Assembly: GCF_000830005.1 (NCBI RefSeq)
Contig: NZ_CP010407.1
Span: forward strand, 8,803,143 to 8,867,142
From: Streptomyces vietnamensis
GTDB lineage: Bacteria; Actinomycetota; Actinomycetes; Streptomycetales; Streptomycetaceae
Direction of reading: 5' to 3'
Length of the DNA: 64,000 nt
A model generated the notes under the pieces. The model ran no database searches. It was not told the origin of the DNA and saw only the letters and a program-made list of their open reading frames with translations. The position numbers and the translations under genes were made by a program. The stretch's first letter is position 1; every line of letters starts with the position of its first letter. Positions 1-64,000 of this stretch are shown one piece after another.

Positions 1-518
1 CTCAGAAGGGAGGACAGACGCTGCGGCCGCCGCGTCCCTCCCTCGGGGGGCTGGGCGTGCTCCTGACGCTCCTGGTGGCTTCCTGAGCGGGGACGCCGAG
101 GGGGAGAGGAAGAGCTCGTGGTCGAGCCGAGCAGCCGACGTCGGACGTGTCCCAGTAGGTCGCTCATACTTTATTTTCTGACCTCTATGGGCCGTCGGCA
201 GCGGGGAGCGACGGTCGCCGAGCCGGCGATCCGGGTCCCCTCCGCAGAGCGAGGGTGTGGCGAGGCGCGGCGCGTGGGGGCGCGGGCGGGATCCGGGCCG
301 CCGCCGCGCTGATGTGGATCCCCCACGCCCACACGCCGTGCAGGAAGTCATGCCGGTTCAGGGAAGTGGAGGGGTGGACGGGACGAGCGCTACGACGTGC
401 CGGCCGTCGTTTCCGCCCTGCTGCGCTGAGCCGGCCACGGGCGGCCGGTGGTGTTTCTCTCGGCCCAGTCCTCGCCACGGCGCACTTCGTGCCGCGGAAT
501 GCCCGTGGTGTCCGGATA
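1..518. other. No confident gene
   Basis: I see no ORF here with convincing protein character. The reading frame of the downstream phosphatase is open back to about 255, but that upstream part is Arg/Ala-rich and low in complexity, so I treat the stretch as the upstream region of the phosphatase gene. Confidence 0.5.
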
Positions 519-2615
519 ATGGGTGGAACGGCGAGTGGAAGGGGACATCTCGTGCCATCGGCTCGGCCGGGGGGCGAGGAGACCCACGGCCCGTTCTGGT
601 CCGAGCCGGGGACGCTGCTCGAGCACGTGCCCGTGGCCGTCTTCGGCCTCGATGACGGGGACCTCGTCTGCTACTGGGGGCCCGGCGCGCGGGACCTCTT
701 CGGATATGACGCCACCGCCGTCCTGTCGAAGCCCGGCGCCGTTCTCTTCGCCGACGGACCCCCGGGCACCCCCGATCCGTGCTCCTGGCTGACCGAGCGA
801 GGCCGGACCCAGGGTTACTGGAGGGGGCGGCTGCCGGCTCGGCATCGTGACCGCACCGTCTTCGACTGCGGCTTCCGGGCCTTCTCCGTGACCGGATCCG
901 GCGGACCTTCGGTGGTGGTGGTCCTGGCGAGCCGTAGTGACGAGCTCGATCGGGTCAAGACCAACCTCGCCTTCCTCGACGCCCTCTTCGAGACGTGCCC
1001 CATCGGTCTCGTCATGCTCGACCAGGACCTCCGGTACGTCCACCTCAACCAGGCGCTCGCCGACATGGACGGTCTGCCGATCGAGGCCCACCTCGGGCGG
1101 CGCATGGACGAAATCATGATCATGTCCGACGGTGGCGAGTACCAGCGCATGCTCCGCGGCGTCGCCCTGGGCGGAGCACCGGTCGTGGGGACCCTGGTGG
1201 GCATGCGTCCGCGGGGGCATCCGGACCGTGATCAGGTGCGGTCGGTGAGTTTCTTCCCCCTGAGCCAGGCGGTCGGCTCGCGCCCCGGAGTGGGCGGGCT
1301 GATGCTGGACGTGACCGACCGGGAACAGGCCATCCTGGAAGCCACCGCCAGCCGTCGACGGCTGGCTCTGCTGGACGGGGCCTCCACCCGCATCGGGACC
1401 ACCCTGGACGTGAACGTCACCGCCCAGGAGCTGGTCGACGCTTCGATGCCGGACTTCTGCGACGGCGCCGTGGTCGAAGTCGTGGAGTGGAAGGACGAGG
1501 CAGAGGACTTTGATCCGGCGCGACCGCTGTTCACCCGCAGGATCGCCTCCGGGACGATCCTGCCCCCTCCGGCCACCGAACTCGTGAGCGGGGTGGAGAC
1601 GGTGCGGTATCCGCCCGGCTCCGTCATCCACGACATGCTGAGGACCGGTCGCGCCATCTCCGCCGTGGTGAACGAGGAGCTCCTGGCCCGGACCGTCCTC
1701 ATCGAGTCACGCTCACGGCTCTTCGCCGAGAGCGGGCTGGCCTGCGTCCTCGTCGCCCCGCTCATCGCCAGGGGCACGGTCCAGGGAATCGCCATGTTCG
1801 GCCGGTCCACGGGCCGGCCGGCCTTCACCCGGGACGATGTCAGCCTCGCCGGTGAGCTCGCCTCACGGGCTGCGATCTGCCTGGACAACGCCCGTCTGTA
1901 CAGCCGCGTCCAGGACATCGCCCTCACCCTGCAGCGGGCTTTGTTGCCCAGCGCGTTGGCGACCAGCCCGTACGTGGACGTGGCCCACCGGTACGTACCC
2001 GGCAGTCGGATCACCGAGGTCGGCGGAGACTGGTACGACGTGATCAGCCTGTCCGACGGCCGAGTCGCTCTGGTGGTGGGCGACGTGATGGGGCACGGTG
2101 TGTCGGCCGCCGCAGCCATGGGCCGCCTTCGTATCACCGCCAAGGCTCTGGCCAGGCACGACAGCGAGCCCGACGACCTCCTCACCGAGCTCGACGCATG
2201 CGCCCAGGAGGCCGGCATCGAGCTGGCGACGTGCCTGTACATCGTCTACGACCCGAAAAGCGGAGGAGCCCGCATCGCCAGCGCCGGCCACCCCCCGCCC
2301 CTGGTACTCCGGCCGGACGGCACAGTGGAGACCATCGACGACGTCCTGGGAATCCCTCTCGGCGTCGGCGGCTGTCCTTTCCGGACGATCGAGATCGAAC
2401 TCCCCGGGAACGCGAGTCTCGCCCTGTACACCGACGGCCTCATCGAGACACGAGGCGCGGACCTCGAGGTCGGTCTGAAGACATTGCGCGCCGAACTGGG
2501 CGGGCCCCCAGGCCCGTTGGAAGCAACGGCGGACCGCATCCTCGCGAGCCTGCTGCCCGCCCAGCCGGCCGACGACGCGGTTCTGGTCCTCGCCCGCGTC
2601 CGCCGCGCCCGATGA
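519..2615 (+). CDS. PAS-GAF-SpoIIE (PP2C-type) serine phosphatase
   Basis: This is a sensor phosphatase of about 698 aa, of the type that dephosphorylates anti-anti-sigma factors in actinobacterial stress and development switches. Two PAS-like regions (about residues 30-130 and 150-265) precede a GAF-like region (about 285-460) and a C-terminal SpoIIE phosphatase domain. The phosphatase motifs GGDWYD (near 501) and GDVMGHG (near 519) carry the metal-binding aspartates, and ADDAVLVL closes the domain near 683. There is no membrane segment, so it should be cytosolic. I chose the ATG at 519; the frame is open upstream but loses domain character, and a GTG at 552 is also possible. Its target pathway cannot be read from the neighbours. 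Confidence 0.85.
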   Translation: MGGTASGRGHLVPSARPGGEETHGPFWSEPGTLLEHVPVAVFGLDDGDLVCYWGPGARDLFGYDATAVLSKPGAVLFADGPPGTPDPCSWLTERGRTQGYWRGRLPARHRDRTVFDCGFRAFSVTGSGGPSVVVVLASRSDELDRVKTNLAFLDALFETCPIGLVMLDQDLRYVHLNQALADMDGLPIEAHLGRRMDEIMIMSDGGEYQRMLRGVALGGAPVVGTLVGMRPRGHPDRDQVRSVSFFPLSQAVGSRPGVGGLMLDVTDREQAILEATASRRRLALLDGASTRIGTTLDVNVTAQELVDASMPDFCDGAVVEVVEWKDEAEDFDPARPLFTRRIASGTILPPPATELVSGVETVRYPPGSVIHDMLRTGRAISAVVNEELLARTVLIESRSRLFAESGLACVLVAPLIARGTVQGIAMFGRSTGRPAFTRDDVSLAGELASRAAICLDNARLYSRVQDIALTLQRALLPSALATSPYVDVAHRYVPGSRITEVGGDWYDVISLSDGRVALVVGDVMGHGVSAAAAMGRLRITAKALARHDSEPDDLLTELDACAQEAGIELATCLYIVYDPKSGGARIASAGHPPPLVLRPDGTVETIDDVLGIPLGVGGCPFRTIEIELPGNASLALYTDGLIETRGADLEVGLKTLRAELGGPPGPLEATADRILASLLPAQPADDAVLVLARVRRAR

Positions 2616-2639
2616 GGGGGCGTCGAGTCTGGTGTGTCT

Positions 2640-3330
2640 TGGCAACTGCTGGTACGCGGCCGGCGGGAGGCGGCCCGCCGCAGGTCATGGCGGACGGTGA
2701 CCACGTCAGCCGGGTGGCCGGCCCGCGCGTACCGTTCGCAGAGGAAGGTGGCCAGTTCCTCGTCCGGTCCCCAGGCGGACTCGGCCTCCGCAGGCCGCGT
2801 TCGGCCCACTCCACGGCCTCGATCGTGCGGCCCGCCGCCTCCAGCTCCCTGGCGATCAAGAGGTGGGCGTGGCCGTTCCGGGCGAGGCCCGCAGCGTGGA
2901 TCGTGATCAGCGCGTCCACGCTGCCGCCGTCCGCCTTCAGGAGACGTTCCATGAGGACTTCTCCGCCCACCCCCTGGGGTTGGCCCGCCAGGCGGCCACC
3001 ACCAAGGGGTGGGCCCGGGCCATACCCGGCTCACCCAGCACCTACCGGTAGTCGAACAGGTCCGTGGCGTCGTTGGCGTCGTCCAGCAGGTGGCTCAAGA
3101 ACCACCCGGCGGTCTCCACCGGATCGGGCCGGGCGGTCAGGCGGGCCCTCCGGGTGGCCTCGGCCAGGCCGTTCGCGACGTCCCCGATCAGTCCGTCCGA
3201 GTCGTCGATCTCCCCGTACGTCCGCTCCAAGGCCCGCAGGGCCTCGCGGGTACGGAACTCCAGCCGGGCATCCAGCAGCCGGGTACGCAACGCGGCTGCC
3301 GACCGCTGTCGTGAACGCCGAGATCGTGGA
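2640..3330 (-). pseudogene. Broken SWIM-type zinc-finger protein C-terminal region
   Basis: The minus strand holds pieces of one protein in different frames. A segment ending in DDANDATDLFDYR is cut by a TAG near 3048. It is followed by a frame with DALITIHAAGLARNGHAHLL and AVEWAERGLR, and then by a shifted frame with ELATFLCERYARAGH. This order and wording resemble the helical-repeat C-terminal part of actinobacterial SWIM zinc-finger family proteins. At least one stop and one frameshift break it, and no N-terminal part is seen. The family is assigned by remembered resemblance only. Confidence 0.5.
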
Positions 3331-3609
3331 CGAGGACGAGCAAAGGGAGGCGCCGCATGGCCACCCGGCCGAGGCCGGGCAAGAACACCGAAGACCGGCG
3401 CCCGCCGGTGGTCCCGCGACAAGCGGCGCATCGACCCGGACGCTCTCCAGTTGCGACCCGGCGAACGGCCCGCCACGCACAAGCCCAGCGGCCAAAGCGA
3501 GCAGGCAGCCGCAGCACCGCCGGCACCCCGCTCGGCCCCGCCGCGCCCTCGCCCGACCATTGATCGCGCCCGGAGTTCCGGCTTTCGGAAGGGGCGAGGA
3601 CATGGGGCA

Positions 3610-3780
3610 TCAGGCGGCCAGGGTGTAGTCGTCCGGGCTGAGGGCGCGGTCGAGGTGCGGGACGAGGAGACGGGCGGCGAGCCTCGGCGGGACCGCGTTG
3701 CCGATCTGGGAGAGCTGCTGGCTCCTCGTTGCCCTGCCAGGGGTAGTCGGCGGGAAAGGACGTGGCTACGCGCTACGACA
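3610..3780 (-). pseudogene. C-terminal remnant of a C5 cytosine DNA methyltransferase
   Basis: Reading the minus strand, the segment FPADYPWQGNEE is followed one frame over by QLSQIGNAVPPRLAARLL and then by a TGA at 3610-3612. The GNAVPP block is the conserved C-terminal motif X of C5 cytosine methyltransferases, and PADYPWQG normally precedes it. Only about 55 codons remain and they are frameshifted, so it is a dead tail. No partner restriction enzyme is visible nearby. Confidence 0.7.
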
Positions 3781-3888
3781 AGCGCGCCTTCGTCTTCCAC
3801 GGCGCTGTCACCGTGGTCTTGTGGCTCGGCCCGTGATCGGGCGGATAAGCGGTGGTCGTCTGATTGGCTTCCCTGTCACGATCTGGGT

Positions 3889-4413
3889 GTGACTACGTTG
3901 TTCCTGATGGTCGGCCTGCCAGGGGCCGGAAAGACCACGCGGGCTCGGCAGCTCGCTGCGGAGCACGGCGCGCTGCGTCTGACGCCCGACGACTGGATGA
4001 TTCCCTTGTTCGGCGAGGCGGAGGCGGACGGGAAGCGCGACGTGCTGGAGGGGCGCATGCTCTGGCTCGCCTTGGAGGCGGTCAAACTTGGCACCAACGT
4101 CGTCGTGGACTACGGCTGCTGGTCACGCGACGAACGGTCTGCAATCCGCTGGCTGGTGGAGGCCGAGGAAGCGTGTTTCCGCATGGTCTACCTGCCGGTG
4201 GACGACGAGACCCAACGCGCCCGTATCGCCCACCGCCGGGTGACCGTCCCCGAGGAGACGTTGCCGATGTCCGAGGCCGACATCCTGCACGGACAGGCGC
4301 ATTTTGAGGAGCCCGACGCAGCGGAGCTGGAGGGCCGCAGGGTCGCTGGCCCGCCGCCCGGCTGGGTCGGCTGGCGGGAGTGGGCCGCCGACCGGTGGCC
4401 ATCGTTCGCTTGA
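3889..4413 (+). CDS. Small P-loop ATPase/kinase (AAA_33 type)
   Basis: A 174-aa P-loop protein starting at GTG 3889. The Walker A motif GLPGAGKT lies at residues 9-16, immediately after a hydrophobic strand, and DDWM follows near 38, as in small-molecule kinases and zeta-like phosphotransferases of the AAA_33 group. The C-terminal half contains an Arg-rich region (RARIAHRR) that could be the nucleotide lid. The substrate is unknown. Such single-domain proteins are usually soluble and phosphorylate a small molecule or RNA end, but no antitoxin-like partner is next to it. Confidence 0.7.
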   Translation: MTTLFLMVGLPGAGKTTRARQLAAEHGALRLTPDDWMIPLFGEAEADGKRDVLEGRMLWLALEAVKLGTNVVVDYGCWSRDERSAIRWLVEAEEACFRMVYLPVDDETQRARIAHRRVTVPEETLPMSEADILHGQAHFEEPDAAELEGRRVAGPPPGWVGWREWAADRWPSFA

Positions 4414-4561
4414 CGGCTGCGACCCACGACAACTCAGCCGTACCGAGCATGCCTGCACTAAAAGTGCGTTCTGTCCCGGCAGGGGTGTTTGGTAAAGGTC
4501 CTTCTGACCAGCCGATGCAGGCGATGTAACCGCTGGCTTGATCAGGCGGTTCAATGCGGGA

Positions 4562-4759
4562 ATGAACGATTCTCTGTGGGGCCGACTCTCGGCCGAGGGG
4601 CAGCAGGAGGTGGACCGCCTGATCGCCGCCGGTCGTAATGTGCAGGCCATCTTGGTGATGCGCGAGTGCGCCACCGGCCTGAAGCCGGGGATTCATGAGT
4701 GCGTGGACCTCCTCGACTGGCGTTTCATCGCCTTGCGTCAAGCATCCGACGAGAGGTGA
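4562..4759 (+). CDS. Small conserved hypothetical protein
   Basis: A 65-aa soluble protein beginning MNDSLWGRLSAEGQQEVDRL. It contains GRNVQAILVMRE, a pattern I associate with small streptomycete proteins of unknown function that often occur singly. I chose the ATG at 4562 over the in-frame start at 4538 because similarity-like character begins there. It lies just upstream of the 3' end of an inserted IS, so its 3' surroundings are not original. Confidence 0.55.
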   Translation: MNDSLWGRLSAEGQQEVDRLIAAGRNVQAILVMRECATGLKPGIHECVDLLDWRFIALRQASDER

Positions 4760-4768
4760 AGCCTCTGG

Positions 4769-5609
4769 CTAGAGCTCACGCCAGTTCGGGGTGGATTCCC
4801 GGGTGAGTCTGCGGCTTATCAGGTCGATCATCGCGAGGCGGATCATGGCTTCGGATCGGTGTGGGTGGGTCTTGTAGTCACGTGCCAGGCGGCGGTGGTG
4901 CATGAGCCGGCCGAATGTCCTTTCCGCGACCCAACGCCGCGGGATGCTTTTGAAGCCCTGCTGGCCGGGGTCGCGGTGGACGACCTCGACGTCGATGCCC
5001 AGGCGGGCGCCGTGGTCGATGGCCTTGGTGCGGTAGCCGGTGTCCGCCCAGGCCCTGGTGACACGCGGGTGGCTCTCCGAGATTTGTGAGAGCGCCTGGA
5101 TGCCGCCGGCGTTGTCGGAGACGCTGGCTGCGGTGACGAAGACGGCCAGGAGAAGGCCGAGGGCGTCGACGCCGATGTGGCGTTTGCGGCCGGCGATCTT
5201 CTTGCCCGCGTCGATGCCCTGGCTGGCTGCGGGCACGTTCGCGGAGGTCTTGACGCTCTGGGCGTCCAGCACGCATGCGCTTGCTTCGGGGTTGCGGCCC
5301 TCGGCTTCGCGTGCCCGTCGCCGCAGAACTCCGTTGAGCTGGTCGAAGACGCCCGTCCTTCTGCCAGGCGGCGAAGTAGCCGTAGACCGTCTCCCAGGGC
5401 GCGAAATCGTGCGGTAGGTAGCGCCAGGGAATGCCGGTGTGGTCGACGTAGAGGACCGCGTCCATGATCCGCCGCAGATCGTGCTCGGGCGGTCGGCCTA
5501 TGTCCAGGCCCTTTCCTCTCCGCTCGGCCCGCCAGGCCGACGGGATGGGCTCCATCAACTCCCATCGGGCATTGGACAGGTCACTTGGATACGGTCGCTG
5601 TCGGCGCAT
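4769..5609 (-). mobile_element. IS5-family transposase, two frames
   Basis: The N-terminal part (MRRQRPYPSDLSNARWELM, ATG at 5609) runs to AAWQKDG near 5350. The protein then continues in another frame as VFDQLNGVL and LDAQSVKTSAN to the TGA at 4769. The catalytic DDE residues are recognisable in LDAQSVKT, WADTGYR and ERTFGRLMHHRRL. The shift happens at a GGGCG string. It may be a programmed frameshift, as in several IS5 groups, or a one-base lesion. I could not fix the terminal repeats. Confidence 0.75.
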
Positions 5610-5824
5610 GTTTCGGTAGTGCCGGGACCAGTCCCTCGACCACAGGGTGCAAACGGGGGTGAGCGGGGGCGCCTTGGGATCAGACGGGAGCGAAGGGACT
5701 GAAACGGACCCTCGATTGCTGTCACCCGCCACAGATGCCACGAAGGCGACCACCCGCCTCAACCTTTACAGGCAGGTCGCCCACCCTAGAGGCCATCAAA
5801 CACCCCTGCCGGGACAAAATACTC

Positions 5825-6443
5825 TTAACTGATCGTTTCAGGATGACTTTCGAAGACGCCGCAGGCGGATGATCGAGCAGCCCTTGAGGGAGATCGGCAC
5901 GTTGCTCGTAGCGGGTGCGGAGGCGCTTGAACCGGTGGAGCCAGGCGAAGGCGCGCTCTACGACCCAGCGGACTTCGCCGAGTCCAAAGCCGTGGGTGAC
6001 GCCCCGTAGGGCGATCATCAGCTTGATGCCGCGCTTCCACAGCAGGCGGCAGTACTTCTCGAAGTCGTAGTCCCGGTCGGCGAACAGCCGCCGGGGCCGC
6101 CCCCGCAGACCACGGATCGGCGGGACCGCCTCCAAGAGCGGTATGAGCCGGGTGACGTCATGTTGGTTGCCGCCAGTGAGCGTGACGACCAGCGGGGTGC
6201 CGTGGCGGTCGACGATCAGGTGCTGCTGGAAGCCGGGGCGGGCGCGGTCGACGGGCGAAGGGCCGACATGGTCCCTCCCTTGAGGGCTTGGACGTGCGAT
6301 CCGTCCACGGCGCGGTCGTCCAGGTCCAGCAGGTCCGCGCGGCGCAGTTCGGTCAACAGCGCAGCGTGCAGACAGCGCCAGACGCCGACCTCGGTCCAGT
6401 CCCGCAGTCGGCGCCAGGCCGTCACCCCAGAGCAACCTACTTG
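5825..6443 (-). pseudogene. IS5-type transposase remnant, copy A
   Basis: The minus strand reads VGCSGVTAWRRLRDW to AVDGSHVQAL in one frame, then QHLIVDRHGTPLVVTLTGGN to VERAFAWLHRFKRLR in another. A small deletion scrambles the C terminus near 5860. The same protein occurs at 9841-10472 in opposite orientation. The N-terminal third is missing or unreadable in both copies, so neither looks mobile. Confidence 0.75.
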
Positions 6444-6631
6444 TGGGTCATCACATGGCGCTATGTGACGGCTCGCCAGGAACCAGCGGTGGCGGGAAGT
6501 GTTCCCATCGAGCACGTTCCGCCTTGCCGCTGCTGCGGAAACAGCAACGATCCGAGCATTCCCGAAGGCTCCGACCGGTGGAACCAGTCGGAGCTGTGGG
6601 GCATGTGGTGAGTCCGCGGAGGGGCTGGTGG

Positions 6632-7723
6632 CTACTTGAACTTGAAGGCGGCGGTGTGGTCGGTGCCGTCGGTCAGGGTGAGGTGGAAGGTGCGGCAGGT
6701 GCCGGCCCAGGTCTTGTCGGTGTTCCACACGTAGGTGTAGGTGCCGGAGGCCGCGTCGTAGGTGAGGCCGGAGACGCTGGCGGTGCCGGTCTCGATGGTG
6801 TCGACCTTTCCGGTGCCGCAGTCGGTCTGCTGGGACCGCGGTGAGCCGTTCGCGAGGATGTTGAGGCCCTTGTCGCCGCCGAGGGAGAACTTGATCGGGA
6901 TGCTGCGGCCGGCGTTGACGGAGTTGATGTCCGGCAGGTTGTGCACGGGGGCGAAGAATCCGGCGAAGGGGAAGACGGGGGCGTAGGTGAACTGGTCCGC
7001 GATCCCGGTGGCGCTGGTGCCGGCCGGGGTGGTGACGGTCACGTCGACCGTGCCGGGGGTGCCGGCGGGGGTGGTGGCGATGATCTGGGTGTCCGAGAGG
7101 ACGGTGAACGAGGTGGCGGCGGTGGAGCCGAAGTGGACGGCGGTCGCGTCGGTGAAGCCGGAGCCGGTGAGGGTGACGCTGGTGCCGCCCGTCTCGGGGC
7201 CGGAGGAGGGGCTCACGCCGGTGAGGGCCGGGGCCTGGACCGGGGCGGTGACCTCGGTGCTGCCGCTGTCGGACCCGACCACGTTGTTGGAGAGGCCGAG
7301 GGCGTTCGCATGGACGGCCACGGTGCCGCCGGCGGTGGGCAGGACGGTGAGGGTGATCGTCGCGGGAGTGGTCATGGCGGCGAGGTTCCAGCAGTAGACG
7401 CCCGTCCCGCTGTTGATCTGGCAGGACCAGTCCCACACCGAGGTGGTCGCGGTGGTGACCGTGGCGGCGGCACCGGACAGGTTCAGGTCTACCTGGGGGG
7501 CGTTGTTCCGCTGATCAGGGCTGGCGTTGGGCAGTTGGACCGTGACGGTGTAGGCAGTGCCCGCCTGTACCGGCCCGGCCGGGGCGGAGACCTGGATGAC
7601 GGAATCCGCGTGGACGGGGCTCGCGAAGGCGAGCAGGCCGAACGCGGTGGCCGTCGCGGCGAGCAGCGCGACCGGGCGGCGTCTGCGGCGGGTCGGCGTC
7701 GCGGAGCGGGTGGTGCGGGACAT
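6632..7723 (-). CDS. Secreted IPT/TIG-domain protein with PxKF-type C-terminal domain
   Basis: A 363-aa exported protein. A twin-basic N terminus (RRRRRPVALLAATATAFGLL) and an AxA-like cleavage site (SPVHADS) form a signal peptide. A beta-rich region follows, then an IPT/TIG domain (PALTGVSPSSGPETGGTSVT, roughly residues 175-255). The C terminus has PIKFSLGGDKGLNIL, a pattern common in streptomycete secreted proteins. A GGAG box precedes the ATG at 7723. A cell-surface or extracellular binding role is likely, but no enzyme motif is visible. It stands alone, with IS debris downstream. Confidence 0.75.
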   Translation of the reverse strand: MSRTTRSATPTRRRRRPVALLAATATAFGLLAFASPVHADSVIQVSAPAGPVQAGTAYTVTVQLPNASPDQRNNAPQVDLNLSGAAATVTTATTSVWDWSCQINSGTGVYCWNLAAMTTPATITLTVLPTAGGTVAVHANALGLSNNVVGSDSGSTEVTAPVQAPALTGVSPSSGPETGGTSVTLTGSGFTDATAVHFGSTAATSFTVLSDTQIIATTPAGTPGTVDVTVTTPAGTSATGIADQFTYAPVFPFAGFFAPVHNLPDINSVNAGRSIPIKFSLGGDKGLNILANGSPRSQQTDCGTGKVDTIETGTASVSGLTYDAASGTYTYVWNTDKTWAGTCRTFHLTLTDGTDHTAAFKFK

Positions 7724-8122
7724 GAGAGCTCTCCATCGGGGTCGGGAACCGTCGTACGACAGGTTCCGGCGGAATGCCACCTAGCAGCGGGGCGGCAGCC
7801 GTCGACGACGGCGCACAGTGCACGCCGCCCCTCGATCCGCCGTCCTGCGGTCGGCATCCGGATCAAGCCGGAGACCGAAGGCGGAAACGCACAGGAGTGG
7901 CGCGCTTGCGGTGCGCTACCAAAAGAGATCTTTCTACAGCTTTCCCGGGATAGACTGAATTTTCTCAAAGCTCATTGAAATAAGGTGACATGACGTACTG
8001 TCAGTAGTTTGAGATGGCGCCGGGAGGCGTCCCGTCGAGAGCTCATGGCGGCAGCCCGGACGAAGACCGGGGTCCGGGCCTTCGTCCGGGGCATGGCCGG
8101 GGCTTGCCGTGCGGCAGGTCGG
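7724..8122. other. Intergenic region, promoter of the secreted protein
   Basis: No coding character. An AT-richer stretch near 7915-8000 probably carries the promoter for the leftward secreted-protein gene. The rest lies downstream of the leftward DUF1254 gene. Confidence 0.4.
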
Positions 8123-9481
8123 CTACTCGGCCCTGGTGAGGGCGGGCGGCCAGTCGGCGGGGATCGCGTCGGTCTGCGGGGCGTAGAGCCGCAGGGTGAC
8201 GGTGAACTTCCCGCTGGTGGGGATGGGCAGCCAGTTCGTCTTGTCCACGGAGTCGTCCTCGGGCGCGACGGCGCTGATGTACAGGGTGACCGCGCCGTCC
8301 GAGTCAGGCGCGGGGGCGGTGAAGTGGCCGACGGAGTAGATCTCGGCGGTGTTGGCGACCAGGAAGCTGTCGGCGTCGTAGGCGGTCAGCGACCAGAACG
8401 CGTCGACGGGCGGCAGCTGGTCGGCGGGGAAGGTGAGGGTGTAGGGGATCGGTTTGCCGGTGCTGTCCGTCGAGGGGCCGCCGGTGCTGGGGTAGAGGGC
8501 GTCCTCGGGGAGATTGGCGGCCAGGCCGAACATGGCGACGTAGGCGCGCTGCAGGTAGTCGGTGCCGTAGTAGCCGATGTCGGTCGTGACGAAGGTCCAG
8601 CCGTTGATCGGGGCGGGCCCCTTGTGGTTGGTGATGAGCTTGAGGCCCTCCTCCTTGGCCCGGTCCAGGACCTGGGCGTCGGGGAGCTTGGCGGGGTCGT
8701 AAGGGTAGACGCCCAGCTCCGCGAGAGTGGCGCTCATGGCCGGGTCCGGCGGGTTGAGCGGGGTGGTGGGCAGCAGCTCGATCATCTGGGCGAAGAAGTC
8801 CGGACCGCTGAGGGCGTTGATCTGCTCCGACGGCGGGGCGATGGAGACGATGGGGTCGTAGGTGCCGTCCGGCGGGACGTAGGTGCCCTGGTCGGGCCAC
8901 GCGCTCAGCGGCAGCAGCCGCATCAGGCTCTGGTACGCGGTGACGTTGTCCACGTCGTCGCCCGTGTTGAACATCTCGATGCGGCCCATCAGCCAGACCG
9001 TGTCGGTCTCCATGGGTACCTGATGGACGTCGTCGGGGAGTTCGCCCTCCCAGCCCGGTCCGGTCAGCGCGTAGGCGTAGACCTGGGCGCCGGAGGACGG
9101 ATCGGTGGTCGGGGCGCCGAGCGGCCTGGTGCTGCTGGGCGACTTGAAGGAGGTGTTCGACCAGGCGTCCATTAACTGCATCAGCCAGTAGCGGCCCTCG
9201 TCCATGACCGGCACCGCCAGCACCATCGGCTCGGCCGCCAGGTCTATCCACGCCTGCGAGTACAGCGTGTCCACGTTGGGCCGCACCACGTTCTTCATCT
9301 CCGGCGTGGGAGGCGCGTCGTACTGACAGAACTGGTTGGTGGGCGCCTGCGTCGCGTTCACCTTCACGGTGTTCGTCTGCAGCCGACGGGTCAGCTCCAT
9401 CATGATCTGCGCGTAGCCGAAGACGTAGACGTCCGTTGCCGCAGCCTGCGCGTGATGCTTGGGGTGGTGCGTCGAGGCCAT
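8123..9481 (-). CDS. DUF1254/DUF1214 domain protein
   Basis: A 452-aa protein starting MASTHHPKHHAQ. The N-terminal half has VYVFGYAQIMMELTRR and RPNVDTLYSQAWIDLAAEP, typical of DUF1254. The C-terminal half has FWSLTAYDADSF and TNWLPIPTSGKFTVTLRLY, typical of DUF1214. There is no obvious signal peptide. The biochemical role of this family is not established. The gene is monocistronic, with IS material upstream. Confidence 0.8.
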   Translation of the reverse strand: MASTHHPKHHAQAAATDVYVFGYAQIMMELTRRLQTNTVKVNATQAPTNQFCQYDAPPTPEMKNVVRPNVDTLYSQAWIDLAAEPMVLAVPVMDEGRYWLMQLMDAWSNTSFKSPSSTRPLGAPTTDPSSGAQVYAYALTGPGWEGELPDDVHQVPMETDTVWLMGRIEMFNTGDDVDNVTAYQSLMRLLPLSAWPDQGTYVPPDGTYDPIVSIAPPSEQINALSGPDFFAQMIELLPTTPLNPPDPAMSATLAELGVYPYDPAKLPDAQVLDRAKEEGLKLITNHKGPAPINGWTFVTTDIGYYGTDYLQRAYVAMFGLAANLPEDALYPSTGGPSTDSTGKPIPYTLTFPADQLPPVDAFWSLTAYDADSFLVANTAEIYSVGHFTAPAPDSDGAVTLYISAVAPEDDSVDKTNWLPIPTSGKFTVTLRLYAPQTDAIPADWPPALTRAE

Positions 9482-9840
9482 GCCGTCGTCTCTTCCGGTG
9501 TGTCGGAAGAGTGACGCTACTGTCCGGTATGGGCACACCGCTGCTACAGAACAAGCCGATTGTGAACGGTTTTCCCAAACGGAATTCAATCCTCCGGCAT
9601 CGCGCCATCACCACGACAACACTGCGGCTGACCGACGACGACTGCCGTGCCGCGGCCCAATCGATGAGCCAGAGGCAAACCCGGAGCCTGACGGCCGTAT
9701 CCGCTCGTTGCGGCGCCAGGACAGCCTCCGTACACCGAGCCCCGCGCCTCAGCGGCAAGCAGCTCCGGCACCAAGAATCAGCCCTGTCCGCCCGGGACAG
9801 ATGCCACCAAATCGGCGCCGATGGTGTGATGCCCCATGCA
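9482..9840. other. No gene; upstream side of IS remnant
   Basis: Contains the promoter side of the leftward DUF1254 gene. Toward 9840 the sequence lies just upstream of the readable part of the IS5 copy B remnant and may be its unreadable N-terminal end. Confidence 0.4.
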
Positions 9841-10472
9841 ACCGTGGGTTGCTCTGGGGTGACGGCCTGGCGCCGACTGCGGGACTGGACCGAGGTCGGC
9901 GCCTGGCGCTGTCTGCACGCCGCCCTGCTGACCGAACTTCGCCGCGCCGACCTGCTGGACCTGGACGACTGCTCCGTGGACGGATCGCACATCCGGGCTC
10001 TCCAAGGGAGGATCACGTCGGCCCCTCACCCGTCGACCGTGCCCGTCCCGGCTCCAAGCACCACCTGATCGTCGACCGCCACGGCACCCCGCTCGCCGTG
10101 ACGCTGACCGGCGGCAACCGTCATGACGTCACCCAACTCCTGCCGCTACTGGACGCCATCCCATCGATCCGGGGCCGGCGGGGACGTCCTCGCCGCAAGC
10201 CCCGGCGTCTGTACGCGGACCGGGGCTACGACTTCGACAAATACCGCCGCGTGCTGTGGAAACGCGGCATCAAACCCGTGATCGCCCGCCGCGGCGTTGC
10301 CCACGCTTCGGGACTGGGCAAGGTGCGCTGGGTGGTCGAGCGCGCCTTCGCCTGGCTGCACCGGTTCAAACGGCTCCGCATCCGATACGAGCGACGCGCC
10401 GATCTCCACCAGGGCCTGCTCGAACTGGCCTGCAGCCTCATATGCCTCCGCCGCCTGCGAACATCATTCTGA
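9841..10472 (+). pseudogene. IS5-type transposase remnant, copy B
   Basis: Starts in one frame with VGCSGVTAWRRLRDW to SVDGSHIRALQG and continues shifted as HHLIVDRHGTPLAVTLTGGN to LICLRRLRTSF. The residues DGSH, DRGYD and VVERAFAW mark the DDE core. It is the better preserved twin of 5825-6443, in the opposite orientation. Its end (GAAACGATCAGT near 10471-10482) also appears at the end of copy A. Confidence 0.75.
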
Positions 10473-10489
10473 AACGATCAGTAAGAACA

Positions 10490-10746
10490 CCGTCGTGGAA
10501 CACGGCGCCGCCCTGGGAATCGACGTCGGCATCGTCCGTCGCGACCCCGCGACCAAGGGGTTCGTCGTCCAGCCTCGCCGCTGGGTCGTCGAGCGCACCC
10601 TGGGCTGGCTGATGAGCCATCGCCGCCTGGCCCGCGACTGCGAAGCCCTCCCGGCCCGATTTGAAGCCATGATTCACGTCGCGATGATCAGCCTCATGAC
10701 CCGCCGCCTCGCCGGGGGAAACACACCCATTTGGCGAGGCACGTGA
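10490..10746 (+). pseudogene. IS5-family transposase C-terminal fragment
   Basis: About 85 codons matching the C-terminal third of the transposase at 4769-5609: LGIDVGIVRRDPATKGF, RRWVVERTLGWLMSHRRL and MIHVAMISLMTRRL. It begins exactly where IS copy B ends, so copy B probably inserted into an older IS5 element. Confidence 0.75.
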
Positions 10747-10774
10747 AGACCAAATCCAGGGACGAAAGACCCAG

Positions 10775-11263
10775 TTAGGCGGGCTGGCGGGGAGGCAGAG
10801 CCGCTCGGGCTCGCCAGAAATCCGCGTCGCGAGGGTCGGTGAGCCATCCGATCAGTCGCTCAGCACCAGCTTTGAAGGCGCGGGGCAGTGAGGTCTCCTC
10901 ACCGACAACAAGCCTGAGGGCGTCGACGTCATGGCTAGCGTGATCGGTGTCGCACCAGCAGGCCACGTTCACCGCCGCGTCGACCGCGAGCCGGCCGAAG
11001 TCTGACCACACGATTTGAAGCAGGAACTCCAGCTGATCACCCCCGTCCGCATGCTCAATGACATCCAGGCCAAGCACGATGGGCGTCCACGGCTGCGGGC
11101 CCGGGAAGACCGCGTGATCCAGTGCCCACTCCCACTCAGCCTTGTCTCCGTGCGCGCGAGCCGCATCGACTGCACGAGCGGTGTGTTCCAGGGATTTCAC
11201 GTCGGCAGGCGACAGGCGGGGGAAGAGCTTGGTCAATGGGACATCGTCGAAGGCGCCTCGCAT
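10775..11263 (-). CDS. Hypothetical protein
   Basis: A 162-aa soluble, acidic protein beginning MRGAFDDVPLTKLFPRLS. It contains HTARAVDAARAHGDKAEWEW and DADFWRARAALPPR. I do not recognise a catalytic motif. A TTG at 11299 would add 12 residues, but the ATG at 11263 is the better start. IS remnants lie on both sides. Confidence 0.6.
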   Translation of the reverse strand: MRGAFDDVPLTKLFPRLSPADVKSLEHTARAVDAARAHGDKAEWEWALDHAVFPGPQPWTPIVLGLDVIEHADGGDQLEFLLQIVWSDFGRLAVDAAVNVACWCDTDHASHDVDALRLVVGEETSLPRAFKAGAERLIGWLTDPRDADFWRARAALPPRQPA

Positions 11264-11355
11264 GAGTCGATCATGCGTTCGATTTGCCGTCAACGGCAAG
11301 GGCTCACCGCCCTGAGGTTTCCCACCACACGACCGACATCCTGACGTTCACGAAG

Positions 11356-11406
11356 CTGAGCATGTTCATCCGTACCTGGCTGAGCACTTCAACGAGTACG
11401 CCGACA
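11356..11406 (-). repeat. Isolated terminal repeat of an IS21-type element
   Basis: The sequence around GTTCATCCGTAC and ending GAGTACGCCGACA closely matches the right terminal region of the IS21-type element at 33585-33634. No istA or istB lies here, so this is a solo end left by a deletion. Confidence 0.65.
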
Positions 11407-11514
11407 CGACGGAAGCTGCGCCATCGCACTGACCGCCACGGTGGGCCACCTGTCCGTGAAGCCATCGGCGATCGCTCGCGCGGCATGAGGACCGGGGGAG
11501 GCGCTTGCTTCGCA

Positions 11515-12696
11515 TCAGGGTCTGTCGGGGCCGGGGTGCCACTCGGCCAGCACGATGGTGGCGTCGTCCCGGAGGTGTTGGTCCTGATGGTTCAAAAGCT
11601 CCTGCAGCAGACGGCGCAAGGCTTCCGGAGCCGGATCGCCCGCGGCCATCGCGCGGATGACGGTGTCGGCGAGCCGCTCCTCGCCGAAGAGGCCCCCCTG
11701 GGTGGAGCGGGCCTCGGTGACGCCGTCGCTGTAGAGCAGGACCCGGTCGCCGGGCTGCAGACGCGTGCGGTGCACCGTCGGCGGGGAGGCGGTGTGGAAG
11801 GCCCACCCGAGGGGCAGATCGGGCTCCCGCTCGAGCATGCGCGGCAGCACCCGGCCGTCCCGGATCAGCAGCGGCGGCGGGTGAGCGCAGTTGACCCAGG
11901 TGAACGTGCCGTCCAGGACGTTCAGGTGGGCGATCACCGCGGTCATGAGCCGGTCGGTGAACCACTCGCTCAAGATGGTGTCGATCGCCGGAATGATGTC
12001 CGCCAGGGTGCCGCCGGAGCGGCGTGTGGCCCGGCAGGCGGCGAGGCCGGCCGCGCTCGCGCCGCCGGATGCGAGGTCGTGCCCCATCGAGTCCAGCAGC
12101 GTCAGGTGCAGCGCGTCCTCGGTGAGACTGTGGTCGAACGCGTCCCCGCCGATGTCATACGCGGGCTCCAGCACCGCGGACGACGTCACGCGCGCGGTCC
12201 CGATCGTGCGCGGCGGCAGGAACGCCCACACCAGCTCGCCCTGCACCGTCATCTTCCGGCGCCGCTCCGCCTCGGTCAGCAGGTCGTTGTGCGACGACTT
12301 CGACACCAGCAGTAGAGCCGCCACACTCGCCAGCGCCTCGCACCACCCGATCAGGCCCTCGTCAAGATCTGGTGCAGTGGCCTTCAGTACGCCGAGGCGC
12401 TCGATGCCGTCGATCATCGGCACCCAGACGGTGCCGCCGTCCCGCGAACGCTGTATCCGCTCCGTGCGGTAGGCCAGGCCCGCCAGCGAGCCGTCGATGT
12501 CCAGCATCCGCGGCTCGGCCGCCACGGGCTGCGGCAGCGCCACCAGGCTGGTCTGCTGCAGGTCGGTCACGTACATACAGGTGCCGTCCAGGCCCAGGAG
12601 CCGGCCCGTCCGGAACACGAGCCCGGCAAGCTCCCGCCCCGCCACCAGGCGCGCATCGGTGATCAGATCCGACAACACCTTCTCGCGCGACTCCAT
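11515..12696 (-). CDS. GAF-SpoIIE (PP2C-type) phosphatase
   Basis: A 393-aa protein starting MESREKVLSDL. A GAF-like region (about residues 15-150) precedes a SpoIIE phosphatase domain. The motifs YDIGGDAFDHSL and LDSMGHDLASGG, then HPPPLLIRDG, LLYSDGVTEAR and RDDATIVLAEW, follow the standard order and keep the metal-binding aspartates. GDAFD replaces the commoner GDWYD. It is probably part of an anti-sigma partner switch, but no anti-sigma gene is adjacent. Confidence 0.85.
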   Translation of the reverse strand: MESREKVLSDLITDARLVAGRELAGLVFRTGRLLGLDGTCMYVTDLQQTSLVALPQPVAAEPRMLDIDGSLAGLAYRTERIQRSRDGGTVWVPMIDGIERLGVLKATAPDLDEGLIGWCEALASVAALLLVSKSSHNDLLTEAERRRKMTVQGELVWAFLPPRTIGTARVTSSAVLEPAYDIGGDAFDHSLTEDALHLTLLDSMGHDLASGGASAAGLAACRATRRSGGTLADIIPAIDTILSEWFTDRLMTAVIAHLNVLDGTFTWVNCAHPPPLLIRDGRVLPRMLEREPDLPLGWAFHTASPPTVHRTRLQPGDRVLLYSDGVTEARSTQGGLFGEERLADTVIRAMAAGDPAPEALRRLLQELLNHQDQHLRDDATIVLAEWHPGPDRP

Positions 12697-13320
12697 GGCA
12701 AAGCCTTTCCGCCGGCGCACAAGGCACGGCCCACCAGGTACCGAGCGTAGCCGTCCCCACGGGCGCCGACCTGGTCACGCGCCCGGGCGGCAGGTCACAC
12801 GGCTCCTGGAGATCAGCGGAGCCGCCCCCCGTTCCGCGTCTACCCGGCCCTTACCGCAGGGTCCAAACCGCCACCCCGATTGGCGGCTCCGGCAAGATGA
12901 TCACGCCATGAACCGCTTTCCCCGCGTGGCCCCGGGAGGCGGAGGAACCTGGTTCTGTCGGCCTCTACGCCTGCGCCACTCCCGTGCATCCCGATCTCCT
13001 TATCCGACAGAAATCAGAAGATAATGAATTCGCTGCCCTCTGCCGTGCTGCTCTGCAGAGGGCCCTGCGACACGGAGCGGCGCCCTCGGCAAGCAGGAGG
13101 AGACATGCTCGTCGGGTACGCGGCCGATGAAGGGGTCCTCCCCCCGACGCTCCCGGGGGACCTCGACATACCAGATGGGGCGACGGCCGCCTGGCAGATC
13201 GAGACACTCCTGTTCACCCACCGCTCCCAGCAGATGCCGATCCGGCCGATCCGGCCGGCCCGGCACCGGCATCTCGCAGCGTCCCCGCCCGGGCCGATGC
13301 CTGTGCACAAGCCTCAGGCT
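12697..13320. other. No confident gene
   Basis: Short ORFs overlap here in several frames without family character. The left side carries the promoter of the leftward phosphatase. The right side runs to the terminal repeat of an IS. Confidence 0.4.
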
Positions 13321-14197
13321 CTAAAGGGTGTTGCAGAAGGTTGTGTCCGGGCAGGTCAGGGCCGGTTTCGGAGCTGTCCTGCTCACGCGGCCAGGGCGAG
13401 GTTGTGCATGTGGGCGACGGCTTGGACCGCGTGGTGGAGGCCGTTGCCGCGCTGGCGGCAGTCGCGCAGGATCTTGTAGTGCTTCATGCGGGCGAAGGCG
13501 TGTTCGACGCGGGCCCTGACCCGTCGGTGTTCGGCGTTGTCCTCCTCCTCGCCCGGCAGCAGGGCCCGGCCCGGGCGTTTGCGGTGCGGGACGACGAGCC
13601 CGGTGTTGATGTAGGCGCCGTCGCCCAGCACGGTCACGCCCTCGCAGACGGCGGCCAGGCCGGAACCCCGCCAGGCCTTCGCGTCCGCGGTGGTGCCGGG
13701 CACCGGACGGGCCCCGGCGATGACCAGCTTGGTGTCGGCGTCGATGATGACCTGCACGTTCGCCGAGAACCGGTAGTTGCGTGAGGACGCGCCGGTCTTC
13801 CGGTCGCGGACCGGGATCAGGGTGCCGTCCACGATCCACAGCCGCTCGACCGCGTCGTCCGGGCGGGTTGTCGGCTCGATCGCCAGCAGCGGTCGCAGCC
13901 GCTGGATGACCCGGCACACCGTCGCCGGCGAGACGCCGAACAGCGGCGCGAGCTGCCGCATCGTGAGGTTCGTGCGGTAGTAGACGGCTACCAGCAGCAC
14001 CCGGTCGGCCAGTGGCAGACACCACGGCCGGCCGCCGCCGGGCCCGTTCCCGCCCCGTTCACGCACGACCTTCAGCAGCCGCTCGAACTGGCGCATCCGC
14101 AGACCCGTGAACGTCTCCACCCACAACGGCTCAGCCCTCAACACCCCACGCATACAGGGGAAATGCCCGAATCGAAGCCTTCTGCAACACGCTTTAG
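13321..14197 (-). mobile_element. IS5-type insertion sequence (DDE_Tnp_4 transposase)
   Basis: An 877-bp element bounded by 20-bp inverted repeats. CTAAAGGGTGTTGCAGAAGG at 13321-13340 matches the complement of 14178-14197 at 19 of 20 positions. It carries one intact transposase gene and looks complete. Confidence 0.85.
13383..14153 (-). CDS. IS5-type transposase, intact
   Basis: A 256-aa transposase in a single frame. An N-terminal HTH (LTMRQLAPLFGVSPATVCRV) precedes a DDE_Tnp_4 core with WIVDGTLIPV, LGDGAYINTG and RVEHAFARMKHYKILRD. All three acidic positions are present and the ORF fills the element between its inverted repeats, so it may still be active. Confidence 0.85.
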   Translation of the reverse strand: MRGVLRAEPLWVETFTGLRMRQFERLLKVVRERGGNGPGGGRPWCLPLADRVLLVAVYYRTNLTMRQLAPLFGVSPATVCRVIQRLRPLLAIEPTTRPDDAVERLWIVDGTLIPVRDRKTGASSRNYRFSANVQVIIDADTKLVIAGARPVPGTTADAKAWRGSGLAAVCEGVTVLGDGAYINTGLVVPHRKRPGRALLPGEEEDNAEHRRVRARVEHAFARMKHYKILRDCRQRGNGLHHAVQAVAHMHNLALAA

Positions 14198-15285
14198 TCT
14201 TCTGAGTCAGGAATTCTGTTCAGATATGAGGCGAGGCGTTCGAGGATCTCGTTCGCGGTCTTGGTCCAGACGTAGGGCCTGGGGTCGGTGTTCCAAGCGG
14301 CGATCCAGGTCCGGATGTCCTGCTCCAGGGCTTGGACGGTCTTGTGGACGCCTCGCCGTATCCGCTTGTTCGTCAGCTCGGCAAACCATCGCTCCACCAG
14401 GTTGAGCCAGGACGACCCGGTCGGCGTGAAGTGCAGGTGGAACCGAGGGTGGGCCAGTAGCCAGGTCTTGATCGCCGGTGTCTTGTGAGTGGCGTAGTTG
14501 TCCAGCACCAGGTGGACGGCGAGGCCGTCCGGAACTTCCTTGTCGAGCTTGATGAGGAACTTCTTGAACTCCTCGGCCCGGTGGCGCCGGTGCAGGGAGC
14601 CGATGACCTTGCCGGTGGCGACCTCCAGAGCGGCGAACAGGGTGGTCGTGCCGGCCCGGACATAGTCGTGCGTGACGCGTTGCGGCACTCCGGGCATCAT
14701 CGGCAGCACCGGCTGAGAACGGTCCAGGGCCTGGATCTGCGACTTCTCGTCCACGCAGAAGACCAGGGCCCGCTCGGGCGGGTCCAGATAGAGGCCGACG
14801 ACATCGTGGACCTTGTCGACGAAGTACGGATCCGTCGACAGCTTGAACGACTCCGAGCGGTGCGGCTGCAGGCCGAACGCCCGCCAGACCCGCGACACGG
14901 TCGACTGCGACAGGCCCAGTTCCTTCGCCATCGACCGCGTCGACCAATGGGTCGCGTTCTTCGGTGCCGCCTCTAGCGTCCTGGTGACCAGTGCGGCCAC
15001 CTGCTCGTCGGTCACCGTCCGAGGGCCGCCCGGGCGGGGCATGTCGCCCAGGCCGGCGATCCGGTGCTCGACGAACCTCGCCCGCCACCGGCCCACCGCA
15101 TGCGGCGTCGAGCCGAGCCGGGCCGCGACATCCTTGTTCGAAGCGCCCTCCGCGCAGGCCAGGATGATGCGGCAGCGAAGAGCCCACGCCTGCGGCGTGG
15201 AACGGCGCCGCACCCACCCCTCGAGCGCAGTCCGTTCCTCGCTGGACAGGATCAACTCGGCCTTCGGCCGCCCAGTACGCGCCAC
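14194..15285 (-). CDS. IS630-family transposase, intact
   Basis: A 363-aa transposase. The HTH half (NKDVAARLGSTPHAVGRWRARF; STRSMAKELGLSQSTVSRVW) precedes the DDE core: FCVDEKSQIQALDR, HLVLDNYATHKTP and NLVERWFAELTNKRIRRG. The stop codon at 14194-14196 falls outside the inverted repeat, in the terminus of the neighbouring IS, so the last residues depend on the insertion site. Confidence 0.9.
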   Translation of the reverse strand: MARTGRPKAELILSSEERTALEGWVRRRSTPQAWALRCRIILACAEGASNKDVAARLGSTPHAVGRWRARFVEHRIAGLGDMPRPGGPRTVTDEQVAALVTRTLEAAPKNATHWSTRSMAKELGLSQSTVSRVWRAFGLQPHRSESFKLSTDPYFVDKVHDVVGLYLDPPERALVFCVDEKSQIQALDRSQPVLPMMPGVPQRVTHDYVRAGTTTLFAALEVATGKVIGSLHRRHRAEEFKKFLIKLDKEVPDGLAVHLVLDNYATHKTPAIKTWLLAHPRFHLHFTPTGSSWLNLVERWFAELTNKRIRRGVHKTVQALEQDIRTWIAAWNTDPRPYVWTKTANEILERLASYLNRIPDSED

Positions 15286-15328
15286 AGGGCAAGCCTATAC
15301 ATCTGAACAGAATTCCTGACTCAGAAGA
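14198..15328 (-). mobile_element. IS630-type insertion sequence
   Basis: Perfect 28-bp inverted repeats lie at 14198-14225 and 15301-15328 (outer part TCTTCTGAGTCAGG). The element directly abuts the right end of the IS5-type element, which suggests insertion at a TA/TAG next to that end. Confidence 0.9.
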
Positions 15329-15387
15329 TTAGGGCGTGTGTCGGAAGTACTGGGCGGCGGGGACGGTGGTGCTGCGAGGATGCGGTC

Positions 15388-16080
15388 ATGGAGCAGATAT
15401 TGAGTCGGCAGGAAGCGTCGGAGGCAGTCCGAGATCACGGGTGGCGCTACTTGCTGGGCGCCTTGCAAACGTCGGTTCTGGTGGGGACGTTGGCTCAAGC
15501 AATCAGCCTGGCAGCGGACGCTGTCGCGGTGTGTGGCGACGATGCCGATCGCCATCTCCGGGTTGATGTCCGCCCCGATCTGACGGTCTTCACTCTGCAG
15601 TCGCTGGACCATGCAGCGGTTACTACCCGGGATATCGAGCTCGCGCGTCGGATCTCTGCCACCGCTGGCAAGTCAGGGTTTCTGCCGGATCCCGGACTCG
15701 GAACAGGGGCACTACGGTCGGTTCAGGTTCTGGAGATCGCAATCGATGCCCTAAGCATCTCCGGGATTCGACCGTTTTGGAAGGCGGTGTTGGGCTATAC
15801 GGATGAGGCGGGCGCCGAGGGGCCGGAGGATCCGCTCGTCGACCCGATCAGGCAGGGCCCGGCCATCTGGTTCCAGCAAATGGACCGCGCGCGTCCGCAG
15901 CGCAATCGTATCCACATCGACATCAGTGTTCCGCATGACGAGGCACCTCGGCGGATCGAAGCCGCGCTGGCAGCTGGGGGTCGACTCGTGTCCGCGAGCC
16001 GTGCCCCGGCCTTCTGGGTGCTTGCCGACCTGGAGGGAAACGAAGCCTGCGTCACCACATGGCAAGGCCGAGAAAGCTGA
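15388..16080 (+). CDS. Pterin dehydratase-like / VOC fold fusion protein
   Basis: A 230-aa soluble protein. Residues about 1-95 (EAVRDHGWRYLLGALQT, then FTLQSLDHAAVTTRDIELA) resemble the 4a-carbinolamine dehydratase fold. Residues about 110-228 (VLEIAIDALSISGIRPFWKAVLGYT, IHIDISVPHDEAPRRIEAAL, AFWVLADLEGNEACV) look like a glyoxalase/VOC domain. Such fusions are common in actinobacteria but their substrate is usually unknown. It stands alone between IS elements. Confidence 0.7.
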   Translation: MEQILSRQEASEAVRDHGWRYLLGALQTSVLVGTLAQAISLAADAVAVCGDDADRHLRVDVRPDLTVFTLQSLDHAAVTTRDIELARRISATAGKSGFLPDPGLGTGALRSVQVLEIAIDALSISGIRPFWKAVLGYTDEAGAEGPEDPLVDPIRQGPAIWFQQMDRARPQRNRIHIDISVPHDEAPRRIEAALAAGGRLVSASRAPAFWVLADLEGNEACVTTWQGRES

Positions 16081-16086
16081 CACAAC

Positions 16087-16684
16087 GTGCTGGTCACAGC
16101 CACTCGTTGATGGCCGCTACGAGGACGGTTGCCTCGTAGCGGACCGCGAGCTTGTCGTATCTGGTGGCCACAGCACGATGTCTTTTGAGGCGATTAATGC
16201 CGCACTCGACCGCGTGCCGAGCCTTGTAGTCCTCAGCGTCGAACTTGGGTGGGCGGCCACCGAGAGAGCCGCACTTCTTGCGGTTGCGCGCCTGGTCGGC
16301 CTTGTCGGGGATGGTGCAGCGGATCCCGCGTCGGCGCAGGTAGGCGCGGTTCCTGCGGGAGGCATACGCCCGGCCCGCACGCGATCGGGACGGACGCGTG
16401 GCCGACCCGGCCCGATGCGAGGCACGCGGACCTTCTCCAGCACGGGTTCGAACTGCGGCGAGTCCCCGCGCTGCCCGACGGTCACCACGATCGACATGGG
16501 CTTCTGTCCCTGTTCGACGGCCAGGTGCAGCTTGGTGGTGAACCCACCGCGCGACCGCCCAAGCCCGTAATCACAGGGCTCTTCATGGACACCGCCCGGT
16601 GGTTCCTTCTGCAGGTCTCCCCGCTTGCGGGCCCCAGCCGCATGCTGATGGGCACGGCACACTGTGGAGTCGACGCTCAAGTCC
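16087..16684 (-). pseudogene. IS5-family transposase C-terminal fragment
   Basis: The minus strand reads LSVDSTVCRAHQHAAGARK and [19 protein letters not shown]. After a frameshift near 16380 it continues [19 protein letters not shown] and [20 protein letters not shown], ending at the TGA near 16090. The beginning is lost where it fuses to an IS256-type gene. Confidence 0.75.
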
Positions 16685-17499
16685 CACACGATCGCACCCT
16701 CCGCGTCGGGCAGCCCCTTGAGACCGTCGCAGACCAGCATCAGGACGTCGTTCACGCCGCGGTTCTTGATCTCGGTCAGGATGTGCATCCAGTGCTTGGC
16801 GCCCTCGCCGCCGTCCCCGGCCCACAAACCGAGGATCTCGCGCCGGCCCTCGACGGTGACCGCCAGAGCCACATATATCGGCCGGTCGGCGACGGCGCCG
16901 TCGCGGATCTTCACGTGGATCGCGTCGATGAACACCACCGGATAGACGGGGTCGAGGGGCCGGTCCTGCCATTCGGCCATGCCATCGAGGACCTTGTCGG
17001 TGATCGTGGAGATCGTCTGGCGGGAGACGTCGGCGCCCTAGGCCTCGGCCAGGTGGGCCTGGACCTCGCCGGTGGTCAGGCCCTTCGCGGACAGCGAGAT
17101 GACCATCTCGTCCACGCCGGTCAGGCGCTTCTGCCGTTTCTTGACGATCTTCGGCTCGAACGAGCCGTCGCGGTCGCGGGGCACGGATATCTCCACCGGA
17201 CCGACGTCTGTCAGCACGGTCTTCGTGCGGGTGCCGTTGCGGGAGTTGCCGCCGTTCTTCCCGGCCGGGTCGTGCTTGTCATACCCGAGACGGTCGGTGA
17301 TCTCGCCCTCCAGGGCGGACTTCAGCAGCCGCTTCGTCAGCTGCTGCAGCAGCCCGCCCTCGCCGGTCAGCTGCAGGCCCTCGGCCTGGGCCCGGGACAC
17401 CAGCTCGTCGATCAGCCGCTCGTCCACCGTCTTTGCCGGCTGCGGCTCTACCGCCTCGCTGGTCTCGGTCTCGGTCTCGGTCACGTTCTCACTGGTCAT
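16685..17499 (-). pseudogene. IS256-family transposase, truncated with nonsense codon
   Basis: Starts MTSENVTETETETSE at 17499. It reads through GEITDRLGYDKHDPAGKNGG and VDEMVISLSAKGLTTGEVQ to a TAG at 17038-17040, where a tyrosine codon is expected. It resumes GADVSRQTISTITDKVLDG and FIDAIHVKIRDGAVADRPIY until it is cut by the IS5 fragment near 16684. The C-terminal catalytic part is missing. Confidence 0.8.
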
Positions 17500-17892
17500 C
17501 GATGCGTCCTCCATGATCGGGAGTTACACCGAACGATTTACAGTCCCACCCGTGGCCACCTCACCGGCCCATGGGCTTTCCCCGCCCGCCAGGTACGCCT
17601 CCAGCGCACCCTTGCCTCGCCGCCAGACACGGCCCCGCCCGGGAGAAAAGGGCTGGGGGGCAGGTCATGTGGTGCGCGGTGGAGTCCGGTCGTCGGTGGT
17701 GGGCGGCGAGGCCCGCGTCGTGGTGAACCGGAGCAGGAGCACGCACAGGAAGGCCGATGCCGCGAAGGAAAGCGACTGCGTGAGGGAGTGGTCGCGCGCT
17801 CCGGCCAGGAGCACGCTCGCTGCCGGCGGCGCGGGACGTCGGGCCGGCCGGGCCGACCTACCGCGCCGTCGCTGCACCGCGCGAGCCCGGTG
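17500..17892. other. No gene seen
   Basis: Between the IS256-type start and the stop of the leftward esterase gene. No credible ORF or hairpin terminator stands out. Confidence 0.4.
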
Positions 17893-19305
17893 CTACTTGA
17901 GCAGACGGGCCGCCTCCACTCGCTGGAGGTGGATCACGACGTCGTACGACTCCGAGAGCTGGATCTGCGGGGCGTCCGCGATCCCGGGATAGGTGGCGCC
18001 GATGTTCTTGACGGTGCGCGGCGCGGCGAGCCAGGCGCGGGCTGTCGCCGGGGCGTTGCGCAGGTCCACCACGAAGTCGCGGTACCGTACCCGGTCGAGA
18101 GTGTGTTCGGCGGTGCCGGGCGCGGCGGGGCCGACGGTGAAGCGGTGGACGTCGCCGTCTGAGCCGAAGGCGTTGAACGAGCCGTGGTCGAAGGTGAGGC
18201 CGACACTGAGGTAGCCGCCACCCAGCTGCTCGCGCAGGAAGTCGCCCTGGACCTTCGGGTAGGCGCCGGGGATGTAGGTCTTGAGGGCAATGTGGCCGTT
18301 GTGGGCTGCGAGCACGACCTTGTCGCCGGTTTGCTGCTGCCACCAGGCAACGTTCTCCGCCATGATCCGGTCGCGGTAGAGCATGATGTCAGGGATGCTC
18401 TGGGGGTCGTCCCAGTCGAAGGCGAACAGCGTGGTCATCTGGTGGATCGCGGTGGCGTGCTGGACGGCCCAGGCGTGCGCGTCAGCGTCGGCGCCCGTGC
18501 CGGGCCGCTGCTTGAGCAGGTCCACCGCCCGGCCGGTCCGCTCGGCGAGCTCCTTGCGTTCGGCCATCGGCTTCGACAGGTAGTCGCTGACGTATGTCTC
18601 GGCGTCGGTGGCGGGCCGCAGGCCCCGGTACAGCTCGGTGAGCTGCGGGGTGAGTTCGGGGCGGGCCGCAGCCGCGTAGGCGCTCACCTTGTCGTACAGC
18701 TCCGCGCCGGCGAACCCGCCGTCGTCGCCGACGAAGCGGACCGGGTCATTGGGGTGCTTGACGTTGTACGAGCCTATCCACTGGAGCAGATCGCGGTACT
18801 CGGCGTTGTTCCACCACTGGTAAGTGCCCTGGAACTCCTCGTCCATGATCTGCTTCAAGTCGCCCTCGCCACGCAGGAGGTAGGCATCGAGCCGCAGTCC
18901 GGTGCTCCACGGGGCTTCGAGGGCGAAGGCCCGGAAGTCCTTCTCCTCGACCAGGTACCGCAAGATGCGGTGCTTGACGGTGAAAAACTCGTGCGAGCTG
19001 TGGGTAGCCTCGCCCAGGCCCACCACCCGGGCGTCGCCGACCATCCGGCCGAACGGGCGCAGGTCAGCCAGACCACCACGAGGCTCGGTAGTGCGCAGCG
19101 GGTGAGCCACCCGGCCCAGAGCCGCCTCGGGCGAGCGGAACGCGGCGGCCACGACCTCCTCCGGACCGACGGGCGCGGCAGCGTCGGCGGAGACCGATGC
19201 GGCGGCCGGGGCAGGTGGGGTGGCGGCAGAGACGGCCGGAGCGACGGCCAGGGTGGCACCGAGCGGGACGAGCAGGGCAGCGAGCAGGACCTTGTGCGTG
19301 TTCAT
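17893..19305 (-). CDS. Secreted erythromycin-esterase family protein
   Basis: A 470-aa protein with an N-terminal signal peptide (MNTHKVLLAALLVPLGATLA, AxA-like site near residue 28). The mature part has VVGLGEATHSSHEFF, which carries the conserved Glu and His of the erythromycin-esterase fold. It also has FRAFALEAPWSTGLRLDAYL and VVLAAHNGHIAL. Members hydrolyse macrolide lactones or act on other, unknown esters. Export suggests extracytoplasmic action. Resistance cannot be claimed from sequence alone. Confidence 0.8.
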   Translation of the reverse strand: MNTHKVLLAALLVPLGATLAVAPAVSAATPPAPAAASVSADAAAPVGPEEVVAAAFRSPEAALGRVAHPLRTTEPRGGLADLRPFGRMVGDARVVGLGEATHSSHEFFTVKHRILRYLVEEKDFRAFALEAPWSTGLRLDAYLLRGEGDLKQIMDEEFQGTYQWWNNAEYRDLLQWIGSYNVKHPNDPVRFVGDDGGFAGAELYDKVSAYAAAARPELTPQLTELYRGLRPATDAETYVSDYLSKPMAERKELAERTGRAVDLLKQRPGTGADADAHAWAVQHATAIHQMTTLFAFDWDDPQSIPDIMLYRDRIMAENVAWWQQQTGDKVVLAAHNGHIALKTYIPGAYPKVQGDFLREQLGGGYLSVGLTFDHGSFNAFGSDGDVHRFTVGPAAPGTAEHTLDRVRYRDFVVDLRNAPATARAWLAAPRTVKNIGATYPGIADAPQIQLSESYDVVIHLQRVEAARLLK

Positions 19306-19459
19306 GGCCCCAACTCTCGCCGCGCGAGGGCACCCCGAACCATCCAGTGCACCCCCCGACCGGCCCGGGAGTCAGCTACACCCATCGAGGAACGGGAGGC
19401 TGGGACCCCGGTCCCGGTCGTGAGGGGGGAAGGAGGTCGTCTTGCTTGAGTTCAGGAGG

Positions 19460-20037
19460 TAGCGGCGACCGGCGATCCGCCCCTGCCCCTCTCGGCTGGC
19501 TCCTCGCCACCTGGCGGCGACGCGACGCCCCCGCCTTCCGCGAACACGTCCCCAGCCTCCTGCCCGGCAGCCGGTTCCTGCTCTACGACCTGGCCCAGAC
19601 CGAGGCCTACCTCGCAGGCAGGCCCGTCCCTCCCCTGCCCAGCGGGGAACACCCCGACGACCTCCTCACCGACAAAGAGACCGCCGACATCCTCGGCACC
19701 ACCCCCTCCACCGCCCAGGCCTACGCCCCCAGGGCCACCTCTCCCGCGGCACCACCCGCTACGGCACCCTCCTCTGGACCCGCCACGAAGTCCTCGACCA
19801 CCGCGACAACGCCCCCGACCGCAGCAAAGGCGGCGGCCACCGCGCTGGCGAACCCCAAGGCCCCCGCCAGCACCCCTACGAAGGCGACCCCGCCTCGAAA
19901 CCGCCCGCGAAACCCTCGCCTCGGCCGGCGGCACACCCAAGAGCCGAATCGCCGCCACGCTCTCCGAACAGCACGGAGGCACACCCCGTACCTGGGAACG
20001 CCTCCTCACCGCAGCCCACACCAACACCTGGCAGTGA
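19460..20037 (+). pseudogene. Frameshifted HTH-type accessory gene remnant
   Basis: The first frame has RDAPAFREHVPSLLPGSRF and LLTDKETADILGTTPSTAQA, which looks like a helix-turn-helix. The reading then changes frame more than once and ends GGTPKSRIAATLSEQHGG to [11 protein letters not shown] before the TGA at 20035-20037. It resembles regulators seen on actinobacterial integrative elements, but I cannot name it. Confidence 0.45.
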
Positions 20038-20044
20038 GCCACAG

Positions 20045-20134
20045 CACGCCGTGCGGGATCGGGGCGAGGTCGGTGATGCCCATGGCGTACGCGACGATCG
20101 AACCGGCCGCCGAGCCTCGGCCGGGGCCGACGGC
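20045..20134 (-). pseudogene. Short fragment of DNA polymerase III alpha (DnaE)
   Basis: The minus strand reads [20 protein letters not shown] followed by LAPIPHG, the highly conserved polymerase-core block of DnaE-type replicases. Only about 30 codons remain, wedged between an HTH remnant and an IS110 tail, so it is debris. Confidence 0.65.
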
Positions 20135-20504
20135 GATGCCCGGAGTCGGCGTCAGGACCGGAGCCCGGATCCTGATCGAGGTCGGTGACGGCAGCACCTT
20201 CCCGACCGCCGGCCACCTCGCCGCCTACGCCGGCCTCGCCCCGGCGACCCGGAGCTCGGGTTCATCGATCCGCGGTGAACAGCCGTCCCCGAGAGGGGAC
20301 AAGCAGCTCAAACGGGCCTTCTTCCTCTCCGCGTTCGCCGCCCTGGGCGACCCGGCATCGCGGGCCTACTACGACAAGAAGATCGCCCAGGGCAAGCACC
20401 ACACCCAGGCCCTGCTCTGCCTCGTCCGACGCCGGGCCGACGTCCTCTTCGCCATGCTCCGGGACGGAACCTTCTACGAGTCCCGACCCGCCGCCTCAGC
20501 CTGA
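20135..20504 (+). pseudogene. IS110-family transposase C-terminal fragment
   Basis: Reads [36 protein letters not shown] and LKRAFFLSAFAALGDPASRA to the stop at 20504. This is the Transposase_20 half of IS110 elements. The N-terminal DEDD catalytic half is absent, so it is dead. Confidence 0.8.
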
Positions 20505-20635
20505 TCCTCATCGCGCACGCCGCACACCGGGCAGTCCCATTCGTCGAGACAGTCGATCACGACAGGGTGATTGCAGAAGACGCACGGACGCATGCCCTCA
20601 TCGACCGACTCCTCCACACACGCTTCATCGTTCAT
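20474..20635 (-). CDS. Small zinc-ribbon protein
   Basis: A 53-aa acidic protein beginning MNDEACVEESVDEGM. Two CxxC pairs (CVFCNHP and CPVCGVRDED) form a plausible zinc ribbon. Its last ten codons overlap the IS110 tail on the other strand, so its C terminus may have been replaced by IS sequence. It is short and could be spurious. Confidence 0.45.
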   Translation of the reverse strand: MNDEACVEESVDEGMRPCVFCNHPVVIDCLDEWDCPVCGVRDEDQAEAAGRDS

Positions 20636-21174
20636 GGCAGGCAGAGTGCCAGACGGCCTCCCGCCCGGCACCCACCACCTTGACCAAACACATAGGGGCC
20701 CCGGGCTCCCCAGGGATACGCCGACCTTCGGTGTGCTTGAGGTCGCCCACCAGGCGGCCTCGACCGCGACGTCCCGCACGGCCTCCTCATCCCGCCGGTG
20801 ATGTCCAGGACGACGCGATCGCCCATCCGGCTACCGTTCCGCCATGCCTGCCTTGCTCTGGTGGAGGCGAAACGGAAGACACCCTGCCTTCCGCCCGTTC
20901 GTCATCTCGCGGAGCACCTTCGGCCCCTGGAGTAGCCCGAGGCTCCCGCTTCCGAACCGGCATGAGAGCCGGACTTGGGGGCGGCCAATCCAGCCGTCGC
21001 ACGGCCTCTCAGTTCGCCTGCGGATCGGCCGCCAATCGATCCGCTCCGTCCTCACTCCCGGTCTCCCATCGTCGTCGGCTGTGACCTACGGCCCGCTGGA
21101 CGGAAACTCGGAGGTGCCCCCGGCGGCTCGTCTGACAGACTCGCGGTGATACGCGAGGGGTTCCAGGGGTGGGG
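20636..21174. other. No confident gene
   Basis: Overlapping short ORFs show no recognisable motifs. The right end supplies the upstream region of the operon that starts at 21175. Confidence 0.4.
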
Positions 21175-21768
21175 ATGAACGAGGCCGACGACGTCTTCGA
21201 GACGCATGTGACAGTGCGGTGCCGGAGCGAGGGGGAGCTGACCCGCCTCGGCGCCTGGGCGGCGGATCGGGACCTGAAGGTCACCACCATCATCCTCGCG
21301 CGTGGCCGCACGCCGGTCCAGCCGATGCTGACCCTGCGCGGCCGCGCAGGTCATCCGGCGGTGGTGTCCGGGCTGCGGGAGGCCGGTTTCGAGCCGGCTC
21401 GGGTCAAGGTGGAAACGGTGCCGTGGAGCGCGGAGCCCGCGGGCCCTGGCGGGGGTTACTACGAGCACCACGTCAAGCTGGCGCTGCCCGCCGCGTACGA
21501 CCGGGCGGCGCTTGAGGACCTCGTCATGCCCCACGGCGCGCACGTGTCGTGGAACGCCCGCCGAGTGTTGCCGGGGCTGGGAGGGCGGCACGAGCGTTTC
21601 GTGACCCAGCGTCACCCAGGCCCCCCGGACGCGGCGGGGCGCGCCTGCGACGCGCTCGTCGGCGCATTGATCGCCGCCGGACACGAGCCGGTGGCGGAGG
21701 AGCGGGAATTCGTGGTCTCCGACAGCGATCTGTCGTGGGATGAGGGTTGGCTGGAGGAGACCGTATGA
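21175..21768 (+). CDS. Hypothetical protein coupled to AbiEii-like gene
   Basis: A 197-aa protein starting MNEADDVFETHVTVRCRSEG. It has two similar-looking halves, including YYEHHVKLALPAAYDRAALE and ARRVLPGLGGRHERFVTQRH. I do not recognise the family. The ATG at 21175 is used; a GTG two codons earlier is possible. Its stop overlaps the next start (ATGA at 21765-21768), so the two proteins are translationally coupled and probably work together. Confidence 0.65.
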   Translation: MNEADDVFETHVTVRCRSEGELTRLGAWAADRDLKVTTIILARGRTPVQPMLTLRGRAGHPAVVSGLREAGFEPARVKVETVPWSAEPAGPGGGYYEHHVKLALPAAYDRAALEDLVMPHGAHVSWNARRVLPGLGGRHERFVTQRHPGPPDAAGRACDALVGALIAAGHEPVAEEREFVVSDSDLSWDEGWLEETV

Positions 21769-22754
21769 ACGAGAAGCAGTGGACGCCGTCGATCCCTGAC
21801 GGGCCCGACAGCGTCACCGAGCCCATCGCCGACCGTGTGTGCCGCAGGACCGAGGTTCCGCAGACCCTGACCGCGGGAGTCGGCGACGTGGCCGCGCCGC
21901 ACCGCATCTTCGACCCCGCCCTCAAGCACTTCGACGAGGCGTTCCGGCCCGCCGACGGGGTCGTCGAGGACCCAGAGCTGCGGGCCCGCTGGCAGACGGC
22001 CCGGCGCGCGGCGCTGGAGCTCGTCCTCGCGGCCGTCGCCGGGTCGCCGTGGGCCGGCTCCCTCGTGCTGCGCGGCAGCATGCTGATGGGGGCCTGGTTC
22101 GGCGACGCCGCCCGCGCCCCGAAGGACATCGACTTCGTCGTCGTCCCCGAGACCTGGCGCATCGAGGAGGCCCGGACCCGGACGATGCTCGACGGGATCG
22201 CCGCGGCGGCCGAGCGCCTCGCCGAGGATCGTGGGACGGACCTGTCGATCTCGGCGGCCGGAGCCGTGTCCGAGTACATCTGGACCTACGAACGGGTACC
22301 TGGTCACCGTCTGGTCCTGCCGTGGACCGTCCCCGGGCTTCCCGGCGGCCAGGTCCAGCTCGACTTCGTCTTCAATGAGCGCCTCCCGACCCCTCCCCGC
22401 CCCGCCGAGGTCGCGGGGGTCCGCCTGCTGGCCGCGGACAGGGAATCGTCCTTGGCCTGGAAGCTCATGTGGCTGAGCTGCGACATGTATCCGCAGGCCA
22501 AGGACCTGTACGACGCGGTCCTCCTCGCCGAGAGCTGCACCCTGCCCCTGTCCCTCCTGGAGACGGTGCTGCGCGAGGCGGACGAGTGGCCGGGCCGTCC
22601 GGACGAGCCCCTGAACCTGGCAATGTTCGAGAGCGCCGTCCGCGAGGTCGACTGGATGGGCTTCGACGACGCCCACCCGGACACCGAGGCCGCCCGGCGT
22701 GACCTCGGCGCCCGTCTACTGGCCGCCCTTGCTCCGGCAATGAGGACGGCCTAG
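21765..22754 (+). CDS. AbiEii/AbiGii-like nucleotidyltransferase
   Basis: A 329-aa protein with the nucleotidyltransferase core: LVLRGSMLMGAWFGDA (Gly-Ser near 104-105) and PKDIDFVVVP, where D121 and D123 are the expected metal ligands. A later LAWKLMWL may give the conserved Lys. Family members include the toxin half of phage-abortive or toxin-antitoxin pairs. Here the partner is the overlapping upstream gene, which does not look like the AbiEi antitoxin, so a toxin role is inference only. Confidence 0.65.
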   Translation: MNEKQWTPSIPDGPDSVTEPIADRVCRRTEVPQTLTAGVGDVAAPHRIFDPALKHFDEAFRPADGVVEDPELRARWQTARRAALELVLAAVAGSPWAGSLVLRGSMLMGAWFGDAARAPKDIDFVVVPETWRIEEARTRTMLDGIAAAAERLAEDRGTDLSISAAGAVSEYIWTYERVPGHRLVLPWTVPGLPGGQVQLDFVFNERLPTPPRPAEVAGVRLLAADRESSLAWKLMWLSCDMYPQAKDLYDAVLLAESCTLPLSLLETVLREADEWPGRPDEPLNLAMFESAVREVDWMGFDDAHPDTEAARRDLGARLLAALAPAMRTA

Positions 22755-23818
22755 GTGTATTGACCCGCAGGGTTGTTGACTCGACTGATGGGCGGCTGAC
22801 CACCGAGTGCGGTATGGCCGCGGTGATGGTTGTAGGTGTGGATGAATTCCGCCAAGGCGTCGGTGCGTTCGGCATTGCTGGAGTACGGGCGTACGTAGGC
22901 CCATTCGTCGAGCAGGGTGCGGTTCAGGCGCTCCACCTTGCCGTTCGTTTGCGGGCGGTAGGGGCGGGTGCGTTTGTGGATGATGCCGGCGTCGCTCAAG
23001 ATCTGCGCGAACAGCCTGGACCTGTAGCAGGAGCCATTGTCGGTGATGACTCGCTCGACGTTGATGCCGTACCCGGCGAAGAAGGCGTTGGCGCGCCCCC
23101 GAAAGCCGCGGCGGTCTCCTGGCGTCGTCGGTCAGGACCTCGCTGTAGGCGAGCCGGGAGTGGTCGTCGACGGCCATGTGGACGAAGCTGTAACCGATCA
23201 CAGGACTGCCCCCCTTGCGGACCTCGGTTGTGGCTTGCCGGTTGCCGGCGGCCTGCTGGCGGGGCATGATCCGATGCCCGCCGCCATCGGGGATGTTGTC
23301 GAGCTTTCTTGATGTCGACGTGGACCAGTTCACCCGGGTGTGACCGCCCATAGCGGCGGATGACCTGGCCGGTGGGTCGGTCCAGCCAGCGCAGACGGTT
23401 CAGGTTGTTGCGGGTCAGGACTCGGTGGACGGTCGAGGTGGGCAGTCCCAGAATCGGGCCGATCCTCGCTGGGCCGAGTTTCCGGTCACGCCGCAGCTCG
23501 CAGATGCGGGTCTCGGTATCGGCGAGGAATCGTCCGTGGCCGACTGGAGCGGTTGTGCAGGCCAGCGTCGCCTTCGGCTTTCCAGCGGCGGACCCACTTG
23601 TGGGCTGTAGCGCGGGAGATGCCCATCTCGTCGGCCACGTGGGCGACGGGTCTGTCGGCTCGGACTCGGTCGATGAGGAGCCGTCTGCCGTGGGCGGTCA
23701 GCCGGGCGTTGGGGTGGGACAAGAAGACCTCTGCGGTGATGTATGGGCTGGGCGCCGCCGCCGACCTCGGCCAAGCCCCGTCTGACCCCGCCTCGGGAGC
23801 CTCGTGAGGGCTGCACAC
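22751..23818 (-). pseudogene. IS481-family transposase, frameshifted
   Basis: Reads from the N terminus near 23740: LSHPNARLTAHGRRLLIDRV and ISRATAHKWVRRWKAEGD. A shifted frame follows with YSFVHMAVDDHSRLAYSEVL, and another shift gives RPYRPQTNGKVERLNRTLLD and NHHRGHTALGGQPP, ending at 22751. The DDE residues survive in separate frames, and at least two frameshifts kill it. Confidence 0.8.
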
Positions 23819-23926
23819 GAGACGCGTGAAACCGGGATGTTTGCGTCGCTGCTGTAGCGGCGGTGGAGACTTGCGCCGTTGTGCGTCACCCTCGGGCCGT
23901 TCAGGCGGCCCGAGGGTGCCATGGGT

Positions 23927-24832
23927 TCAGTTCACGTGCTTGTCGAACCACTCGACCAGCCGTTCGGGGTGCTCGGAGAAGTAGTTGTAGCCGTCCCAGC
24001 GCCGGGTGCTGCCCTCGATCCAGAACAGCTTCTTGTCGCCGACGGGGACGGCATCGAAGATCGCCTGCACGTCGGAGGGCTTGGTCAGTGCGTCGTCATG
24101 CACCTGGGTGATGAAGGTGGGCACCTGGCAGTTCTTGGCGTACTCGATCGGCGACACCTCGTCGATGGTGAAGCTGAGGTTCAGTTCCACCTCCCGGTCC
24201 ACGGCCTCGAACTGGTCCGCGATCCCCATCGCCTCAAGGTTGCGCTCGACCATCGCGCGCATCGAGATCGGCTGGATGGCGACCAGGGCGTGCACGTCCG
24301 CGAAGAGCTCCGGATGCCGGGTCATCGCCATGAACGTGGCGTTGGCGCCCATGCAGCGGCTGAGCAGGCCCACCTTCATGGTGGCCGCGTCGGGGCGGGA
24401 TCTGGCGTACCGCAGTGAGCCGGCCACGTCGCGGGACTCGAACTGGCCCCAGGTGAAGATGAAGCCATTGGCGTCGCCGCTCTGGCCGTGGTTGCGTGCG
24501 TCGTAGGTCAGCACGTTGTAACCGGCTTCATGCAGGTGCTGGTACTCCCGCATGTAGTTGACCTCGATGGTGTTGCCGGGGACGAACTGCCACGGGGGCA
24601 GGTGCGAGGGGAAGCCGTAGCGGTTCATGGGCATCGGGTGGTTGGCGATGATCAGCTTGTCCGAGCCCGGGCAGGGGATCCACCACGCTTCCAGCGGGGT
24701 GCCATCCAGGGATGGGAACGTGACGTCCTCGTATGCCATCCCGTACTCGTCCGGCGTGTGCAGGATCGGCGCACGCACCGGGCTGCTGAGGCCCTTCGCC
24801 AGCCCCTTGACCATCTCCGAAATATCCGCCAT
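23927..24832 (-). CDS. Alpha/beta hydrolase with Cys nucleophile motif
   Basis: A 301-aa soluble protein starting MADISEMVKGLAKGL. The nucleophile elbow reads LLSRCMGANATF, so cysteine sits where most alpha/beta hydrolases have serine, as in dienelactone-hydrolase-like groups. NLTYDARNHGQS-like sequence (VLTYDARNHGQSGD) and a C-terminal ERLVEWFDKH complete the fold. It is divergent from the XRE regulator at 24998, which likely controls it. Confidence 0.75.
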   Translation of the reverse strand: MADISEMVKGLAKGLSSPVRAPILHTPDEYGMAYEDVTFPSLDGTPLEAWWIPCPGSDKLIIANHPMPMNRYGFPSHLPPWQFVPGNTIEVNYMREYQHLHEAGYNVLTYDARNHGQSGDANGFIFTWGQFESRDVAGSLRYARSRPDAATMKVGLLSRCMGANATFMAMTRHPELFADVHALVAIQPISMRAMVERNLEAMGIADQFEAVDREVELNLSFTIDEVSPIEYAKNCQVPTFITQVHDDALTKPSDVQAIFDAVPVGDKKLFWIEGSTRRWDGYNYFSEHPERLVEWFDKHVN

Positions 24833-24997
24833 GACAGTATCTCTTTCTCTTTCTGTTTCGTGGTGAGATCGTCTGGTATTTCCTTCGGTCATAAGAACGT
24901 AACTTTCGGGCTGGGGAGAAGCCACTGATGAAAGGTGTACTGGCAGGGCACCCCTCATTCCGGGATGGCTCCGAGATGTCGCCCTAACCTGGAAACC

Positions 24998-25924
24998 GTG
25001 GACAATGCAGCCGAGACCCGGGAGTTTCTGACCTCCCGCCGCGCCAGGATCAGCCCGCAGCAGGCGGGGTTGCCCGCCCATGGCCCCCGTCGGGTACCGG
25101 GACTGCGGCGCGCCGAGGTCGCGCAGCTCGCCGGGGTCAGCGTCGAGTATTACTCGCGGCTGGAGCGCGGTGACCTGTCCGGAGTGTCGGACCAGGTCCT
25201 TGACGCCCTCGCTCGGGCGCTGCGGCTGAGTGAGGACGACCGCACCCATCTGGAGGATCTTGCCCGCGCCGCCGGTCCGGGACGTCGACGCCGACGCCGG
25301 GCGGCCGCCGCCTCGGTGCGGCCGAACCTGCAGCGTCTCCTGGACTCCATGGCCTGTCCGGCGTTCGTCCTGAACGGCCGTGGTGACGTCCTGGCCGCCA
25401 ACAGCCTCGGCCGTGCCCTGTACGCCCCCATGATCGAAGCTGCCGGGGGAGCCACCCCCAACCATGGCCGGTTCATATTCCTGGACCCCCGCTCCCGCCA
25501 GTTCTGGGGCGACTGGGAAAGCGCCGCCGACAACCTGGTCGCTCTCCTGCACGCCCAGGCCGGCCGCGCCCCCTACGACAAGGACCTCACCGACCTCATT
25601 GGTGAGCTGTCCACCCGCAGTGACGATTTCCGTACCCGCTGGGCCGGCCACGACGTCCGCCAGTACCACCAGGGCGCCAAAGCCATCCACCACCCCGTGG
25701 TCGGCACCCTTCACCTCGCCTACGAATCCCTCGACCTGCCCGCCGACGGCCTCATCCTGTTCGCCTACGGCGCCGAGCCGGGCAGCGACTCCGAAGACGC
25801 GCTGCGCATCCTGGCCAGCTGGGCCGCCGACCACGTCCCCGAGCCAGCCGAGCGCTCCCCCGGCAGGACGAGCAACGTTCGGCGGCCCGGTGTTCGGCAA
25901 GACGCCCCCCGCACCGACGACTAA
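24998..25924 (+). CDS. XRE-type regulator with MmyB-like ligand domain
   Basis: A 308-aa DNA-binding protein. The HTH is RRVPGLRRAEVAQLAGVS followed by VEYYSRLERGDLSG (about residues 25-70). It is followed by the MmyB-like domain: PAFVLNGRGDVLAANSLGRA and IHHPVVGTLHLAYESLDLPA. The GTG at 24998 is preferred over an ATG at 24965. It is divergent from the hydrolase and upstream of the isochorismatase remnant, the usual arrangement of a local repressor beside its target enzymes. Confidence 0.8.
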   Translation: MDNAAETREFLTSRRARISPQQAGLPAHGPRRVPGLRRAEVAQLAGVSVEYYSRLERGDLSGVSDQVLDALARALRLSEDDRTHLEDLARAAGPGRRRRRRAAAASVRPNLQRLLDSMACPAFVLNGRGDVLAANSLGRALYAPMIEAAGGATPNHGRFIFLDPRSRQFWGDWESAADNLVALLHAQAGRAPYDKDLTDLIGELSTRSDDFRTRWAGHDVRQYHQGAKAIHHPVVGTLHLAYESLDLPADGLILFAYGAEPGSDSEDALRILASWAADHVPEPAERSPGRTSNVRRPGVRQDAPRTDD

Positions 25925-25972
25925 CCGGAACCGTGAAGGCAGCACAGCGACCATCAGGAGAGGACGGGAACG

Positions 25973-26545
25973 ATGCACAGCAAGGTGTTCACCGCGGACA
26001 ACGCAGCGATGCTGCTGATCGACCACCAGACCGGCACTGTGTCCTGGACGCACTCGCACGACGTCGAGGATGTGAAGAAGAGCGCTCTCAACCTGGCCGA
26101 GATCGCCACCGCCGTCGGCATGCCGCTGGTACTGACCTCCAGCCAGGAGGACCGCAGGCAGGGGCCGCTGGTACCGGAACTCGAAGAGATCGCACCAAAG
26201 GCATTTGCCGACCGGATCAAGCGCACCGGAATCGTCAACGCGATGCACGACGAGAACTTCAACGAGGCGGTCTAGAAAACCGGCCGACGCAAGCTCGTGG
26301 TCGCCGGCATCACGACCGAGGTCTGCGTCGTGTTCCCGGTCCTCCAAATGCTCGACGAGGGGGTACGAAGTGCAGGTGGTCACCGACGCGTCGGCATCCT
26401 TCACCAAGATCGGCGACGACGCCGCGCTACGTCGCATAGAGCAGGCCGGCGCCGTGATCACCTCGACGGCACAGATCATCTCCGAACTGGCGGTCGACTG
26501 GACATCCCCGAGGGGCCAGGGGCTGGCCGCCCTGATGGGGCTCTG
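25973..26545 (+). pseudogene. Isochorismatase-family hydrolase, broken
   Basis: Starts MHSKVFTADNAAMLLIDHQT with the conserved Asp in LIDHQ. A TAG at 26273-26275 replaces the Glu expected in EAVEKTGRRK. The frame then gives LVVAGITTEVCVVFPVLQML with the catalytic Cys, and an extra base in a G run near 26360 shifts it before VQVVTDASASFTKIGDDAA. It therefore carries two independent lesions and is recently inactivated. Confidence 0.8.
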
Positions 26546-26791
26546 ACCTCCGCCTGTCTGCGACCTCTACTCCCAGCCTCCGCCCGGCGACACCCTCCCA
26601 CACCGCGACAGTGACAGGCTCTTCGCCGAAGGGAACCCAACCTACGCGCTTGGTTGGATCGAGATCACTGTCAACAACGCTCGTGGTCAATACAAGGTGT
26701 GATGTCTCATGAGGTTGGTTCCTCCGTGCTGACGCGCGCGTCAATCGACGCACGCGGGCCGTTGCCTCCCGAGGATCCTCACCCGGGCGGG

Positions 26792-27034
26792 CTTACGGCA
26801 GCGCCGCCCGCACCTCGGGGTCGGACCAGGCGTCGGGGAGCGGGTTGCCCCGGCAGCTGGGCGGCTCCGACGACCATGAGGAGCGCCAGGCACAGCGTGC
26901 TGCACAGGGCCAGGACGGCGGCGACCGCGGTCAGCATCCGGGTCGCCGTGCGCGGGTGCAGACGGTGCGTGGCGAGCCTCGCGACCGGCCAGGCGGTCAG
27001 CGGAAGCACCAGCGGAAGGAAGACGAAGACCCCG
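26792..27034 (-). pseudogene. M56-type peptidase N-terminal remnant
   Basis: Directly downstream of the BlaI-like gene, the minus strand reads GVFVFLPLVLPLTAWPVARL and MLTAVAAVLALCSTLCLALL, two membrane segments typical of BlaR1/M56 peptidases. It has no start codon, shifts frame near 26835 and stops soon after. The zinc-peptidase part is gone. Confidence 0.6.
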
Positions 27035-27039
27035 TGGCG

Positions 27040-27417
27040 TCAGTCCTCCCTCTCCTCCTCGGCCTGCGCCAGCAGCTCCCGCATCAGCTGCTCCTCCTCC
27101 GACGACAGTCCCGTGACGAAGCGCGTGAGAACCGCCTCACGGTCGGACTCGCCGTCCAGGACCCGGCGCATCCGCAGCGCCGCGAGCCCCGCCTCGTCCG
27201 CGACCGCCGTCCACTCGAACGACCGGCCCGCGCGCTTGCGCGACACGGCGCCCTTCGCGTGCAGGCGGGTCAGGATGGTGATGACGGTGGTGTGCGCGAG
27301 GTCGCCGCCGAGCAGCTCCCGCACCATACCCGCGGTGACGGGCCCGCTGGCCGCCCGCAGCGCGGCCAGCACCTGGGCCTCCAACTCGCCCTGCCCACGC
27401 CGCCGCGACGTACCCAC
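27040..27417 (-). CDS. BlaI/MecI/CopY-type repressor
   Basis: A 125-aa winged-helix protein starting at GTG 27417 (MGTSRRRGQGELEAQVLAAL). ELLGGDLAHTTVITILTRLH is the recognition region and AVSRKRAGRSFEW the wing. Family members repress a promoter they share with an M56 peptidase that cleaves them. Here the peptidase is a remnant, so the repressor may be constitutive or orphaned. Confidence 0.8.
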   Translation of the reverse strand: MGTSRRRGQGELEAQVLAALRAASGPVTAGMVRELLGGDLAHTTVITILTRLHAKGAVSRKRAGRSFEWTAVADEAGLAALRMRRVLDGESDREAVLTRFVTGLSSEEEQLMRELLAQAEEERED

Positions 27418-27557
27418 TATCCTGCCAACCTCCACCTCACCACTCCCTGAAACCGGCCGCCCACCGTACTGACGTAACACGGCCGCTGGGGTGGACGTGC
27501 CCGCGCGTCGAGGCGTCGCGCGGCATCGTGCGCGCCGCTGTGGGGGATCCTGGGACG

Positions 27558-28658
27558 GTGATCCGTTCCGGCTGGTCCGCTCCGCGCTGTCTGCATGTGC
27601 TTCTGCTGCTTTTCTGCCTCCTTCTGCCCTCGGTGGGGGAAGCTGCGGCTGCTGAGGACACCCCGACGGACTGCCGAGCCGACCAGCTCAAGACGGCCAA
27701 GGTCACGGCGCTGGCCGAGTTCGAGCACCGTGGCAACGACTTCAGCATGGTCACGAGCACCATGGACATCAGCGTGCCCGCTGGCTGGACGCACGCCTCC
27801 GACCTCCTCCTGGACGCCCATTCACCGGCCTATCGGTCAGCTCTGGCGTGCCTGGTGGGCAAGCCCACGGATGAGTGGAACGACTTCCGTGATTACGAGT
27901 GGCGGTTCAAGCCGGTGACCGTAAAGGCCGACGGCCAGCGGGTCAAGGTTCACTATGAGGCTTCCACGTGGGTCCAATTCAGCTCCTCCGACGCTGTCGG
28001 CCCCTGGGTTCTGACCGTCTCGAAGGAAAACTGGCGCATCGCGTTGCGCCCTTCCGCTGCTTTGAAGGGCGCCGACTGGGACAGGGTTCAGGTCGATCTG
28101 GGCGGGCGGGGCGCCCTGACGGCCAGCCCTCGGCCGGCTTTCGGCGAGGGCGGAACGAGACTGAGCTGGCAGCGCAAAGAGCCGGACCAGAATCCCACGG
28201 TCACTTTCCGCCCACCTACGGTGCAGCATTGGGATTTCATCACGACCACCACGGAGGAACCCTGGCAGGTTTGGGAGACGTGGGGCATCTACAGCGCCTC
28301 GGCAGCGTTCTGGTACGTCGCCTCAGGTGCGTTGTTGCTCGTCGCGGGTCGACGATTGAGGCGCAGTCTGGCCGGTCCGACGACAGCTGCGGAGTCGAGC
28401 GCACTGCGCTATCTGCGGTGGTGGGCGATCCTCCTGATGTTCCTGGGTGTGCTCGTCTATCTCAATGACAACCTCTACCGGTGGTTCCAGAAGTTGGGGG
28501 GCTGGTACCACGATTACGAACCGACTGTCGCGGTCTTCGTTTTGGCTTTCCTCGGACGAGCAATCGTCAATACCTGTGGATCGGTGGCTTCTCAGTTTCG
28601 GGATGACCGGAGCCGGGTGAGTCCGTCGACGGCTGCAAGTTCCGTGCTCAGGGGCTGA
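27558..28658 (+). CDS. Membrane protein with 3' end replaced by IS256
   Basis: A hypothetical protein with an N-terminal hydrophobic signal (CLHVLLLLFCLLLPSVGEAA), a beta-rich extracytoplasmic part and three membrane segments (AFWYVASGALLLVAG, WWAILLMFLGVLVYL, VAVFVLAFLGRA). From 28558 onward the reading frame runs into the end of the IS256-type element, so the last 33 or so residues are IS-encoded and the original C terminus is lost. A GTG at 27528 is an alternative start. Confidence 0.6.
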   Translation: MIRSGWSAPRCLHVLLLLFCLLLPSVGEAAAAEDTPTDCRADQLKTAKVTALAEFEHRGNDFSMVTSTMDISVPAGWTHASDLLLDAHSPAYRSALACLVGKPTDEWNDFRDYEWRFKPVTVKADGQRVKVHYEASTWVQFSSSDAVGPWVLTVSKENWRIALRPSAALKGADWDRVQVDLGGRGALTASPRPAFGEGGTRLSWQRKEPDQNPTVTFRPPTVQHWDFITTTTEEPWQVWETWGIYSASAAFWYVASGALLLVAGRRLRRSLAGPTTAAESSALRYLRWWAILLMFLGVLVYLNDNLYRWFQKLGGWYHDYEPTVAVFVLAFLGRAIVNTCGSVASQFRDDRSRVSPSTAASSVLRG

Positions 28659-28918
28659 GCCTCGGCCGGTGCGGTGACGATGAGGAGGACGGACACGTCG
28701 GGGTGGTCGTCCTCAAGAAGGTCGTCTTCGCCGTCGTCTCCGGGAACGGTGTTGGGCTGGACCTTGATGCGGGTCGTGTCGGCGAGTGTGGCGAGGAAAT
28801 AGAGGCCGAAGTAGTCGCTGTCGCGCTCGGCGAAGGTCGCTGGCAGTCGTTCGGTGAGGAGGTCGGCCAGCTGCTGGGCCGTGTGGGTGTTCGTGCCGTA
28901 GGTGTCGGTGACGGTCAT
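28592..28918 (-). CDS. IS256 passenger protein, copy 1
   Basis: A 108-aa acidic protein starting MTVTDTYGTNTHTAQQLADL, downstream of the transposase inside the element's repeats. It contains DYFGLYFLATLADTTRIKVQ and a DGEDDLLEDDHPD stretch. I do not recognise it. An identical copy occurs at 33833-34159 with the partial second element, so it belongs to the IS. Confidence 0.7.
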   Translation of the reverse strand: MTVTDTYGTNTHTAQQLADLLTERLPATFAERDSDYFGLYFLATLADTTRIKVQPNTVPGDDGEDDLLEDDHPDVSVLLIVTAPAEAQPLSTELAAVDGLTRLRSSRN

Positions 28919-28931
28919 CGTGAGATTCTCC

Positions 28932-30185
28932 TCAGGCTGCGTGGTTCTCGGTGCGTTCGACCAGGTGGCCGTTTTCGAAGCGGGCGCCGGCGCGGACGAG
29001 CGGGACCAGGTGGGCGCCGGTGATCGCCCGCCAGCGGGACTGGGCGGACTCGACGAGCTTGAACACCATCGCGAGGGCCGCGGCCGGGCTGCCCGCGCCT
29101 CGGGTGACCTTCGTGCGGAGCTTGACCGTGGAGAACGTCGACTCGATCGGATTCGTGGTCCGCAGGTGGATCCAGTGCTCGGCCGGGAAGTCGTAGAACG
29201 CCAGCAGCTCGTCCCGGTCGTCGGTGATCTTTGCGGCCGCCTTCGGCCACTTCGTGCCGTAGGCGCGGGCGAATGCCTCGATCGCCTTCTCGGCGTGGGT
29301 CCGGTCCTCGGCGTTGTAGATCTCCTGCATGGCCTTCGTGGCCCCGGGCTGTGCGGACTTGGGCAGGCAGTTCGCTACGTTGCGGGCCTTGTGGACCCAG
29401 CAGCGCTGGTGGCGGGCGGCAGGGAAGACCTCGGCGAGGGCCTTCCAGAGGCCCATTGCGCCGTCACCTACGACCAGCTCGGGGTCGCGCATGCCGCGTC
29501 GGCGGCAATCACGCAGCAGCTCGGCCCACGACTCGGTCGACTCGCGCAGCCCCTCGGCCAGGGCGATGAGCTCTTTGGTGCCGTCCAGGCGCACGCCGAG
29601 CAGGACCAGGACGCACGAGTGCGCCTGCCCGAGCCGCACCTTCGGGTGCACGCCATCTGCCCAGACGTAGACGAAGTCGCGGTCGGACAGGTCCCGGGAC
29701 TGGAAGGCGGCGTGGTCGTCGGCCCACTGCTTGGTCAGCCGGGTGACCGTGGCCGGCGACAGGCCGGCCGCGCCGCCGAGGAAATGCTCCAGCGCGGGCA
29801 CGAAGTCCCCGGAGGACAGGCCGTGCAGGTAGAGCAGCGGCAGGACCTCGGAGACCTTCGGTGACTTGCGGCACCACGGGGGAAGGATCTTGGAGGAGAA
29901 CCGCTTCCGCTCGCCGGTCTCATCGTCGATGCGGCGGTCGTTCACCCGTGGCGCGGTGACCTCGACCGGCCCGGCCGCGGTGACGACGGTGCGGGGTCGG
30001 TGGTGGCCGTTGCGGACCACCAGGCGCCGTCCCTGCTCGTCGGTCTCGGCTGCCAACTCGGCTATGTACTGGTTGACTTCCGCTTCCAAAGCGGCGGCGA
30101 GCATTCGGCGGGCGCCTTCCCGGACGATCTCGTCGATCAGGGAGCCGGACTGTGTGGAGCCGTCGTCGGTGACTACGCTGAGCAC
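28932..30185 (-). CDS. IS256-family transposase, intact
   Basis: A 417-aa transposase from GTG 30185 (VLSVVTDDGSTQSGS). FVYVWADGVHPKVRLGQ, ELVVGDGAMGLWKALAEVF and TNPIESTFSTVKLRTKVT carry the DDE residues. KARNVANCLPKSAQP and HQRCWVHK are also typical. No frameshift is seen, so it may be active. Confidence 0.9.
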   Translation of the reverse strand: MLSVVTDDGSTQSGSLIDEIVREGARRMLAAALEAEVNQYIAELAAETDEQGRRLVVRNGHHRPRTVVTAAGPVEVTAPRVNDRRIDDETGERKRFSSKILPPWCRKSPKVSEVLPLLYLHGLSSGDFVPALEHFLGGAAGLSPATVTRLTKQWADDHAAFQSRDLSDRDFVYVWADGVHPKVRLGQAHSCVLVLLGVRLDGTKELIALAEGLRESTESWAELLRDCRRRGMRDPELVVGDGAMGLWKALAEVFPAARHQRCWVHKARNVANCLPKSAQPGATKAMQEIYNAEDRTHAEKAIEAFARAYGTKWPKAAAKITDDRDELLAFYDFPAEHWIHLRTTNPIESTFSTVKLRTKVTRGAGSPAAALAMVFKLVESAQSRWRAITGAHLVPLVRAGARFENGHLVERTENHAA

Positions 30186-30421
30186 GGGCGTGCCTTCCCG
30201 ACCCGCGCTGCAACGCGGGCCTACTCGGAGACCTTGCGGATCATTCGGGAAGGTACGCCCTCCGCGTCCCCGCCCGAGGCCGATCCACAAGTCCTGAGCA
30301 TTGCTCGGGAACAACCCCACGCGAACGGAAGCAACATACCCTCGGCTCTCACACCCCAGAGAGCCGTCCCCAAAGACGACAGTGAACAGCCGGCCCGGAT
30401 TCCTCGCGGCCCGTCCCGCAC

Positions 30422-30635
30422 GGACCATCCCCGCACAAGCGGGGAGCAGAGCTCCCGGTACTCCCGATCCTCCGCGAGGTTGGGACCATCCCCCTGCGCA
30501 GGCGGGGAGCAGCGTGCGCTCGAGGACCATCCGTACAACGGGGAGGGACCATCCCCGCGGGTGCGGGGAGCACATGGGCAGCTCCTCCAGGCGCTCCACG
30601 TCACTGGGAACATCCCCGCGGGTGCGGGGAGCACT
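30422..30635 (-). CRISPR. Degenerate CRISPR array, minus orientation
   Basis: Four repeats of the I-E type lie on the minus strand near 30422, 30481, 30545 and 30607 (for example GGGACCATCCCCGCGGG and GTGCGGGGAGCAC as read on plus), about 61 bp apart. The rightmost two are clean. The IS21 element cuts the array at 30664. Confidence 0.8.
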
Positions 30636-30760
30636 CCACTCCGACCACGACCCGGACCAGAGGTGTCGGCGTACACGTGAACGTGCCCAGTCACGTACGG
30701 ATGAACGTGCCCACCTCCTGACGTACCGGAGATTGATCCTGGGCAGTCTGCTGCCGGCCT

Positions 30761-32209
30761 GTGAAGGGTGGCGGAGGGCGGCTGACCGTGGTCTTGGACC
30801 CGCAACGATGGATGGAGCTTCGACGCTTCCGCGGGCTGTTCGAGTCCGGGGCGATGAGCCTGTCGGAGATCGCGAAGGAGACCGGACTCAACCGCCGCAC
30901 GGTCCGCAAGTACCTGTCCTCTGAAGGCCCGGTCGCCCCGCCTCGACGGGCTGCGCCCGGACATGGCCGTCGGCGGAAGGTGGATGAGGTCGCGCCCCTG
31001 ATCGACGCGATGCTGCGGTCGGAGATTCTGATCAAGGGGGCCGTGGTTCACGAGAGGCTGGTGGCCGAGTACGGCTTCACCGGCACCTATCAGCGGGTCA
31101 AGCTCTACATGCAGGAGGCCCGGCCTCGGATCGCGGAGGAACTGGGAATCAGCCCGGGCGAGCTGGCCGGCTTGCACCGCAGGTTCGAGGTCGTGCCTGG
31201 AGCGCAGGCCCAAGTCGACTGGGGCGACGAAGGGCAGATCCTCGCCCACGTCGGCATCCCGAAGGTCTACTCGTTCCACATGACCTTGTCCTACTCGCGA
31301 GATCCGTTCTGCTGCTTCACCACCAGCCAGGACCTGGCCACCTTCTTCGACTGCCACCGGCAGGCGTTCGCCCACTTCGGCGGGGTGCCGATGTCGATCG
31401 TCTACGACCGCACAAAGACCGTCGTCCGACGCCACGTCGCACCGGGCGAGGCCGTTCCCCTGCACCCGGAAGCGGTCGGGTTCGCCGGGCACTACGACTT
31501 CGACATCGACGTGCTGGCCGCCTACCGCCCCACCGGGAAAGGCCGGGTCGAGCGGCAGGTCCTGATCGTCCGCGACCACGTCCTGGCCGGACGGTCCTTC
31601 TCCTCCATCGAGGAGCTGGACTCAGCTTTCAACGCCTGGGTTCCGTTGCGCCGAGCGAAGTCCCACGGCACCCACGGCGAAGTCATCGGGCACCGCGCGA
31701 TCCGCGACCACATGGCCCTCAGGCCCCTGCCGGTGACGCCTTACGTGGTCACCCAGAGACACCTTCGCTACGTCGGCAAGGACTGCCTGGTCGCCTTCGA
31801 TGCGAACCTCTACTCGGTGCCGGCCCGCAAGGTCCGCGCACGTCAGCTGGTGGAAGTCAGGGCAACAAAGTCCCAGATCACTCTGCATTCCACCGTTCCC
31901 GACGCCAACGGCGACACCCTGCTGGCCATTCACCGCAGGGCTGTCGGCCGGGGAGCCTGTGTCGTCGACGAGAAGCACTGGGACGGTCTTCCCGACGGCA
32001 GGAACCGGCGGACCACCACCGGTGACGTGCCTCCGCAGCCCCGTCATCAGAACGCCCTCGGCGCGGATACGGCCGGCTCGCTGATGGCTCTCCTGAACCG
32101 GGCCGCGGCCGTCCGCGTCGAGGTCGGCCGCAGACCTTTGTCGGTCTATGACGAACTGACCGGGACCCGTCCCTTCACCACCCACCCCACGCCGGAGGAG
32201 CCCAGTTGA
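30761..32209 (+). CDS. istA: IS21 transposase IstA
   Basis: A DDE transposase of about 482 aa (shorter if an ATG at 30809 is used). The HTH is MSLSEIAKETGLNRRTVRKY. The core has GAQAQVDWGDEGQILAH, MSIVYDRTKTVV and GKGRVERQVLIVRD. The C terminus has YSVPARKVRARQLVEVR. Its stop overlaps istB, the standard translational coupling of IS21 elements. Confidence 0.9.
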   Translation: MKGGGGRLTVVLDPQRWMELRRFRGLFESGAMSLSEIAKETGLNRRTVRKYLSSEGPVAPPRRAAPGHGRRRKVDEVAPLIDAMLRSEILIKGAVVHERLVAEYGFTGTYQRVKLYMQEARPRIAEELGISPGELAGLHRRFEVVPGAQAQVDWGDEGQILAHVGIPKVYSFHMTLSYSRDPFCCFTTSQDLATFFDCHRQAFAHFGGVPMSIVYDRTKTVVRRHVAPGEAVPLHPEAVGFAGHYDFDIDVLAAYRPTGKGRVERQVLIVRDHVLAGRSFSSIEELDSAFNAWVPLRRAKSHGTHGEVIGHRAIRDHMALRPLPVTPYVVTQRHLRYVGKDCLVAFDANLYSVPARKVRARQLVEVRATKSQITLHSTVPDANGDTLLAIHRRAVGRGACVVDEKHWDGLPDGRNRRTTTGDVPPQPRHQNALGADTAGSLMALLNRAAAVRVEVGRRPLSVYDELTGTRPFTTHPTPEEPS

Positions 32210-32973
32210 GCGAGCTGGTCAGCACCCGAATCCGCACCACGGCCGCCAAACTCGGCCTGCCCCACCTGGCCGAGAGCCTGAACCAGTACGCCGGCCGGGC
32301 GGACGAGGCCAAGATGGGCTACCTCGACTTCCTCGATCTGGTCCTGGTCGAGGAACTTGCCATTCGTGACGACCGGCGCTTCCGTCAGGGCCTGCGGCTG
32401 TCCAAGCTGCCGCACCACAAGACGCTCGACGAGTACGACTTCTCCTTCCAGCCCGAGCTCGATCCCCGGAAGATCAAAGACCTCGCCACCCTCGCGTTCG
32501 TCGAGGCCAAGGCCAACGTGGCCCTGCTGGGACCGCCTGGGGTCGGCAAGACCCACATCGCCGTCGCGCTCTCGGTCGCCGCCTGCCGGGCCGGCTTCTC
32601 CGTCTACTTCACGACCCTCGACGACATGGTCCGCCAGCTCAAGGTCGCCGAGGCGGCCGGACGCCTCAACAGCAAACTCCGCACCTACCTCCGGCCCGGA
32701 GTTCTCGTCGTCGACGAAGTCGGCTACCAGCCACTCGAACGCGCTGAGGCGAACCTGGTGTTCCAGGTCATCTCCAAGCGCTACGAGAAGGGCTCGATCA
32801 TCCTGACCTCGAACAAGACCTTCAGCGAATGGGGGCAGGTGTTCGGTGACGAAGTCCTCGCCACGGCCATCCTCGACCGGCTCCTGCACCACTGCGACGT
32901 CGTCTCCATCAACGGCCCCAGCTACAGACTCAAGAACCGTCTCGCAGCCATCGAGCGCGAGACCGCAGCCTAG
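32206..32973 (+). CDS. istB: IS21 helper ATPase IstB
   Basis: A 255-aa AAA+ ATPase starting at TTG 32206. Walker A is GPPGVGKTHIAVAL, Walker B is VLVVDEVGYQPL, and sensor sequence ILTSNKTFSEWG follows. IstB selects target DNA and activates IstA. It appears intact. Confidence 0.9.
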   Translation: MSELVSTRIRTTAAKLGLPHLAESLNQYAGRADEAKMGYLDFLDLVLVEELAIRDDRRFRQGLRLSKLPHHKTLDEYDFSFQPELDPRKIKDLATLAFVEAKANVALLGPPGVGKTHIAVALSVAACRAGFSVYFTTLDDMVRQLKVAEAAGRLNSKLRTYLRPGVLVVDEVGYQPLERAEANLVFQVISKRYEKGSIILTSNKTFSEWGQVFGDEVLATAILDRLLHHCDVVSINGPSYRLKNRLAAIERETAA

Positions 32974-33051
32974 GCTCCTACCTTCGGATCTGGCCCTTGC
33001 CTGCATACCCCTGCCCCTCTGCTGCCGCCCGCCGGGCGGCAGGATGGGCAG

Positions 33052-33546
33052 ATGGCAATGAGCGAGACGGAACTGCTGGCCCTCCTGCGTGAACTCGACG
33101 ACCCCGAGCGGCTGGAACAACCGCAGCACTACGACCGCGCCGCGACCGGCCTCGCGTTCAGCGGTCTGATCCGCCGGCTCGAAGCGGACTTCGGAGCCCC
33201 GTGCGAGTCCGAGCGGGACACCCAGGACTCCAGTGAGTACGGGCGCATCCACGTGCCCGCGAACGCGACGATCTGCGGAACACGGATCGTGGTCTGCGTG
33301 AGCAAGTTCGGCTCCCTCGCCGAGGTATGCGCCGACAATCCGGGGGCCTTCCTCGGCACGGACGAAGCCCGTGAGGAGGGCGCGCTGGATCCCGCTGACC
33401 TAGCCACAGTGGAGCAGGCCCTGACTGAGCTCGGCTACGTGAGCGTCCCCGAAGAACTGCTGGAGAGCGACTACGAGGGCCCCAGCGCGCTGGAGCACTT
33501 CGCGGCGCGGCCCACGTGGTGGACGCGGTTCTTCGGCCTCTGGTGA
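33052..33546 (+). CDS. Hypothetical protein inside IS21
   Basis: A 164-aa acidic soluble protein (MAMSETELLALLRELDDPER) with RIHVPANATICGTRIVVCVS. It lies between istB and the right terminal repeat, so it travels with the element or was trapped when the right end moved. Function unknown. Confidence 0.6.
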   Translation: MAMSETELLALLRELDDPERLEQPQHYDRAATGLAFSGLIRRLEADFGAPCESERDTQDSSEYGRIHVPANATICGTRIVVCVSKFGSLAEVCADNPGAFLGTDEAREEGALDPADLATVEQALTELGYVSVPEELLESDYEGPSALEHFAARPTWWTRFFGLW

Positions 33547-33634
33547 TCCGCCCACCGAGCCGAGCGAACAGCCTGTCATCTCGCTGAGCACGTTCATCCG
33601 TACTTCACTGAGCACATTTCCGAGTACGCCGACA

Positions 33635-34193
33635 GCACGAAGGTCACCCGAGGCGCGGGCAGCCCGGCCGCGGCCCTCGCGATGGTGTTCAAGCTCGTCG
33701 AGTCCGCCCAGTCCCGCTGGCGGGCGATCACCGGCGCCCACCTGGTCCCGCTCGTCCGCGCCGGCGCCCGCTTCGAAAACGGCCACCTGGTCGAACGCAC
33801 CGAGAACCACGCAGCCTGAGGAGAATCTCACGATGACCGTCACCGACACCTACGGCACGAACACCCACACGGCCCAGCAGCTGGCCGACCTCCTCACCGA
33901 ACGACTGCCAGCGACCTTCGCCGAGCGCGACAGCGACTACTTCGGCCTCTATTTCCTCGCCACACTCGCCGACACGACCCGCATCAAGGTCCAGCCCAAC
34001 ACCGTTCCCGGAGACGACGGCGAAGACGACCTTCTTGAGGACGACCACCCCGACGTGTCCGTCCTCCTCATCGTCACCGCACCGGCCGAGGCTCAGCCCC
34101 TGAGCACGGAACTTGCAGCCGTCGACGGACTCACCCGGCTCCGGTCATCCCGAAACTGAGAAGCCACCGATCCACAGGTATTGACGATTGCTC
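33635..34193 (+). mobile_element. Partial second IS256-type element, inverted
   Basis: The 3' part of the transposase (KVTRGAGSPAAALAMVFK to ERTENHAA) and the passenger gene are repeated in opposite orientation to 28558-29115. The sequence ends in the same terminus, GATTGCTC at 34193. The 5' part is cut off by the IS21 end. The flank is GTTGTTCCC. Confidence 0.85.
33833..34159 (+). CDS. IS256 passenger protein, copy 2
   Basis: The translation is identical to the 108-aa protein at 28592-28918 (MTVTDTYGTNTHTAQ to LTRLRSSRN). Complete conservation alongside a truncated transposase shows a recent duplication. Confidence 0.7.
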   Translation: MTVTDTYGTNTHTAQQLADLLTERLPATFAERDSDYFGLYFLATLADTTRIKVQPNTVPGDDGEDDLLEDDHPDVSVLLIVTAPAEAQPLSTELAAVDGLTRLRSSRN

Positions 34194-34209
34194 GTTGTTC
34201 CCTGTGGGC

Positions 34210-34530
34210 TCAGGGTTTCTCGAAGGGCTCGTCGCTCCATCTGAACCAGGCGCGTCCGTCGCTGATGTGCAGGAGGAACTCTGCGACCGGGCCTGACGGA
34301 GCCACGAGGGCAAGGGAACCTGCGATCCGGTCGTAGGAGTCGTCGAACCGCTCGTACTCCTCTGTCTCCAGCAGCGTCAGTGACTCGTCGAACCAGGGCT
34401 TCACCTCTTCGAACGCCGGTGCCGGCACGAAGCGGCCGTGTAGCCAGGGAAAGTCGGCCTCGTCGATCACGATCTCGCCGAGCAGTTCCTCTTGCCTCAT
34501 CAATCGCCAGAGATCACCCTCGAAACCCAT
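34210..34530 (-). CDS. Hypothetical protein
   Basis: A 106-aa acidic soluble protein starting MGFEGDLWRLMRQEELLGEI. It contains DESLTLLETEEYERFDDSYD and ends FRWSDEPFEKP. Family not recognised. Before the IS256 insertion its 3' end adjoined the CRISPR fragment now at 30316. Confidence 0.6.
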   Translation of the reverse strand: MGFEGDLWRLMRQEELLGEIVIDEADFPWLHGRFVPAPAFEEVKPWFDESLTLLETEEYERFDDSYDRIAGSLALVAPSGPVAEFLLHISDGRAWFRWSDEPFEKP

Positions 34531-34584
34531 CCGGCCGGCTCTCCGATCTATGTCCTGTTGTCGCCGACAGCCTCCCACGCGGGG

Positions 34585-34739
34585 CTGACATCGAGATCCC
34601 AAGCGCCACCACTGTCTGGGCCGAGGGCCTGCTCTACACACCAGACCGTGCTTATGAACGCATAACCGGTGAGGAGTGGGACCGTGCCACGCGCTACTCG
34701 TACGAGTCGTACTCGAATACCGAGGGCTGGGCTGCTTGA
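34585..34739 (+). pseudogene. C-terminal fragment of unknown protein
   Basis: About 50 codons with protein-like character (ADIEIPSATTVWAEGLLYTP, RITGEEWDRATRYSYESYS) without a plausible start. Upstream in the same frame the sequence is unstructured, so it reads as the tail of a lost gene. Confidence 0.4.
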
Positions 34740-34834
34740 ACGACTTCACCGGCACGTGGTGCCGGACTCGGGTGCGTTGAGCGCTGTCACGGCCGGCGCG
34801 TTGGAACCGACTCGTACACAAAGCCCGGACACCC

Positions 34835-34904
34835 GGTTTGCCGGCTTCGGTGAAAGTGGTTCAGACGACGTTGTTCGTGGGATAGAACTGCAGGTCACGG
34901 AGGC
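34835..34904 (+). promoter_or_regulatory. CRISPR leader, class A
   Basis: GGCTTCGGTGAAAGTGGTTC and later GATAGAACTGCAGGTCACGG sit immediately before the first repeat. The same block precedes the arrays at 49365, 52659 and 60490, which identifies it as the leader that drives transcription and marks the integration end. Confidence 0.75.
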
Positions 34905-35175
34905 TGCTCCCCGCTCGCGCGGGGATGGTCCCTACGAGGGCCAGCTCAATATCTTCCTCGACCGCTGCTCCCTGCACCCGCGGGGATGGTCCCGAGGTCA
35001 TGAAGTTCGTCTCGCCCATGAAGGTCTCCTCCCCGCACCCGCGGGGATGGTCCCGACGCCGACACTTGGCTCTCCCCCTACTGCCACTGCTCCCCGCGGC
35101 CGTTGGAATGGTCCCGGGGGGATACGGGATATACGTCACCTCCTGGCTGCTGCCCGTCTGCGGGGGACGGGTCCG
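34905..35175 (+). CRISPR. Short CRISPR array with class A leader
   Basis: Five repeats at 34905, 34966, 35027, 35087 and 35147. The first three keep the I-E palindrome (CTGCTCCCCGC plus GCGGGGATGG). The last two are badly mutated, which fits decay away from the leader. Confidence 0.85.
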
Positions 35176-35512
35176 AGCCGGCCGGCTTCGGTGGAGGTTT
35201 TCGGCAGCTGTTTTCTGTTTCTGTGGGGGTGAGCCCTGCTCAGGGGCCGGTTCGGGGACTGAGTTCTACCTTCCGGATCATGTCTGCCAGCACCGTGCCT
35301 TGCCGGGTCGCCGGGCCGCCCGGTATGGGGGCAGGCTTTCTTCCTTGTGATGGACGGCACCTGCGGGCGTCGTCTGCCAGTTGCAGCACCGGGCGCGGGT
35401 CTGGTGCTTTGATGCCTGCCTTGCCCGGTCGGGGGTCTCCCTCGTGTTCCGTCCGTGCGCGAGGAGTCGGATGGCGTCGGTGTTGTCGGTCCCCGGTGTT
35501 AGCGTCGCCGTC
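35176..35512. other. No gene; post-array region
   Basis: A stretch between an array and the next gene without coding character. A GCTGTTTTCTGTTTCTGTGG string near 35202 weakly resembles the repeated motif found at 54.78 and 62.83 kb. Confidence 0.35.
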
Positions 35513-36046
35513 ATGGCGAACCGTTCCTATCTCTACTCTGCGGACTCGATGCCGAGCGAGGCGGAGATTCCCCAGCGGATCCGGTGCATATCGGAGCACA
35601 ACTGGGACGTTCCGCTTGCGCACAAGCTCCTGGTGGGGCGCGGGACGACGGTCGTTCCGTCCATGATCTGGAATCCTCCGATCGGTATCGCCGCGGACTA
35701 TGCCGGTGGGGCGGCTCTGCTCCGCGACCTCCTGCGTGCGGTCGGTAAGGGTTTGGAGGACGACGCCGAGTTCGCCGAATGCGTTGCCAGGACCACGGCC
35801 CACCTCGAGAAGCAGCAGGCGGAGTACTTCGTCCTGGAGACCGGGGAGATCGTCTCGATGACGGACGACGATCCGGCGGCGAGCGTGCGGCGTCTGGTGG
35901 CCGAGGACATCCCCGACGCCGTCGCCCAGGCCGAGACGGCGATCGCCGGCCGGAACGACGACTGGCTGGCTTCAGTCCGGGCCGACTGGCAGAGGCACTT
36001 CGCGTCCTTCTACAGCGACGCGCTCTACTTCTCCTTCCCCGGCTGA
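35513..36046 (+). CDS. Hypothetical protein between CRISPR arrays
   Basis: A 177-aa soluble protein starting MANRSYLYSADSMPSEAEIP. It contains IRCISEHNWDVPLAHKLLVG, MIWNPPIGIAADYAGGAALL and WLASVRADWQRHFASFYSDA. It looks like a complete ordinary protein of unknown function, possibly cargo unrelated to CRISPR. Confidence 0.65.
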   Translation: MANRSYLYSADSMPSEAEIPQRIRCISEHNWDVPLAHKLLVGRGTTVVPSMIWNPPIGIAADYAGGAALLRDLLRAVGKGLEDDAEFAECVARTTAHLEKQQAEYFVLETGEIVSMTDDDPAASVRRLVAEDIPDAVAQAETAIAGRNDDWLASVRADWQRHFASFYSDALYFSFPG

Positions 36047-36108
36047 CCCGGACTGCGGTGCGTATCGGGCGAGCCCAGCCTCAACCGAGAGGCACAACCC
36101 AGCCTGAA

Positions 36109-36440
36109 CTGCTCCCCGCTCGCGCGGAGATGGCCCCGCCGACGGTGAAGGTCGAGATTTCCCCACTCTGCTCCCCGCACCCGCGGGGATGGTCCCAGTC
36201 TGTTCGACACGCTCGATACGCACACCCTTTGCTCCCCGCACCCACGAGGGTGGCCAACAAGCATGATAGAGGAGGTAGTGGCCTTTGGCCTGCTCCTCGT
36301 ACCTGCGGGGGATGGTCCTCAGGAGGTCTTCTTCTGGAGGGCCAACGGCGACTGATCCCTGTACTCGCAGGGATGCCTATCCGCCTGAGTGAGTCAGACG
36401 CTTGTTCGCCACCAACTGCTTTCTGTGCCTGCTGGGATGG
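36109..36440 (+). CRISPR. Decaying CRISPR array
   Basis: About six repeats at roughly 60-bp steps from 36109. The second (36168) is canonical and the later ones (CTGCTCCTCGTACC, CTGCTTTCTGTGCC) are increasingly mutated. No class A leader is in front. Confidence 0.7.
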
Positions 36441-36596
36441 TTCCGGGCATTGTGGTCGCCTCACGCGCCTGTCTGGGTGCTCTTCGCTTGCGTGAGGGTG
36501 GTCTATCGCCGGTTGGGCGGGTTGGGATTTCGGCTGAGGGTCCTGTCCGTCAGGCGGGGCTGTTTCGGGCTGCCTCTCTTGTGCGTGATCGGACTG

Positions 36597-36912
36597 GGGC
36601 CATCCCCGCGCGTGCAGGGAGTGGTGAGGCATCCTGGTTCCTCTGTCCCCAAGAGCGGGGCCATCCCCGCGGAGGCGGGGACAGGACGCTAACGACGCCA
36701 GTTCAGCCGGAGTCACGGTCGGCAGGTTTCAGGGCGCTGCGTGCCCTATCCCCTAGAGCGTTCGTTGATGTGGCTGGCACGGGGCCTCGTGTCGAGAGAG
36801 CGAATCAGAAGTGGGGCGATGAATCCCGCATGGTCGGGCGGACGAGACCAGAGCGATGCCGTCAGATGTGCTGTACGGACGAGGTGACATCCCCGCACGT
36901 AGGGGGAGCGGG
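36597..36912 (-). CRISPR. Relict CRISPR repeats, minus orientation
   Basis: Three repeat-like units on the minus strand near 36597, 36657 and 36886 (GCCATCCCCGCG type as read on plus). The first two are 60 bp apart. The orientation is opposite to the neighbouring array, so an inversion occurred here. Confidence 0.55.
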
Positions 36913-37209
36913 GCCGGCTGCAGCGCAAGTTGGCCCCCTCCGAGGGACGATGGGGGAGGATACGGTGACCTGTAGTTCTGTCACAGCCCAAGATCGCTTT
37001 GAACTACCGCTGCGAAAACCGGTAGTCAGCCTGTTACGGATGCGTCCTTTCTTGGGTCCCAGTCCCAGCGATGCTCCCCGTCGTATGTCCTTGATGACGG
37101 GGCGATCAGTCGCAGCAAGGGCGGTGCGTCCCCAGTCCCGACCGTTGCGTCAGGCTCGGCGGTCTGTGAAAGCCGGGATCGTCCTCCGATCTTCGGTGGT
37201 GACCTGGTG
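36690..37209. other. No gene, apart from the last relict repeat
   Basis: Apart from the isolated relict repeat near 36886-36912 I find no ORF or motif of weight between the relict repeats and the small membrane protein gene. Confidence 0.4.
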
Positions 37210-37380
37210 ATGGGTCCTGGCCTGTCGAATCTGCAGTTTGTGGTGTTGCTGCTTGCCGGTGCCTTTGCGGCGTACATTGCGCACGCTCACCCGGCCTCTC
37301 GGGACCCGTTGCTTGTAGCTGTTGGGGTGGTGACCCTGCTCTATCTGTTGGTTGGGCCGGGAGGTGGAACGCCGCCCTGA
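37210..37380 (+). CDS. Small two-helix membrane protein
   Basis: A 56-aa ORF starting MGPGLSNLQFVVLLLAGAF. Helix 1 is FVVLLLAGAFAAYIAHAH and helix 2 is PLLVAVGVVTLLYLLVG, followed by GGGTPP. A longer paralogue lies at 61727-61963 (VIVLLLVGLLAAYAAH; VGVIVVTLLVLLVQ; GTPEQ). The shared pattern LLL-G--AAY-AH and VVTLL-LLV supports real coding. It sits about 330 bp beyond the casE stop. Function unknown. Confidence 0.65.
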   Translation: MGPGLSNLQFVVLLLAGAFAAYIAHAHPASRDPLLVAVGVVTLLYLLVGPGGGTPP

Positions 37381-37710
37381 CATGGGGAGTGGTCTCAGAC
37401 ATGGGCGAGCGTGGGCCCGCTCGATGAGGCAGGTCGGTAAAGGTCGTAGTTTCCGTGGGGGCTGGTCTGTGTCCGGCGCAGGGTCTGTGGCTGATCACGT
37501 CTTGAGGGGATTGTCAGGGCAAAGGCGGCGTGTCGTCGGGGTGCCGTGTTGGGCAGTCTGGCGCCAGCCTTGTGCTGCCCGGTGCCCGGTTGTCCTGCGG
37601 TTAGGGGTGCGGCACTTCGTTCGAAGTGCCGCTTCGATCACTGGACCTTCTGCGGGGGGTGGGCCGGCGGTCTTGCGGTTTCTGGGTGGGGGATGTTGTG
37701 GCTGGTTGGG
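37381..37710. other. No gene; downstream of casE
   Basis: Non-coding stretch between the small membrane protein and the casE stop. cas1 and cas2, which usually follow casE in I-E operons, are not here. Confidence 0.6.
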
Positions 37711-38541
37711 TTACGGGTTTTGCGGGGGGGGGGGTGCGAGGGTGAGCAGTCCGCAGCCGTAGGCCTTGGAAGGGCCGATGCCGGTGATCAGGGCGCGGGC
37801 CAGAGCGATGGGGTCGGTGACGCGGAGGCTGCCCTCGTAGGTGGCGGTGTCGATGCTGACTTTTGTCGTGCCGGTTCGTGCGCCGGTCTGGTCGGTGAGG
37901 TTTTTGGTGAAGACGTGTTTGTTCTGTCGGGTGATGCGGATGTCGGGGATGCGTTCGGGGGAGGGTTCGGTGTCGGTGAAGGGGAAGATGCCGGGTGCCG
38001 GGTCGGCGGTGTTGGGGATGGGCAGTGGTTCGAAGCCATGTTTGTGGGCGCGGCTGGTGAGCCAGGCGAGTTGTGCGTGGGTGGTGCGGTGGGCGACGCG
38101 GTAGGAGCGGCGTTGTGAGGGGTCGTTGTTGCGGCGTTTGGCTTCCTGCCGGGCGGTCTGGGTGGGGTTGAGGAGTTCTGTGCGTTTGGTGCTCATGACA
38201 GGGGAGGCGGTGAGCCGGAACGTGTACTGCTGTCCTTCTTGGAGGCGGGCGAGGAGGGGTTTGTATGCGGCGACGGCGGGTTTGGCGTTGGCGTGGTCGA
38301 CGGCCCATCCGGCCTGCTCGACGAAGGCGGTCCAGTCGGGCTGGGGGTGGGTGAGGACGTAGAGGTAGGGGCGGTGGGGGTTGTCGGCGTCCAGGCGCCA
38401 CAGGGTGCGGCCGGGGTCGGGGTGGTAGGCGACCGCGCCGAGGACGGCAGCGTGCATGGCCTGGGGGGAGCCGAGGAGTTTGCGGGCGCCGGTGCGCAGG
38501 GGTGCGAGGGGGATGCGGGAGAGGTAGGTCATGGTCACCAT
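37711..38541 (-). CDS. casE: Type I-E crRNA endonuclease Cas6e
   Basis: A 276-aa protein (267-273 aa if later starts are used) that cleaves pre-crRNA at the repeat hairpin and stays bound to the crRNA 3' end in Cascade. MTYLSRIPLAPLRTGARKLL and AMHAAVLG (candidate catalytic His) open the first ferredoxin fold. GIGPSKAYGCGLLTLAP is the C-terminal glycine-rich loop. The start overlaps the casD stop by 7 bp (38535-38541), the mark of a coupled operon. It is the last cas gene on this side. Confidence 0.9.
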   Translation of the reverse strand: MVTMTYLSRIPLAPLRTGARKLLGSPQAMHAAVLGAVAYHPDPGRTLWRLDADNPHRPYLYVLTHPQPDWTAFVEQAGWAVDHANAKPAVAAYKPLLARLQEGQQYTFRLTASPVMSTKRTELLNPTQTARQEAKRRNNDPSQRRSYRVAHRTTHAQLAWLTSRAHKHGFEPLPIPNTADPAPGIFPFTDTEPSPERIPDIRITRQNKHVFTKNLTDQTGARTGTTKVSIDTATYEGSLRVTDPIALARALITGIGPSKAYGCGLLTLAPPPPQNP

Positions 38542-39329
38542 CCGAGGAGTGCGAGGGGGTCGTGTTCCTCGCCGGCGGGGGTGTCGGGGGCGGGGGTGAA
38601 GCCGGTGGAGAGGGTGATCAACCGGTGGGTGACGCGGCGGGTGGTGTGCCGGTTTCGGCCGAGGAGGTAGCTGGTGGGCTGGTCGCCGAGGACGGTGTCG
38701 CCGTCGGGGTCGTCGATGGTGGCTGGGACGTCGATGGCCGCGGGGGCGGCGCTGTGGTTGCGTCTTTGCCAGACGGTCCGGGCGTGGGGGGAGGCCAGCC
38801 AGTCCTGCTCTGTCAGGGCCTCGATGAGGGGGGAGTCGGTGAGGCTGAGGACGAAGGGGTAGGTGGGCGGGCAGGAGCGGCGGCCGAGGCTGAGGAGGCA
38901 CGCCGGGGCTTTGGCTGCCGCGGTGAGGTCTTTCATGAAATCGGCCGGTCCGTTGACGCCTACGAGGAATGCGGCGTCTTGGAGGTAGAACCGTTCAGTG
39001 GGCTGGATGTAGCGGGGCTTGCTGGTGGGTTTCTGTCGGCCTTTGGCCGTGAGGTTCGCGGACAGCAGTGGCACGCCGCGGTGGTCGCTGACAGTGTGGT
39101 AGTCGCGCAGGAGGGTGCCGGGCAGGTCGACGCGGACGCCCATGGTGAGGTCGGCGAGCTGGCCGAGGGGTTCGTCGCGGTCGCGGCCTAGCGCGGCGGC
39201 GAGGAGGCCGATGACGCCGGATTTGGTGGGCTGGGCGGCGGTGTGCCGGGCGTCGAGGACTGCGCGGTGGTCGCCCCAGGACTGCAGGGGGGCGGCCAAG
39301 CGCAGCAGCAGGGTGGCTGTGGTGGTCAT
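38535..39329 (-). CDS. casD: Cascade subunit Cas5e
   Basis: A 264-aa protein that caps the 5' handle of the crRNA. MTTTATLLLRLAAPLQSWGD and PTKSGVIGLLAAALGRDRD are the typical Cas5 N terminus. RDYHTVSDHRGVPLLSANLT and SLGRRSCPPTYPFVLSL follow. The start overlaps the casC stop (ATGA). Length is normal and no lesion is seen. Confidence 0.92.
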   Translation of the reverse strand: MTTTATLLLRLAAPLQSWGDHRAVLDARHTAAQPTKSGVIGLLAAALGRDRDEPLGQLADLTMGVRVDLPGTLLRDYHTVSDHRGVPLLSANLTAKGRQKPTSKPRYIQPTERFYLQDAAFLVGVNGPADFMKDLTAAAKAPACLLSLGRRSCPPTYPFVLSLTDSPLIEALTEQDWLASPHARTVWQRRNHSAAPAAIDVPATIDDPDGDTVLGDQPTSYLLGRNRHTTRRVTHRLITLSTGFTPAPDTPAGEEHDPLALLGW

Positions 39330-40465
39330 CGGGTGAGTTCCGCAGTCAGTGCGTTGAGCATGTCGGGGAAGGTGAGGGGCTGGCCGAAGGCTTCGTCGAG
39401 GGCCTTGGCGGTGGTGTCGGTGAAGGAGTGGGTGACGCCGGTCCACAGTGCGGGGGCGCCCCAGGTGGTGGCGATCGTGTGCTGTTCGGCGGCGAGTGCG
39501 GCTGCGGACGGGGCGGCGTAGCCGGTGGAGCCGTAGGCGGTGATGGGCTTTTCGAAGGCGGTGACGAGGTTGACCGGCTGGTCCTCGCGTACGGAGATGG
39601 CGACGAGTTGGGGCATGGTGCGGTGGGCGAAAGAGTTGCCGTAGCCGGTGGGCATGGAACGGACGAACGCTGACACGAAAGCCGAGGCGGCCTTGACCGC
39701 TGCGGCGGGGTCGGTGAGGTTGGCCTCGAGCTGGTGGAGGGCGACGGCGCCGTAGCGGTAGAAGGTGGCGGAGTTGAAACCGATGCGGCCCATCATCCCG
39801 GCGCCCTTGCTGTCGGCGGCCTGCCGGTCGTCGACGGCGGTGTAGAAGTCGAATTCGAGTTCGGCTCCGTGGGTGGCGATGGCGTGGGCTACCTGGCAGG
39901 CGGCGTTGACGTCGATGTCGGGCACGTTGGCGACCATGCGTCCGAACAAGGCGACGTCGATGGGGTGGCCGGTCATCAGTGCTGTGCGGGCCTGAGCGGA
40001 GGTGAACTCGGCGGCGAGCTGCTTGTCGTCCAGGGCGGCGAGGTCGGCCGCCCGGTCGGCGACCAGGTCCACGAGCTGCTCGATCTGCTTGTTGCCGTAG
40101 AAGAGCAGGTATGCGCTCTCTTCCTCCTTGTTCTTGCTGGCTGTGATCCCGAGCGGGGCGATCACGGCGGCCGCGAGTCGGGCGGCCGATGCGTCGTCGA
40201 GGGAGGTACGGGCGGCGATGCGGCTGGCGAGGTGGTCGGCGATCTGCTTGGTGCGGGTGCCGAGCTGGTCCTCGCTGATTCCGAGGGCGGAGAAGGCGAT
40301 GCGGGTCGCGCGCTTCCACGCCTGGGAGGAGGCCCTCGGGCGGCGGACGCCGCCGTAGCTGGCTTCCTTCGGGGCGCCGGCGTCGTCGCGGTTGAGGTTG
40401 GACGGCGGCACGGTCTGCAGCACGTGGACGTCGATGAACCGGCGGCGGGTCAGACGGGTGGACAT
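39326..40465 (-). CDS. casC: Cascade backbone subunit Cas7e
   Basis: A 379-aa protein whose six copies form the Cascade backbone along the spacer. FIDVHVLQTVPPSNLNRDDA and KEASYGGVRRPRASSQAWKR are signature sequences. GRIGFNSATFYRYGAVAL and PTGYGNSFAHRTMPQLVAIS are also typical. The ATG at 40465 follows an AGGAGTG-like ribosome site; the frame open beyond it belongs to casB. Intact. Confidence 0.93.
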   Translation of the reverse strand: MSTRLTRRRFIDVHVLQTVPPSNLNRDDAGAPKEASYGGVRRPRASSQAWKRATRIAFSALGISEDQLGTRTKQIADHLASRIAARTSLDDASAARLAAAVIAPLGITASKNKEEESAYLLFYGNKQIEQLVDLVADRAADLAALDDKQLAAEFTSAQARTALMTGHPIDVALFGRMVANVPDIDVNAACQVAHAIATHGAELEFDFYTAVDDRQAADSKGAGMMGRIGFNSATFYRYGAVALHQLEANLTDPAAAVKAASAFVSAFVRSMPTGYGNSFAHRTMPQLVAISVREDQPVNLVTAFEKPITAYGSTGYAAPSAAALAAEQHTIATTWGAPALWTGVTHSFTDTTAKALDEAFGQPLTFPDMLNALTAELTR

Positions 40466-40503
40466 CAGGAGCACTCCTTGCTGGGGTCGATGAAAGGTGG
40501 GGG

Positions 40504-41091
40504 CTAGTTCGCCGGGGTTGCGGTCCACGCGTGGTAGTCCGATCCCCACGTTCGCAGGGTGCGAGCCCGGGATTCGGGGAAGGGCCACGACCGCAGGTCT
40601 GCCAGGAGCCGCGTGTAGTCGAGGGGCTGCCCGGCCGCGGCGAGCTGGGAGACCAAGCCGCGCAGGTGGTAGAAGACCGCGTTCATGCTGCGAGCTTGGG
40701 CGGCTGCGACCATCCGGCTGTCGACGCCTTCTCGGCTGAACCTGTCGTGCAGGGACCTCAGGGCGGTACCGAAGCGCACGCCGGGCCTGTGCATCAGCCG
40801 GGACTGGCCCTGCTGGTGGGAGGCGAACAGGGCAAGAGCCATATGCTCGGCCATCAGACGGTCGGGGATCTGGCCGCGAGAGGCCAGAGCGTCGTCGACC
40901 CGGGTGCGGTAGAAGGGCCACATCTGGGGCACCTGGCCGGCTCCCATGGTCAGGCCCAGACGCAGGGCGGCCAGGTCGCTGCCCGGGGGCATCGAGCTCT
41001 CCTTGCGTCGGCAGGGCTCGAACTGTGCCCAGTACCAGGGAGGCGGCGGCTCCTTGCCAGGGGCGCTGGAGTGGGCTGCGGGAGTGGTCAT
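40504..41091 (-). CDS. casB: Cascade small subunit Cse2
   Basis: A 195-aa helical protein starting MTTPAAHSSAPGKEPPPPWY. LRLGLTMGAGQVPQMWPFYR and GVRFGTALRSLHDRF are typical of Cse2, which forms the belly of Cascade and stabilises the displaced strand. The start overlaps the casA stop (ATGA at 41088-41091). Confidence 0.9.
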   Translation of the reverse strand: MTTPAAHSSAPGKEPPPPWYWAQFEPCRRKESSMPPGSDLAALRLGLTMGAGQVPQMWPFYRTRVDDALASRGQIPDRLMAEHMALALFASHQQGQSRLMHRPGVRFGTALRSLHDRFSREGVDSRMVAAAQARSMNAVFYHLRGLVSQLAAAGQPLDYTRLLADLRSWPFPESRARTLRTWGSDYHAWTATPAN

Positions 41092-42755
41092 GCTGCGGTC
41101 TCCTCGGCCGGGGCCGTCTGCGGGTAGAGGTGGGTCAGGGTCTTGCGCACGGCGGCGTTGAAGAACCGTTCCGCGCTCGCTTGCTGGTAGGTGGTGGTGA
41201 CCGTCTTGCCGCGTTCCTTCTTCGTGACGGTCCGGCCGGTGAAGGCTGTGCCGGGCAGACGATGCAGCAGCTCCTCGGCTGCGCTCCGGGTTGCACGCTC
41301 GGCGAGCGTTTCGAACGCCTTGTGCGCCTGGTCGAGCTCGTCGTCGCAAGGGTTGCGCTGGCAACCGGTGAGAAACCGCCGCACCAAGGGGTCGAGGGTG
41401 TGGAGGAGCTTGGTGCCGGGCTGCTGCCCCTTGCCGCGGGCGGGCGGCTCGCCCCCCACCGCACGGATCAGGTTCGCGGCCAAATGGTCGACCGCCCGGG
41501 CCAGCGCCTGGGCCTGCTCGCACACCAGGATCACCGAGCCCCGAACGGCGAGGTCGGAGCGCAGTGCGCCGACAGGAAGGGGCACTTCGTCGGTCAGGAC
41601 GTCGGAGACGATGGAGTCCTGGGTGCCGTAGACCATGCCGCAGGTCGCGGCCCGCAGCGGGTAGTCGGGTGGAAGGTCTCCCATGAGGGTCGCGGCAGCG
41701 GTCTGCATGAGCAGGCCGGACGTTTCGTAGCCGGCGCCGTCCCGGTCGATGGTCAAGAGCGCGTCCAGGCCCTGCCAGCCTGTCAGGCCCGGCAGGTGCC
41801 GACGGGGGTAGCGGACGCTGCCCCGGGTTTTGTCCGCCTTGATCGTCCAGCAGGTATGGGGGTCCTCGACCTGCGGTCCGTCCATCCGGTCTCCGGCCGA
41901 CAGCACCACCCACCGCACCCGGGTGATGCCATCGGCCTGGGCCTCCTCCGGGATCAGCCGAATGCGGCGTTCCTGCCATGTGAACAGGTCAAGGATTCCC
42001 GCAGGTGTCCGCGTCTGCCAGGACGGGCCCATCGGCTGCCGGTCCCAATGAGGCCGGTCGCCGGTCTGCCGCTGTCCCTGGGGCAGATTCAGCACGATCG
42101 TCTCGAACAGGGTGCGCCCCAGCAGCGTTACCACGCCGAGCTTTCCCAGAGGACCCGTACGGTTTCCCGTGGTCTTGCCTGCCTTGACCTGAGGGTCATC
42201 GACTGCGGCCGTCTTGATGGCGGCCGTGTCCCAGCACTGTGCATGCAGCATCCACCGCGTGGCGGCACCCAGGGACAGCGGTGCCGGATCGGACACGAGG
42301 CGCGCATCCCACAGGGGAGTGTTGTTGCCCGTCGCCACATGCGGCATGAGAACCGACACCGGATGGACCTTTCCGCCCGGATGCTCCAGCCCGGCAGCCT
42401 GGCCGAAGGGGGCGGCGGGGTCGAGAACGTTCAACCGGTCGGCGTGCTTGTTTAGATACTGATCGATTACCACCCGCTGCTCGGGGGTGAAAGCAGCCGT
42501 GGCCATCATCTGTGCCCACACGTCGGCGTCGACGTCCCCGAGTGCGTCCAGCACCACAGGCACGAGGACCTGCCGGAGCAGCACCGGCAGCATGGTCGGC
42601 ATGTCCGGCAGCAGCCCGGTGAACGTATGCGCGGAGACAAGTGCCTCGCGCAACGGGACCTCTCTCGGACCGTCGGCCCCCGCCACAGGAAGCCAGCCGA
42701 GGTGATCGACCAGGCACCCTCTTGGATCGGACAAAGCCCCTCCTCCGCACCGCAC
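41088..42755 (-). CDS. casA: Cascade large subunit Cse1 (Cas8e)
   Basis: A protein of about 555 aa that recognises the PAM and recruits Cas3. CLVDHLGWLPVAGADGPREV and SLREALVSAHTFTGLLP-like sequence form the N terminus. MLHAQCWDTAAIKTAAV and DLLTWQERRIRLIP-like text (DLFTWQERRIRLIP) lie in the middle. The GTG at 42755 opens the frame. A TTG at 42734 sits just after a GGAGGAGG ribosome site and may be the real start. Confidence 0.9.
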   Translation of the reverse strand: MRCGGGALSDPRGCLVDHLGWLPVAGADGPREVPLREALVSAHTFTGLLPDMPTMLPVLLRQVLVPVVLDALGDVDADVWAQMMATAAFTPEQRVVIDQYLNKHADRLNVLDPAAPFGQAAGLEHPGGKVHPVSVLMPHVATGNNTPLWDARLVSDPAPLSLGAATRWMLHAQCWDTAAIKTAAVDDPQVKAGKTTGNRTGPLGKLGVVTLLGRTLFETIVLNLPQGQRQTGDRPHWDRQPMGPSWQTRTPAGILDLFTWQERRIRLIPEEAQADGITRVRWVVLSAGDRMDGPQVEDPHTCWTIKADKTRGSVRYPRRHLPGLTGWQGLDALLTIDRDGAGYETSGLLMQTAAATLMGDLPPDYPLRAATCGMVYGTQDSIVSDVLTDEVPLPVGALRSDLAVRGSVILVCEQAQALARAVDHLAANLIRAVGGEPPARGKGQQPGTKLLHTLDPLVRRFLTGCQRNPCDDELDQAHKAFETLAERATRSAAEELLHRLPGTAFTGRTVTKKERGKTVTTTYQQASAERFFNAAVRKTLTHLYPQTAPAEETAA

Positions 42756-43083
42756 TTGAGCATGCTGCAGCTAGGGTCGTTCACGTCCTGAGCGACCCGA
42801 TCTCATGAATACAGGAGGGGTCTGACAGTCCTGTCTGTTTCCAGCAATCCCTCGCACTCAGGGCTCGAAGACGCTATCCAGAAGTTCTCCCCAAACGCGC
42901 TGGTGCGAGGGAAGCAGCGCGCAGGCCCCGGGCCGTCAACGACGCGCTCGACGTCGCCGCGTCGCGCCCATTGGAGCGCACAGAGATGGCCACCTGCATC
43001 GGGCAGTGCCGACAGGGGACCTTCTGCTCATGCATACGGCTGTGCCGGCCCGGAGGCTCTGGCCGGGCCGGCACGAAGACCGG
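42756..43083. promoter_or_regulatory. Probable promoter region of casA-E
   Basis: A 328-bp gap between the cas3 stop and casA is long enough for a separate promoter for Cascade. An interrupted dyad GACAG-TC-CTGTC lies at 42829-42840 and could be an operator. No ORF of weight is present. Confidence 0.45.
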
Positions 43084-45906
43084 TCAGGCGGCGGGCGTGT
43101 ACGTCAGTCCTGTCTCGGGATCGTAGGTGAGGACGTAGTCGCCGACGTGCGCGGTCCGTGCGGTGTCGAGGACCAGCGCGCGGGTACGGCGAAGCCATGC
43201 GTGCTCGCTCCACCCGGGCAGGGGTGCAAGGTGGTCGATCGCGGTGGAGGTGAGGCGCTGGGGCAGCCGCATCATGTCTCCCGCAAGGGAGCCCAGGGCG
43301 TCGCTCGGCGGGGCCCCTCCAGGGCCCAGGCGCCGACCGTCCAGGGTTCGGTACCCGTCCGGGTCCTGGAGGACGAGGACGACCTCGATGGACATGTCGC
43401 CGTCCCGGACAGTCGCGGCCAGGTGATCCTCGGTCGAGGCATCGGTCGCCGCATAGTGGAGCCCGTCCAGATGGGGTAGGACACGTTCGCCGGGCCGGGA
43501 CAGCAGAAACGGGGCAGCCGCCTGGCGACGGCGTTCTTGCTCGGCCGCCCATTCTTCCCGGGCCTGCTCGGCGGCGTCGGCCCAGCCATCGGGCACGACC
43601 TCGTCGGCACCGTAGACAGCCGACACGAGTCGGGGGACCTGGGAGGGAATCGCCCAGCCACCGGACTTCTCCGCCTCGACCACGGTAGCGGCGGTGCGCA
43701 GCAGAAGGTGCCGGCCATAGATGTACTCCGCCCCGCGTTCGAACGTGGGCGGGAGATCGGACCGGGACCCCAGTGCCGTCACGTACACGGTGGGACGACG
43801 CAGATGCCCAGGGCGCTTGGTGGCGGTGTGCCGGTGGACACGCCCGATGCGCTGCAAAAGCAGGTCGATCGGCGCGATGTCGGTGACGATCAGGTCCGCA
43901 TCGATATCGAAGGACTGCTCGGCAACCTGCGTGGCCACCAGGATCAATCGCTCAGGGCGGGGTGCGGCGCTGGGCCCGAGCTGGTCGAGGAGATGCTCGG
44001 TGCGATCCGCGCGGGCACTGGTGGTCAGCTGCCCGTGGAGAATCACCCGCTCGCCCGGGAAGGCGGCGGCGAGCTCACGGTACGTGCGCTGTGCGCGTTT
44101 GACGGTGTTGCGGATGACGAGAGCGACGCCACCCTCGGCCAGTTCACGAGTGAGCAGGTCGATGACGGGCTGCTCCTGGTCCCGGTCCGATGCCGACTTG
44201 CCCCGGCGGACAGGCGGTTCGGGCACAACCTTGACACGCACAGGCAGATCCTCGCGCCAGGTCGGCGCATGAACGACGACGGGAGCCGGCATGCCGGGCC
44301 ATACAGCGGTGACATTCGGATACCCACCCGGGACAGGCAGCTCCGTCTCGTCGGTCGTCCCGGTGGCGCCAGACATGTAGGCACTGGCCAGCTCAGCTCG
44401 CTGGCCCGGTGGCAAAGTCGCGGACAACAGCAGAACCGGGACACGAGCCTGACCGAGCCAGTGCAGGGCTTCCTTCAGGAACTGAGACATGTAGACGTCA
44501 CAGGCGTGGACCTCGTCGAGAATCACGACCTTCCCGGAGAGACCGGCAGTACGGAGCATGACGTGCCGAGTCCGGGTAGCTGCATAGAGAAGCTGGTCGA
44601 TCGTGCCCACGGTCAGGTGCGCGAGCAAGCCACGCTTAGGGCCGAGGAACCAGTCGGCAGGGCCCTGCCGACTGACACAGCACGCATCGGGTGCGTCTTC
44701 CTGGACGGCCCGGAACCGGGCGTCGGCAGTGGACCAGTCACCCGCCTGGATCGCCTTCCACTCAGGGTTGAAGGCCCTCTTGCCGTGGAGGAGAACGACA
44801 TCGTCCTCGCTTCCCGGGTCAGCTGCCGCCGCCCACGCACGAACTTGAGTGAACATCGGATCGGCCGTGGCCTGCGTGGGCATGCCGACGAACACCCCCG
44901 ACAGACCGAACCGCTCAGCCACCACCTCCGCTGCCGCGAGCGCGGTCTTCGTCTTGCCCTCACCCATCGGCGCCTCGAGGAACACCAGCCCCGGCACCTT
45001 CATGGCCCGCACGACATCGACAGCGAGCGCCTGGGACGCGCGCGCACCATGTCCGAACCGCAGCTCGATCACATCGCAACCGTCAGTCGGCCGCAACCGC
45101 CGCAGCCCTCCGCCCAGACGCCTCTCCTCCCAGGCAGCCGCAGCCCGGCGCCGCGCTCCCGCGAGACTGACCTGCGCCAGATCAGGAACACCGGGAAACC
45201 GCGTCGAATCCGATGCGATCCAGTCAGCCATCACGACCATGCCGAGAAGACCGAGCTGCTCCGCACGGGCCGGCACCGCCACTGGCTGAGCGTCGGCGAG
45301 AGACTCAAAGCCGAGCGCGGCAGTGAACACCTCGACGACCAGTTCCTGCACCCGCCTCCACTCAGCGGTCTTACCGTGAGCATCCCCCTGCGCATGCGCG
45401 ATGTCCTTCATGGTTGCGCCGCGCAATGTGCCGTGATGACCGGAAACCATCGGACAGACCCAGTCCACGTGCCGTCGTTCCCACCGGCCGGAAGCCTTCA
45501 GCGCCTGGCGCAGAAGAAAGGCCCCAGCCTTGTCGTGACTCCACTGGCGGGACACCTCCGCGGTCACTATTGCGGCACGCCAACCAAGACCGACACCGGC
45601 CAGAGCCGCGGCTTCGGCACCGGACTTCCGCTGAAACGCGGGTGTCGCCTTCCCGCAGTCATGCATCCCGCAGAGCCAAGCGAAGAACCGCCGCCCCCTG
45701 CCGCCGGACACCCGGTCGAGCATGTCCCTCGTGGCCGGCGCCAGGAAGCGGTCGAACATGAACTCGGCGACGGCCGCGGTGTCGAGCATGTGACACAGCA
45801 GCAACGACATGGTCCCTCCGCCCTTCTCGGCGGACTTCCCCCACAAAACTCCCAAGCGGGCCATCTCACCGGAAGAAAGACCCAGGCGTGCACAGATTTC
45901 CAGCAT
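43084..45906 (-). CDS. cas3: Type I-E Cas3 nuclease-helicase
   Basis: A 940-aa effector that degrades the DNA strand opened by Cascade. The HD nuclease part has CHMLD (H39), MHDCGKATPAF (H82, D83) and SGHHGTLRG near 157. The helicase part has GEGKT (315-319), DEVH (464-467), LSATLP (495-499) and QRIGRVHR (685-692). All key residues are present and the length is normal. I use the ATG at 45906; the frame is open to 45984. It diverges from the first CRISPR array. Confidence 0.93.
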   Translation of the reverse strand: MLEICARLGLSSGEMARLGVLWGKSAEKGGGTMSLLLCHMLDTAAVAEFMFDRFLAPATRDMLDRVSGGRGRRFFAWLCGMHDCGKATPAFQRKSGAEAAALAGVGLGWRAAIVTAEVSRQWSHDKAGAFLLRQALKASGRWERRHVDWVCPMVSGHHGTLRGATMKDIAHAQGDAHGKTAEWRRVQELVVEVFTAALGFESLADAQPVAVPARAEQLGLLGMVVMADWIASDSTRFPGVPDLAQVSLAGARRRAAAAWEERRLGGGLRRLRPTDGCDVIELRFGHGARASQALAVDVVRAMKVPGLVFLEAPMGEGKTKTALAAAEVVAERFGLSGVFVGMPTQATADPMFTQVRAWAAAADPGSEDDVVLLHGKRAFNPEWKAIQAGDWSTADARFRAVQEDAPDACCVSRQGPADWFLGPKRGLLAHLTVGTIDQLLYAATRTRHVMLRTAGLSGKVVILDEVHACDVYMSQFLKEALHWLGQARVPVLLLSATLPPGQRAELASAYMSGATGTTDETELPVPGGYPNVTAVWPGMPAPVVVHAPTWREDLPVRVKVVPEPPVRRGKSASDRDQEQPVIDLLTRELAEGGVALVIRNTVKRAQRTYRELAAAFPGERVILHGQLTTSARADRTEHLLDQLGPSAAPRPERLILVATQVAEQSFDIDADLIVTDIAPIDLLLQRIGRVHRHTATKRPGHLRRPTVYVTALGSRSDLPPTFERGAEYIYGRHLLLRTAATVVEAEKSGGWAIPSQVPRLVSAVYGADEVVPDGWADAAEQAREEWAAEQERRRQAAAPFLLSRPGERVLPHLDGLHYAATDASTEDHLAATVRDGDMSIEVVLVLQDPDGYRTLDGRRLGPGGAPPSDALGSLAGDMMRLPQRLTSTAIDHLAPLPGWSEHAWLRRTRALVLDTARTAHVGDYVLTYDPETGLTYTPAA

Positions 45907-45997
45907 GACCCGAACGGTAGGGGCCGCCACTGACAGGCGGTGGCCCAACCGGAGGAAGACGCACGTGGGCGGTACTCTCTTCATGCGAGGAACCTCA

Positions 45998-47166
45998 GCT
46001 GCTTTCCCCGCAGGGGTGGCTCCGCCGGGACTGGCGAGAAGCGGTATACCAATCCCTTGGGGCTGGTCCTGCGAGGGTCGGCTACCCTTCGCGGGACCTC
46101 ATCTGCTCCCTGCTTGCGCGGGGATGGTCCCCAGACTGGCTGGGCTTTCAAGGACCGGGTCGTCTATTCCCCGCGCCCGCGGGGATGGTCCTACCACGGT
46201 CATGCTGCGGCGCGACAACGCGTCCTGCTCCCCGCACCTGCAGGGATGGCCTCCAGAGCACCCCGGGGGACCGCGAGCGGTTCAACTGCTGCCCGCATCC
46301 GTGGGGATGGTCTCGCGTCACCGGTTCGAAGAAGGCGCCGGCGGAGTTGCTCCCCATACCTGCGGGGATGGTCCCTCCGTGACTCCGGGAACGAGCGTCC
46401 ACGCCGGCTGCTCCTCGCCCCTGCGGGGATGGCCCCTTGAAGAGCTTGGGCTCCAGCGTGTTGTACCTCTGCTCCCTGTACTGGCGGGGGTGGTCCCTGG
46501 CTTGGGAGCTAGGTCGTCGAGGAGGCCCTCTGCTTCCCGCATGCGCGGGGATGGCCTACGAACACCGCGTCCTGAACTGGCTCGACCTCTGCTCCCCGCA
46601 CCCGTGAGGATGATCCCTCCCGCGTGCCGAGGGAGTGGGGCGCCCGGTTCCGCTCCTCGCCCCTGCGGGGATGGCCCCGCGACCGCTTTCGGTTCCGACA
46701 ACGGCCTCTTCTGCTCCCCGTGCCCGCGGGGATGGCCCCGACCCCTCTGCGTACGAGGTCCTGGCCCTGGACTGCTCCCCGCATCCGCAGGGATGGTCCC
46801 ACCGGCCTCGCCCTGGAGCGCCGCTACACCGTCTGCTCCCCGCTCGCGCGGGGATGGTCTCGAGGTGGGCGTCTACGTTCCCCCGGGCTGGGCTGCTGCT
46901 CCCCAGACCCCCGGGGGATGGTCCTTTCCCGGGCGTCGCGCACTACATCGGCGACATCTGCTCCCCGCGCCCGTAGGGATGGTTCTGACTGTCTCGTTAT
47001 CGGGGTCGGCGTCCTAATCTGCTTCCTGCGCGAGGGGATGGCTCTGCGGGCGGGGTCACATCGTCGCCGAGGCGCTGCTGCTTTCCGCACCTGCAGGGGA
47101 GGGGGTAGTCCCTTCCAGGGGTCGCGCTCGCTGGCGGCTGGGTCCCGTTCCCTGCTTGTGCAGGGA
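45998..47166 (+). CRISPR. CRISPR array 1a, degenerate
   Basis: About eighteen repeats at roughly 61-bp steps, beginning with a mutated unit at 45998 (CTGCTTTCCCCGCAGGGGTGG) and clearly by 46103. Nearly every repeat carries changes, and no class A leader is present in the short divergent gap to cas3. This is the oldest-looking part of the chain. Confidence 0.85.
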
Positions 47167-47244
47167 TGGTGAGTACCTGGTCGCTTGGGTCGCTGTCTGC
47201 TGCGGTCATACCCCGGGCCTTACCACCGTGCTTACTATGGCTGC
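47167..47244 (+). repeat. Class B leader-like block, copy 1
   Basis: GGTCGCTTGGGTCGCTGTC and CCTTACCACCGTGCTTACTA lie between a decayed repeat and a run of clean repeats. Four other copies start near 48136, 51636, 54008 and 62499. Confidence 0.7.
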
Positions 47245-47635
47245 TCTCCGCACCCGCGGGGATGGTCCCGACGCTGACTGGTACATGGCCAAGACAGGTG
47301 GCTGCTCCCCGCACCCGCGGGGATGGTCCCGCGGTGGAGGGTGCGGAGGGCATCGACCTGTTCTGCTCCCCGCTTGCGCGGGGATGGTCCCTCCACCGGA
47401 CCCACCTGCTCCGAGCAACGGACCTGCTCCCTGCACCTGCGGGGATGGTCCCGTGCCGTAGGTCGTCTCGGCCGCGATGCCGATCTGCTTCCCGCACCCG
47501 CGGGGATGGTCCCGCGTGGATCACCGGCTCCGGCCCCCACGGCATCTGCTCCCCGTACCCGCGGGGATGGTCCCTCGCAGCCGAGCTCGCCGGACTTGAT
47601 GCCGCCCTGCTCCCCGTACCCGCGGGGATGGTCCT
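47245..47635 (+). CRISPR. CRISPR array 1b, clean repeats
   Basis: Seven well-conserved repeats at about 47245, 47301, 47363, 47424, 47485, 47546 and 47607 following the class B block. The sharp return to canonical CTGCTCCCCGC...GCGGGGATGG suggests a new array unit begins here. Confidence 0.9.
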
Positions 47636-47888
47636 TTGGTTTCTTTGGGGTCAATGCCCGGGCGGGCTGCTCCTGTTTACTGGGGGCCTGGGGCGACCTG
47701 TGTCATTTCGTGTGGGGTTCTGGGCCGGCCGTCCGTGCTCGGGGGTGGGGTTGCGGACGGCCGGTCGTTGGGGCACCTGTCCTGTCGGGTGCCCTGTTCT
47801 GACCGTACGCTGTGGTGGGCAAGAAACGCCTGTAGCAGCGCTGCTGTTCGCGCCGGGGCGGGTGATGTGGCCTGGCATTCGGCCGAGC
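47636..47888. other. Non-repeat gap between arrays
   Basis: About 250 bp without repeats or a gene. It contains a dyad near 47729-47769 (GGCCGGCCGTCCG and CGGACGGCCGG) that could form a strong hairpin and end array 1b transcription. Confidence 0.5.
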
Positions 47889-47927
47889 CGCTACTCCCCG
47901 CGCCTGCGATCGCCGACGGGAGAGTCT

Positions 47928-48137
47928 GTTCCCCGCTGGCGTGGGGATGGTCCCAAGCCGGGGACTTGGCGCGCGTGGGCGTGCCCGTGCTCCCTGCCCC
48001 CTGCGGGGATGTTCTTGCCGTGCTCGTGCCTGGACCGACACGGCCGGCTGCTCCCCGTACCCGCGGGGATGGTCCCCTTCCGCCTGCGCCGGATGCGACG
48101 TACCAGTACTGGTCCCCGCGTCCGTGGGGATGGTCGG
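47928..48137 (+). CRISPR. CRISPR array 2a
   Basis: Four repeats from about 47928 to 48137, with a further very degenerate unit near 47889. The second has an altered loop (CTGCCCCCTGC) and the third (48049) is canonical. The last runs into a class B block. Confidence 0.8.
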
Positions 48138-48212
48138 TGTTCCGGTCGCTTCGGTCGCTGTGTGGTGCCAGGTGTGGTGGGTATCGACCGGTGTACTGAC
48201 CATGCCTGCTCT
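48136..48212 (+). repeat. Class B leader-like block, copy 2
   Basis: GTTCCGGTCGCTTCGGTCGC, a 9-bp tandem-like pair, is followed by GGTGTACTGACCATGCCTG directly abutting the next repeat. The layout matches copies 1, 3 and 5. Confidence 0.7.
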
Positions 48213-49283
48213 CCGCGCCCGCGGGGATGATCCCGTCCACGGCGGCGTGATCGACGAGGTGCACGTCTGCTTCCCGCACCCGCGGGGGATGGTCCCTTCG
48301 GGGGGTCCGCCGGGATGCTCGCCATCGACTGCTCCCCGCCTGCGCGGGGGTGGTCCCCAGGACGCTGGCGACCTGAGCGCCGCGGCTTTCTGCTCTCCGC
48401 GTCTGCGGGGATGGTCCCAAGGACCTGCGCGAGCTGACCGCCCGCGACCGCTGCTCCCTGCGTCCGCGGGGATGGTTCGTTGCACAGGTACTACAGCTCG
48501 TCGGCGAAGAGTCGTTCCCCGAATTTGTGGGGATGATCCCATCTCACAGACGTGCCTGGATGACCTGATGCGTTGCTCTTCGCGGCCGCGGGGATGGCCC
48601 CAACGCTGCCCAGGTGAAGGAACGCTACGCCGGCTGCATCCCGCACCTGCGGGGATGGTCCCGGCATCCTCCTGGACGGTCTGCACATCGACGCCTACTC
48701 CCCGCCTGCGCGGGGATGGTCCCGCGGCGACCGTCGCGTTCAAGGCCGACGCGCCCTGCTCCCCGCGCCTGCGGGGATGGTCCCTTCTCGGAGCTTGCGG
48801 TCCGGCGCGGCATGGACTGCTCCCCGCACCCGCAGGGATGGTCCCGCCGCGAAGGCGGTGCCGCGCGGGTCGGCGGTCTGCTCCCCGCATCCGCGGAGAT
48901 GGTCCCATGGTGGTGGCGGCGAACTGCATCCAGTCGCGCTGCTCCCCGCATCTATCTGCGGGGATGGTCCCCACAGGGCCATGACGGTGTCCGTCAGGCC
49001 CTTCTGCTTCCCGCGCCTGCGGGGATGGTCCCGGGACGATCCTCCGCGACGCCCGGAGCTGCTACTGCTCCCCGCACCCGCGGGGATGTTCCCGCGCACA
49101 TCGTCCTCGACCTGCGCCACCACTTCTGCTTCCCGCCCCCGCTGGGATGGTCCCGAGCAGATCCGGGACGTGAATACGTTGTTCCTCACCTGTTTCCCTG
49201 CCTGCGCGGGGATGGTTCCTCGCCGCCGGTCGACGAGCTGGTGCGCCCGGCGGGCCTGCTTCCTGCGTTGGCGGGGTTCGGGG
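48210..49283 (+). CRISPR. CRISPR array 2b
   Basis: About eighteen repeats at 60-62 bp steps. Most keep the palindromic stem, with several loop variants (ACCC, CCTG, TGC-type). The last unit near 49257 (CTGCTTCCTGCGTTGGCGGG) is heavily mutated and leads into a class A leader. Confidence 0.88.
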
Positions 49284-49364
49284 TGGGGGTGTCTGGTTTG
49301 CCGGTTTCGGTGAAAGTAGTTCAGATGGTGTTGTGTGTGGGGTAGAACTGCAGGTCACGGAGCC
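49217..49364 (+). promoter_or_regulatory. CRISPR leader, class A, with duplicated tail
   Basis: The last spacer (CGCCGGTCGACGAGCTGG), the last mutated repeat and the leader (GGTTTCGGTGAAAGTAGTTC; GGTAGAACTGCAGGTCACGG) together form a 148-bp block. It recurs almost unchanged at 52508-52658. The leader proper starts near 49290 and touches repeat 1 of array 3. Confidence 0.8.
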
Positions 49365-50182
49365 TGCTCCCCGCACCCGCGGGGATGGCCCCGAACCCGC
49401 CCAGTGCGAAGCCGCCCCTAAGGGCTGCTCCCCGCACCCGCGGGGATGGCCCCCGCACCCGCAGCGAAAGGCGTTACGGCCGGCGCTGCTCCCCGCACCC
49501 GCGGGGATGGTCCCGAGCTGCGCGACGGGTGGCTCGGAACCGTGCACTGCTCCCCGCACCCGCGGGGATGGCCCCCCCGGGCTGGCGACACCGCCGCCCG
49601 CGAGGGTCTGCTCCCCGCACCCGCGGGGATGGTCCTGTGCCAGGTCAAGCTCAGCGAGGGCCCGGCCGCTGCTCCCCGCACCCGCGGGGATGGCCCCGCG
49701 ACGGCGAACCTGCGGTCGCTCGTGAATCCCTGCTCCCCGCACCCGCGGGGATGGTCCGGAGGGGCACATGTCCTACCGCCCCCACCCCACCTGCTCCCCG
49801 CACCCGCGGGGATGGTCCCCGTCGGTCCACTGGTCCCGCAGCAGGGAGCACTGCTCCCCGCACCCGTGGGGATGGTCCCATCGTGGTCGTTTCGAGGTGC
49901 CAGGGTTCGGCCTGCTCCCCGCTCGCGCGGGGATGGCCCCTGGCCGAGGTCACCCTCGTAGCCGAGACCGAACTGCTTCCCGCGCCTGCGGGGATGGTCC
50001 GTATAACGCTCGCGACTGCGAGGTAGCGATCGACTGCTCCCCGCCTGCGCGGGGATGGTCCCGTCCTGCGCTTCAGGGACGGCTCCGATTGCTGCTCCCT
50101 GCCATGCGCGGGAGTGGTCTCGAGGCCCGGGTCTGGTTCGAGCTGGCATCGTGCTGCTCCCTGTCTGTGAGTGGAGGGTCCC
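49365..50182 (+). CRISPR. CRISPR array 3
   Basis: Fourteen repeats at 49365, 49426, 49486, 49547, 49608, 49669, 49730, 49791, 49851, 49912, 49973, 50034, 50092 and 50154. The first eight are canonical with loop ACCC; the last two are degraded. The clean end is at the leader. Confidence 0.95.
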
Positions 50183-50242
50183 GCGCGTCGGCGTCGTCGT
50201 TCTTCGGGGCGTGGTGGGTGCTGTTGAGCAGGGGCGGCAGGT

Positions 50243-50280
50243 TTGCCGCACCCGTGTATACGTGAATGTATACTTGGGTT
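50243..50280 (+). promoter_or_regulatory. Promoter/operator of the toxin-antitoxin pair
   Basis: Two GTATAC half-sites at 50256-50261 and 50268-50273 form a 12-bp-spaced repeat of palindromes. TATACT (50269-50274) fits a -10 box, which would start transcription at or next to the ATG 50281 and give a leaderless message. The antitoxin would bind these sites for autoregulation. Confidence 0.6.
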
Positions 50281-50544
50281 ATGTCTGATGCGATGATCAG
50301 GGTGCCTGCTGAGGTTCGTGACCGGCTGGCGGTGATTGCCGAGTCCCGCGGGGTGTCGATCCGGTCTCTGGTTCAGGAGTTCGCGGAGTCGACGTTGACG
50401 GAGGAGGAGCGTCGTGAGCGGGCGGAGCGGACTCGGGGGTATCTCGCCGAGCATTTCGGTGTCGAGGTGAGTGACGAGGAGAGCGCGGCGATGGGCGCCA
50501 GGCTGCGTGAGGCGTTTGCCGGCCGGCGGGGTGCGGCCGCGTGA
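50281..50544 (+). CDS. Ribbon-helix-helix antitoxin
   Basis: An 87-aa protein starting MSDAMIRVPAEVRDRLAVIA. IRVPAEVRDRL followed by ESRGVSIRSLVQEFAEST is a ribbon-helix-helix DNA-binding fold, and the charged C-terminal tail is the likely toxin-binding segment. Its stop overlaps the next gene (GTGA at 50541-50544). It lies between CRISPR arrays 3 and 4. Confidence 0.8.
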   Translation: MSDAMIRVPAEVRDRLAVIAESRGVSIRSLVQEFAESTLTEEERRERAERTRGYLAEHFGVEVSDEESAAMGARLREAFAGRRGAAA

Positions 50545-50927
50545 TCCTGCACCATCTGGTTCTCGATGTGACGGCTCTGTCGGCGTTGTCGGGGAACAGG
50601 CAGGTGTCCGCGTTGATCCACCGGGCTCATTTCGAGGTGGAGACGCGGCTGTGGGTGCCGGTGCTGTCGGCTCTGGAGGCCGACCGCGAGCATCCCGGGC
50701 TGGCGGAGCACCTGGGACAGCTCGACGTCCTCCACACGGTGGACCTGGACTATCCCGCGATGCTGACCGTGGCCCGGCTTCGTGGCGAGGGTGTGGCGCC
50801 GGGTATCGGGGCTGCGATCCACGTCGTGCGGCATCTGCCCCAGTGGGGCACGGACGCACTCGTGGCCACCGTCGATCCGAAGGCGTACGAGGGACACGGC
50901 GTGGCGTTGTTCGACCTCAACCGCTGA
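50541..50927 (+). CDS. PIN-domain toxin-like protein
   Basis: A 128-aa protein starting at GTG 50541. HLVLDVTALSAL gives Asp9, EADRE gives Glu46, and WGTDALVATVDPKAYEG gives Asp105 and Asp112, the acidic set of a PIN ribonuclease. The fold fits a VapC-like toxin, but the lead motif VLDVTAL is less standard than VLDTS. It is co-transcribed with the antitoxin. Confidence 0.75.
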   Translation: MILHHLVLDVTALSALSGNRQVSALIHRAHFEVETRLWVPVLSALEADREHPGLAEHLGQLDVLHTVDLDYPAMLTVARLRGEGVAPGIGAAIHVVRHLPQWGTDALVATVDPKAYEGHGVALFDLNR

Positions 50928-50997
50928 GACCACCAGCCACCTCCAGGCCAGAGTGACGACTGCTCCTGGCCGGCGCAGCGATGCCCCAGACCCCCAA

Positions 50998-51635
50998 CTC
51001 CTCCCCGCCTGCGCGGGGATGGTCCCGGGCCGCGACCGAACTTCTTACCGACGGCGCTCTGCTCCCCGCTCGCGCGGGGATGGTCCCAACCCGGCCTGGA
51101 TCGAAGTCCGCGACATCGGCTGCTCCCCGCACCTGCGGGGATGTTCCCGACTGCCCCCGCGGCGTGCCCAAGCACTCCCTCTGCTCCCCGCACCCGCGAG
51201 AATGGTCCGACTGACGGGGGCCGTAACACTTGCCGCTCGTGCTGTTCCCCGCATCCGCGGAGATGGTCCCACGGTGACCATCACGAACGCCTACGGCTGC
51301 CTCTACTCCCCGTTCGCGTGGGGATGGTCCCGTCGACCGGAACCGCCGGCGGTTCCTACTGCTCTGTTCCCCGCCTGCGCGGGGATGGTCCCGTCTGGCT
51401 GGACGGACCAGCCAAGGAGCCGATCTGCTCCCTGCGTGTGCGGGGATGGTCCCCTGGGTCATGCCTTCCCACGGGGATAGGTGGACTGCTCCCTGTCTGC
51501 GCGGGGATGGTCCTCCCTCGGGCAAGAAGGTGACCTCGTCGTAGTACTGCTTCTCGCGCGTGAGGGGATACTCCCGCGCTCGTTGACGCCCAGGCCGTCA
51601 CCGGGCTCTGTCCTCCGCTCGCGTGGGGGCGGTCG
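50998..51635 (+). CRISPR. CRISPR array 4
   Basis: About eleven repeats from 50998 at 60-62 bp steps. The first is clipped (CTCCTCCCCGCC), right after the toxin gene. The last two (near 51547 and 51608) are strongly mutated. There is no class A leader before it, so the toxin-antitoxin segment probably interrupts an older array. Confidence 0.88.
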
Positions 51636-51747
51636 GCGTTCCGGTCGCTTAGGTAGCTTTGGTCGCGGTGCTCCGTGGGGTGTGGTGAGTACCGACGGGT
51701 GTACTGACCATGCCTGCGGTGCGCTTACCACCGCGCTTACCATGGCT
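51636..51747 (+). repeat. Class B leader-like block, copy 3
   Basis: GTTCCGGTCGCTTAGGTAGC, then GGTGTACTGACCATGCCTG and CGCTTACCACCGCGCTTACC, ending at the first repeat of array 5. It is the longest copy, with an internal repeat of CGCTTACCA. Confidence 0.75.
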
Positions 51748-52507
51748 GCTCCCCGCCTGCGCGGGGATGGTCCCTCGTAGTCCACGCCCTCGCGGAGCCA
51801 GATGCCCTGCTCCCCGCACCCGCGGGGATGGTCCTGCCTTCTGGGTGTCCTCGCTCTTCGTACCGAACTGCTTCCCGCGTCCGCGGGATGGCCCCTGGCA
51901 GCGCGGTTTTGGTCTGTTCTACGTCAGCTGTTCCCCGCGCCCGTGGGGATGGTCCCAAGGTCCTTCCCGAGGTCAAGGGCAAGCTCTCCTGTTCCCCGCG
52001 TGTGTGGGGATGGCTTCGTTCTGACCGGGTCCGGGGCGGCGCTGGTCTGCTCCTCGCCTGCGTGGGGTTGGTACCAGGCAGTCTGGAGAAGGTTCCATCG
52101 CCGTCGTCTGTTCCCTCGCTTGCGGCGGGAATGGTCAGAGCACGGCGCTCGGTTATGGCCTGCTGGAGAGGTCCTCCCTGCTCGCGCGGGAATGGTCCCT
52201 GGCCGCGCTCCACCCGGACGTGAAGACCACGCTGCTCCCCGCGCACCTGCGGGGATGGTCCCTGCGTCAACCCCGCGCACCTCGAACTCACCGGCTGCTC
52301 CCCGCTTGCGCGGGGATGGTCCCGCGACGGACCTGCGCGGCAACGCCAACGCGACGTGTTCCCCGTATCTGCGGGGATGTTCCCGGCATGGATTAGAGCC
52401 CGCCCCCGGGTTCGAACTGCTCCCCGCGCTCACGCGGGGATGGTCCCAGCTGCGCCTACAGGAGGTTGATGGCGTCCTACTGCTTCCCGTATCTGTGGGG
52501 GAGGTTC
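51748..52507 (+). CRISPR. CRISPR array 5
   Basis: About thirteen repeats. The first two (51748, 51807) are canonical. Later units vary in stem and length, including a unit near 52108 with TGCGGCGGGAATGG. The polarity again is clean to decayed from the block. Confidence 0.88.
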
Positions 52508-52658
52508 CCTCACCGCCGGTCGACAAGCTGGTGCGCCCGGAGGACCTGCTTCCCGCGTTGGCGGGGTTCGGTGTGGGGGAGGGGTGTCTGGTTTGCCGGT
52601 TTCGGTGAAAGTGGTTCAGATGGTGTTGTTGGTGGGATAGAACTGCAGGTCACGAAGT
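52508..52658 (+). promoter_or_regulatory. CRISPR leader, class A, with duplicated tail
   Basis: Second copy of the terminal-spacer, mutated-repeat and leader block described for 49217-49364. GGTTTCGGTGAAAGTGGTTC and GGGATAGAACTGCAGGTCAC precede repeat 1 of array 6. Confidence 0.8.
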
Positions 52659-54011
52659 CTGCTCCCCGCCTGCGCGGGGATGGTCCCACGACGCCCATCA
52701 CGGCGAGGCCCGCGAGGACCTGCTCCCCGCCTGCGCGGGGATGGTCCCTCGCCCTCTTCCTCGGACCCGCGCCACGGCATCTGCTCCCCACCTGCGCGGG
52801 GATGGTCCCACCCGGAGTGGGCGGCGGAGACCTGGGGGCGGCTGCTCCCCGCCTGCGCGGGGATGGTCCCCAGTCGATCCCGTCGGCCATGTGCCCGACC
52901 GTCTGCTCCCCGCCTGCGCGGGGATGGTCCCGTGCGGATCGGCTTGTCCCCGATCCGGACTCCCTGCTCCCCGCCTGCGCGGGGATGGTCCCGAGCCCAT
53001 CGAGGGGAAGCCCAAGACCACGGTCTGCTCCCCGCCTGCGCGGGGATGGTCCCCGGATGGACGCCGTGGTCACCAAGGCGATCCACTGCTCCCCGCCTGC
53101 GCGGGGATGGTCCCTCCGGCGCGGCGCACAACCTCGCCGGGATGAGCTGCTCCCCGCTCGCGCGGGGATGGTCCCAACATCCAGAAGTTCAGCCCCGCCG
53201 TGCCTGGCTGCTCCCCGTACCCGCGGGGATGGTCCCCACCACACGTGGCAGGCCGCGGCTCGCAAGTACTGCTCCCCGCGCCCGCGGGGATGGTCCCGCG
53301 GAGATCCGCGATCAGTGGACCGACCTGATCTGCTCCCCGCGTCCGCAGGGATGTTCCCTGGCCCGTGGTCTACCTCACCGCCCCGAACACCTGCTCCTCG
53401 CACCTGCGGGGATGGTCCCCTGCTCCGGTCCCAGGCTGGCTACCACGAAGGCTGCTCCCCGCACCCGCGGGGATGGTCCCGATGCGACGTCCGCCGCACG
53501 GTTGGCCCAGTCCTGCTCCCCGCACCCGCGGGGATGGTCCTGACCGTACCGTCAAGGTGCGTACTGCGCCCTCCTGCTCCCCGTATCCGCGGGGGTGTTC
53601 CCTCGAAGAACTCTTGCCGTAGGAACCGGGCGGTCTGCTCCCCGCGTGCGCGGGGATGGCCCCGCTGGGCCACCCTCCTCGACGAGCTCAGCGTTCTGCT
53701 CCCTGCACTCGCGGGGGATGGTCCTGCCAAGCGCCGGCGCCATGGCTGCGTCACCGGCTGTTCTCCGCGCCCGCGGGGGGTGGTCCCGGCGTGATCGTCG
53801 TCGGCGAATTGGTCGGCGACTGCTCCCTGCGTCTGTGGGGATGGCCCGGCGGTGTCGAGCACCGGCCCGCGCTTGGTTGGCCGCTCCCCGTGCGGAGGGT
53901 GTCCGACTTCGTGGGTACGGCTGCTTCCCGGTTGTGCGGGGTTGGTCCCGAGTGCGTGGCGTGTGCGTTCACGCCGGCGGTCTGCTTCCCGGTTGTGCGG
54001 GGGTGGTCTGT
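52659..54011 (+). CRISPR. CRISPR array 6
   Basis: About twenty-two repeats from 52659. The first eight or so are identical with loop CTGC; changes accumulate to the right. The last units near 53921 and 53982 read CTGCTTCCCGGTTGTGCGGG. It is the longest clean run and a class A leader precedes it. Confidence 0.95.
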
Positions 54012-54095
54012 GTTTCGGTCGCTTCGGTCGCTGTGTGGTGGGGGTGTGTTGGCGATGTCTGCGGTTTGCTTACGGTCGGGCTTGCCACGGCAGTC
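54008..54095 (+). repeat. Class B leader-like block, copy 4, without array
   Basis: GTTTCGGTCGCTTCGGTCGC followed by CTGCGGTTTGCTTACGGTCG. Unlike the other copies no repeat follows, so its array has been lost. Confidence 0.6.
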
Positions 54096-54315
54096 CTCGT
54101 TCAACTGCTTGTCGGCGGTGTGGGTTTTTGTATCGGTGGGGGCGGGTTTGGGTGTGTCTGGATGTGGCCGGGAGCGTCAGGGCTCTGGTGGAGTGTCTGG
54201 GGTAGGCGGGGTGTCTGGGGTGTGATTTTGCGGGTGTCTCCGCTTCCTGATGCCGGGTGGCTGGGAGTGTTATCCCGTGGTTGCCCTTTGTCGAGTGCGC
54301 ATACGCTCTTCGTTG
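54096..54315. other. G/T-rich spacer, no gene
   Basis: The plus strand is strongly rich in G and T and poor in A and C. No ORF or repeat is convincing. Confidence 0.4.
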
Positions 54316-54645
54316 ATGAGGGGGGTGGGGGTTGGGATGGGTGACGGGGATGTCGCTGGGGATGTCGCTGAGTACTTCACGTTGGTCTGTGATGACCCGT
54401 CCTACACGGTTGTGCTCTTCGGTTGCGGGCCGTGTGAGTTGGATGTGGTGCGGGCTGTGCGTGAGGTGACGGGGCTGAGTCTTTGGCATGGCAGGGTGCT
54501 CACGCGGCGGGCTCCGGTCGCTGTTCGTGAGGGCTTGCCTCAGGACATGGCTGATGAGGCGGTCTTGGTGCTCCGGAGTGCCGGCGCGCAGGCAGAAGCA
54601 AGGCGGGAGCTGGAGTCCGGGCGTGGTACGGCCCAGTCGCCCTGA
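54316..54645 (+). CDS. Orphan ribosomal L7/L12 C-terminal-like protein
   Basis: A 109-aa protein (102 aa from the second ATG at 54337). YTVVLFGCGPCELDVVRAVR followed by EVTGLSLWHGRVLTRRAPVA and AVLVLRSAGAQAEARREL follows the L7/L12 C-terminal fold, including the VVR-xTGL helix turn. It lacks the N-terminal dimerisation domain and is far from any ribosomal operon. Such orphans may bind translation GTPases, but no role is known. A terminator follows. Confidence 0.7.
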   Translation: MRGVGVGMGDGDVAGDVAEYFTLVCDDPSYTVVLFGCGPCELDVVRAVREVTGLSLWHGRVLTRRAPVAVREGLPQDMADEAVLVLRSAGAQAEARRELESGRGTAQSP

Positions 54646-54667
54646 GGGCGTGCGGACGTGCCCCACA

Positions 54668-54806
54668 CGAAGAAGCCCCTTGTTGGAAAGCGGCAGGTCG
54701 GGGGGCTTTTTGGTCGGCAGGGTACTTCTTGCCCTTGGGCGATGGGTGATGCGGTTTGTGCATAGGGGGTGGGTGGATGGCGTATGCGTTTTCTGTATGC
54801 GGGTGG
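54668..54806 (+). repeat. Left copy of island-flanking direct repeat
   Basis: Contains the terminator, GGTCGGCAGGGTA and two motifs 34 bp apart (TGATGCGGTTTGTGCAT and GTATGCGTTTTCTGTATGCG). The same order recurs at 62711-62880, with GAGTCGGCAGGTA and GTATGCGTTTTCTGCATGCG. Confidence 0.65.
54673..54712 (+). terminator. Rho-independent-like terminator
   Basis: AAGCCCC at 54673-54679 pairs with GGGGCTT at 54702-54708, followed by TTTT. It ends the L7/L12-like gene 27 bp after its stop. Confidence 0.75.
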
Positions 54807-55024
54807 TGCGATCTTTCGGTTTTGGGGCAGTGGTGTGAGAGACAGTCGGGTGTTGGTGTGTTGTTGCTGGTCAGGGGATGTTTTGTGGTGTGGGTTCACT
54901 GTCGTGGGAGTGAGAGATCGGGGTGGGCGTGCTGTCCTAGGGGTGTTATCGCATGACGGGTGAGGTTGTCTCAGTTTCGTGAGTTCTGATCCGCCGGCCG
55001 GTTGATGGTTGGTGTGCTCGGTGA

Positions 55025-56818
55025 GTGATTCAGGAGGAGCGGCCAGGGGTCTCTGGCGGGTCGGACAGCGTGCCGGCTGGTGCTTTGCCGGCTGTGTCGG
55101 TTCGGGCTTTGCGGGGACTTGCGGTGCGCTGTCTGCTGGCTTTGCGGCGGGAGGGGAAGCTCACTACTGCGAGGGTGCGGTCGGTGGCGGACGTGTTGGG
55201 TGTGCGGGAGCGGGCGGTGTGGCGGTGGCTGGCTGCCGCTGAGCGGGACGAGGCTGCGGCCGCGGCGCCGGGGGAGCGGGCCGTGTGGCACGGGCGGTTC
55301 ACGGTCACGGACGAGGTCCGGGCTCTGCTGGCGTTGTGGAAGGGCAACGTCGCTGCTGTCCACCGTGAGTTGGCCGCTCGCGCGGCCAGGGGTGAGGGGG
55401 AGCCGCCGCCGTCGATTCCGACGTTGCATCGGGCGATCGGTCGTGATCTGTCGCCGGGGGAGCGGGCGGGGTTCGCGGGTGGGGAGCGGGCGGCGCGTAA
55501 GCATGATGTGTTCCTGGCCCGGCCGCGTCCCTGGCGGAACCAGGTGTGGGAGACCGACCACCTGCAGGCGCCGGTGCTGGTCGACGTCGACGGCAAGCCC
55601 CGCAGACCGTGGATCACCTGGTTCACCGACTGCGCCACCAACGCGATCACCGGTGTCGCGGTGACACCGGTGCATCCGTCACGGGAGTCGGTGCTGGCCG
55701 GCTTGCGCTCCGCGGTCCTGCGCGAGGACCCCTACGGTCCGTTCGGCGGTCTGCCGGAGAAGGTACGAGTGGACCGCGGCAAGGACTTCCTGTCCAAGAC
55801 GGTGACCGCGGCGTTCACTGTCTTGGACGTGAGGGTGGAGGATCTGCCCGCTTACACCCCTCACCTCAAGGGCATGGTGGAGGGCCTGAACCGGGCGGTG
55901 GAGAGCATGTTCCTGACCGCGCTGCCTGGCTACGTCCGCCAGCCGCGCCCCGGCAAACGGGCTGCCCGCCCGAAGGACGAGGTGCTGCTCAGTTTCGAGG
56001 ACTTCACCGCCCGGCTGCTGGACTGGACGCTGTGGTGGAACACCGAGCACCGCCCCGCACCCCTGCAAGGCAGGACTCCGCTTGAGGCGTGGCAGGACGA
56101 TCCCACCCCGCTGCGGGACGTGCTGGCGACGGATCTGTGGACGTTCACTCTGGAGGACGCCGGCACCCGTACGCTGACCACCCGCGGCATCCGCTTCCAC
56201 AAACGCGACTACGTGGGCCCGTGGATGACCGGCCAGGCGGGAATCCGGGTCCGCGTCCGCTTCATGCCGCACCATGACCACCGTATCGAGGTCTACCACG
56301 CCACCACCGGCCGTTATCTCGGTCCCGCGGATCTGGCCGATCAGGCCACCGACGAACAGATCAGCGCCGTACGCAAGGCACGGGCTGCCCGTGCCCGCCG
56401 CCTGAAGAAGGACCTCCAGGCCTCCCAGCGCGAGCGCTACGCCGCCGCCACCCAGGCCGAAGCCCCCAAGCGGCTCGGCGCGCTGACCGCCGCCCAGGCC
56501 CAGGCCGAACTCGCCGCCGCTGATCACACCGATGTGGCCCGGCTGGCATTGCCGGATCTGATCCCGCCGGCCGCGCCGCCGGCCGGGTGGCGCACTCCTG
56601 CTTCCCTGGCCGCGCTGACCGGCCCCGGTCGGCCCGGTTCAGCATCACGCACTCAAAACGGCTCCCCACCCGCTTCAAGCGGCGCCTCTGTCCCAGAAGC
56701 CCCTCACGGGCAGACGGCACCTGTCCCCGCCGACGACGCAGACGCCTCGTCCCCTACCTCTACCGACGACGGAGACGCCTCGTCCCCTACCTCTACCGAC
56801 GACGGAGACGCCTCGTGA
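55025..56818 (+). CDS. TnsB/Mu-type DDE transposase
   Basis: A 597-aa transposase of the Mu/Tn7 TnsB group. An N-terminal HTH (SVADVLGVRERAVWRWLAAA) precedes the RNase H core: VWETDHLQAP (D178), VRVDRGKDF (D250) and LKGMVEGLNR (E286), giving a D-35-E spacing. A Mu C-terminal beta region (GIRFHKRDYVGPWM) and a basic helical tail follow. Its C terminus holds an 11-residue repeat, DDGDASSPTST. Its stop overlaps the ATPase start (GTGA). Start GTG 55025; a GTG at 55070 is possible. Confidence 0.85.
   Translation: MIQEERPGVSGGSDSVPAGALPAVSVRALRGLAVRCLLALRREGKLTTARVRSVADVLGVRERAVWRWLAAAERDEAAAAAPGERAVWHGRFTVTDEVRALLALWKGNVAAVHRELAARAARGEGEPPPSIPTLHRAIGRDLSPGERAGFAGGERAARKHDVFLARPRPWRNQVWETDHLQAPVLVDVDGKPRRPWITWFTDCATNAITGVAVTPVHPSRESVLAGLRSAVLREDPYGPFGGLPEKVRVDRGKDFLSKTVTAAFTVLDVRVEDLPAYTPHLKGMVEGLNRAVESMFLTALPGYVRQPRPGKRAARPKDEVLLSFEDFTARLLDWTLWWNTEHRPAPLQGRTPLEAWQDDPTPLRDVLATDLWTFTLEDAGTRTLTTRGIRFHKRDYVGPWMTGQAGIRVRVRFMPHHDHRIEVYHATTGRYLGPADLADQATDEQISAVRKARAARARRLKKDLQASQRERYAAATQAEAPKRLGALTAAQAQAELAAADHTDVARLALPDLIPPAAPPAGWRTPASLAALTGPGRPGSASRTQNGSPPASSGASVPEAPHGQTAPVPADDADASSPTSTDDGDASSPTSTDDGDAS
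56732..56816 (+). repeat. 33-bp tandem repeat at the transposase 3' end
   Basis: Two and a half near-identical 33-bp units (56732, 56765, 56798; each with GAGACGCCTCGTCCCCTACC) encode DDGDASSPTST repeats. They end exactly at the stop/start overlap with the ATPase gene. Confidence 0.85.
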
Positions 56819-57207
56819 CCGTGGCCACCTACCAGTACGTCGATCTCCCGGATGCCTGTGTGGTCACCACCCGCGCCCTGCTCACGGCCCGGGAGAACAT
56901 CACCGACACCGTCGCCGCCCGCGCGATGATGTGCATCCACGGCGACGCCGGCTTCGGCAAGACCCTCGCCGTCAACACGTGCCTGCGTGAACTCGAGCCC
57001 GCCGAGGACGTCCGCAAGATCACCTTCCGGGCCCGGCCCACTGCCCGTGCGGTCCGCTATGAACTGTTCACCGCTCTCGATCTCGCCGGCGAGCCACCGC
57101 GCCATCCCAGTGAGTTCGACCGCCTGCTGAAAACCGCCCTGGCCGAACGCCCCCGTACCTTCCTCGTCGACGAGGCCCAATGGCTCAACCCGGAGGCGTG
57201 TGGATGA
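56815..57207 (+). pseudogene. TnsC-like ATPase, truncated after Walker B
   Basis: A 130-aa N-terminal part of a transposition AAA+ ATPase. Walker A is GDAGFGKT at 43-50 and Walker B is TFLVDEAQWL near 115-124. Family members run to 250 aa or more with sensor and arginine-finger regions. Here the frame ends six residues past Walker B (NPEACG, TGA 57205-57207). The following G/T-rich sequence is unrelated, so the 3' half was replaced. Confidence 0.8.
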
Positions 57208-57321
57208 GCCGGTTGTTTCGCTGGTGGGGGTTGCTGTTCGGCTGGTTGGTCGTTGGGTTCGTTGGTGGCGTGGTGGTTGTTCAGGTGCTGCCTTCAGCTT
57301 GATGGCCGGCGGGGTGTTGTG

Positions 57322-58377
57322 GTGGGTGCGGGGAAGCGGGGTGGTCTGCGGCTGGTCGAGGGCGGGCCGGCTGGTCCTGACGCCGGGGTGGATCCGTGGG
57401 TGTTTCAAGCCGGGTGTGTTCAGGCGTTCGCGAGGACGTGGGTGGTGCGTGGGTTCGCCCCGACGACGGTCCGCGGCTACAGCTCGCTCCTGAACCGGGT
57501 GCTGGGGCGTTTTGACTGTCCGGTGTGGGCGGTGGACGCCGATGACGTGGATGAAATGCTGCACGCCCTGGCTGTGGCCGGCTTGGCTCCGGGGACGCGT
57601 CGGCAGTACCTGCAGATGCTGCGTGCCTTCCACGCCTTTGTCGCCGAGCGGTACGGGGCCCAGGTCCGTTCGGTGTTCGGTGTGCCGATGGGTGACGGCG
57701 GGCTCGACCGGTTCAATCGTGTGCGGCACGCCGGTGATGACTCGCCCACGGGGGCGCCTCCTGGCCGGGAGCGGTTGCAGGCGTTCTTCTCTTTCGTCCG
57801 GTCCCAGGTCGCGGTCGGGGCGGACTACCGGGTCATGGCTCGGGACTACGCGTTGCTGCGCACGCCATATCACTCAGCGGTCCGGGTGAATGAGCTGGTG
57901 TGCCTGGACCAGCAGGATGTCCATCTGCACCTGGGGCCGTCGGGGAAGCTGCACGTGCGGTTCGGGAAAGCGGCGAACACCTCGGGGCCGCGCCCGCGGT
58001 GGGCTCCGATGCTGGAGGGCCTGGATCGGATCCTGGCCTGGTACCTGCAGGACGTCCGGCCACTGTTCCCTGCGACCGCGCCGCTGTTCTGCGACGAGGA
58101 CGGTCAGGCGCTGAAGGCGGACACCGTCCGGGATCGTCTGGCCCGTCTTCTCGACCTTGAGGGTGCGGGCGGGGGTGAGCGGTTCACGCCTCATGCGCTG
58201 CGCCGTGCATGCGCGACGCACCACTACGAGCGGGGCATGGACCTGCTCGCGGTCCAGCAGCTCCTCGGCCACCGCCATATCGCCTCGACGATGGCGTACG
58301 TGAAGCCGTCGCAGAAGTTCATCGAGGACGCCTGGCGGCGTGCCACCGACTTGGCTGTTCGCACGCTGGCAGGCTGA
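57322..58377 (+). CDS. Tyrosine recombinase/integrase
   Basis: A recombinase of about 351 aa. The N-terminal core-binding domain (FAPTTVRGYSSLLNRVLGRF) precedes the catalytic domain. SAVRVNELVCLD gives the first Arg near 187, HALRRACATH gives H-x-x-R near 291-294, and LLGHRHIASTMAYV gives His near 316 and the Tyr nucleophile near 326. All key residues are present, so it is probably active. The start is uncertain (GTG 57319 or 57322; the frame is open to 57253). Confidence 0.85.
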   Translation: MGAGKRGGLRLVEGGPAGPDAGVDPWVFQAGCVQAFARTWVVRGFAPTTVRGYSSLLNRVLGRFDCPVWAVDADDVDEMLHALAVAGLAPGTRRQYLQMLRAFHAFVAERYGAQVRSVFGVPMGDGGLDRFNRVRHAGDDSPTGAPPGRERLQAFFSFVRSQVAVGADYRVMARDYALLRTPYHSAVRVNELVCLDQQDVHLHLGPSGKLHVRFGKAANTSGPRPRWAPMLEGLDRILAWYLQDVRPLFPATAPLFCDEDGQALKADTVRDRLARLLDLEGAGGGERFTPHALRRACATHHYERGMDLLAVQQLLGHRHIASTMAYVKPSQKFIEDAWRRATDLAVRTLAG

Positions 58378-58394
58378 CCATGGGAGGCGAGTGC

Positions 58395-58760
58395 ATGACT
58401 GCGTCAGGACCTGTGGTCCCGGAGCCTGCGGTGTGGGGGGTCGAGTGGCGGCTGCGGATGGCCGCGGCGGAGCGTGGCGTGTGGACGGGGACTCAGCTTC
58501 GCCGGCTTCTGGCCGAAAGGGCGGGTCTGGACCTTTCGCCGGCCTCGGTGTCCGCTCTGTTCACGAAACAGCCGTCCCAGGTGAAGCTGTCCACCCTGGC
58601 TGCCCTGTGCACAGCCCTCGACTGCGCTCCTGGAGATCTGCTCGTCCTGCGCTCTGCAGGACCGGCCGCGGTCTCGGCGCCGCCCGGGCCGACGGACTCG
58701 CGACATGCCCCCGCTCCACCGCAGCGGCTCCTTGCGACACGGTCACTGCCTCCGCTGTAA
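58395..58760 (+). CDS. Small XRE-like HTH protein
   Basis: A 121-aa protein. WTGTQLRRLLAERAGLDLSP and SVSALFTKQPSQVKLSTLAA form a Cro/C1-type helix-turn-helix, followed by LCTALDCAPGDLLV and a Pro-rich tail. The ATG at 58395 has GGAGG seven bases upstream; an ATG at 58380 is also in frame. It lies between two integrase-like genes and is probably a local regulator or an excision accessory factor. Confidence 0.75.
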   Translation: MTASGPVVPEPAVWGVEWRLRMAAAERGVWTGTQLRRLLAERAGLDLSPASVSALFTKQPSQVKLSTLAALCTALDCAPGDLLVLRSAGPAAVSAPPGPTDSRHAPAPPQRLLATRSLPPL

Positions 58761-58810
58761 CCAGCGGAAACCACCGTCCACCCCTCGCATTCTTCGGCGG
58801 ATCTCATCGC

Positions 58811-60301
58811 ATGGCCGCTTCCGTTCCCGATGCCGTTCAGGGCCGCTGCTCGGCCTGTACGAAGCTGCGCTGGCTACGCCCCGGCACCGGCCTGTGCGCC
58901 TGGTGTTCGCGTACGTGCCCGGGCTGTGGCGGTGGCAGACGTTCGGCGGATTTGGTGTGTTCCGCGTGCCGGCGCCGTGCAGCGGGCCGGCCGGCGCTCG
59001 GCCCGTGTCAGCGCTGCGGCCGGCGCCGGATCCTCGACGCCGCTGCCCAGTGGTGCCGGCCGTGCCACGATCCGGCAAGCGCCGAGCCGCTCGCCGCCTG
59101 CGTGGGATGCGGCACCCTGTCCCAGTGGGCGCGAGGCCTGTGCAAACGCTGTTACGAGTACTCACCCCGCACCGTGAAGACCCGCGCCGCCGGCTGGGCC
59201 GGCCGCATGCCGCGCACCCCTTGGTGGTGGGATGCCTTTGCCGCGCATCTGGCAACACACCGCCACCCCTTCCACGCCGCCGATGTCCTCACCCGTATCG
59301 CCCGTCTCGTCATCGACACCGGCTCCACCGCCCCGCACACACTGCTCGCCGACGCGCACCGGACCAGCCCCCGGCTCAGCCCGCCGCTCGCCGACTTCTT
59401 CCACACCCACCGCCTCCTCGACACCCCCACCGACACCAAGGACACGCAAGCCGCAGCTCGCCGCGAGCGCCGGATCCAGGCCGTCCCGGCCCCGCTGCGC
59501 CCTGCCGCACGCGCCTTCGCGGAAGCGCTGGTGGCCCAGCGCCAGAATGCTGAGCGCCTGGGGCTGCGACCGAATCAGCTCAAGACCATCGAGATCCGCC
59601 TCGACACCGTCCGGGATCTGGCTCTCCACATCCACGCCCAGGGGCGCCCCGCCTGGGCGAGCGTGACCGCCGGCGACCTGGAGACGTTCCTGGCCCGCAA
59701 TCCGCCTCGCAGGGCCTCCTGGCTCGCAGGACTGCGGCAGTTCTTCTCCCACGCCCACCACACCGGCCTGGTGCTCCACAACCCTGCCGCCGCCCTCCAC
59801 GTCTCACAGCCCCGCGGTTTCCGGGGTACCACCCTCACCCTCGATGAGCAGCGCGCCCTCTACCGCCGCTGGAACACCCACACCGACACCCTCCCGCACG
59901 AGGCATTCATCGGGCTCGCCGCGCTGCTCCACGCCGCCACCACAACCGAACTCCGCCATCTCACCCTCGACCACATCAGCACCCGCTCCCAGGCCGTACG
60001 TTTCCCCGGACGCAGCATCGACATCACTCTCGACACCGCCACGTGGACAGCCCTGGAACGCTGCCTCGCCCACCGCACCACCCTGCACACGGCCAACCCG
60101 CACGTTCTGGTCACCCGGCTCACCAGAACCACCACCCGTCCCGCCAGCCCGGCGCACATCCGCGACAGCCTCACCCCGGTCGGCTTCCTCCCGCGCATCC
60201 TGCGGTCCACACGGCTGCTCACCCTTGCTGACGAACTCGACATCAAGCAGCTCACCGTGGCGCTGGGCATGTCCTGTGCCGGAACCGCCCACTACCGGTA
60301 G
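58811..60301 (+). CDS. Zinc-cluster, integrase-like protein
   Basis: A 496-aa protein. Residues about 10-120 contain many CxxC groups (CSACTKLRW, CAWCSRTCPGCGG, CQRCGRR, CVGCGTLSQ, CKRCYEY), a set of zinc ribbons. The rest has an integrase-like helical domain (LKTIEIRLDTVRDLALHIHA) and a recombinase-like core. The catalytic Arg region reads AATTTELRHLTLDHI, and the C-terminal block MSCAGTAHYR replaces GH-x-Y. Catalytic residues look incomplete, so it may be a non-catalytic partner of the upstream recombinase. Confidence 0.65.
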   Translation: MAASVPDAVQGRCSACTKLRWLRPGTGLCAWCSRTCPGCGGGRRSADLVCSACRRRAAGRPALGPCQRCGRRRILDAAAQWCRPCHDPASAEPLAACVGCGTLSQWARGLCKRCYEYSPRTVKTRAAGWAGRMPRTPWWWDAFAAHLATHRHPFHAADVLTRIARLVIDTGSTAPHTLLADAHRTSPRLSPPLADFFHTHRLLDTPTDTKDTQAAARRERRIQAVPAPLRPAARAFAEALVAQRQNAERLGLRPNQLKTIEIRLDTVRDLALHIHAQGRPAWASVTAGDLETFLARNPPRRASWLAGLRQFFSHAHHTGLVLHNPAAALHVSQPRGFRGTTLTLDEQRALYRRWNTHTDTLPHEAFIGLAALLHAATTTELRHLTLDHISTRSQAVRFPGRSIDITLDTATWTALERCLAHRTTLHTANPHVLVTRLTRTTTRPASPAHIRDSLTPVGFLPRILRSTRLLTLADELDIKQLTVALGMSCAGTAHYR

Positions 60302-60419
60302 AGCTCTGAGCAGCCAGCACACCCCGAGCCGCCCATGGGTCCGGCCGTACCTCAGAGTGCCACCCCGCACAGTCCTGCTCCTGCCGTGTCGCGGGGGCCG
60401 ACGGGGGAGAGGTGGTGGG

Positions 60420-60489
60420 TGGTTTGTCACCTTCGGTGAAAGTGGTTCAGGAAGTGCTAGCTGTCGGGTACAACTGCAGGCCAGGAAGT
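60420..60489 (+). promoter_or_regulatory. CRISPR leader, class A, of the mini-array
   Basis: CACCTTCGGTGAAAGTGGTT, then GGGTACAACTGCAGGCCAGG, directly before repeat 1. It is the most diverged of the four class A leaders. Confidence 0.75.
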
Positions 60490-60702
60490 CTGCTCCCCGC
60501 ACCTGCGGGGATGGTCCCGACGATGACGTCGACACGACGGGCGGCAGCAGCTGCTCCCCGCACCTGCGGGGATGGTCCCATCGTGGGCGAGACCGCCGCA
60601 GGAGGGTTCGGCCTGCTCCCCGCACCTGCGGGGATGGTCCCCGGGCCTCTCCGGCCCCCTCGCCCGCGGCTCCCTGCTCCCCGCACCTGCGGGGATGGTC
60701 CC
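60490..60702 (+). CRISPR. CRISPR mini-array of four identical repeats
   Basis: Repeats at 60490, 60551, 60613 and 60674, all with loop ACCT and no mutations, enclosing three spacers. Their uniformity contrasts with the long arrays and suggests a young or selected array. It lies inside the recombinase/transposase block. Confidence 0.95.
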
Positions 60703-60978
60703 GAGAGACGTTGTCGTTCTGCCCTCCGCACTTACGGTGAGTTCCGCTGCGTGCTCCCGGGCAGAGTCTGCAATCCCCTCAGAGCTCAGGTGCAGCCGCG
60801 CTGCCGCCTGCTGCTCCCGGGCGGTCTCCGCGAAAGCCGTTCGACGGGAAAGTGGGCAGGAGGGCCTCTGCACGACACGGGTCATTGAGGTCTTTTGCCG
60901 GGCTCTCCGCTACCCCTAACTCCTTGCCTCCCGACCCGAAGCTGACTGCCGGCTACGCGATGTCAGTACGTTGAGAAT
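60703..60978. other. No gene; promoter side of zinc-finger gene
   Basis: A mutated repeat-like fragment (CTGCCCTCCGCACTTACGG) lies near 60719 but off the array period. The remainder is non-coding. Confidence 0.4.
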
Positions 60979-61536
60979 GTGGCCGACAACGAGGCAGACC
61001 GTAACCCGTTTCATAAAGAATGTCCTGAATGTCGAGAGAATACGTGGATAGATCCCTATCCACCAGAGCGTGGTCGCGGGCGGCCACGGCTCTACTGCTC
61101 GGAGGCCTGCCAGCGAAGAGCGAGACGGAAGTTCACGGCCCCGTACCAGCCTGGCGAAGATCGCCCCTGCGCCCATTGCGGTGAGAACTTCGCTCCCCGA
61201 GCCGCGACCGGCCGGCCGCCGCTGTACTGCTCTCCCAGCTGCAGACAAGGCGCCAACCAGCAACGCAAGTACGACGACTACCGCGCGTGGTCTCAGGTCG
61301 CAGCCGTCACTGCTCGCCTAGCTGACCTTCGCGACGACATCCACTCAAGGAGGACCCGAGGATCCGTCAAGGAGTTCCAGGATCTTGAGGCCGAGCTCAA
61401 GTCCCTGCTCACAGTGGTGCAGTACAGGCTCCACGCCGCATCCCTGGAGGGGCCGCCCAATAACCGCAGTTTCGTCAATGACGAAACTGCGGCGCAAAAT
61501 TGTGACCCCCCTCCGGCGGCCGGAACATCTTTGTAG
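60979..61536 (+). CDS. Two-zinc-finger protein
   Basis: A 185-aa protein from GTG 60979. Two similar Cys4 fingers are visible: CPECREN with YCSEACQRRARRKF, and CAHCGENF with YCSPSCRQGANQQR. A helical segment (LADLRDDIHSRRTRGSVKEF) follows. The finger spacing fits treble-clef DNA- or RNA-binding modules. Its 3' part contains a strong palindrome. Function unknown. Confidence 0.7.
   Translation: MADNEADRNPFHKECPECRENTWIDPYPPERGRGRPRLYCSEACQRRARRKFTAPYQPGEDRPCAHCGENFAPRAATGRPPLYCSPSCRQGANQQRKYDDYRAWSQVAAVTARLADLRDDIHSRRTRGSVKEFQDLEAELKSLLTVVQYRLHAASLEGPPNNRSFVNDETAAQNCDPPPAAGTSL
61464..61492. repeat. 13-bp perfect inverted repeat inside the zinc-finger gene
   Basis: CCGCAGTTTCGTC and GACGAAACTGCGG are separated by AAT. 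There is no T-run after it, so it is not a standard terminator. It overlaps coding sequence 44 bases before the stop. Confidence 0.85.
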
Positions 61537-61668
61537 CTCGCCCCGCGAGTTCTGAGTCCGACACCACTCCTTAAGGAGAGGTGCGGGCTCTTTCGCTTGT
61601 CCGGAGCCCTGCACCCCGCCCTCAGGAGTGCAGGGCTCCTGGCACTCCTGCCTGGGGCTCACAGCAGA

Positions 61669-61706
61669 GCCTGCTCGCCCCCACCTGGACAGTGCGGCGA
61701 GCAGGC
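61669..61706 (+). promoter_or_regulatory. Hairpin upstream of small membrane protein
   Basis: GCCTGCTCGCC at 61669-61679 pairs perfectly with GGCGAGCAGGC at 61696-61706. It lies 20 bp before the ATG at 61727 and could be a 5'-leader structure or the end of the upstream transcript. Confidence 0.55.
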
Positions 61707-61726
61707 CCGAGCCGAAGGGCACAAGG

Positions 61727-61963
61727 ATGAACACCTGGCACCTCGACCTAGACGTCATTGTCTTGCTCCTGGTCGGCCTCCTGGCTGCATACGCGGCCCA
61801 CCAGTGGAAGGAACTGGCGACACCCATCACCGTGGGCGTCATCGTCGTGACCCTCCTCGTCCTCCTGGTCCAAGGACAGGGCACCCCCGAACAGCGAGGC
61901 GAGCAGCCAGCCACCTGTACGCCGCAATCAGCTCCCGCCTGCAACAACGGCAGGTCGAACTGA
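61727..61963 (+). CDS. Small two-helix membrane protein, paralogue
   Basis: A 78-aa protein starting MNTWHLDLDVIVLLLVGLLA. Helix 1 is DVIVLLLVGLLAAYAAHQW and helix 2 is ITVGVIVVTLLVLLVQGQG, then a Thr/Pro/Cys-containing tail. It shares its two-helix core with the 56-aa protein at 37210-37380, so the pair flanks the whole cas, array and transposase region. Function unknown. Confidence 0.65.
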   Translation: MNTWHLDLDVIVLLLVGLLAAYAAHQWKELATPITVGVIVVTLLVLLVQGQGTPEQRGEQPATCTPQSAPACNNGRSN

Positions 61964-62019
61964 ACTACGGAAGCCTTGAGCGGGGCCCTGCCGACCCGGG
62001 TATCGGCAGCGCCTTGCCG

Positions 62020-62051
62020 ACAGTGGGTTTTACGGCCGTAAAACCCACTGT
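62020..62051. repeat. 32-bp perfect palindrome
   Basis: The left arm ACAGTGGGTTTTACGG is followed immediately by its exact complement, with the centre between 62035 and 62036. There is no loop, so it would form a cruciform or bind a symmetric protein. Confidence 0.95.
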
Positions 62052-62594
62052 GTGGTGAGTGGGGGTTGGGCGTGGTGAGAACCGCCCTGAGAGGCTTCAG
62101 GCTGTTTTCCCAGGTGGATGGATGAGTTGAGAGGTGAGAAGCGGGCTTACCACGGGGCCGCGGCCACACGGCCGGGGTGGCTGGGGCCTGGCCTTGGTGG
62201 CATGCCTCTGGGGCGTGGTCGGGCGTTGAGCCGGTCATAGAGTCTCTTGCGATGACCGCCGGTGATCCACGCCGATGTCCTCGACGGCGAGTTCGTGTCC
62301 GTGCTGAGCCAGGAGTCGCTCCACTTCATCTCCACCATTCCGGATGAAGACCGTCCGTGAGGAAGGCGCCCTGCGCCCCGCCGACCACGTGACCCAGGCC
62401 GTACTCGGCGCGCAGGCCTCGGCGACGGCCGCTGCACCCGAAAGAACCTGCTGCTCACCCGCCCCCACTCGAACTGCACCCCGCTCCTGCGGGGTGTTCG
62501 GATCTCGGTCGCTTCGGTCGCTGTGTTGTTCGGGGTGTGGTGAGTTGCTGGTGTACCGACGCATGCCTGGGTGTGCTTACCACCGCGCTCACCC
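62052..62594. other. Non-coding, with repeat and class B block copy 5
   Basis: Contains one copy of a direct repeat (CTGTTTTCCCAGGTGGATGG at 62102) and a class B block from 62499 (TCTCGGTCGCTTCGGTCGCT, GTGCTTACCACCGCGCTCAC). No ORF is convincing. Confidence 0.55.
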
Positions 62595-62720
62595 TGGCTG
62601 CTCCCCATACATACGGGGATGGCCCCGGTCCGCGTCGGATTCAGACGCGATGAGGCACTGCTCCCCACCACCGGTTACCGCCTCGCCTGCTCCCCGCGCC
62701 CGCGGTGTGTTCAAGCCCTT
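62595..62720 (+). CRISPR. Relict CRISPR array after class B block
   Basis: Repeat-like units near 62599 (CTGCTCCCCATACATACGGG), 62659 and 62690. The second and third are damaged. It begins right at the end of class B block copy 5. Confidence 0.6.
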
Positions 62721-62880
62721 GGTCGCTCCAGCCGCCGGCTGTCTCTTCTCTCCTCGTCGGGGGCTTTGAGTCGGCAGGTAGTTAAGGGGTGGCGCCCTCT
62801 GCTTTTCGTGCCTGCGGGGGTGATGCGTTTTCTGCATACGGGGTGATGTATGGAGTATGCGTTTTCTGCATGCGGGGTGG
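62711..62880 (+). repeat. Right copy of island-flanking direct repeat
   Basis: Carries AAGCCC at 62713, GGGGGCTTTGAGTCGGCAGG near 62756, and two motifs 33 bp apart (TGATGCGTTTTCTGCATACG at 62821 and GTATGCGTTTTCTGCATGCG at 62855). It matches 54668-54806 in the same orientation. Confidence 0.65.
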
Positions 62881-63650
62881 GGCTCAGGTCCGTGCCCTTG
62901 GGCTTGCCGTGTCGGGGGCCCGGTGGGGGAGCCGCAGGCTCTCGTTTCTCCCGCTCCCGTCAGCTTCCCTGCTGCTCCGTGGTCTGCGGGCCGGCGTTGT
63001 CTGATCGGCAGGCGCGGTGGTGCGAGGGTGTTCTCCTCGGTGTGCCTGGCGTCCCTGTTGTCTGATGTTTCTGATCCTCTGCAGAGCCTGTGGGGCCTGG
63101 TGCCGGAAGGGCCGTTTTCTCGTGTGCCGGGGGTGTGGTGAGCGGGGGCCTGAGAGCCTCTCAGACTGTTTTCCCAGGTGGATGGGTGGGCTGAGAGCTG
63201 TGAGGGTGGATTCACCATGGCTTTTGTACAGGGGGCAGCTGTGATGTCGAGGGGGCGGATCATCCCTGGTCCGACGGCGGGTCGTGTGACGTGCGGATGC
63301 CCGACCGGCACTGCTCCTTGTTGCTATGCCTCTGCTCTTGCGGAGTGTGGGCGGGTTCGGTGTCTGTGGCGACCGTGATCTTGCGTTGGGTCCGGTGGTG
63401 TGGGTGGGTCTGGAGTCTCTCCTTGGGCCCGGTGGGTGTGGGGGAGGGGGTTCGTGATGCTTCGTCTTATGTGTTTTCTGCATGGGGCGTTGTCTTGGTG
63501 TCAGGAGGTGTTCCCTATCGGTGTTTTGCGTTTTCGTCATATCTGTTCAGTTTTCGGGTAGTTGCTGATCTCTGCTGCGGTGTGCGTTTTCTGTATGTCC
63601 CGTTCGGCGCCGCGGCCGGCCCTGCAGGGGTTGTATGCGCCACGCAGATG
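62881..63650. other. G/T-rich region without genes
   Basis: Strong plus-strand G/T bias and no credible protein. It holds the second copy of the CTGTTTTCCCAGGTGGATGG repeat (63168) and two more copies of the GTTTTCTGCATG-type motif (near 63471 and 63586). Confidence 0.5.
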
Positions 63651-63657
63651 ATCGTAG

Positions 63658-63673
63658 AGAGGTCTAGACAACT
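63658..63673. promoter_or_regulatory. Possible GntR/DasR-type operator
   Basis: AGAGGTCTAGACAACT agrees with the DasR consensus ACTGGTCTAGACCACT at 13 of 16 positions by eye, within an AT-rich patch. No gene start is assigned next to it, so the target is unclear. Confidence 0.4.
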
Positions 63674-64000
63674 AATTTTCGAGATAGACCCCCTTGCATC
63701 ACGTAGAGTGACACCTCGTCGTCCTGGCCGACTCCGGAACACCACCCCATCCGCGCACCGTGACCGCTCCACGCGCACAGCAGGAAGCCGGCACACCTCT
63801 GCCGGCCCCGCAGGGGCCCACCACACCCCACCACCGACAACCTCATCAACCACCAAGCAAACCAACCAACTTATCAGCACCACACCCCGCCGCAGGCGGG
63901 TGCCCAACCACAAACAATCCCCACCCCACACCCGCACCCCTCAACCCAACCCGCACCACCCCGCGGTCACCGCAGGTGACTGCCCCTCAGGCAGCCAGCC
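63674..64000. other. A/C-rich end of window, no gene assigned
   Basis: The plus strand from about 63720 is rich in A and C and nearly free of G in places. A leftward ORF (63937-63515) spans it but has no recognisable features. Confidence 0.4.

Follow-up and report, generated by a model that had tools for sequence, protein, structure and literature searches.

Tsy elements target the Walker B codons of comM, and according to the accessible part of their description the element ZooTsy works with a tyrosine recombinase (YRec), an HTH protein, and TnsF (Faure et al. 2023, PMC10293859). As far as the same part goes, a 12-bp homology arm, a 135-bp end1, and a 20-bp end2 are sufficient for ZooTsy, and comM must provide a 10-bp Walker B segment. 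Telomeric transposons (Hsieh et al. 2025, Science 387 eadp1973) are taken here as cited in the available text of PMC12669027, which also names CAST I-E5 on such transposons. For type I-E systems of Streptomycetaceae without cas1 and cas2, adjoining tnsB and tnsC genes have been described (Faure 2019, as reported in the accessible part of PMC12231136). In the available portions of PMC7205883 and PMC5869714, homologous recombination and the repair of breaks are given as the causes of the fast turnover seen at linear Streptomyces chromosome ends.

The locus compared with these systems lies in Streptomyces vietnamensis, in a stretch of 64,000 nucleotides of contig NZ_CP010407.1 that was analyzed as a whole and is called the window below. 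The initial annotation had described an 8-kb block in it as one unit with a transposase, recombinases, and a CRISPR mini-array. The block consists of several mobile parts stacked at the end of a chromosome and is not one CRISPR-guided element.

Layout of the chromosome end

The last base of the window, 8867142, is the final base of the 8867142-base contig, which places the block at the very end of the replicon as assembled. This need not be the true telomere, as the contig begins, at its other end, within an IS-like copy. The terminal palindromes folded as DNA with -36 kcal/mol (z -4.33), and none of 200 shuffles folded equally well. An Rfam scan of the window at gathering cut-offs gave no match, and a tRNA scan found none. 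The last 1.4 kb had no match in the plasmid records, and the last 1.3 kb had only short weak matches beyond its own genome in 199 genomes. The helicase and tpg genes found on other arms are absent from the arm of the window.

Table 1. Coordinates of features in the window, with strand and basis of assignment.
Feature	Position	Strand	Basis or remark
Type I-E effector operon cas3-cas8e-cas11-cas7-cas5-cas6	37711..45984	-	PADLOC; outside transposon
Large, partly decayed I-E repeat arrays, several leaders	46103..54010	+	Repeat scan
Subtelomeric-looking repeat copy 1, just outside transposon end	54744..54803	+	87%/60 bp to copy 2
Transposon terminal sequence (TGCGATCTTTCGG...)	54807..54830	+	Homology start common to 33 further loci
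tnsB, DDE transposase, full length	55025..56818	+	Mu-transpos_C, rve; PADLOC TnsB
tnsC 5' half, AAA ATPase with Walker A and Walker B	56815..57207	+	Cut after codon 128
30-nt target segment: Walker B codons (DEAQ), then 15-bp junction tag	57169..57198	+	
Left end of Tsy-like element (TGTGGATGA...), upstream of YRec	57199..57312	+	Sharp junction common to other loci
int1 (YRec), XerC/D-like tyrosine recombinase	57253..58377	+	Phage_integrase E 2e-20; PDB Xer relatives
Small Cro/C1-type HTH protein	58380..58760	+	HTH_26 E 1e-11
int2, TnsF-like: N-terminal cysteine-rich zinc-ribbon-like region and tyrosine-recombinase domain	58811..60301	+	
CRISPR leader on arm	60302..60489	+	74% over 99 bp to 52561-52658
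Mini-array: 4 repeats of 29 nt, all identical; 3 spacers (32-33 nt)	60490..60702	+	Repeat scan
Subtelomeric-looking repeat copy 2, on current arm	62818..62876	+	60-bp match, shuffle test
Terminal palindromes, telomere-like	63760..64000	+	DNA fold; contig stops here

The direct repeats at 54668-54806 and 62711-62880, taken earlier as the borders of the block, are truly similar, but only about 60 bp are alike (87% identity, 54744-54803 against 62818-62876) and they are not borders. Their local alignment score is 80, while 300 shuffles reached no more than 29, so the similarity is not due to chance. Both copies stand in direct orientation, the first just outside the transposon end at 54807. As ends of an element they were rejected for this orientation, the short likeness, and the transposon end lying inside them. 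The two copies look like subtelomeric repeats, and the one at 54744-54803 is perhaps a buried older chromosome end.

The Tn7-like transposon

The transposon is Tn7-like, of a kind known on linear Streptomyces replicons, with one conserved end beside the tns genes. The exact TGCGATCTTTCGG-type end occurs once in the window, at 54807. The count of 33 loci with the same boundary kept alignments starting at query 150-175 and left out L010, L051, L078, and the window's own copies; in L062 a second copy has its start within the end, and the sequences of L003 and L015 open right at the boundary, so that their flanks fall outside the data.

Domain profiles, PADLOC, and alignment to homologues agreed with the proposed TnsB-type transposase and cut TnsC-like ATPase. 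The closest PDB relative of the tnsB product is a solved TnsB (7svw, E 3e-12), and the motifs WETDH, VRVDRGKDF, and GMVEGLNR lie at residues 175, 247, and 283, respectively. The tnsC piece aligned to residues 1-127/128 of intact homologues of 247-248 aa and runs into a new stop soon after the junction, so that tnsB is whole and tnsC keeps about 128 of 247 codons. No TniQ match was obtained by profile among the eight larger ORFs in and beside the block, in line with the annotated lack of TniQ/TnsD inside. The second boundary of the transposon may be a telomere at the palindromic contig end, but the distal arm is now that of the recombinase element and the other contig end is IS-like. The resident transposon is a relic, presumably disabled by the loss of the tnsC 3' half.

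The recombinase trio and its junction with ATPase genes

Both integrase-like proteins and the small regulator of the earlier description were recovered, int1 by sequence, int2 by fold, and the regulator as the HTH protein at 58380-58760. Their order is YRec, HTH, TnsF-like, as in Tsy elements. The YRec start at 57253 belongs to the longest frame, with 57313 as an alternative. A profile search of int2 gave no recombinase match; a tyrosine-recombinase fold was found in residues of about 226-496, where a nearly invariant Tyr495 and an invariant Arg468 would fit an active site. Cysteine motifs, together with a weak match to DZR_2 (E 0.045), are the basis for its zinc fingers.

Close recombinase relatives (E <= 1e-115) occurred in 5 of 382 genomes of the genus, the own genome included. 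In a tree of 26 recombinases, the 14 end-associated ones formed one group with a support of 100/100. The best copy lay at most 56 kb from a record end in all 13 plasmid records with more than 60% int2 identity, and at most 13 kb away in ten of them. Distances from an end range up to 56 kb in L083 and 65 kb in L125, and these distant copies were read as buried. Damaged copies were seen as well, with int2 split or partial in L034, L075, L124, and L125 and only part of int1 in L127.

In the window, counting from the first base of the Asp codon in Walker B, the junction between tnsC and the element follows after 30 nt. The 5' portion of the target stands upstream of YRec at exactly this offset in 17 of 19 loci, i.e., 14 from the 13 plasmid records (one gives two), the window, and the four genome loci L034, L125, L127, and L132; L133, whose sequence opens within the trio, was left out. 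The two exceptions, L075 and L124, have one arm in common and lack the Walker B codons. The interrupted genes were tnsC, HTH-AAA paralogues of at least two types, a divergent tnsC, and another ATPase.

With near-duplicates kept, all 15 intact type-A ATPase sites carried the A tag with 0-1 mismatches, and 15 type-B sites had 5-7 differences from it. L122 has a type-A ATPase (99%) but a B-like tag, and L123 has a type-B ATPase (74%) but an exact A tag. The 15-bp junction tags of L122 and L123 are exchanged between the two ATPase types.

The missing 3' half and shared arms

An ATPase C-half was found 3' of the trio in none of the 19 loci (tblastn E <= 1e-3, at least 4.3 kb downstream examined), with queries drawn from two ATPase types, so that a diverged C-half of the L084 type could be missed. 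Eleven of the loci extend to the record end. For L125 and L127, traced to the contig end, the sole C-half was part of another tnsC, distinct and intact, that lies close to the end in L134. Since the target's 3' portion was found downstream in 0 of 19 loci, the element is called Tsy-like and was not filed as Tsy. An end2-like palindrome occurred in none of 13 arms scanned, with a pattern derived from the relatives on which it was checked. The second boundary of the element looks like a telomere.

The evidence for a natural move of an arm is one set, L122 and L123 with L082, and the other loci show the target rule alone. L122 and L082 have their backbone in common, with 1 difference from -7900 to -120 and 0 from -120 to -16. 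The arms of L122 and L123 had 0 differences over +1 to +4400 and were 100% identical over a further 8401 bp apart from one 44-bp indel, the match reaching within 23 bp of the record end. Left of -42, the two gave no same-strand match of 200 bp. A trio-to-end arm of about 13.4 kb is common to two plasmids with unrelated backbones, and the partner change in L122 falls between -28 and +176. Homologous recombination alone was rejected for the L122 arm, as it leaves the 15-bp tag unexplained. The right flanks of 13 arms fell into about seven kinds when sorted by eye, which indicates that arms are also reshuffled by other means.

In L074, the trio is followed by hyp and tpg, genes that usually follow an intact tnsC; this fits insertion with deletion as well as arm swapping.

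The alternative that survives best is an ordinary two-ended Tsy insertion into tnsC-like genes, with later loss of the second end and of the 3' half of the ATPase gene as unstable Streptomyces arms were replaced by other recombination. Homologous trios of two-ended relatives occur in Rhodococcus, Mycobacterium, and internal Streptomyces loci (int2 about 38-47%, int1 about 44-57%). The trio of Rhodococcus ZPP (L087) lies within an IS256-type transposase and that of L088 divides istB at residue 208, and both loci differ from the window in keeping both halves. A palindromic right end was present in 3 of 3 such relatives scanned, unlike in the scanned arms of the end-associated clade. L090, with an istB match (residues 1-61) about 5 kb away, was not counted as two-ended. 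This alternative is also favored by the genes retained in L074 and by the subtelomeric turnover through homologous recombination documented in the accessible part of PMC7205883. Against it stand the 3' half and the palindrome, absent from all 19 loci and all 13 arms respectively (the latter with its pattern taken from relatives), and the arm of about 13.4 kb on two unrelated backbones with exchanged tags, and we regard it as rather unlikely.

The type I-E system and the mini-array

The I-E effector genes stand without adaptation genes as far as Cas1, the one searched for, is concerned: PF01867 gave 0 matches in the own genome, with the control positive in 9 of 14. The HD profile matched cas3, and its HD residues are present. 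Besides the leader-like match at 52561-52658, others were found at 49285-49357 and further left at 34835-34864. The leader with four perfect repeats at 60490-60702 and the lack of Cascade inside the block, both noted initially, hold, as the repeats are identical and the cas genes lie outside at 37.7-46.0 kb. By its position, the mini-array evidently rides on the arm of the recombinase element.

The cas operon is about 9 kb from tnsB/tnsC on the opposite strand and, like the large arrays, lies beyond 54807, the only transposon end found. Physically, as judged from this end, CRISPR-Cas lies outside the transposon. Among the matches listed, at most six per search, the lowest E values of mini-array spacers 1, 2, and 3 were 0.02 (Komagataeibacter), 4, and 0.9 in phages and 3, 0.9, and 0.06 in plasmids, respectively; a weak lead for spacer 3 in this set is 89.7% over 29 nt of a 15.6-kb Streptomyces autolyticus plasmid. 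Transposition guided by the mini-array was rejected, the three spacers having no usable target among the matches listed.

All 96 spacers of the window were also compared with the collected loci and gave 7 matches with at least 20 identities, all partial, against 4 for five shuffled sets (480 spacers). No argument is built on this small excess.

Of 69 tnsB loci, taken with flanks of at most 10 kb, two had relatives of the window's cas proteins nearby (L049, and L013 with a cas6 piece) and two had CRISPR arrays (L013 and L036). The recombinases were found in 1 of the 69 (L034) and also in other ATPase genes, with arrays beside them in no other scanned locus, and by the earlier reading's own test the one-unit claim falls. 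The three mini-array spacers, which it had proposed to match to conserved chromosomal sites, gave only weak matches among those listed. The proposed link of a Tn7-like element with I-E stands for the adjoining system and is not supported for a guided transposon or an own guide array, with cas on the far side of 54807, tnsC interrupted, and TniQ not found in the scanned ORFs.

A telomeric transposon resembling CAST I-E5, in which TnsB/TnsC would be guided by the mini-array and the neighboring Cascade, is a very improbable reading. It could draw on an I-E operon about 9 kb from tnsB in a genome where Cas1 was not found, on the I-E variant with tnsB/tnsC replacing cas1/cas2 in the available text of PMC12231136, and on CAST I-E5 as named in that of PMC12669027; it is opposed by the cas operon and main arrays outside the transposon end, the cut tnsC, the rarity of I-E genes around the 69 loci, and mini-array spacers without a convincing target among the matches listed.

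Proposed explanation

The Tn7-like transposon (end at 54807, tnsB, tnsC) would have landed first, near an older chromosome end. A Tsy-like element (YRec-HTH-TnsF-like) would then have joined its left end to tnsC and brought its own distal arm (57199-64000) with the trio, the mini-array, and the telomere-like end. The TnsF-like protein may recognize the Walker B DNA conserved among genes for TnsC-like ATPases and make the crossover at this site together with YRec. As no second end is detectable in the clade, a single crossover between two linear replicons would swap everything distal, telomere included, probably in a reciprocal manner, and the resident transposon would lose the 3' half of tnsC. 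As a whole, this explanation by nested end-associated elements with site-specific one-crossover arm exchange is, from sequence comparison, the one we consider probable. Against it speak the restriction of the arm move to one natural set, the genes retained in L074, the several kinds of right flank, the distant and the damaged copies, the window arm without helicase and tpg and with a last 1.4 kb unmatched in plasmid records, and the doubt about the contig end as a telomere. For the broader proposal the scales are evenly poised: that a Streptomyces clade of Tsy-like elements lost its second end and became telomere-swapping machines, which exchange arms by one Walker B crossover and parasitise ends taken by Tn7-like telomeric transposons.

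A chance stacking of mobile genes, with breakpoints from homologous recombination only and no site-specific event, deserves the least credence, for although homologous recombination within the trio can spread arms among plasmids that are close relatives and L122 changes partner between -28 and +176, it is disfavored by the fixed 30-nt offset at the same base of different ATPase genes (17 of 19) and by a 15-bp tag in L122 unlike both putative parents.

If the arm-exchange explanation is true, end turnover gains an enzyme, a site-specific recombinase moving whole ends, with a target rule, namely a 30-nt distance to the Walker B codon, and a footprint of 15 bp countable in closed genomes. It would add a second class of mobile elements, besides DDE transposons, with a telomere as one boundary, and a mobile element targeting the helper ATPase of another transposon. 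No title or abstract start describing a telomere-bounded Tsy-like element was found in a literature set with sparse coverage of subscription papers. The telomeric-transposon work of Hsieh et al. 2025, represented here by its citation, may already cover part of this picture.

Comparison with known systems

The window element shares with Tsy and ZooTsy, as described in the accessible part of PMC10293859, the gene order YRec, small HTH, and TnsF-like protein with zinc finger and recombinase. Also alike are the target 5' portion upstream of YRec, cut at a short fixed distance from the Walker B of an AAA ATPase, a stretch of about 114-128 bp ahead of the YRec start (start codons uncertain), and a short homology segment beside the end. 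ZooTsy is likened by its description. The window element differs in targeting a TnsC-like ATPase instead of comM, and in that its clade showed no target 3' portion or second end, the boundary apparently being a telomere.

With the I-E systems beside tnsB/tnsC, as reported in the available text of PMC12231136, the window has in common the genes cas3-cas8e-cas11-cas7-cas5-cas6, a genome in which Cas1 was not found, and tnsB with a tnsC piece nearby; it differs in that tnsB/tnsC are about 9 kb off on the other strand and the transposon end excludes the cas genes. To the telomeric transposons, as cited in the accessible part of PMC12669027, it is alike in Tn7-like TnsB/TnsC near the end of a linear Streptomyces replicon and a single recognizable end. 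It differs from them in its interrupted tnsC and in a distal arm replaced by that of the recombinase element.

Transposon boundary and replicon end

Homology to the window sets in at 54807, or within a few bases of it; 33 further loci share this boundary and have TGCGATCTCTCGG-like ends, and the flanks beyond it differ among them where visible (some rows were dropped from the comparison and the flanks of some loci were unseen). Judged by this comparison, 54807 is a genuine end of the transposon. Intact relatives are numerous, and many of them share the gene order HTH-AAA ATPase, tnsB, tnsC (247 aa), a ~360-aa protein and a small Tpg-like protein encoded on the opposite strand, often with a helicase, and they lie mostly near record ends (20 plasmid records listed). 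The window is without the HTH-AAA gene and without tnsC beyond codon 128. An extra protein upstream of tnsB, with a TnsB-like N-terminal region followed by a TnsC-like ATPase, is frequent in the intact family (many loci, including positions 12284-13465 of locus L077).

The contig has exactly 8867142 bases and the window covers bases 8803143-8867142, which places the right edge of the window at the end of the assembled replicon. Hairpin folding of the terminal 241 bases was better than that of 200 out of 200 shuffles (z -4.33), and the available text of PMC4513846 describes the telomeres of streptomycetes as packed palindromes. The direct repeats that the initial annotation took as bounding an 8-kb block are real copies (87%), with the first just outside the transposon end and the second near the present end. 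From this placement we infer that 54.7 kb is a buried older chromosome end. The opposite, left contig end (L072, 1-1148) begins inside an IS-like copy with 99.7% identity to window 14180-15328, so the assembly there is probably incomplete. Relatives of the window sequence, among those listed, were nearly all from Streptomyces.

Features of the window and their positions
Feature	Position	Strand or remark
Inverted ORFs with identical N-terminal sequence	28592-28918; 33833-34159	minus; plus
IS21-type genes between these ORFs	30761-32973	
I-E operon	37.7-46.0 kb	minus
Large repeat arrays	up to ~54.0 kb	repeat scan
ORF with ribosomal L7/L12 C-terminal domain	54250-54645	between last decayed array and transposon end
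tnsB, tnsC 5' half, int1, HTH protein, int2, leader and four-repeat mini-array	right of the arrays	in this order
Perfect 32-nt palindrome (ACAGTGGGTTTTACGG + complement)	62020-62051	on terminal arm
Mini-array to replicon end	~3.3 kb	distance

Target site of the recombinase trio

The trio of YRec (int1), small HTH protein and TnsF-like recombinase (int2) starts inside an ATPase gene in all 19 loci that carry a close relative of it and have a readable left junction. In 17 of them the distance from the first base of the Walker B aspartate codon downstream to its start (TGTGG) is exactly 30 nt. The trio is hosted by tnsC, by HTH-AAA paralogues (two types or more), by a divergent tnsC and by another ATPase. 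Both exceptions, L075 and L124, are without Walker B codons; they represent a single arm carried by two plasmids of the same strain, NBC_01727, which have the terminal 16.2 kb (L075 12003-28221, L124 9101-25319) in common at 100%. As its Walker B codons are deleted, this element may be locked in place. Near-duplicates among the loci (L084/L120/L121, L082/L122 by backbone, and L075/L124) bring the number of independent events below 19.

Arm sharing and tag movement

Where near-identical trios follow different upstream genes, similarity starts 4-42 bp left of the junction. NBC_00455 (L082) and NBC_00466 (L122) have a common backbone, with a single difference between -7900 and -120 and full identity between -120 and -16 relative to the junction, while NBC_01023 (L123) gave no 200-bp same-strand match to it left of -42. 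The distal arm is common to L122 and L123 from the junction to at most 23 bp from the record end, with no differences in the first 4400 bp, 100% identity over a further 8401 bp and one 44-bp indel.

The 15 bp directly left of the junction (the tag) followed the arm. The A tag occurred with at most one mismatch in 15/15 intact type-A ATPase sites, and 15 intact type-B sites showed 5-7 differences from it, 12 of these being within 2-3 mismatches of the tag of L122. In L122 the ATPase is of type A but the tag is B-like; in L123 a type-B ATPase carries the A tag exactly. With the tags exchanged in this way, the alignments indicate that the tag moved together with the arm and that the exchange point is within the Walker B codons.

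The mechanism that most likely accounts for the target rule, tag movement and arm sharing, all observed in the sequences, is Walker B recognition, recombination and a distal swap. The TnsF-like protein would bind Walker B DNA, YRec and the TnsF-like protein would carry out recombination at this site, and the outcome, for lack of a second end, would be an exchange of everything distal. The protein roles, a single crossover, its reciprocity and a loss of TnsC function are presumed parts of this scheme.

Probable loss of the second end

The main rival explanation is a two-ended insertion whose distal part was lost later. Two-ended relatives exist: in L087 (Rhodococcus, 3170-6560) the trio lies inside an IS256-type transposase and in L088 (3220-7729) inside istB, with both gene halves kept. 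They interrupt genes of other transposons, which perhaps points to a family favouring such genes. Their palindromic right end was present in 3/3 two-ended relatives scanned, from which the search pattern was itself derived, and was not found in 13/13 arms scanned. The ATPase 3' half was found downstream of the trio in none of 19 loci (18 in one search, L132r in another). Eleven of these extend to the record end, and two more were traced to a contig end (L125 via L136, L135 and L134; L127 via L126), where the sole C-half belongs to a separate, intact tnsC. The 14 end-associated recombinases cluster together in a tree of 26 (support 100/100), so the second end was probably lost in one ancestor. 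Near the end of plasmid NZ_CP107922 (L079, 12142-16940), an annotated TnsA-transposase-ATPase-TniQ gene set lies distal to a trio.

CRISPR components

The mini-array and other arrays of the window have similar leaders. Matches to the stretch 60302-62700 came from 103 plasmid records (Streptomyces in 99 cases), and among the 30 matches listed similarity was restricted to leader and array. No evidence was seen for guided transposition, which the initial annotation had suggested testing: the transposon does not include the I-E operon, and the spacers had no convincing match to phages or plasmids among the matches listed. A search of the genome for Cas1 gave no match.

Comparison with known systems

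No description of a telomere-bounded Tsy-like clade that sits in TnsC-like ATPases and moves whole arms was found in the literature searched, a scope without the 2025 Science paper on telomeric transposons, the likeliest to contain one. Telomeric transposons, Tsy elements and cas1-less I-E systems with tnsBC are already known singly, the association of tnsB/tnsC with nearby cas1-less I-E being published (PMC12231136, PMC12669027, in the parts available). Tsy elements have the 3' portion of the target gene downstream, as far as the available text of PMC10293859 describes, whereas the 19 loci examined here have none. According to the same text, a 12-bp homology arm beside end1 of ZooTsy belongs to the sufficient donor, and this arm is comparable to the tag next to the junction in the Streptomyces loci.
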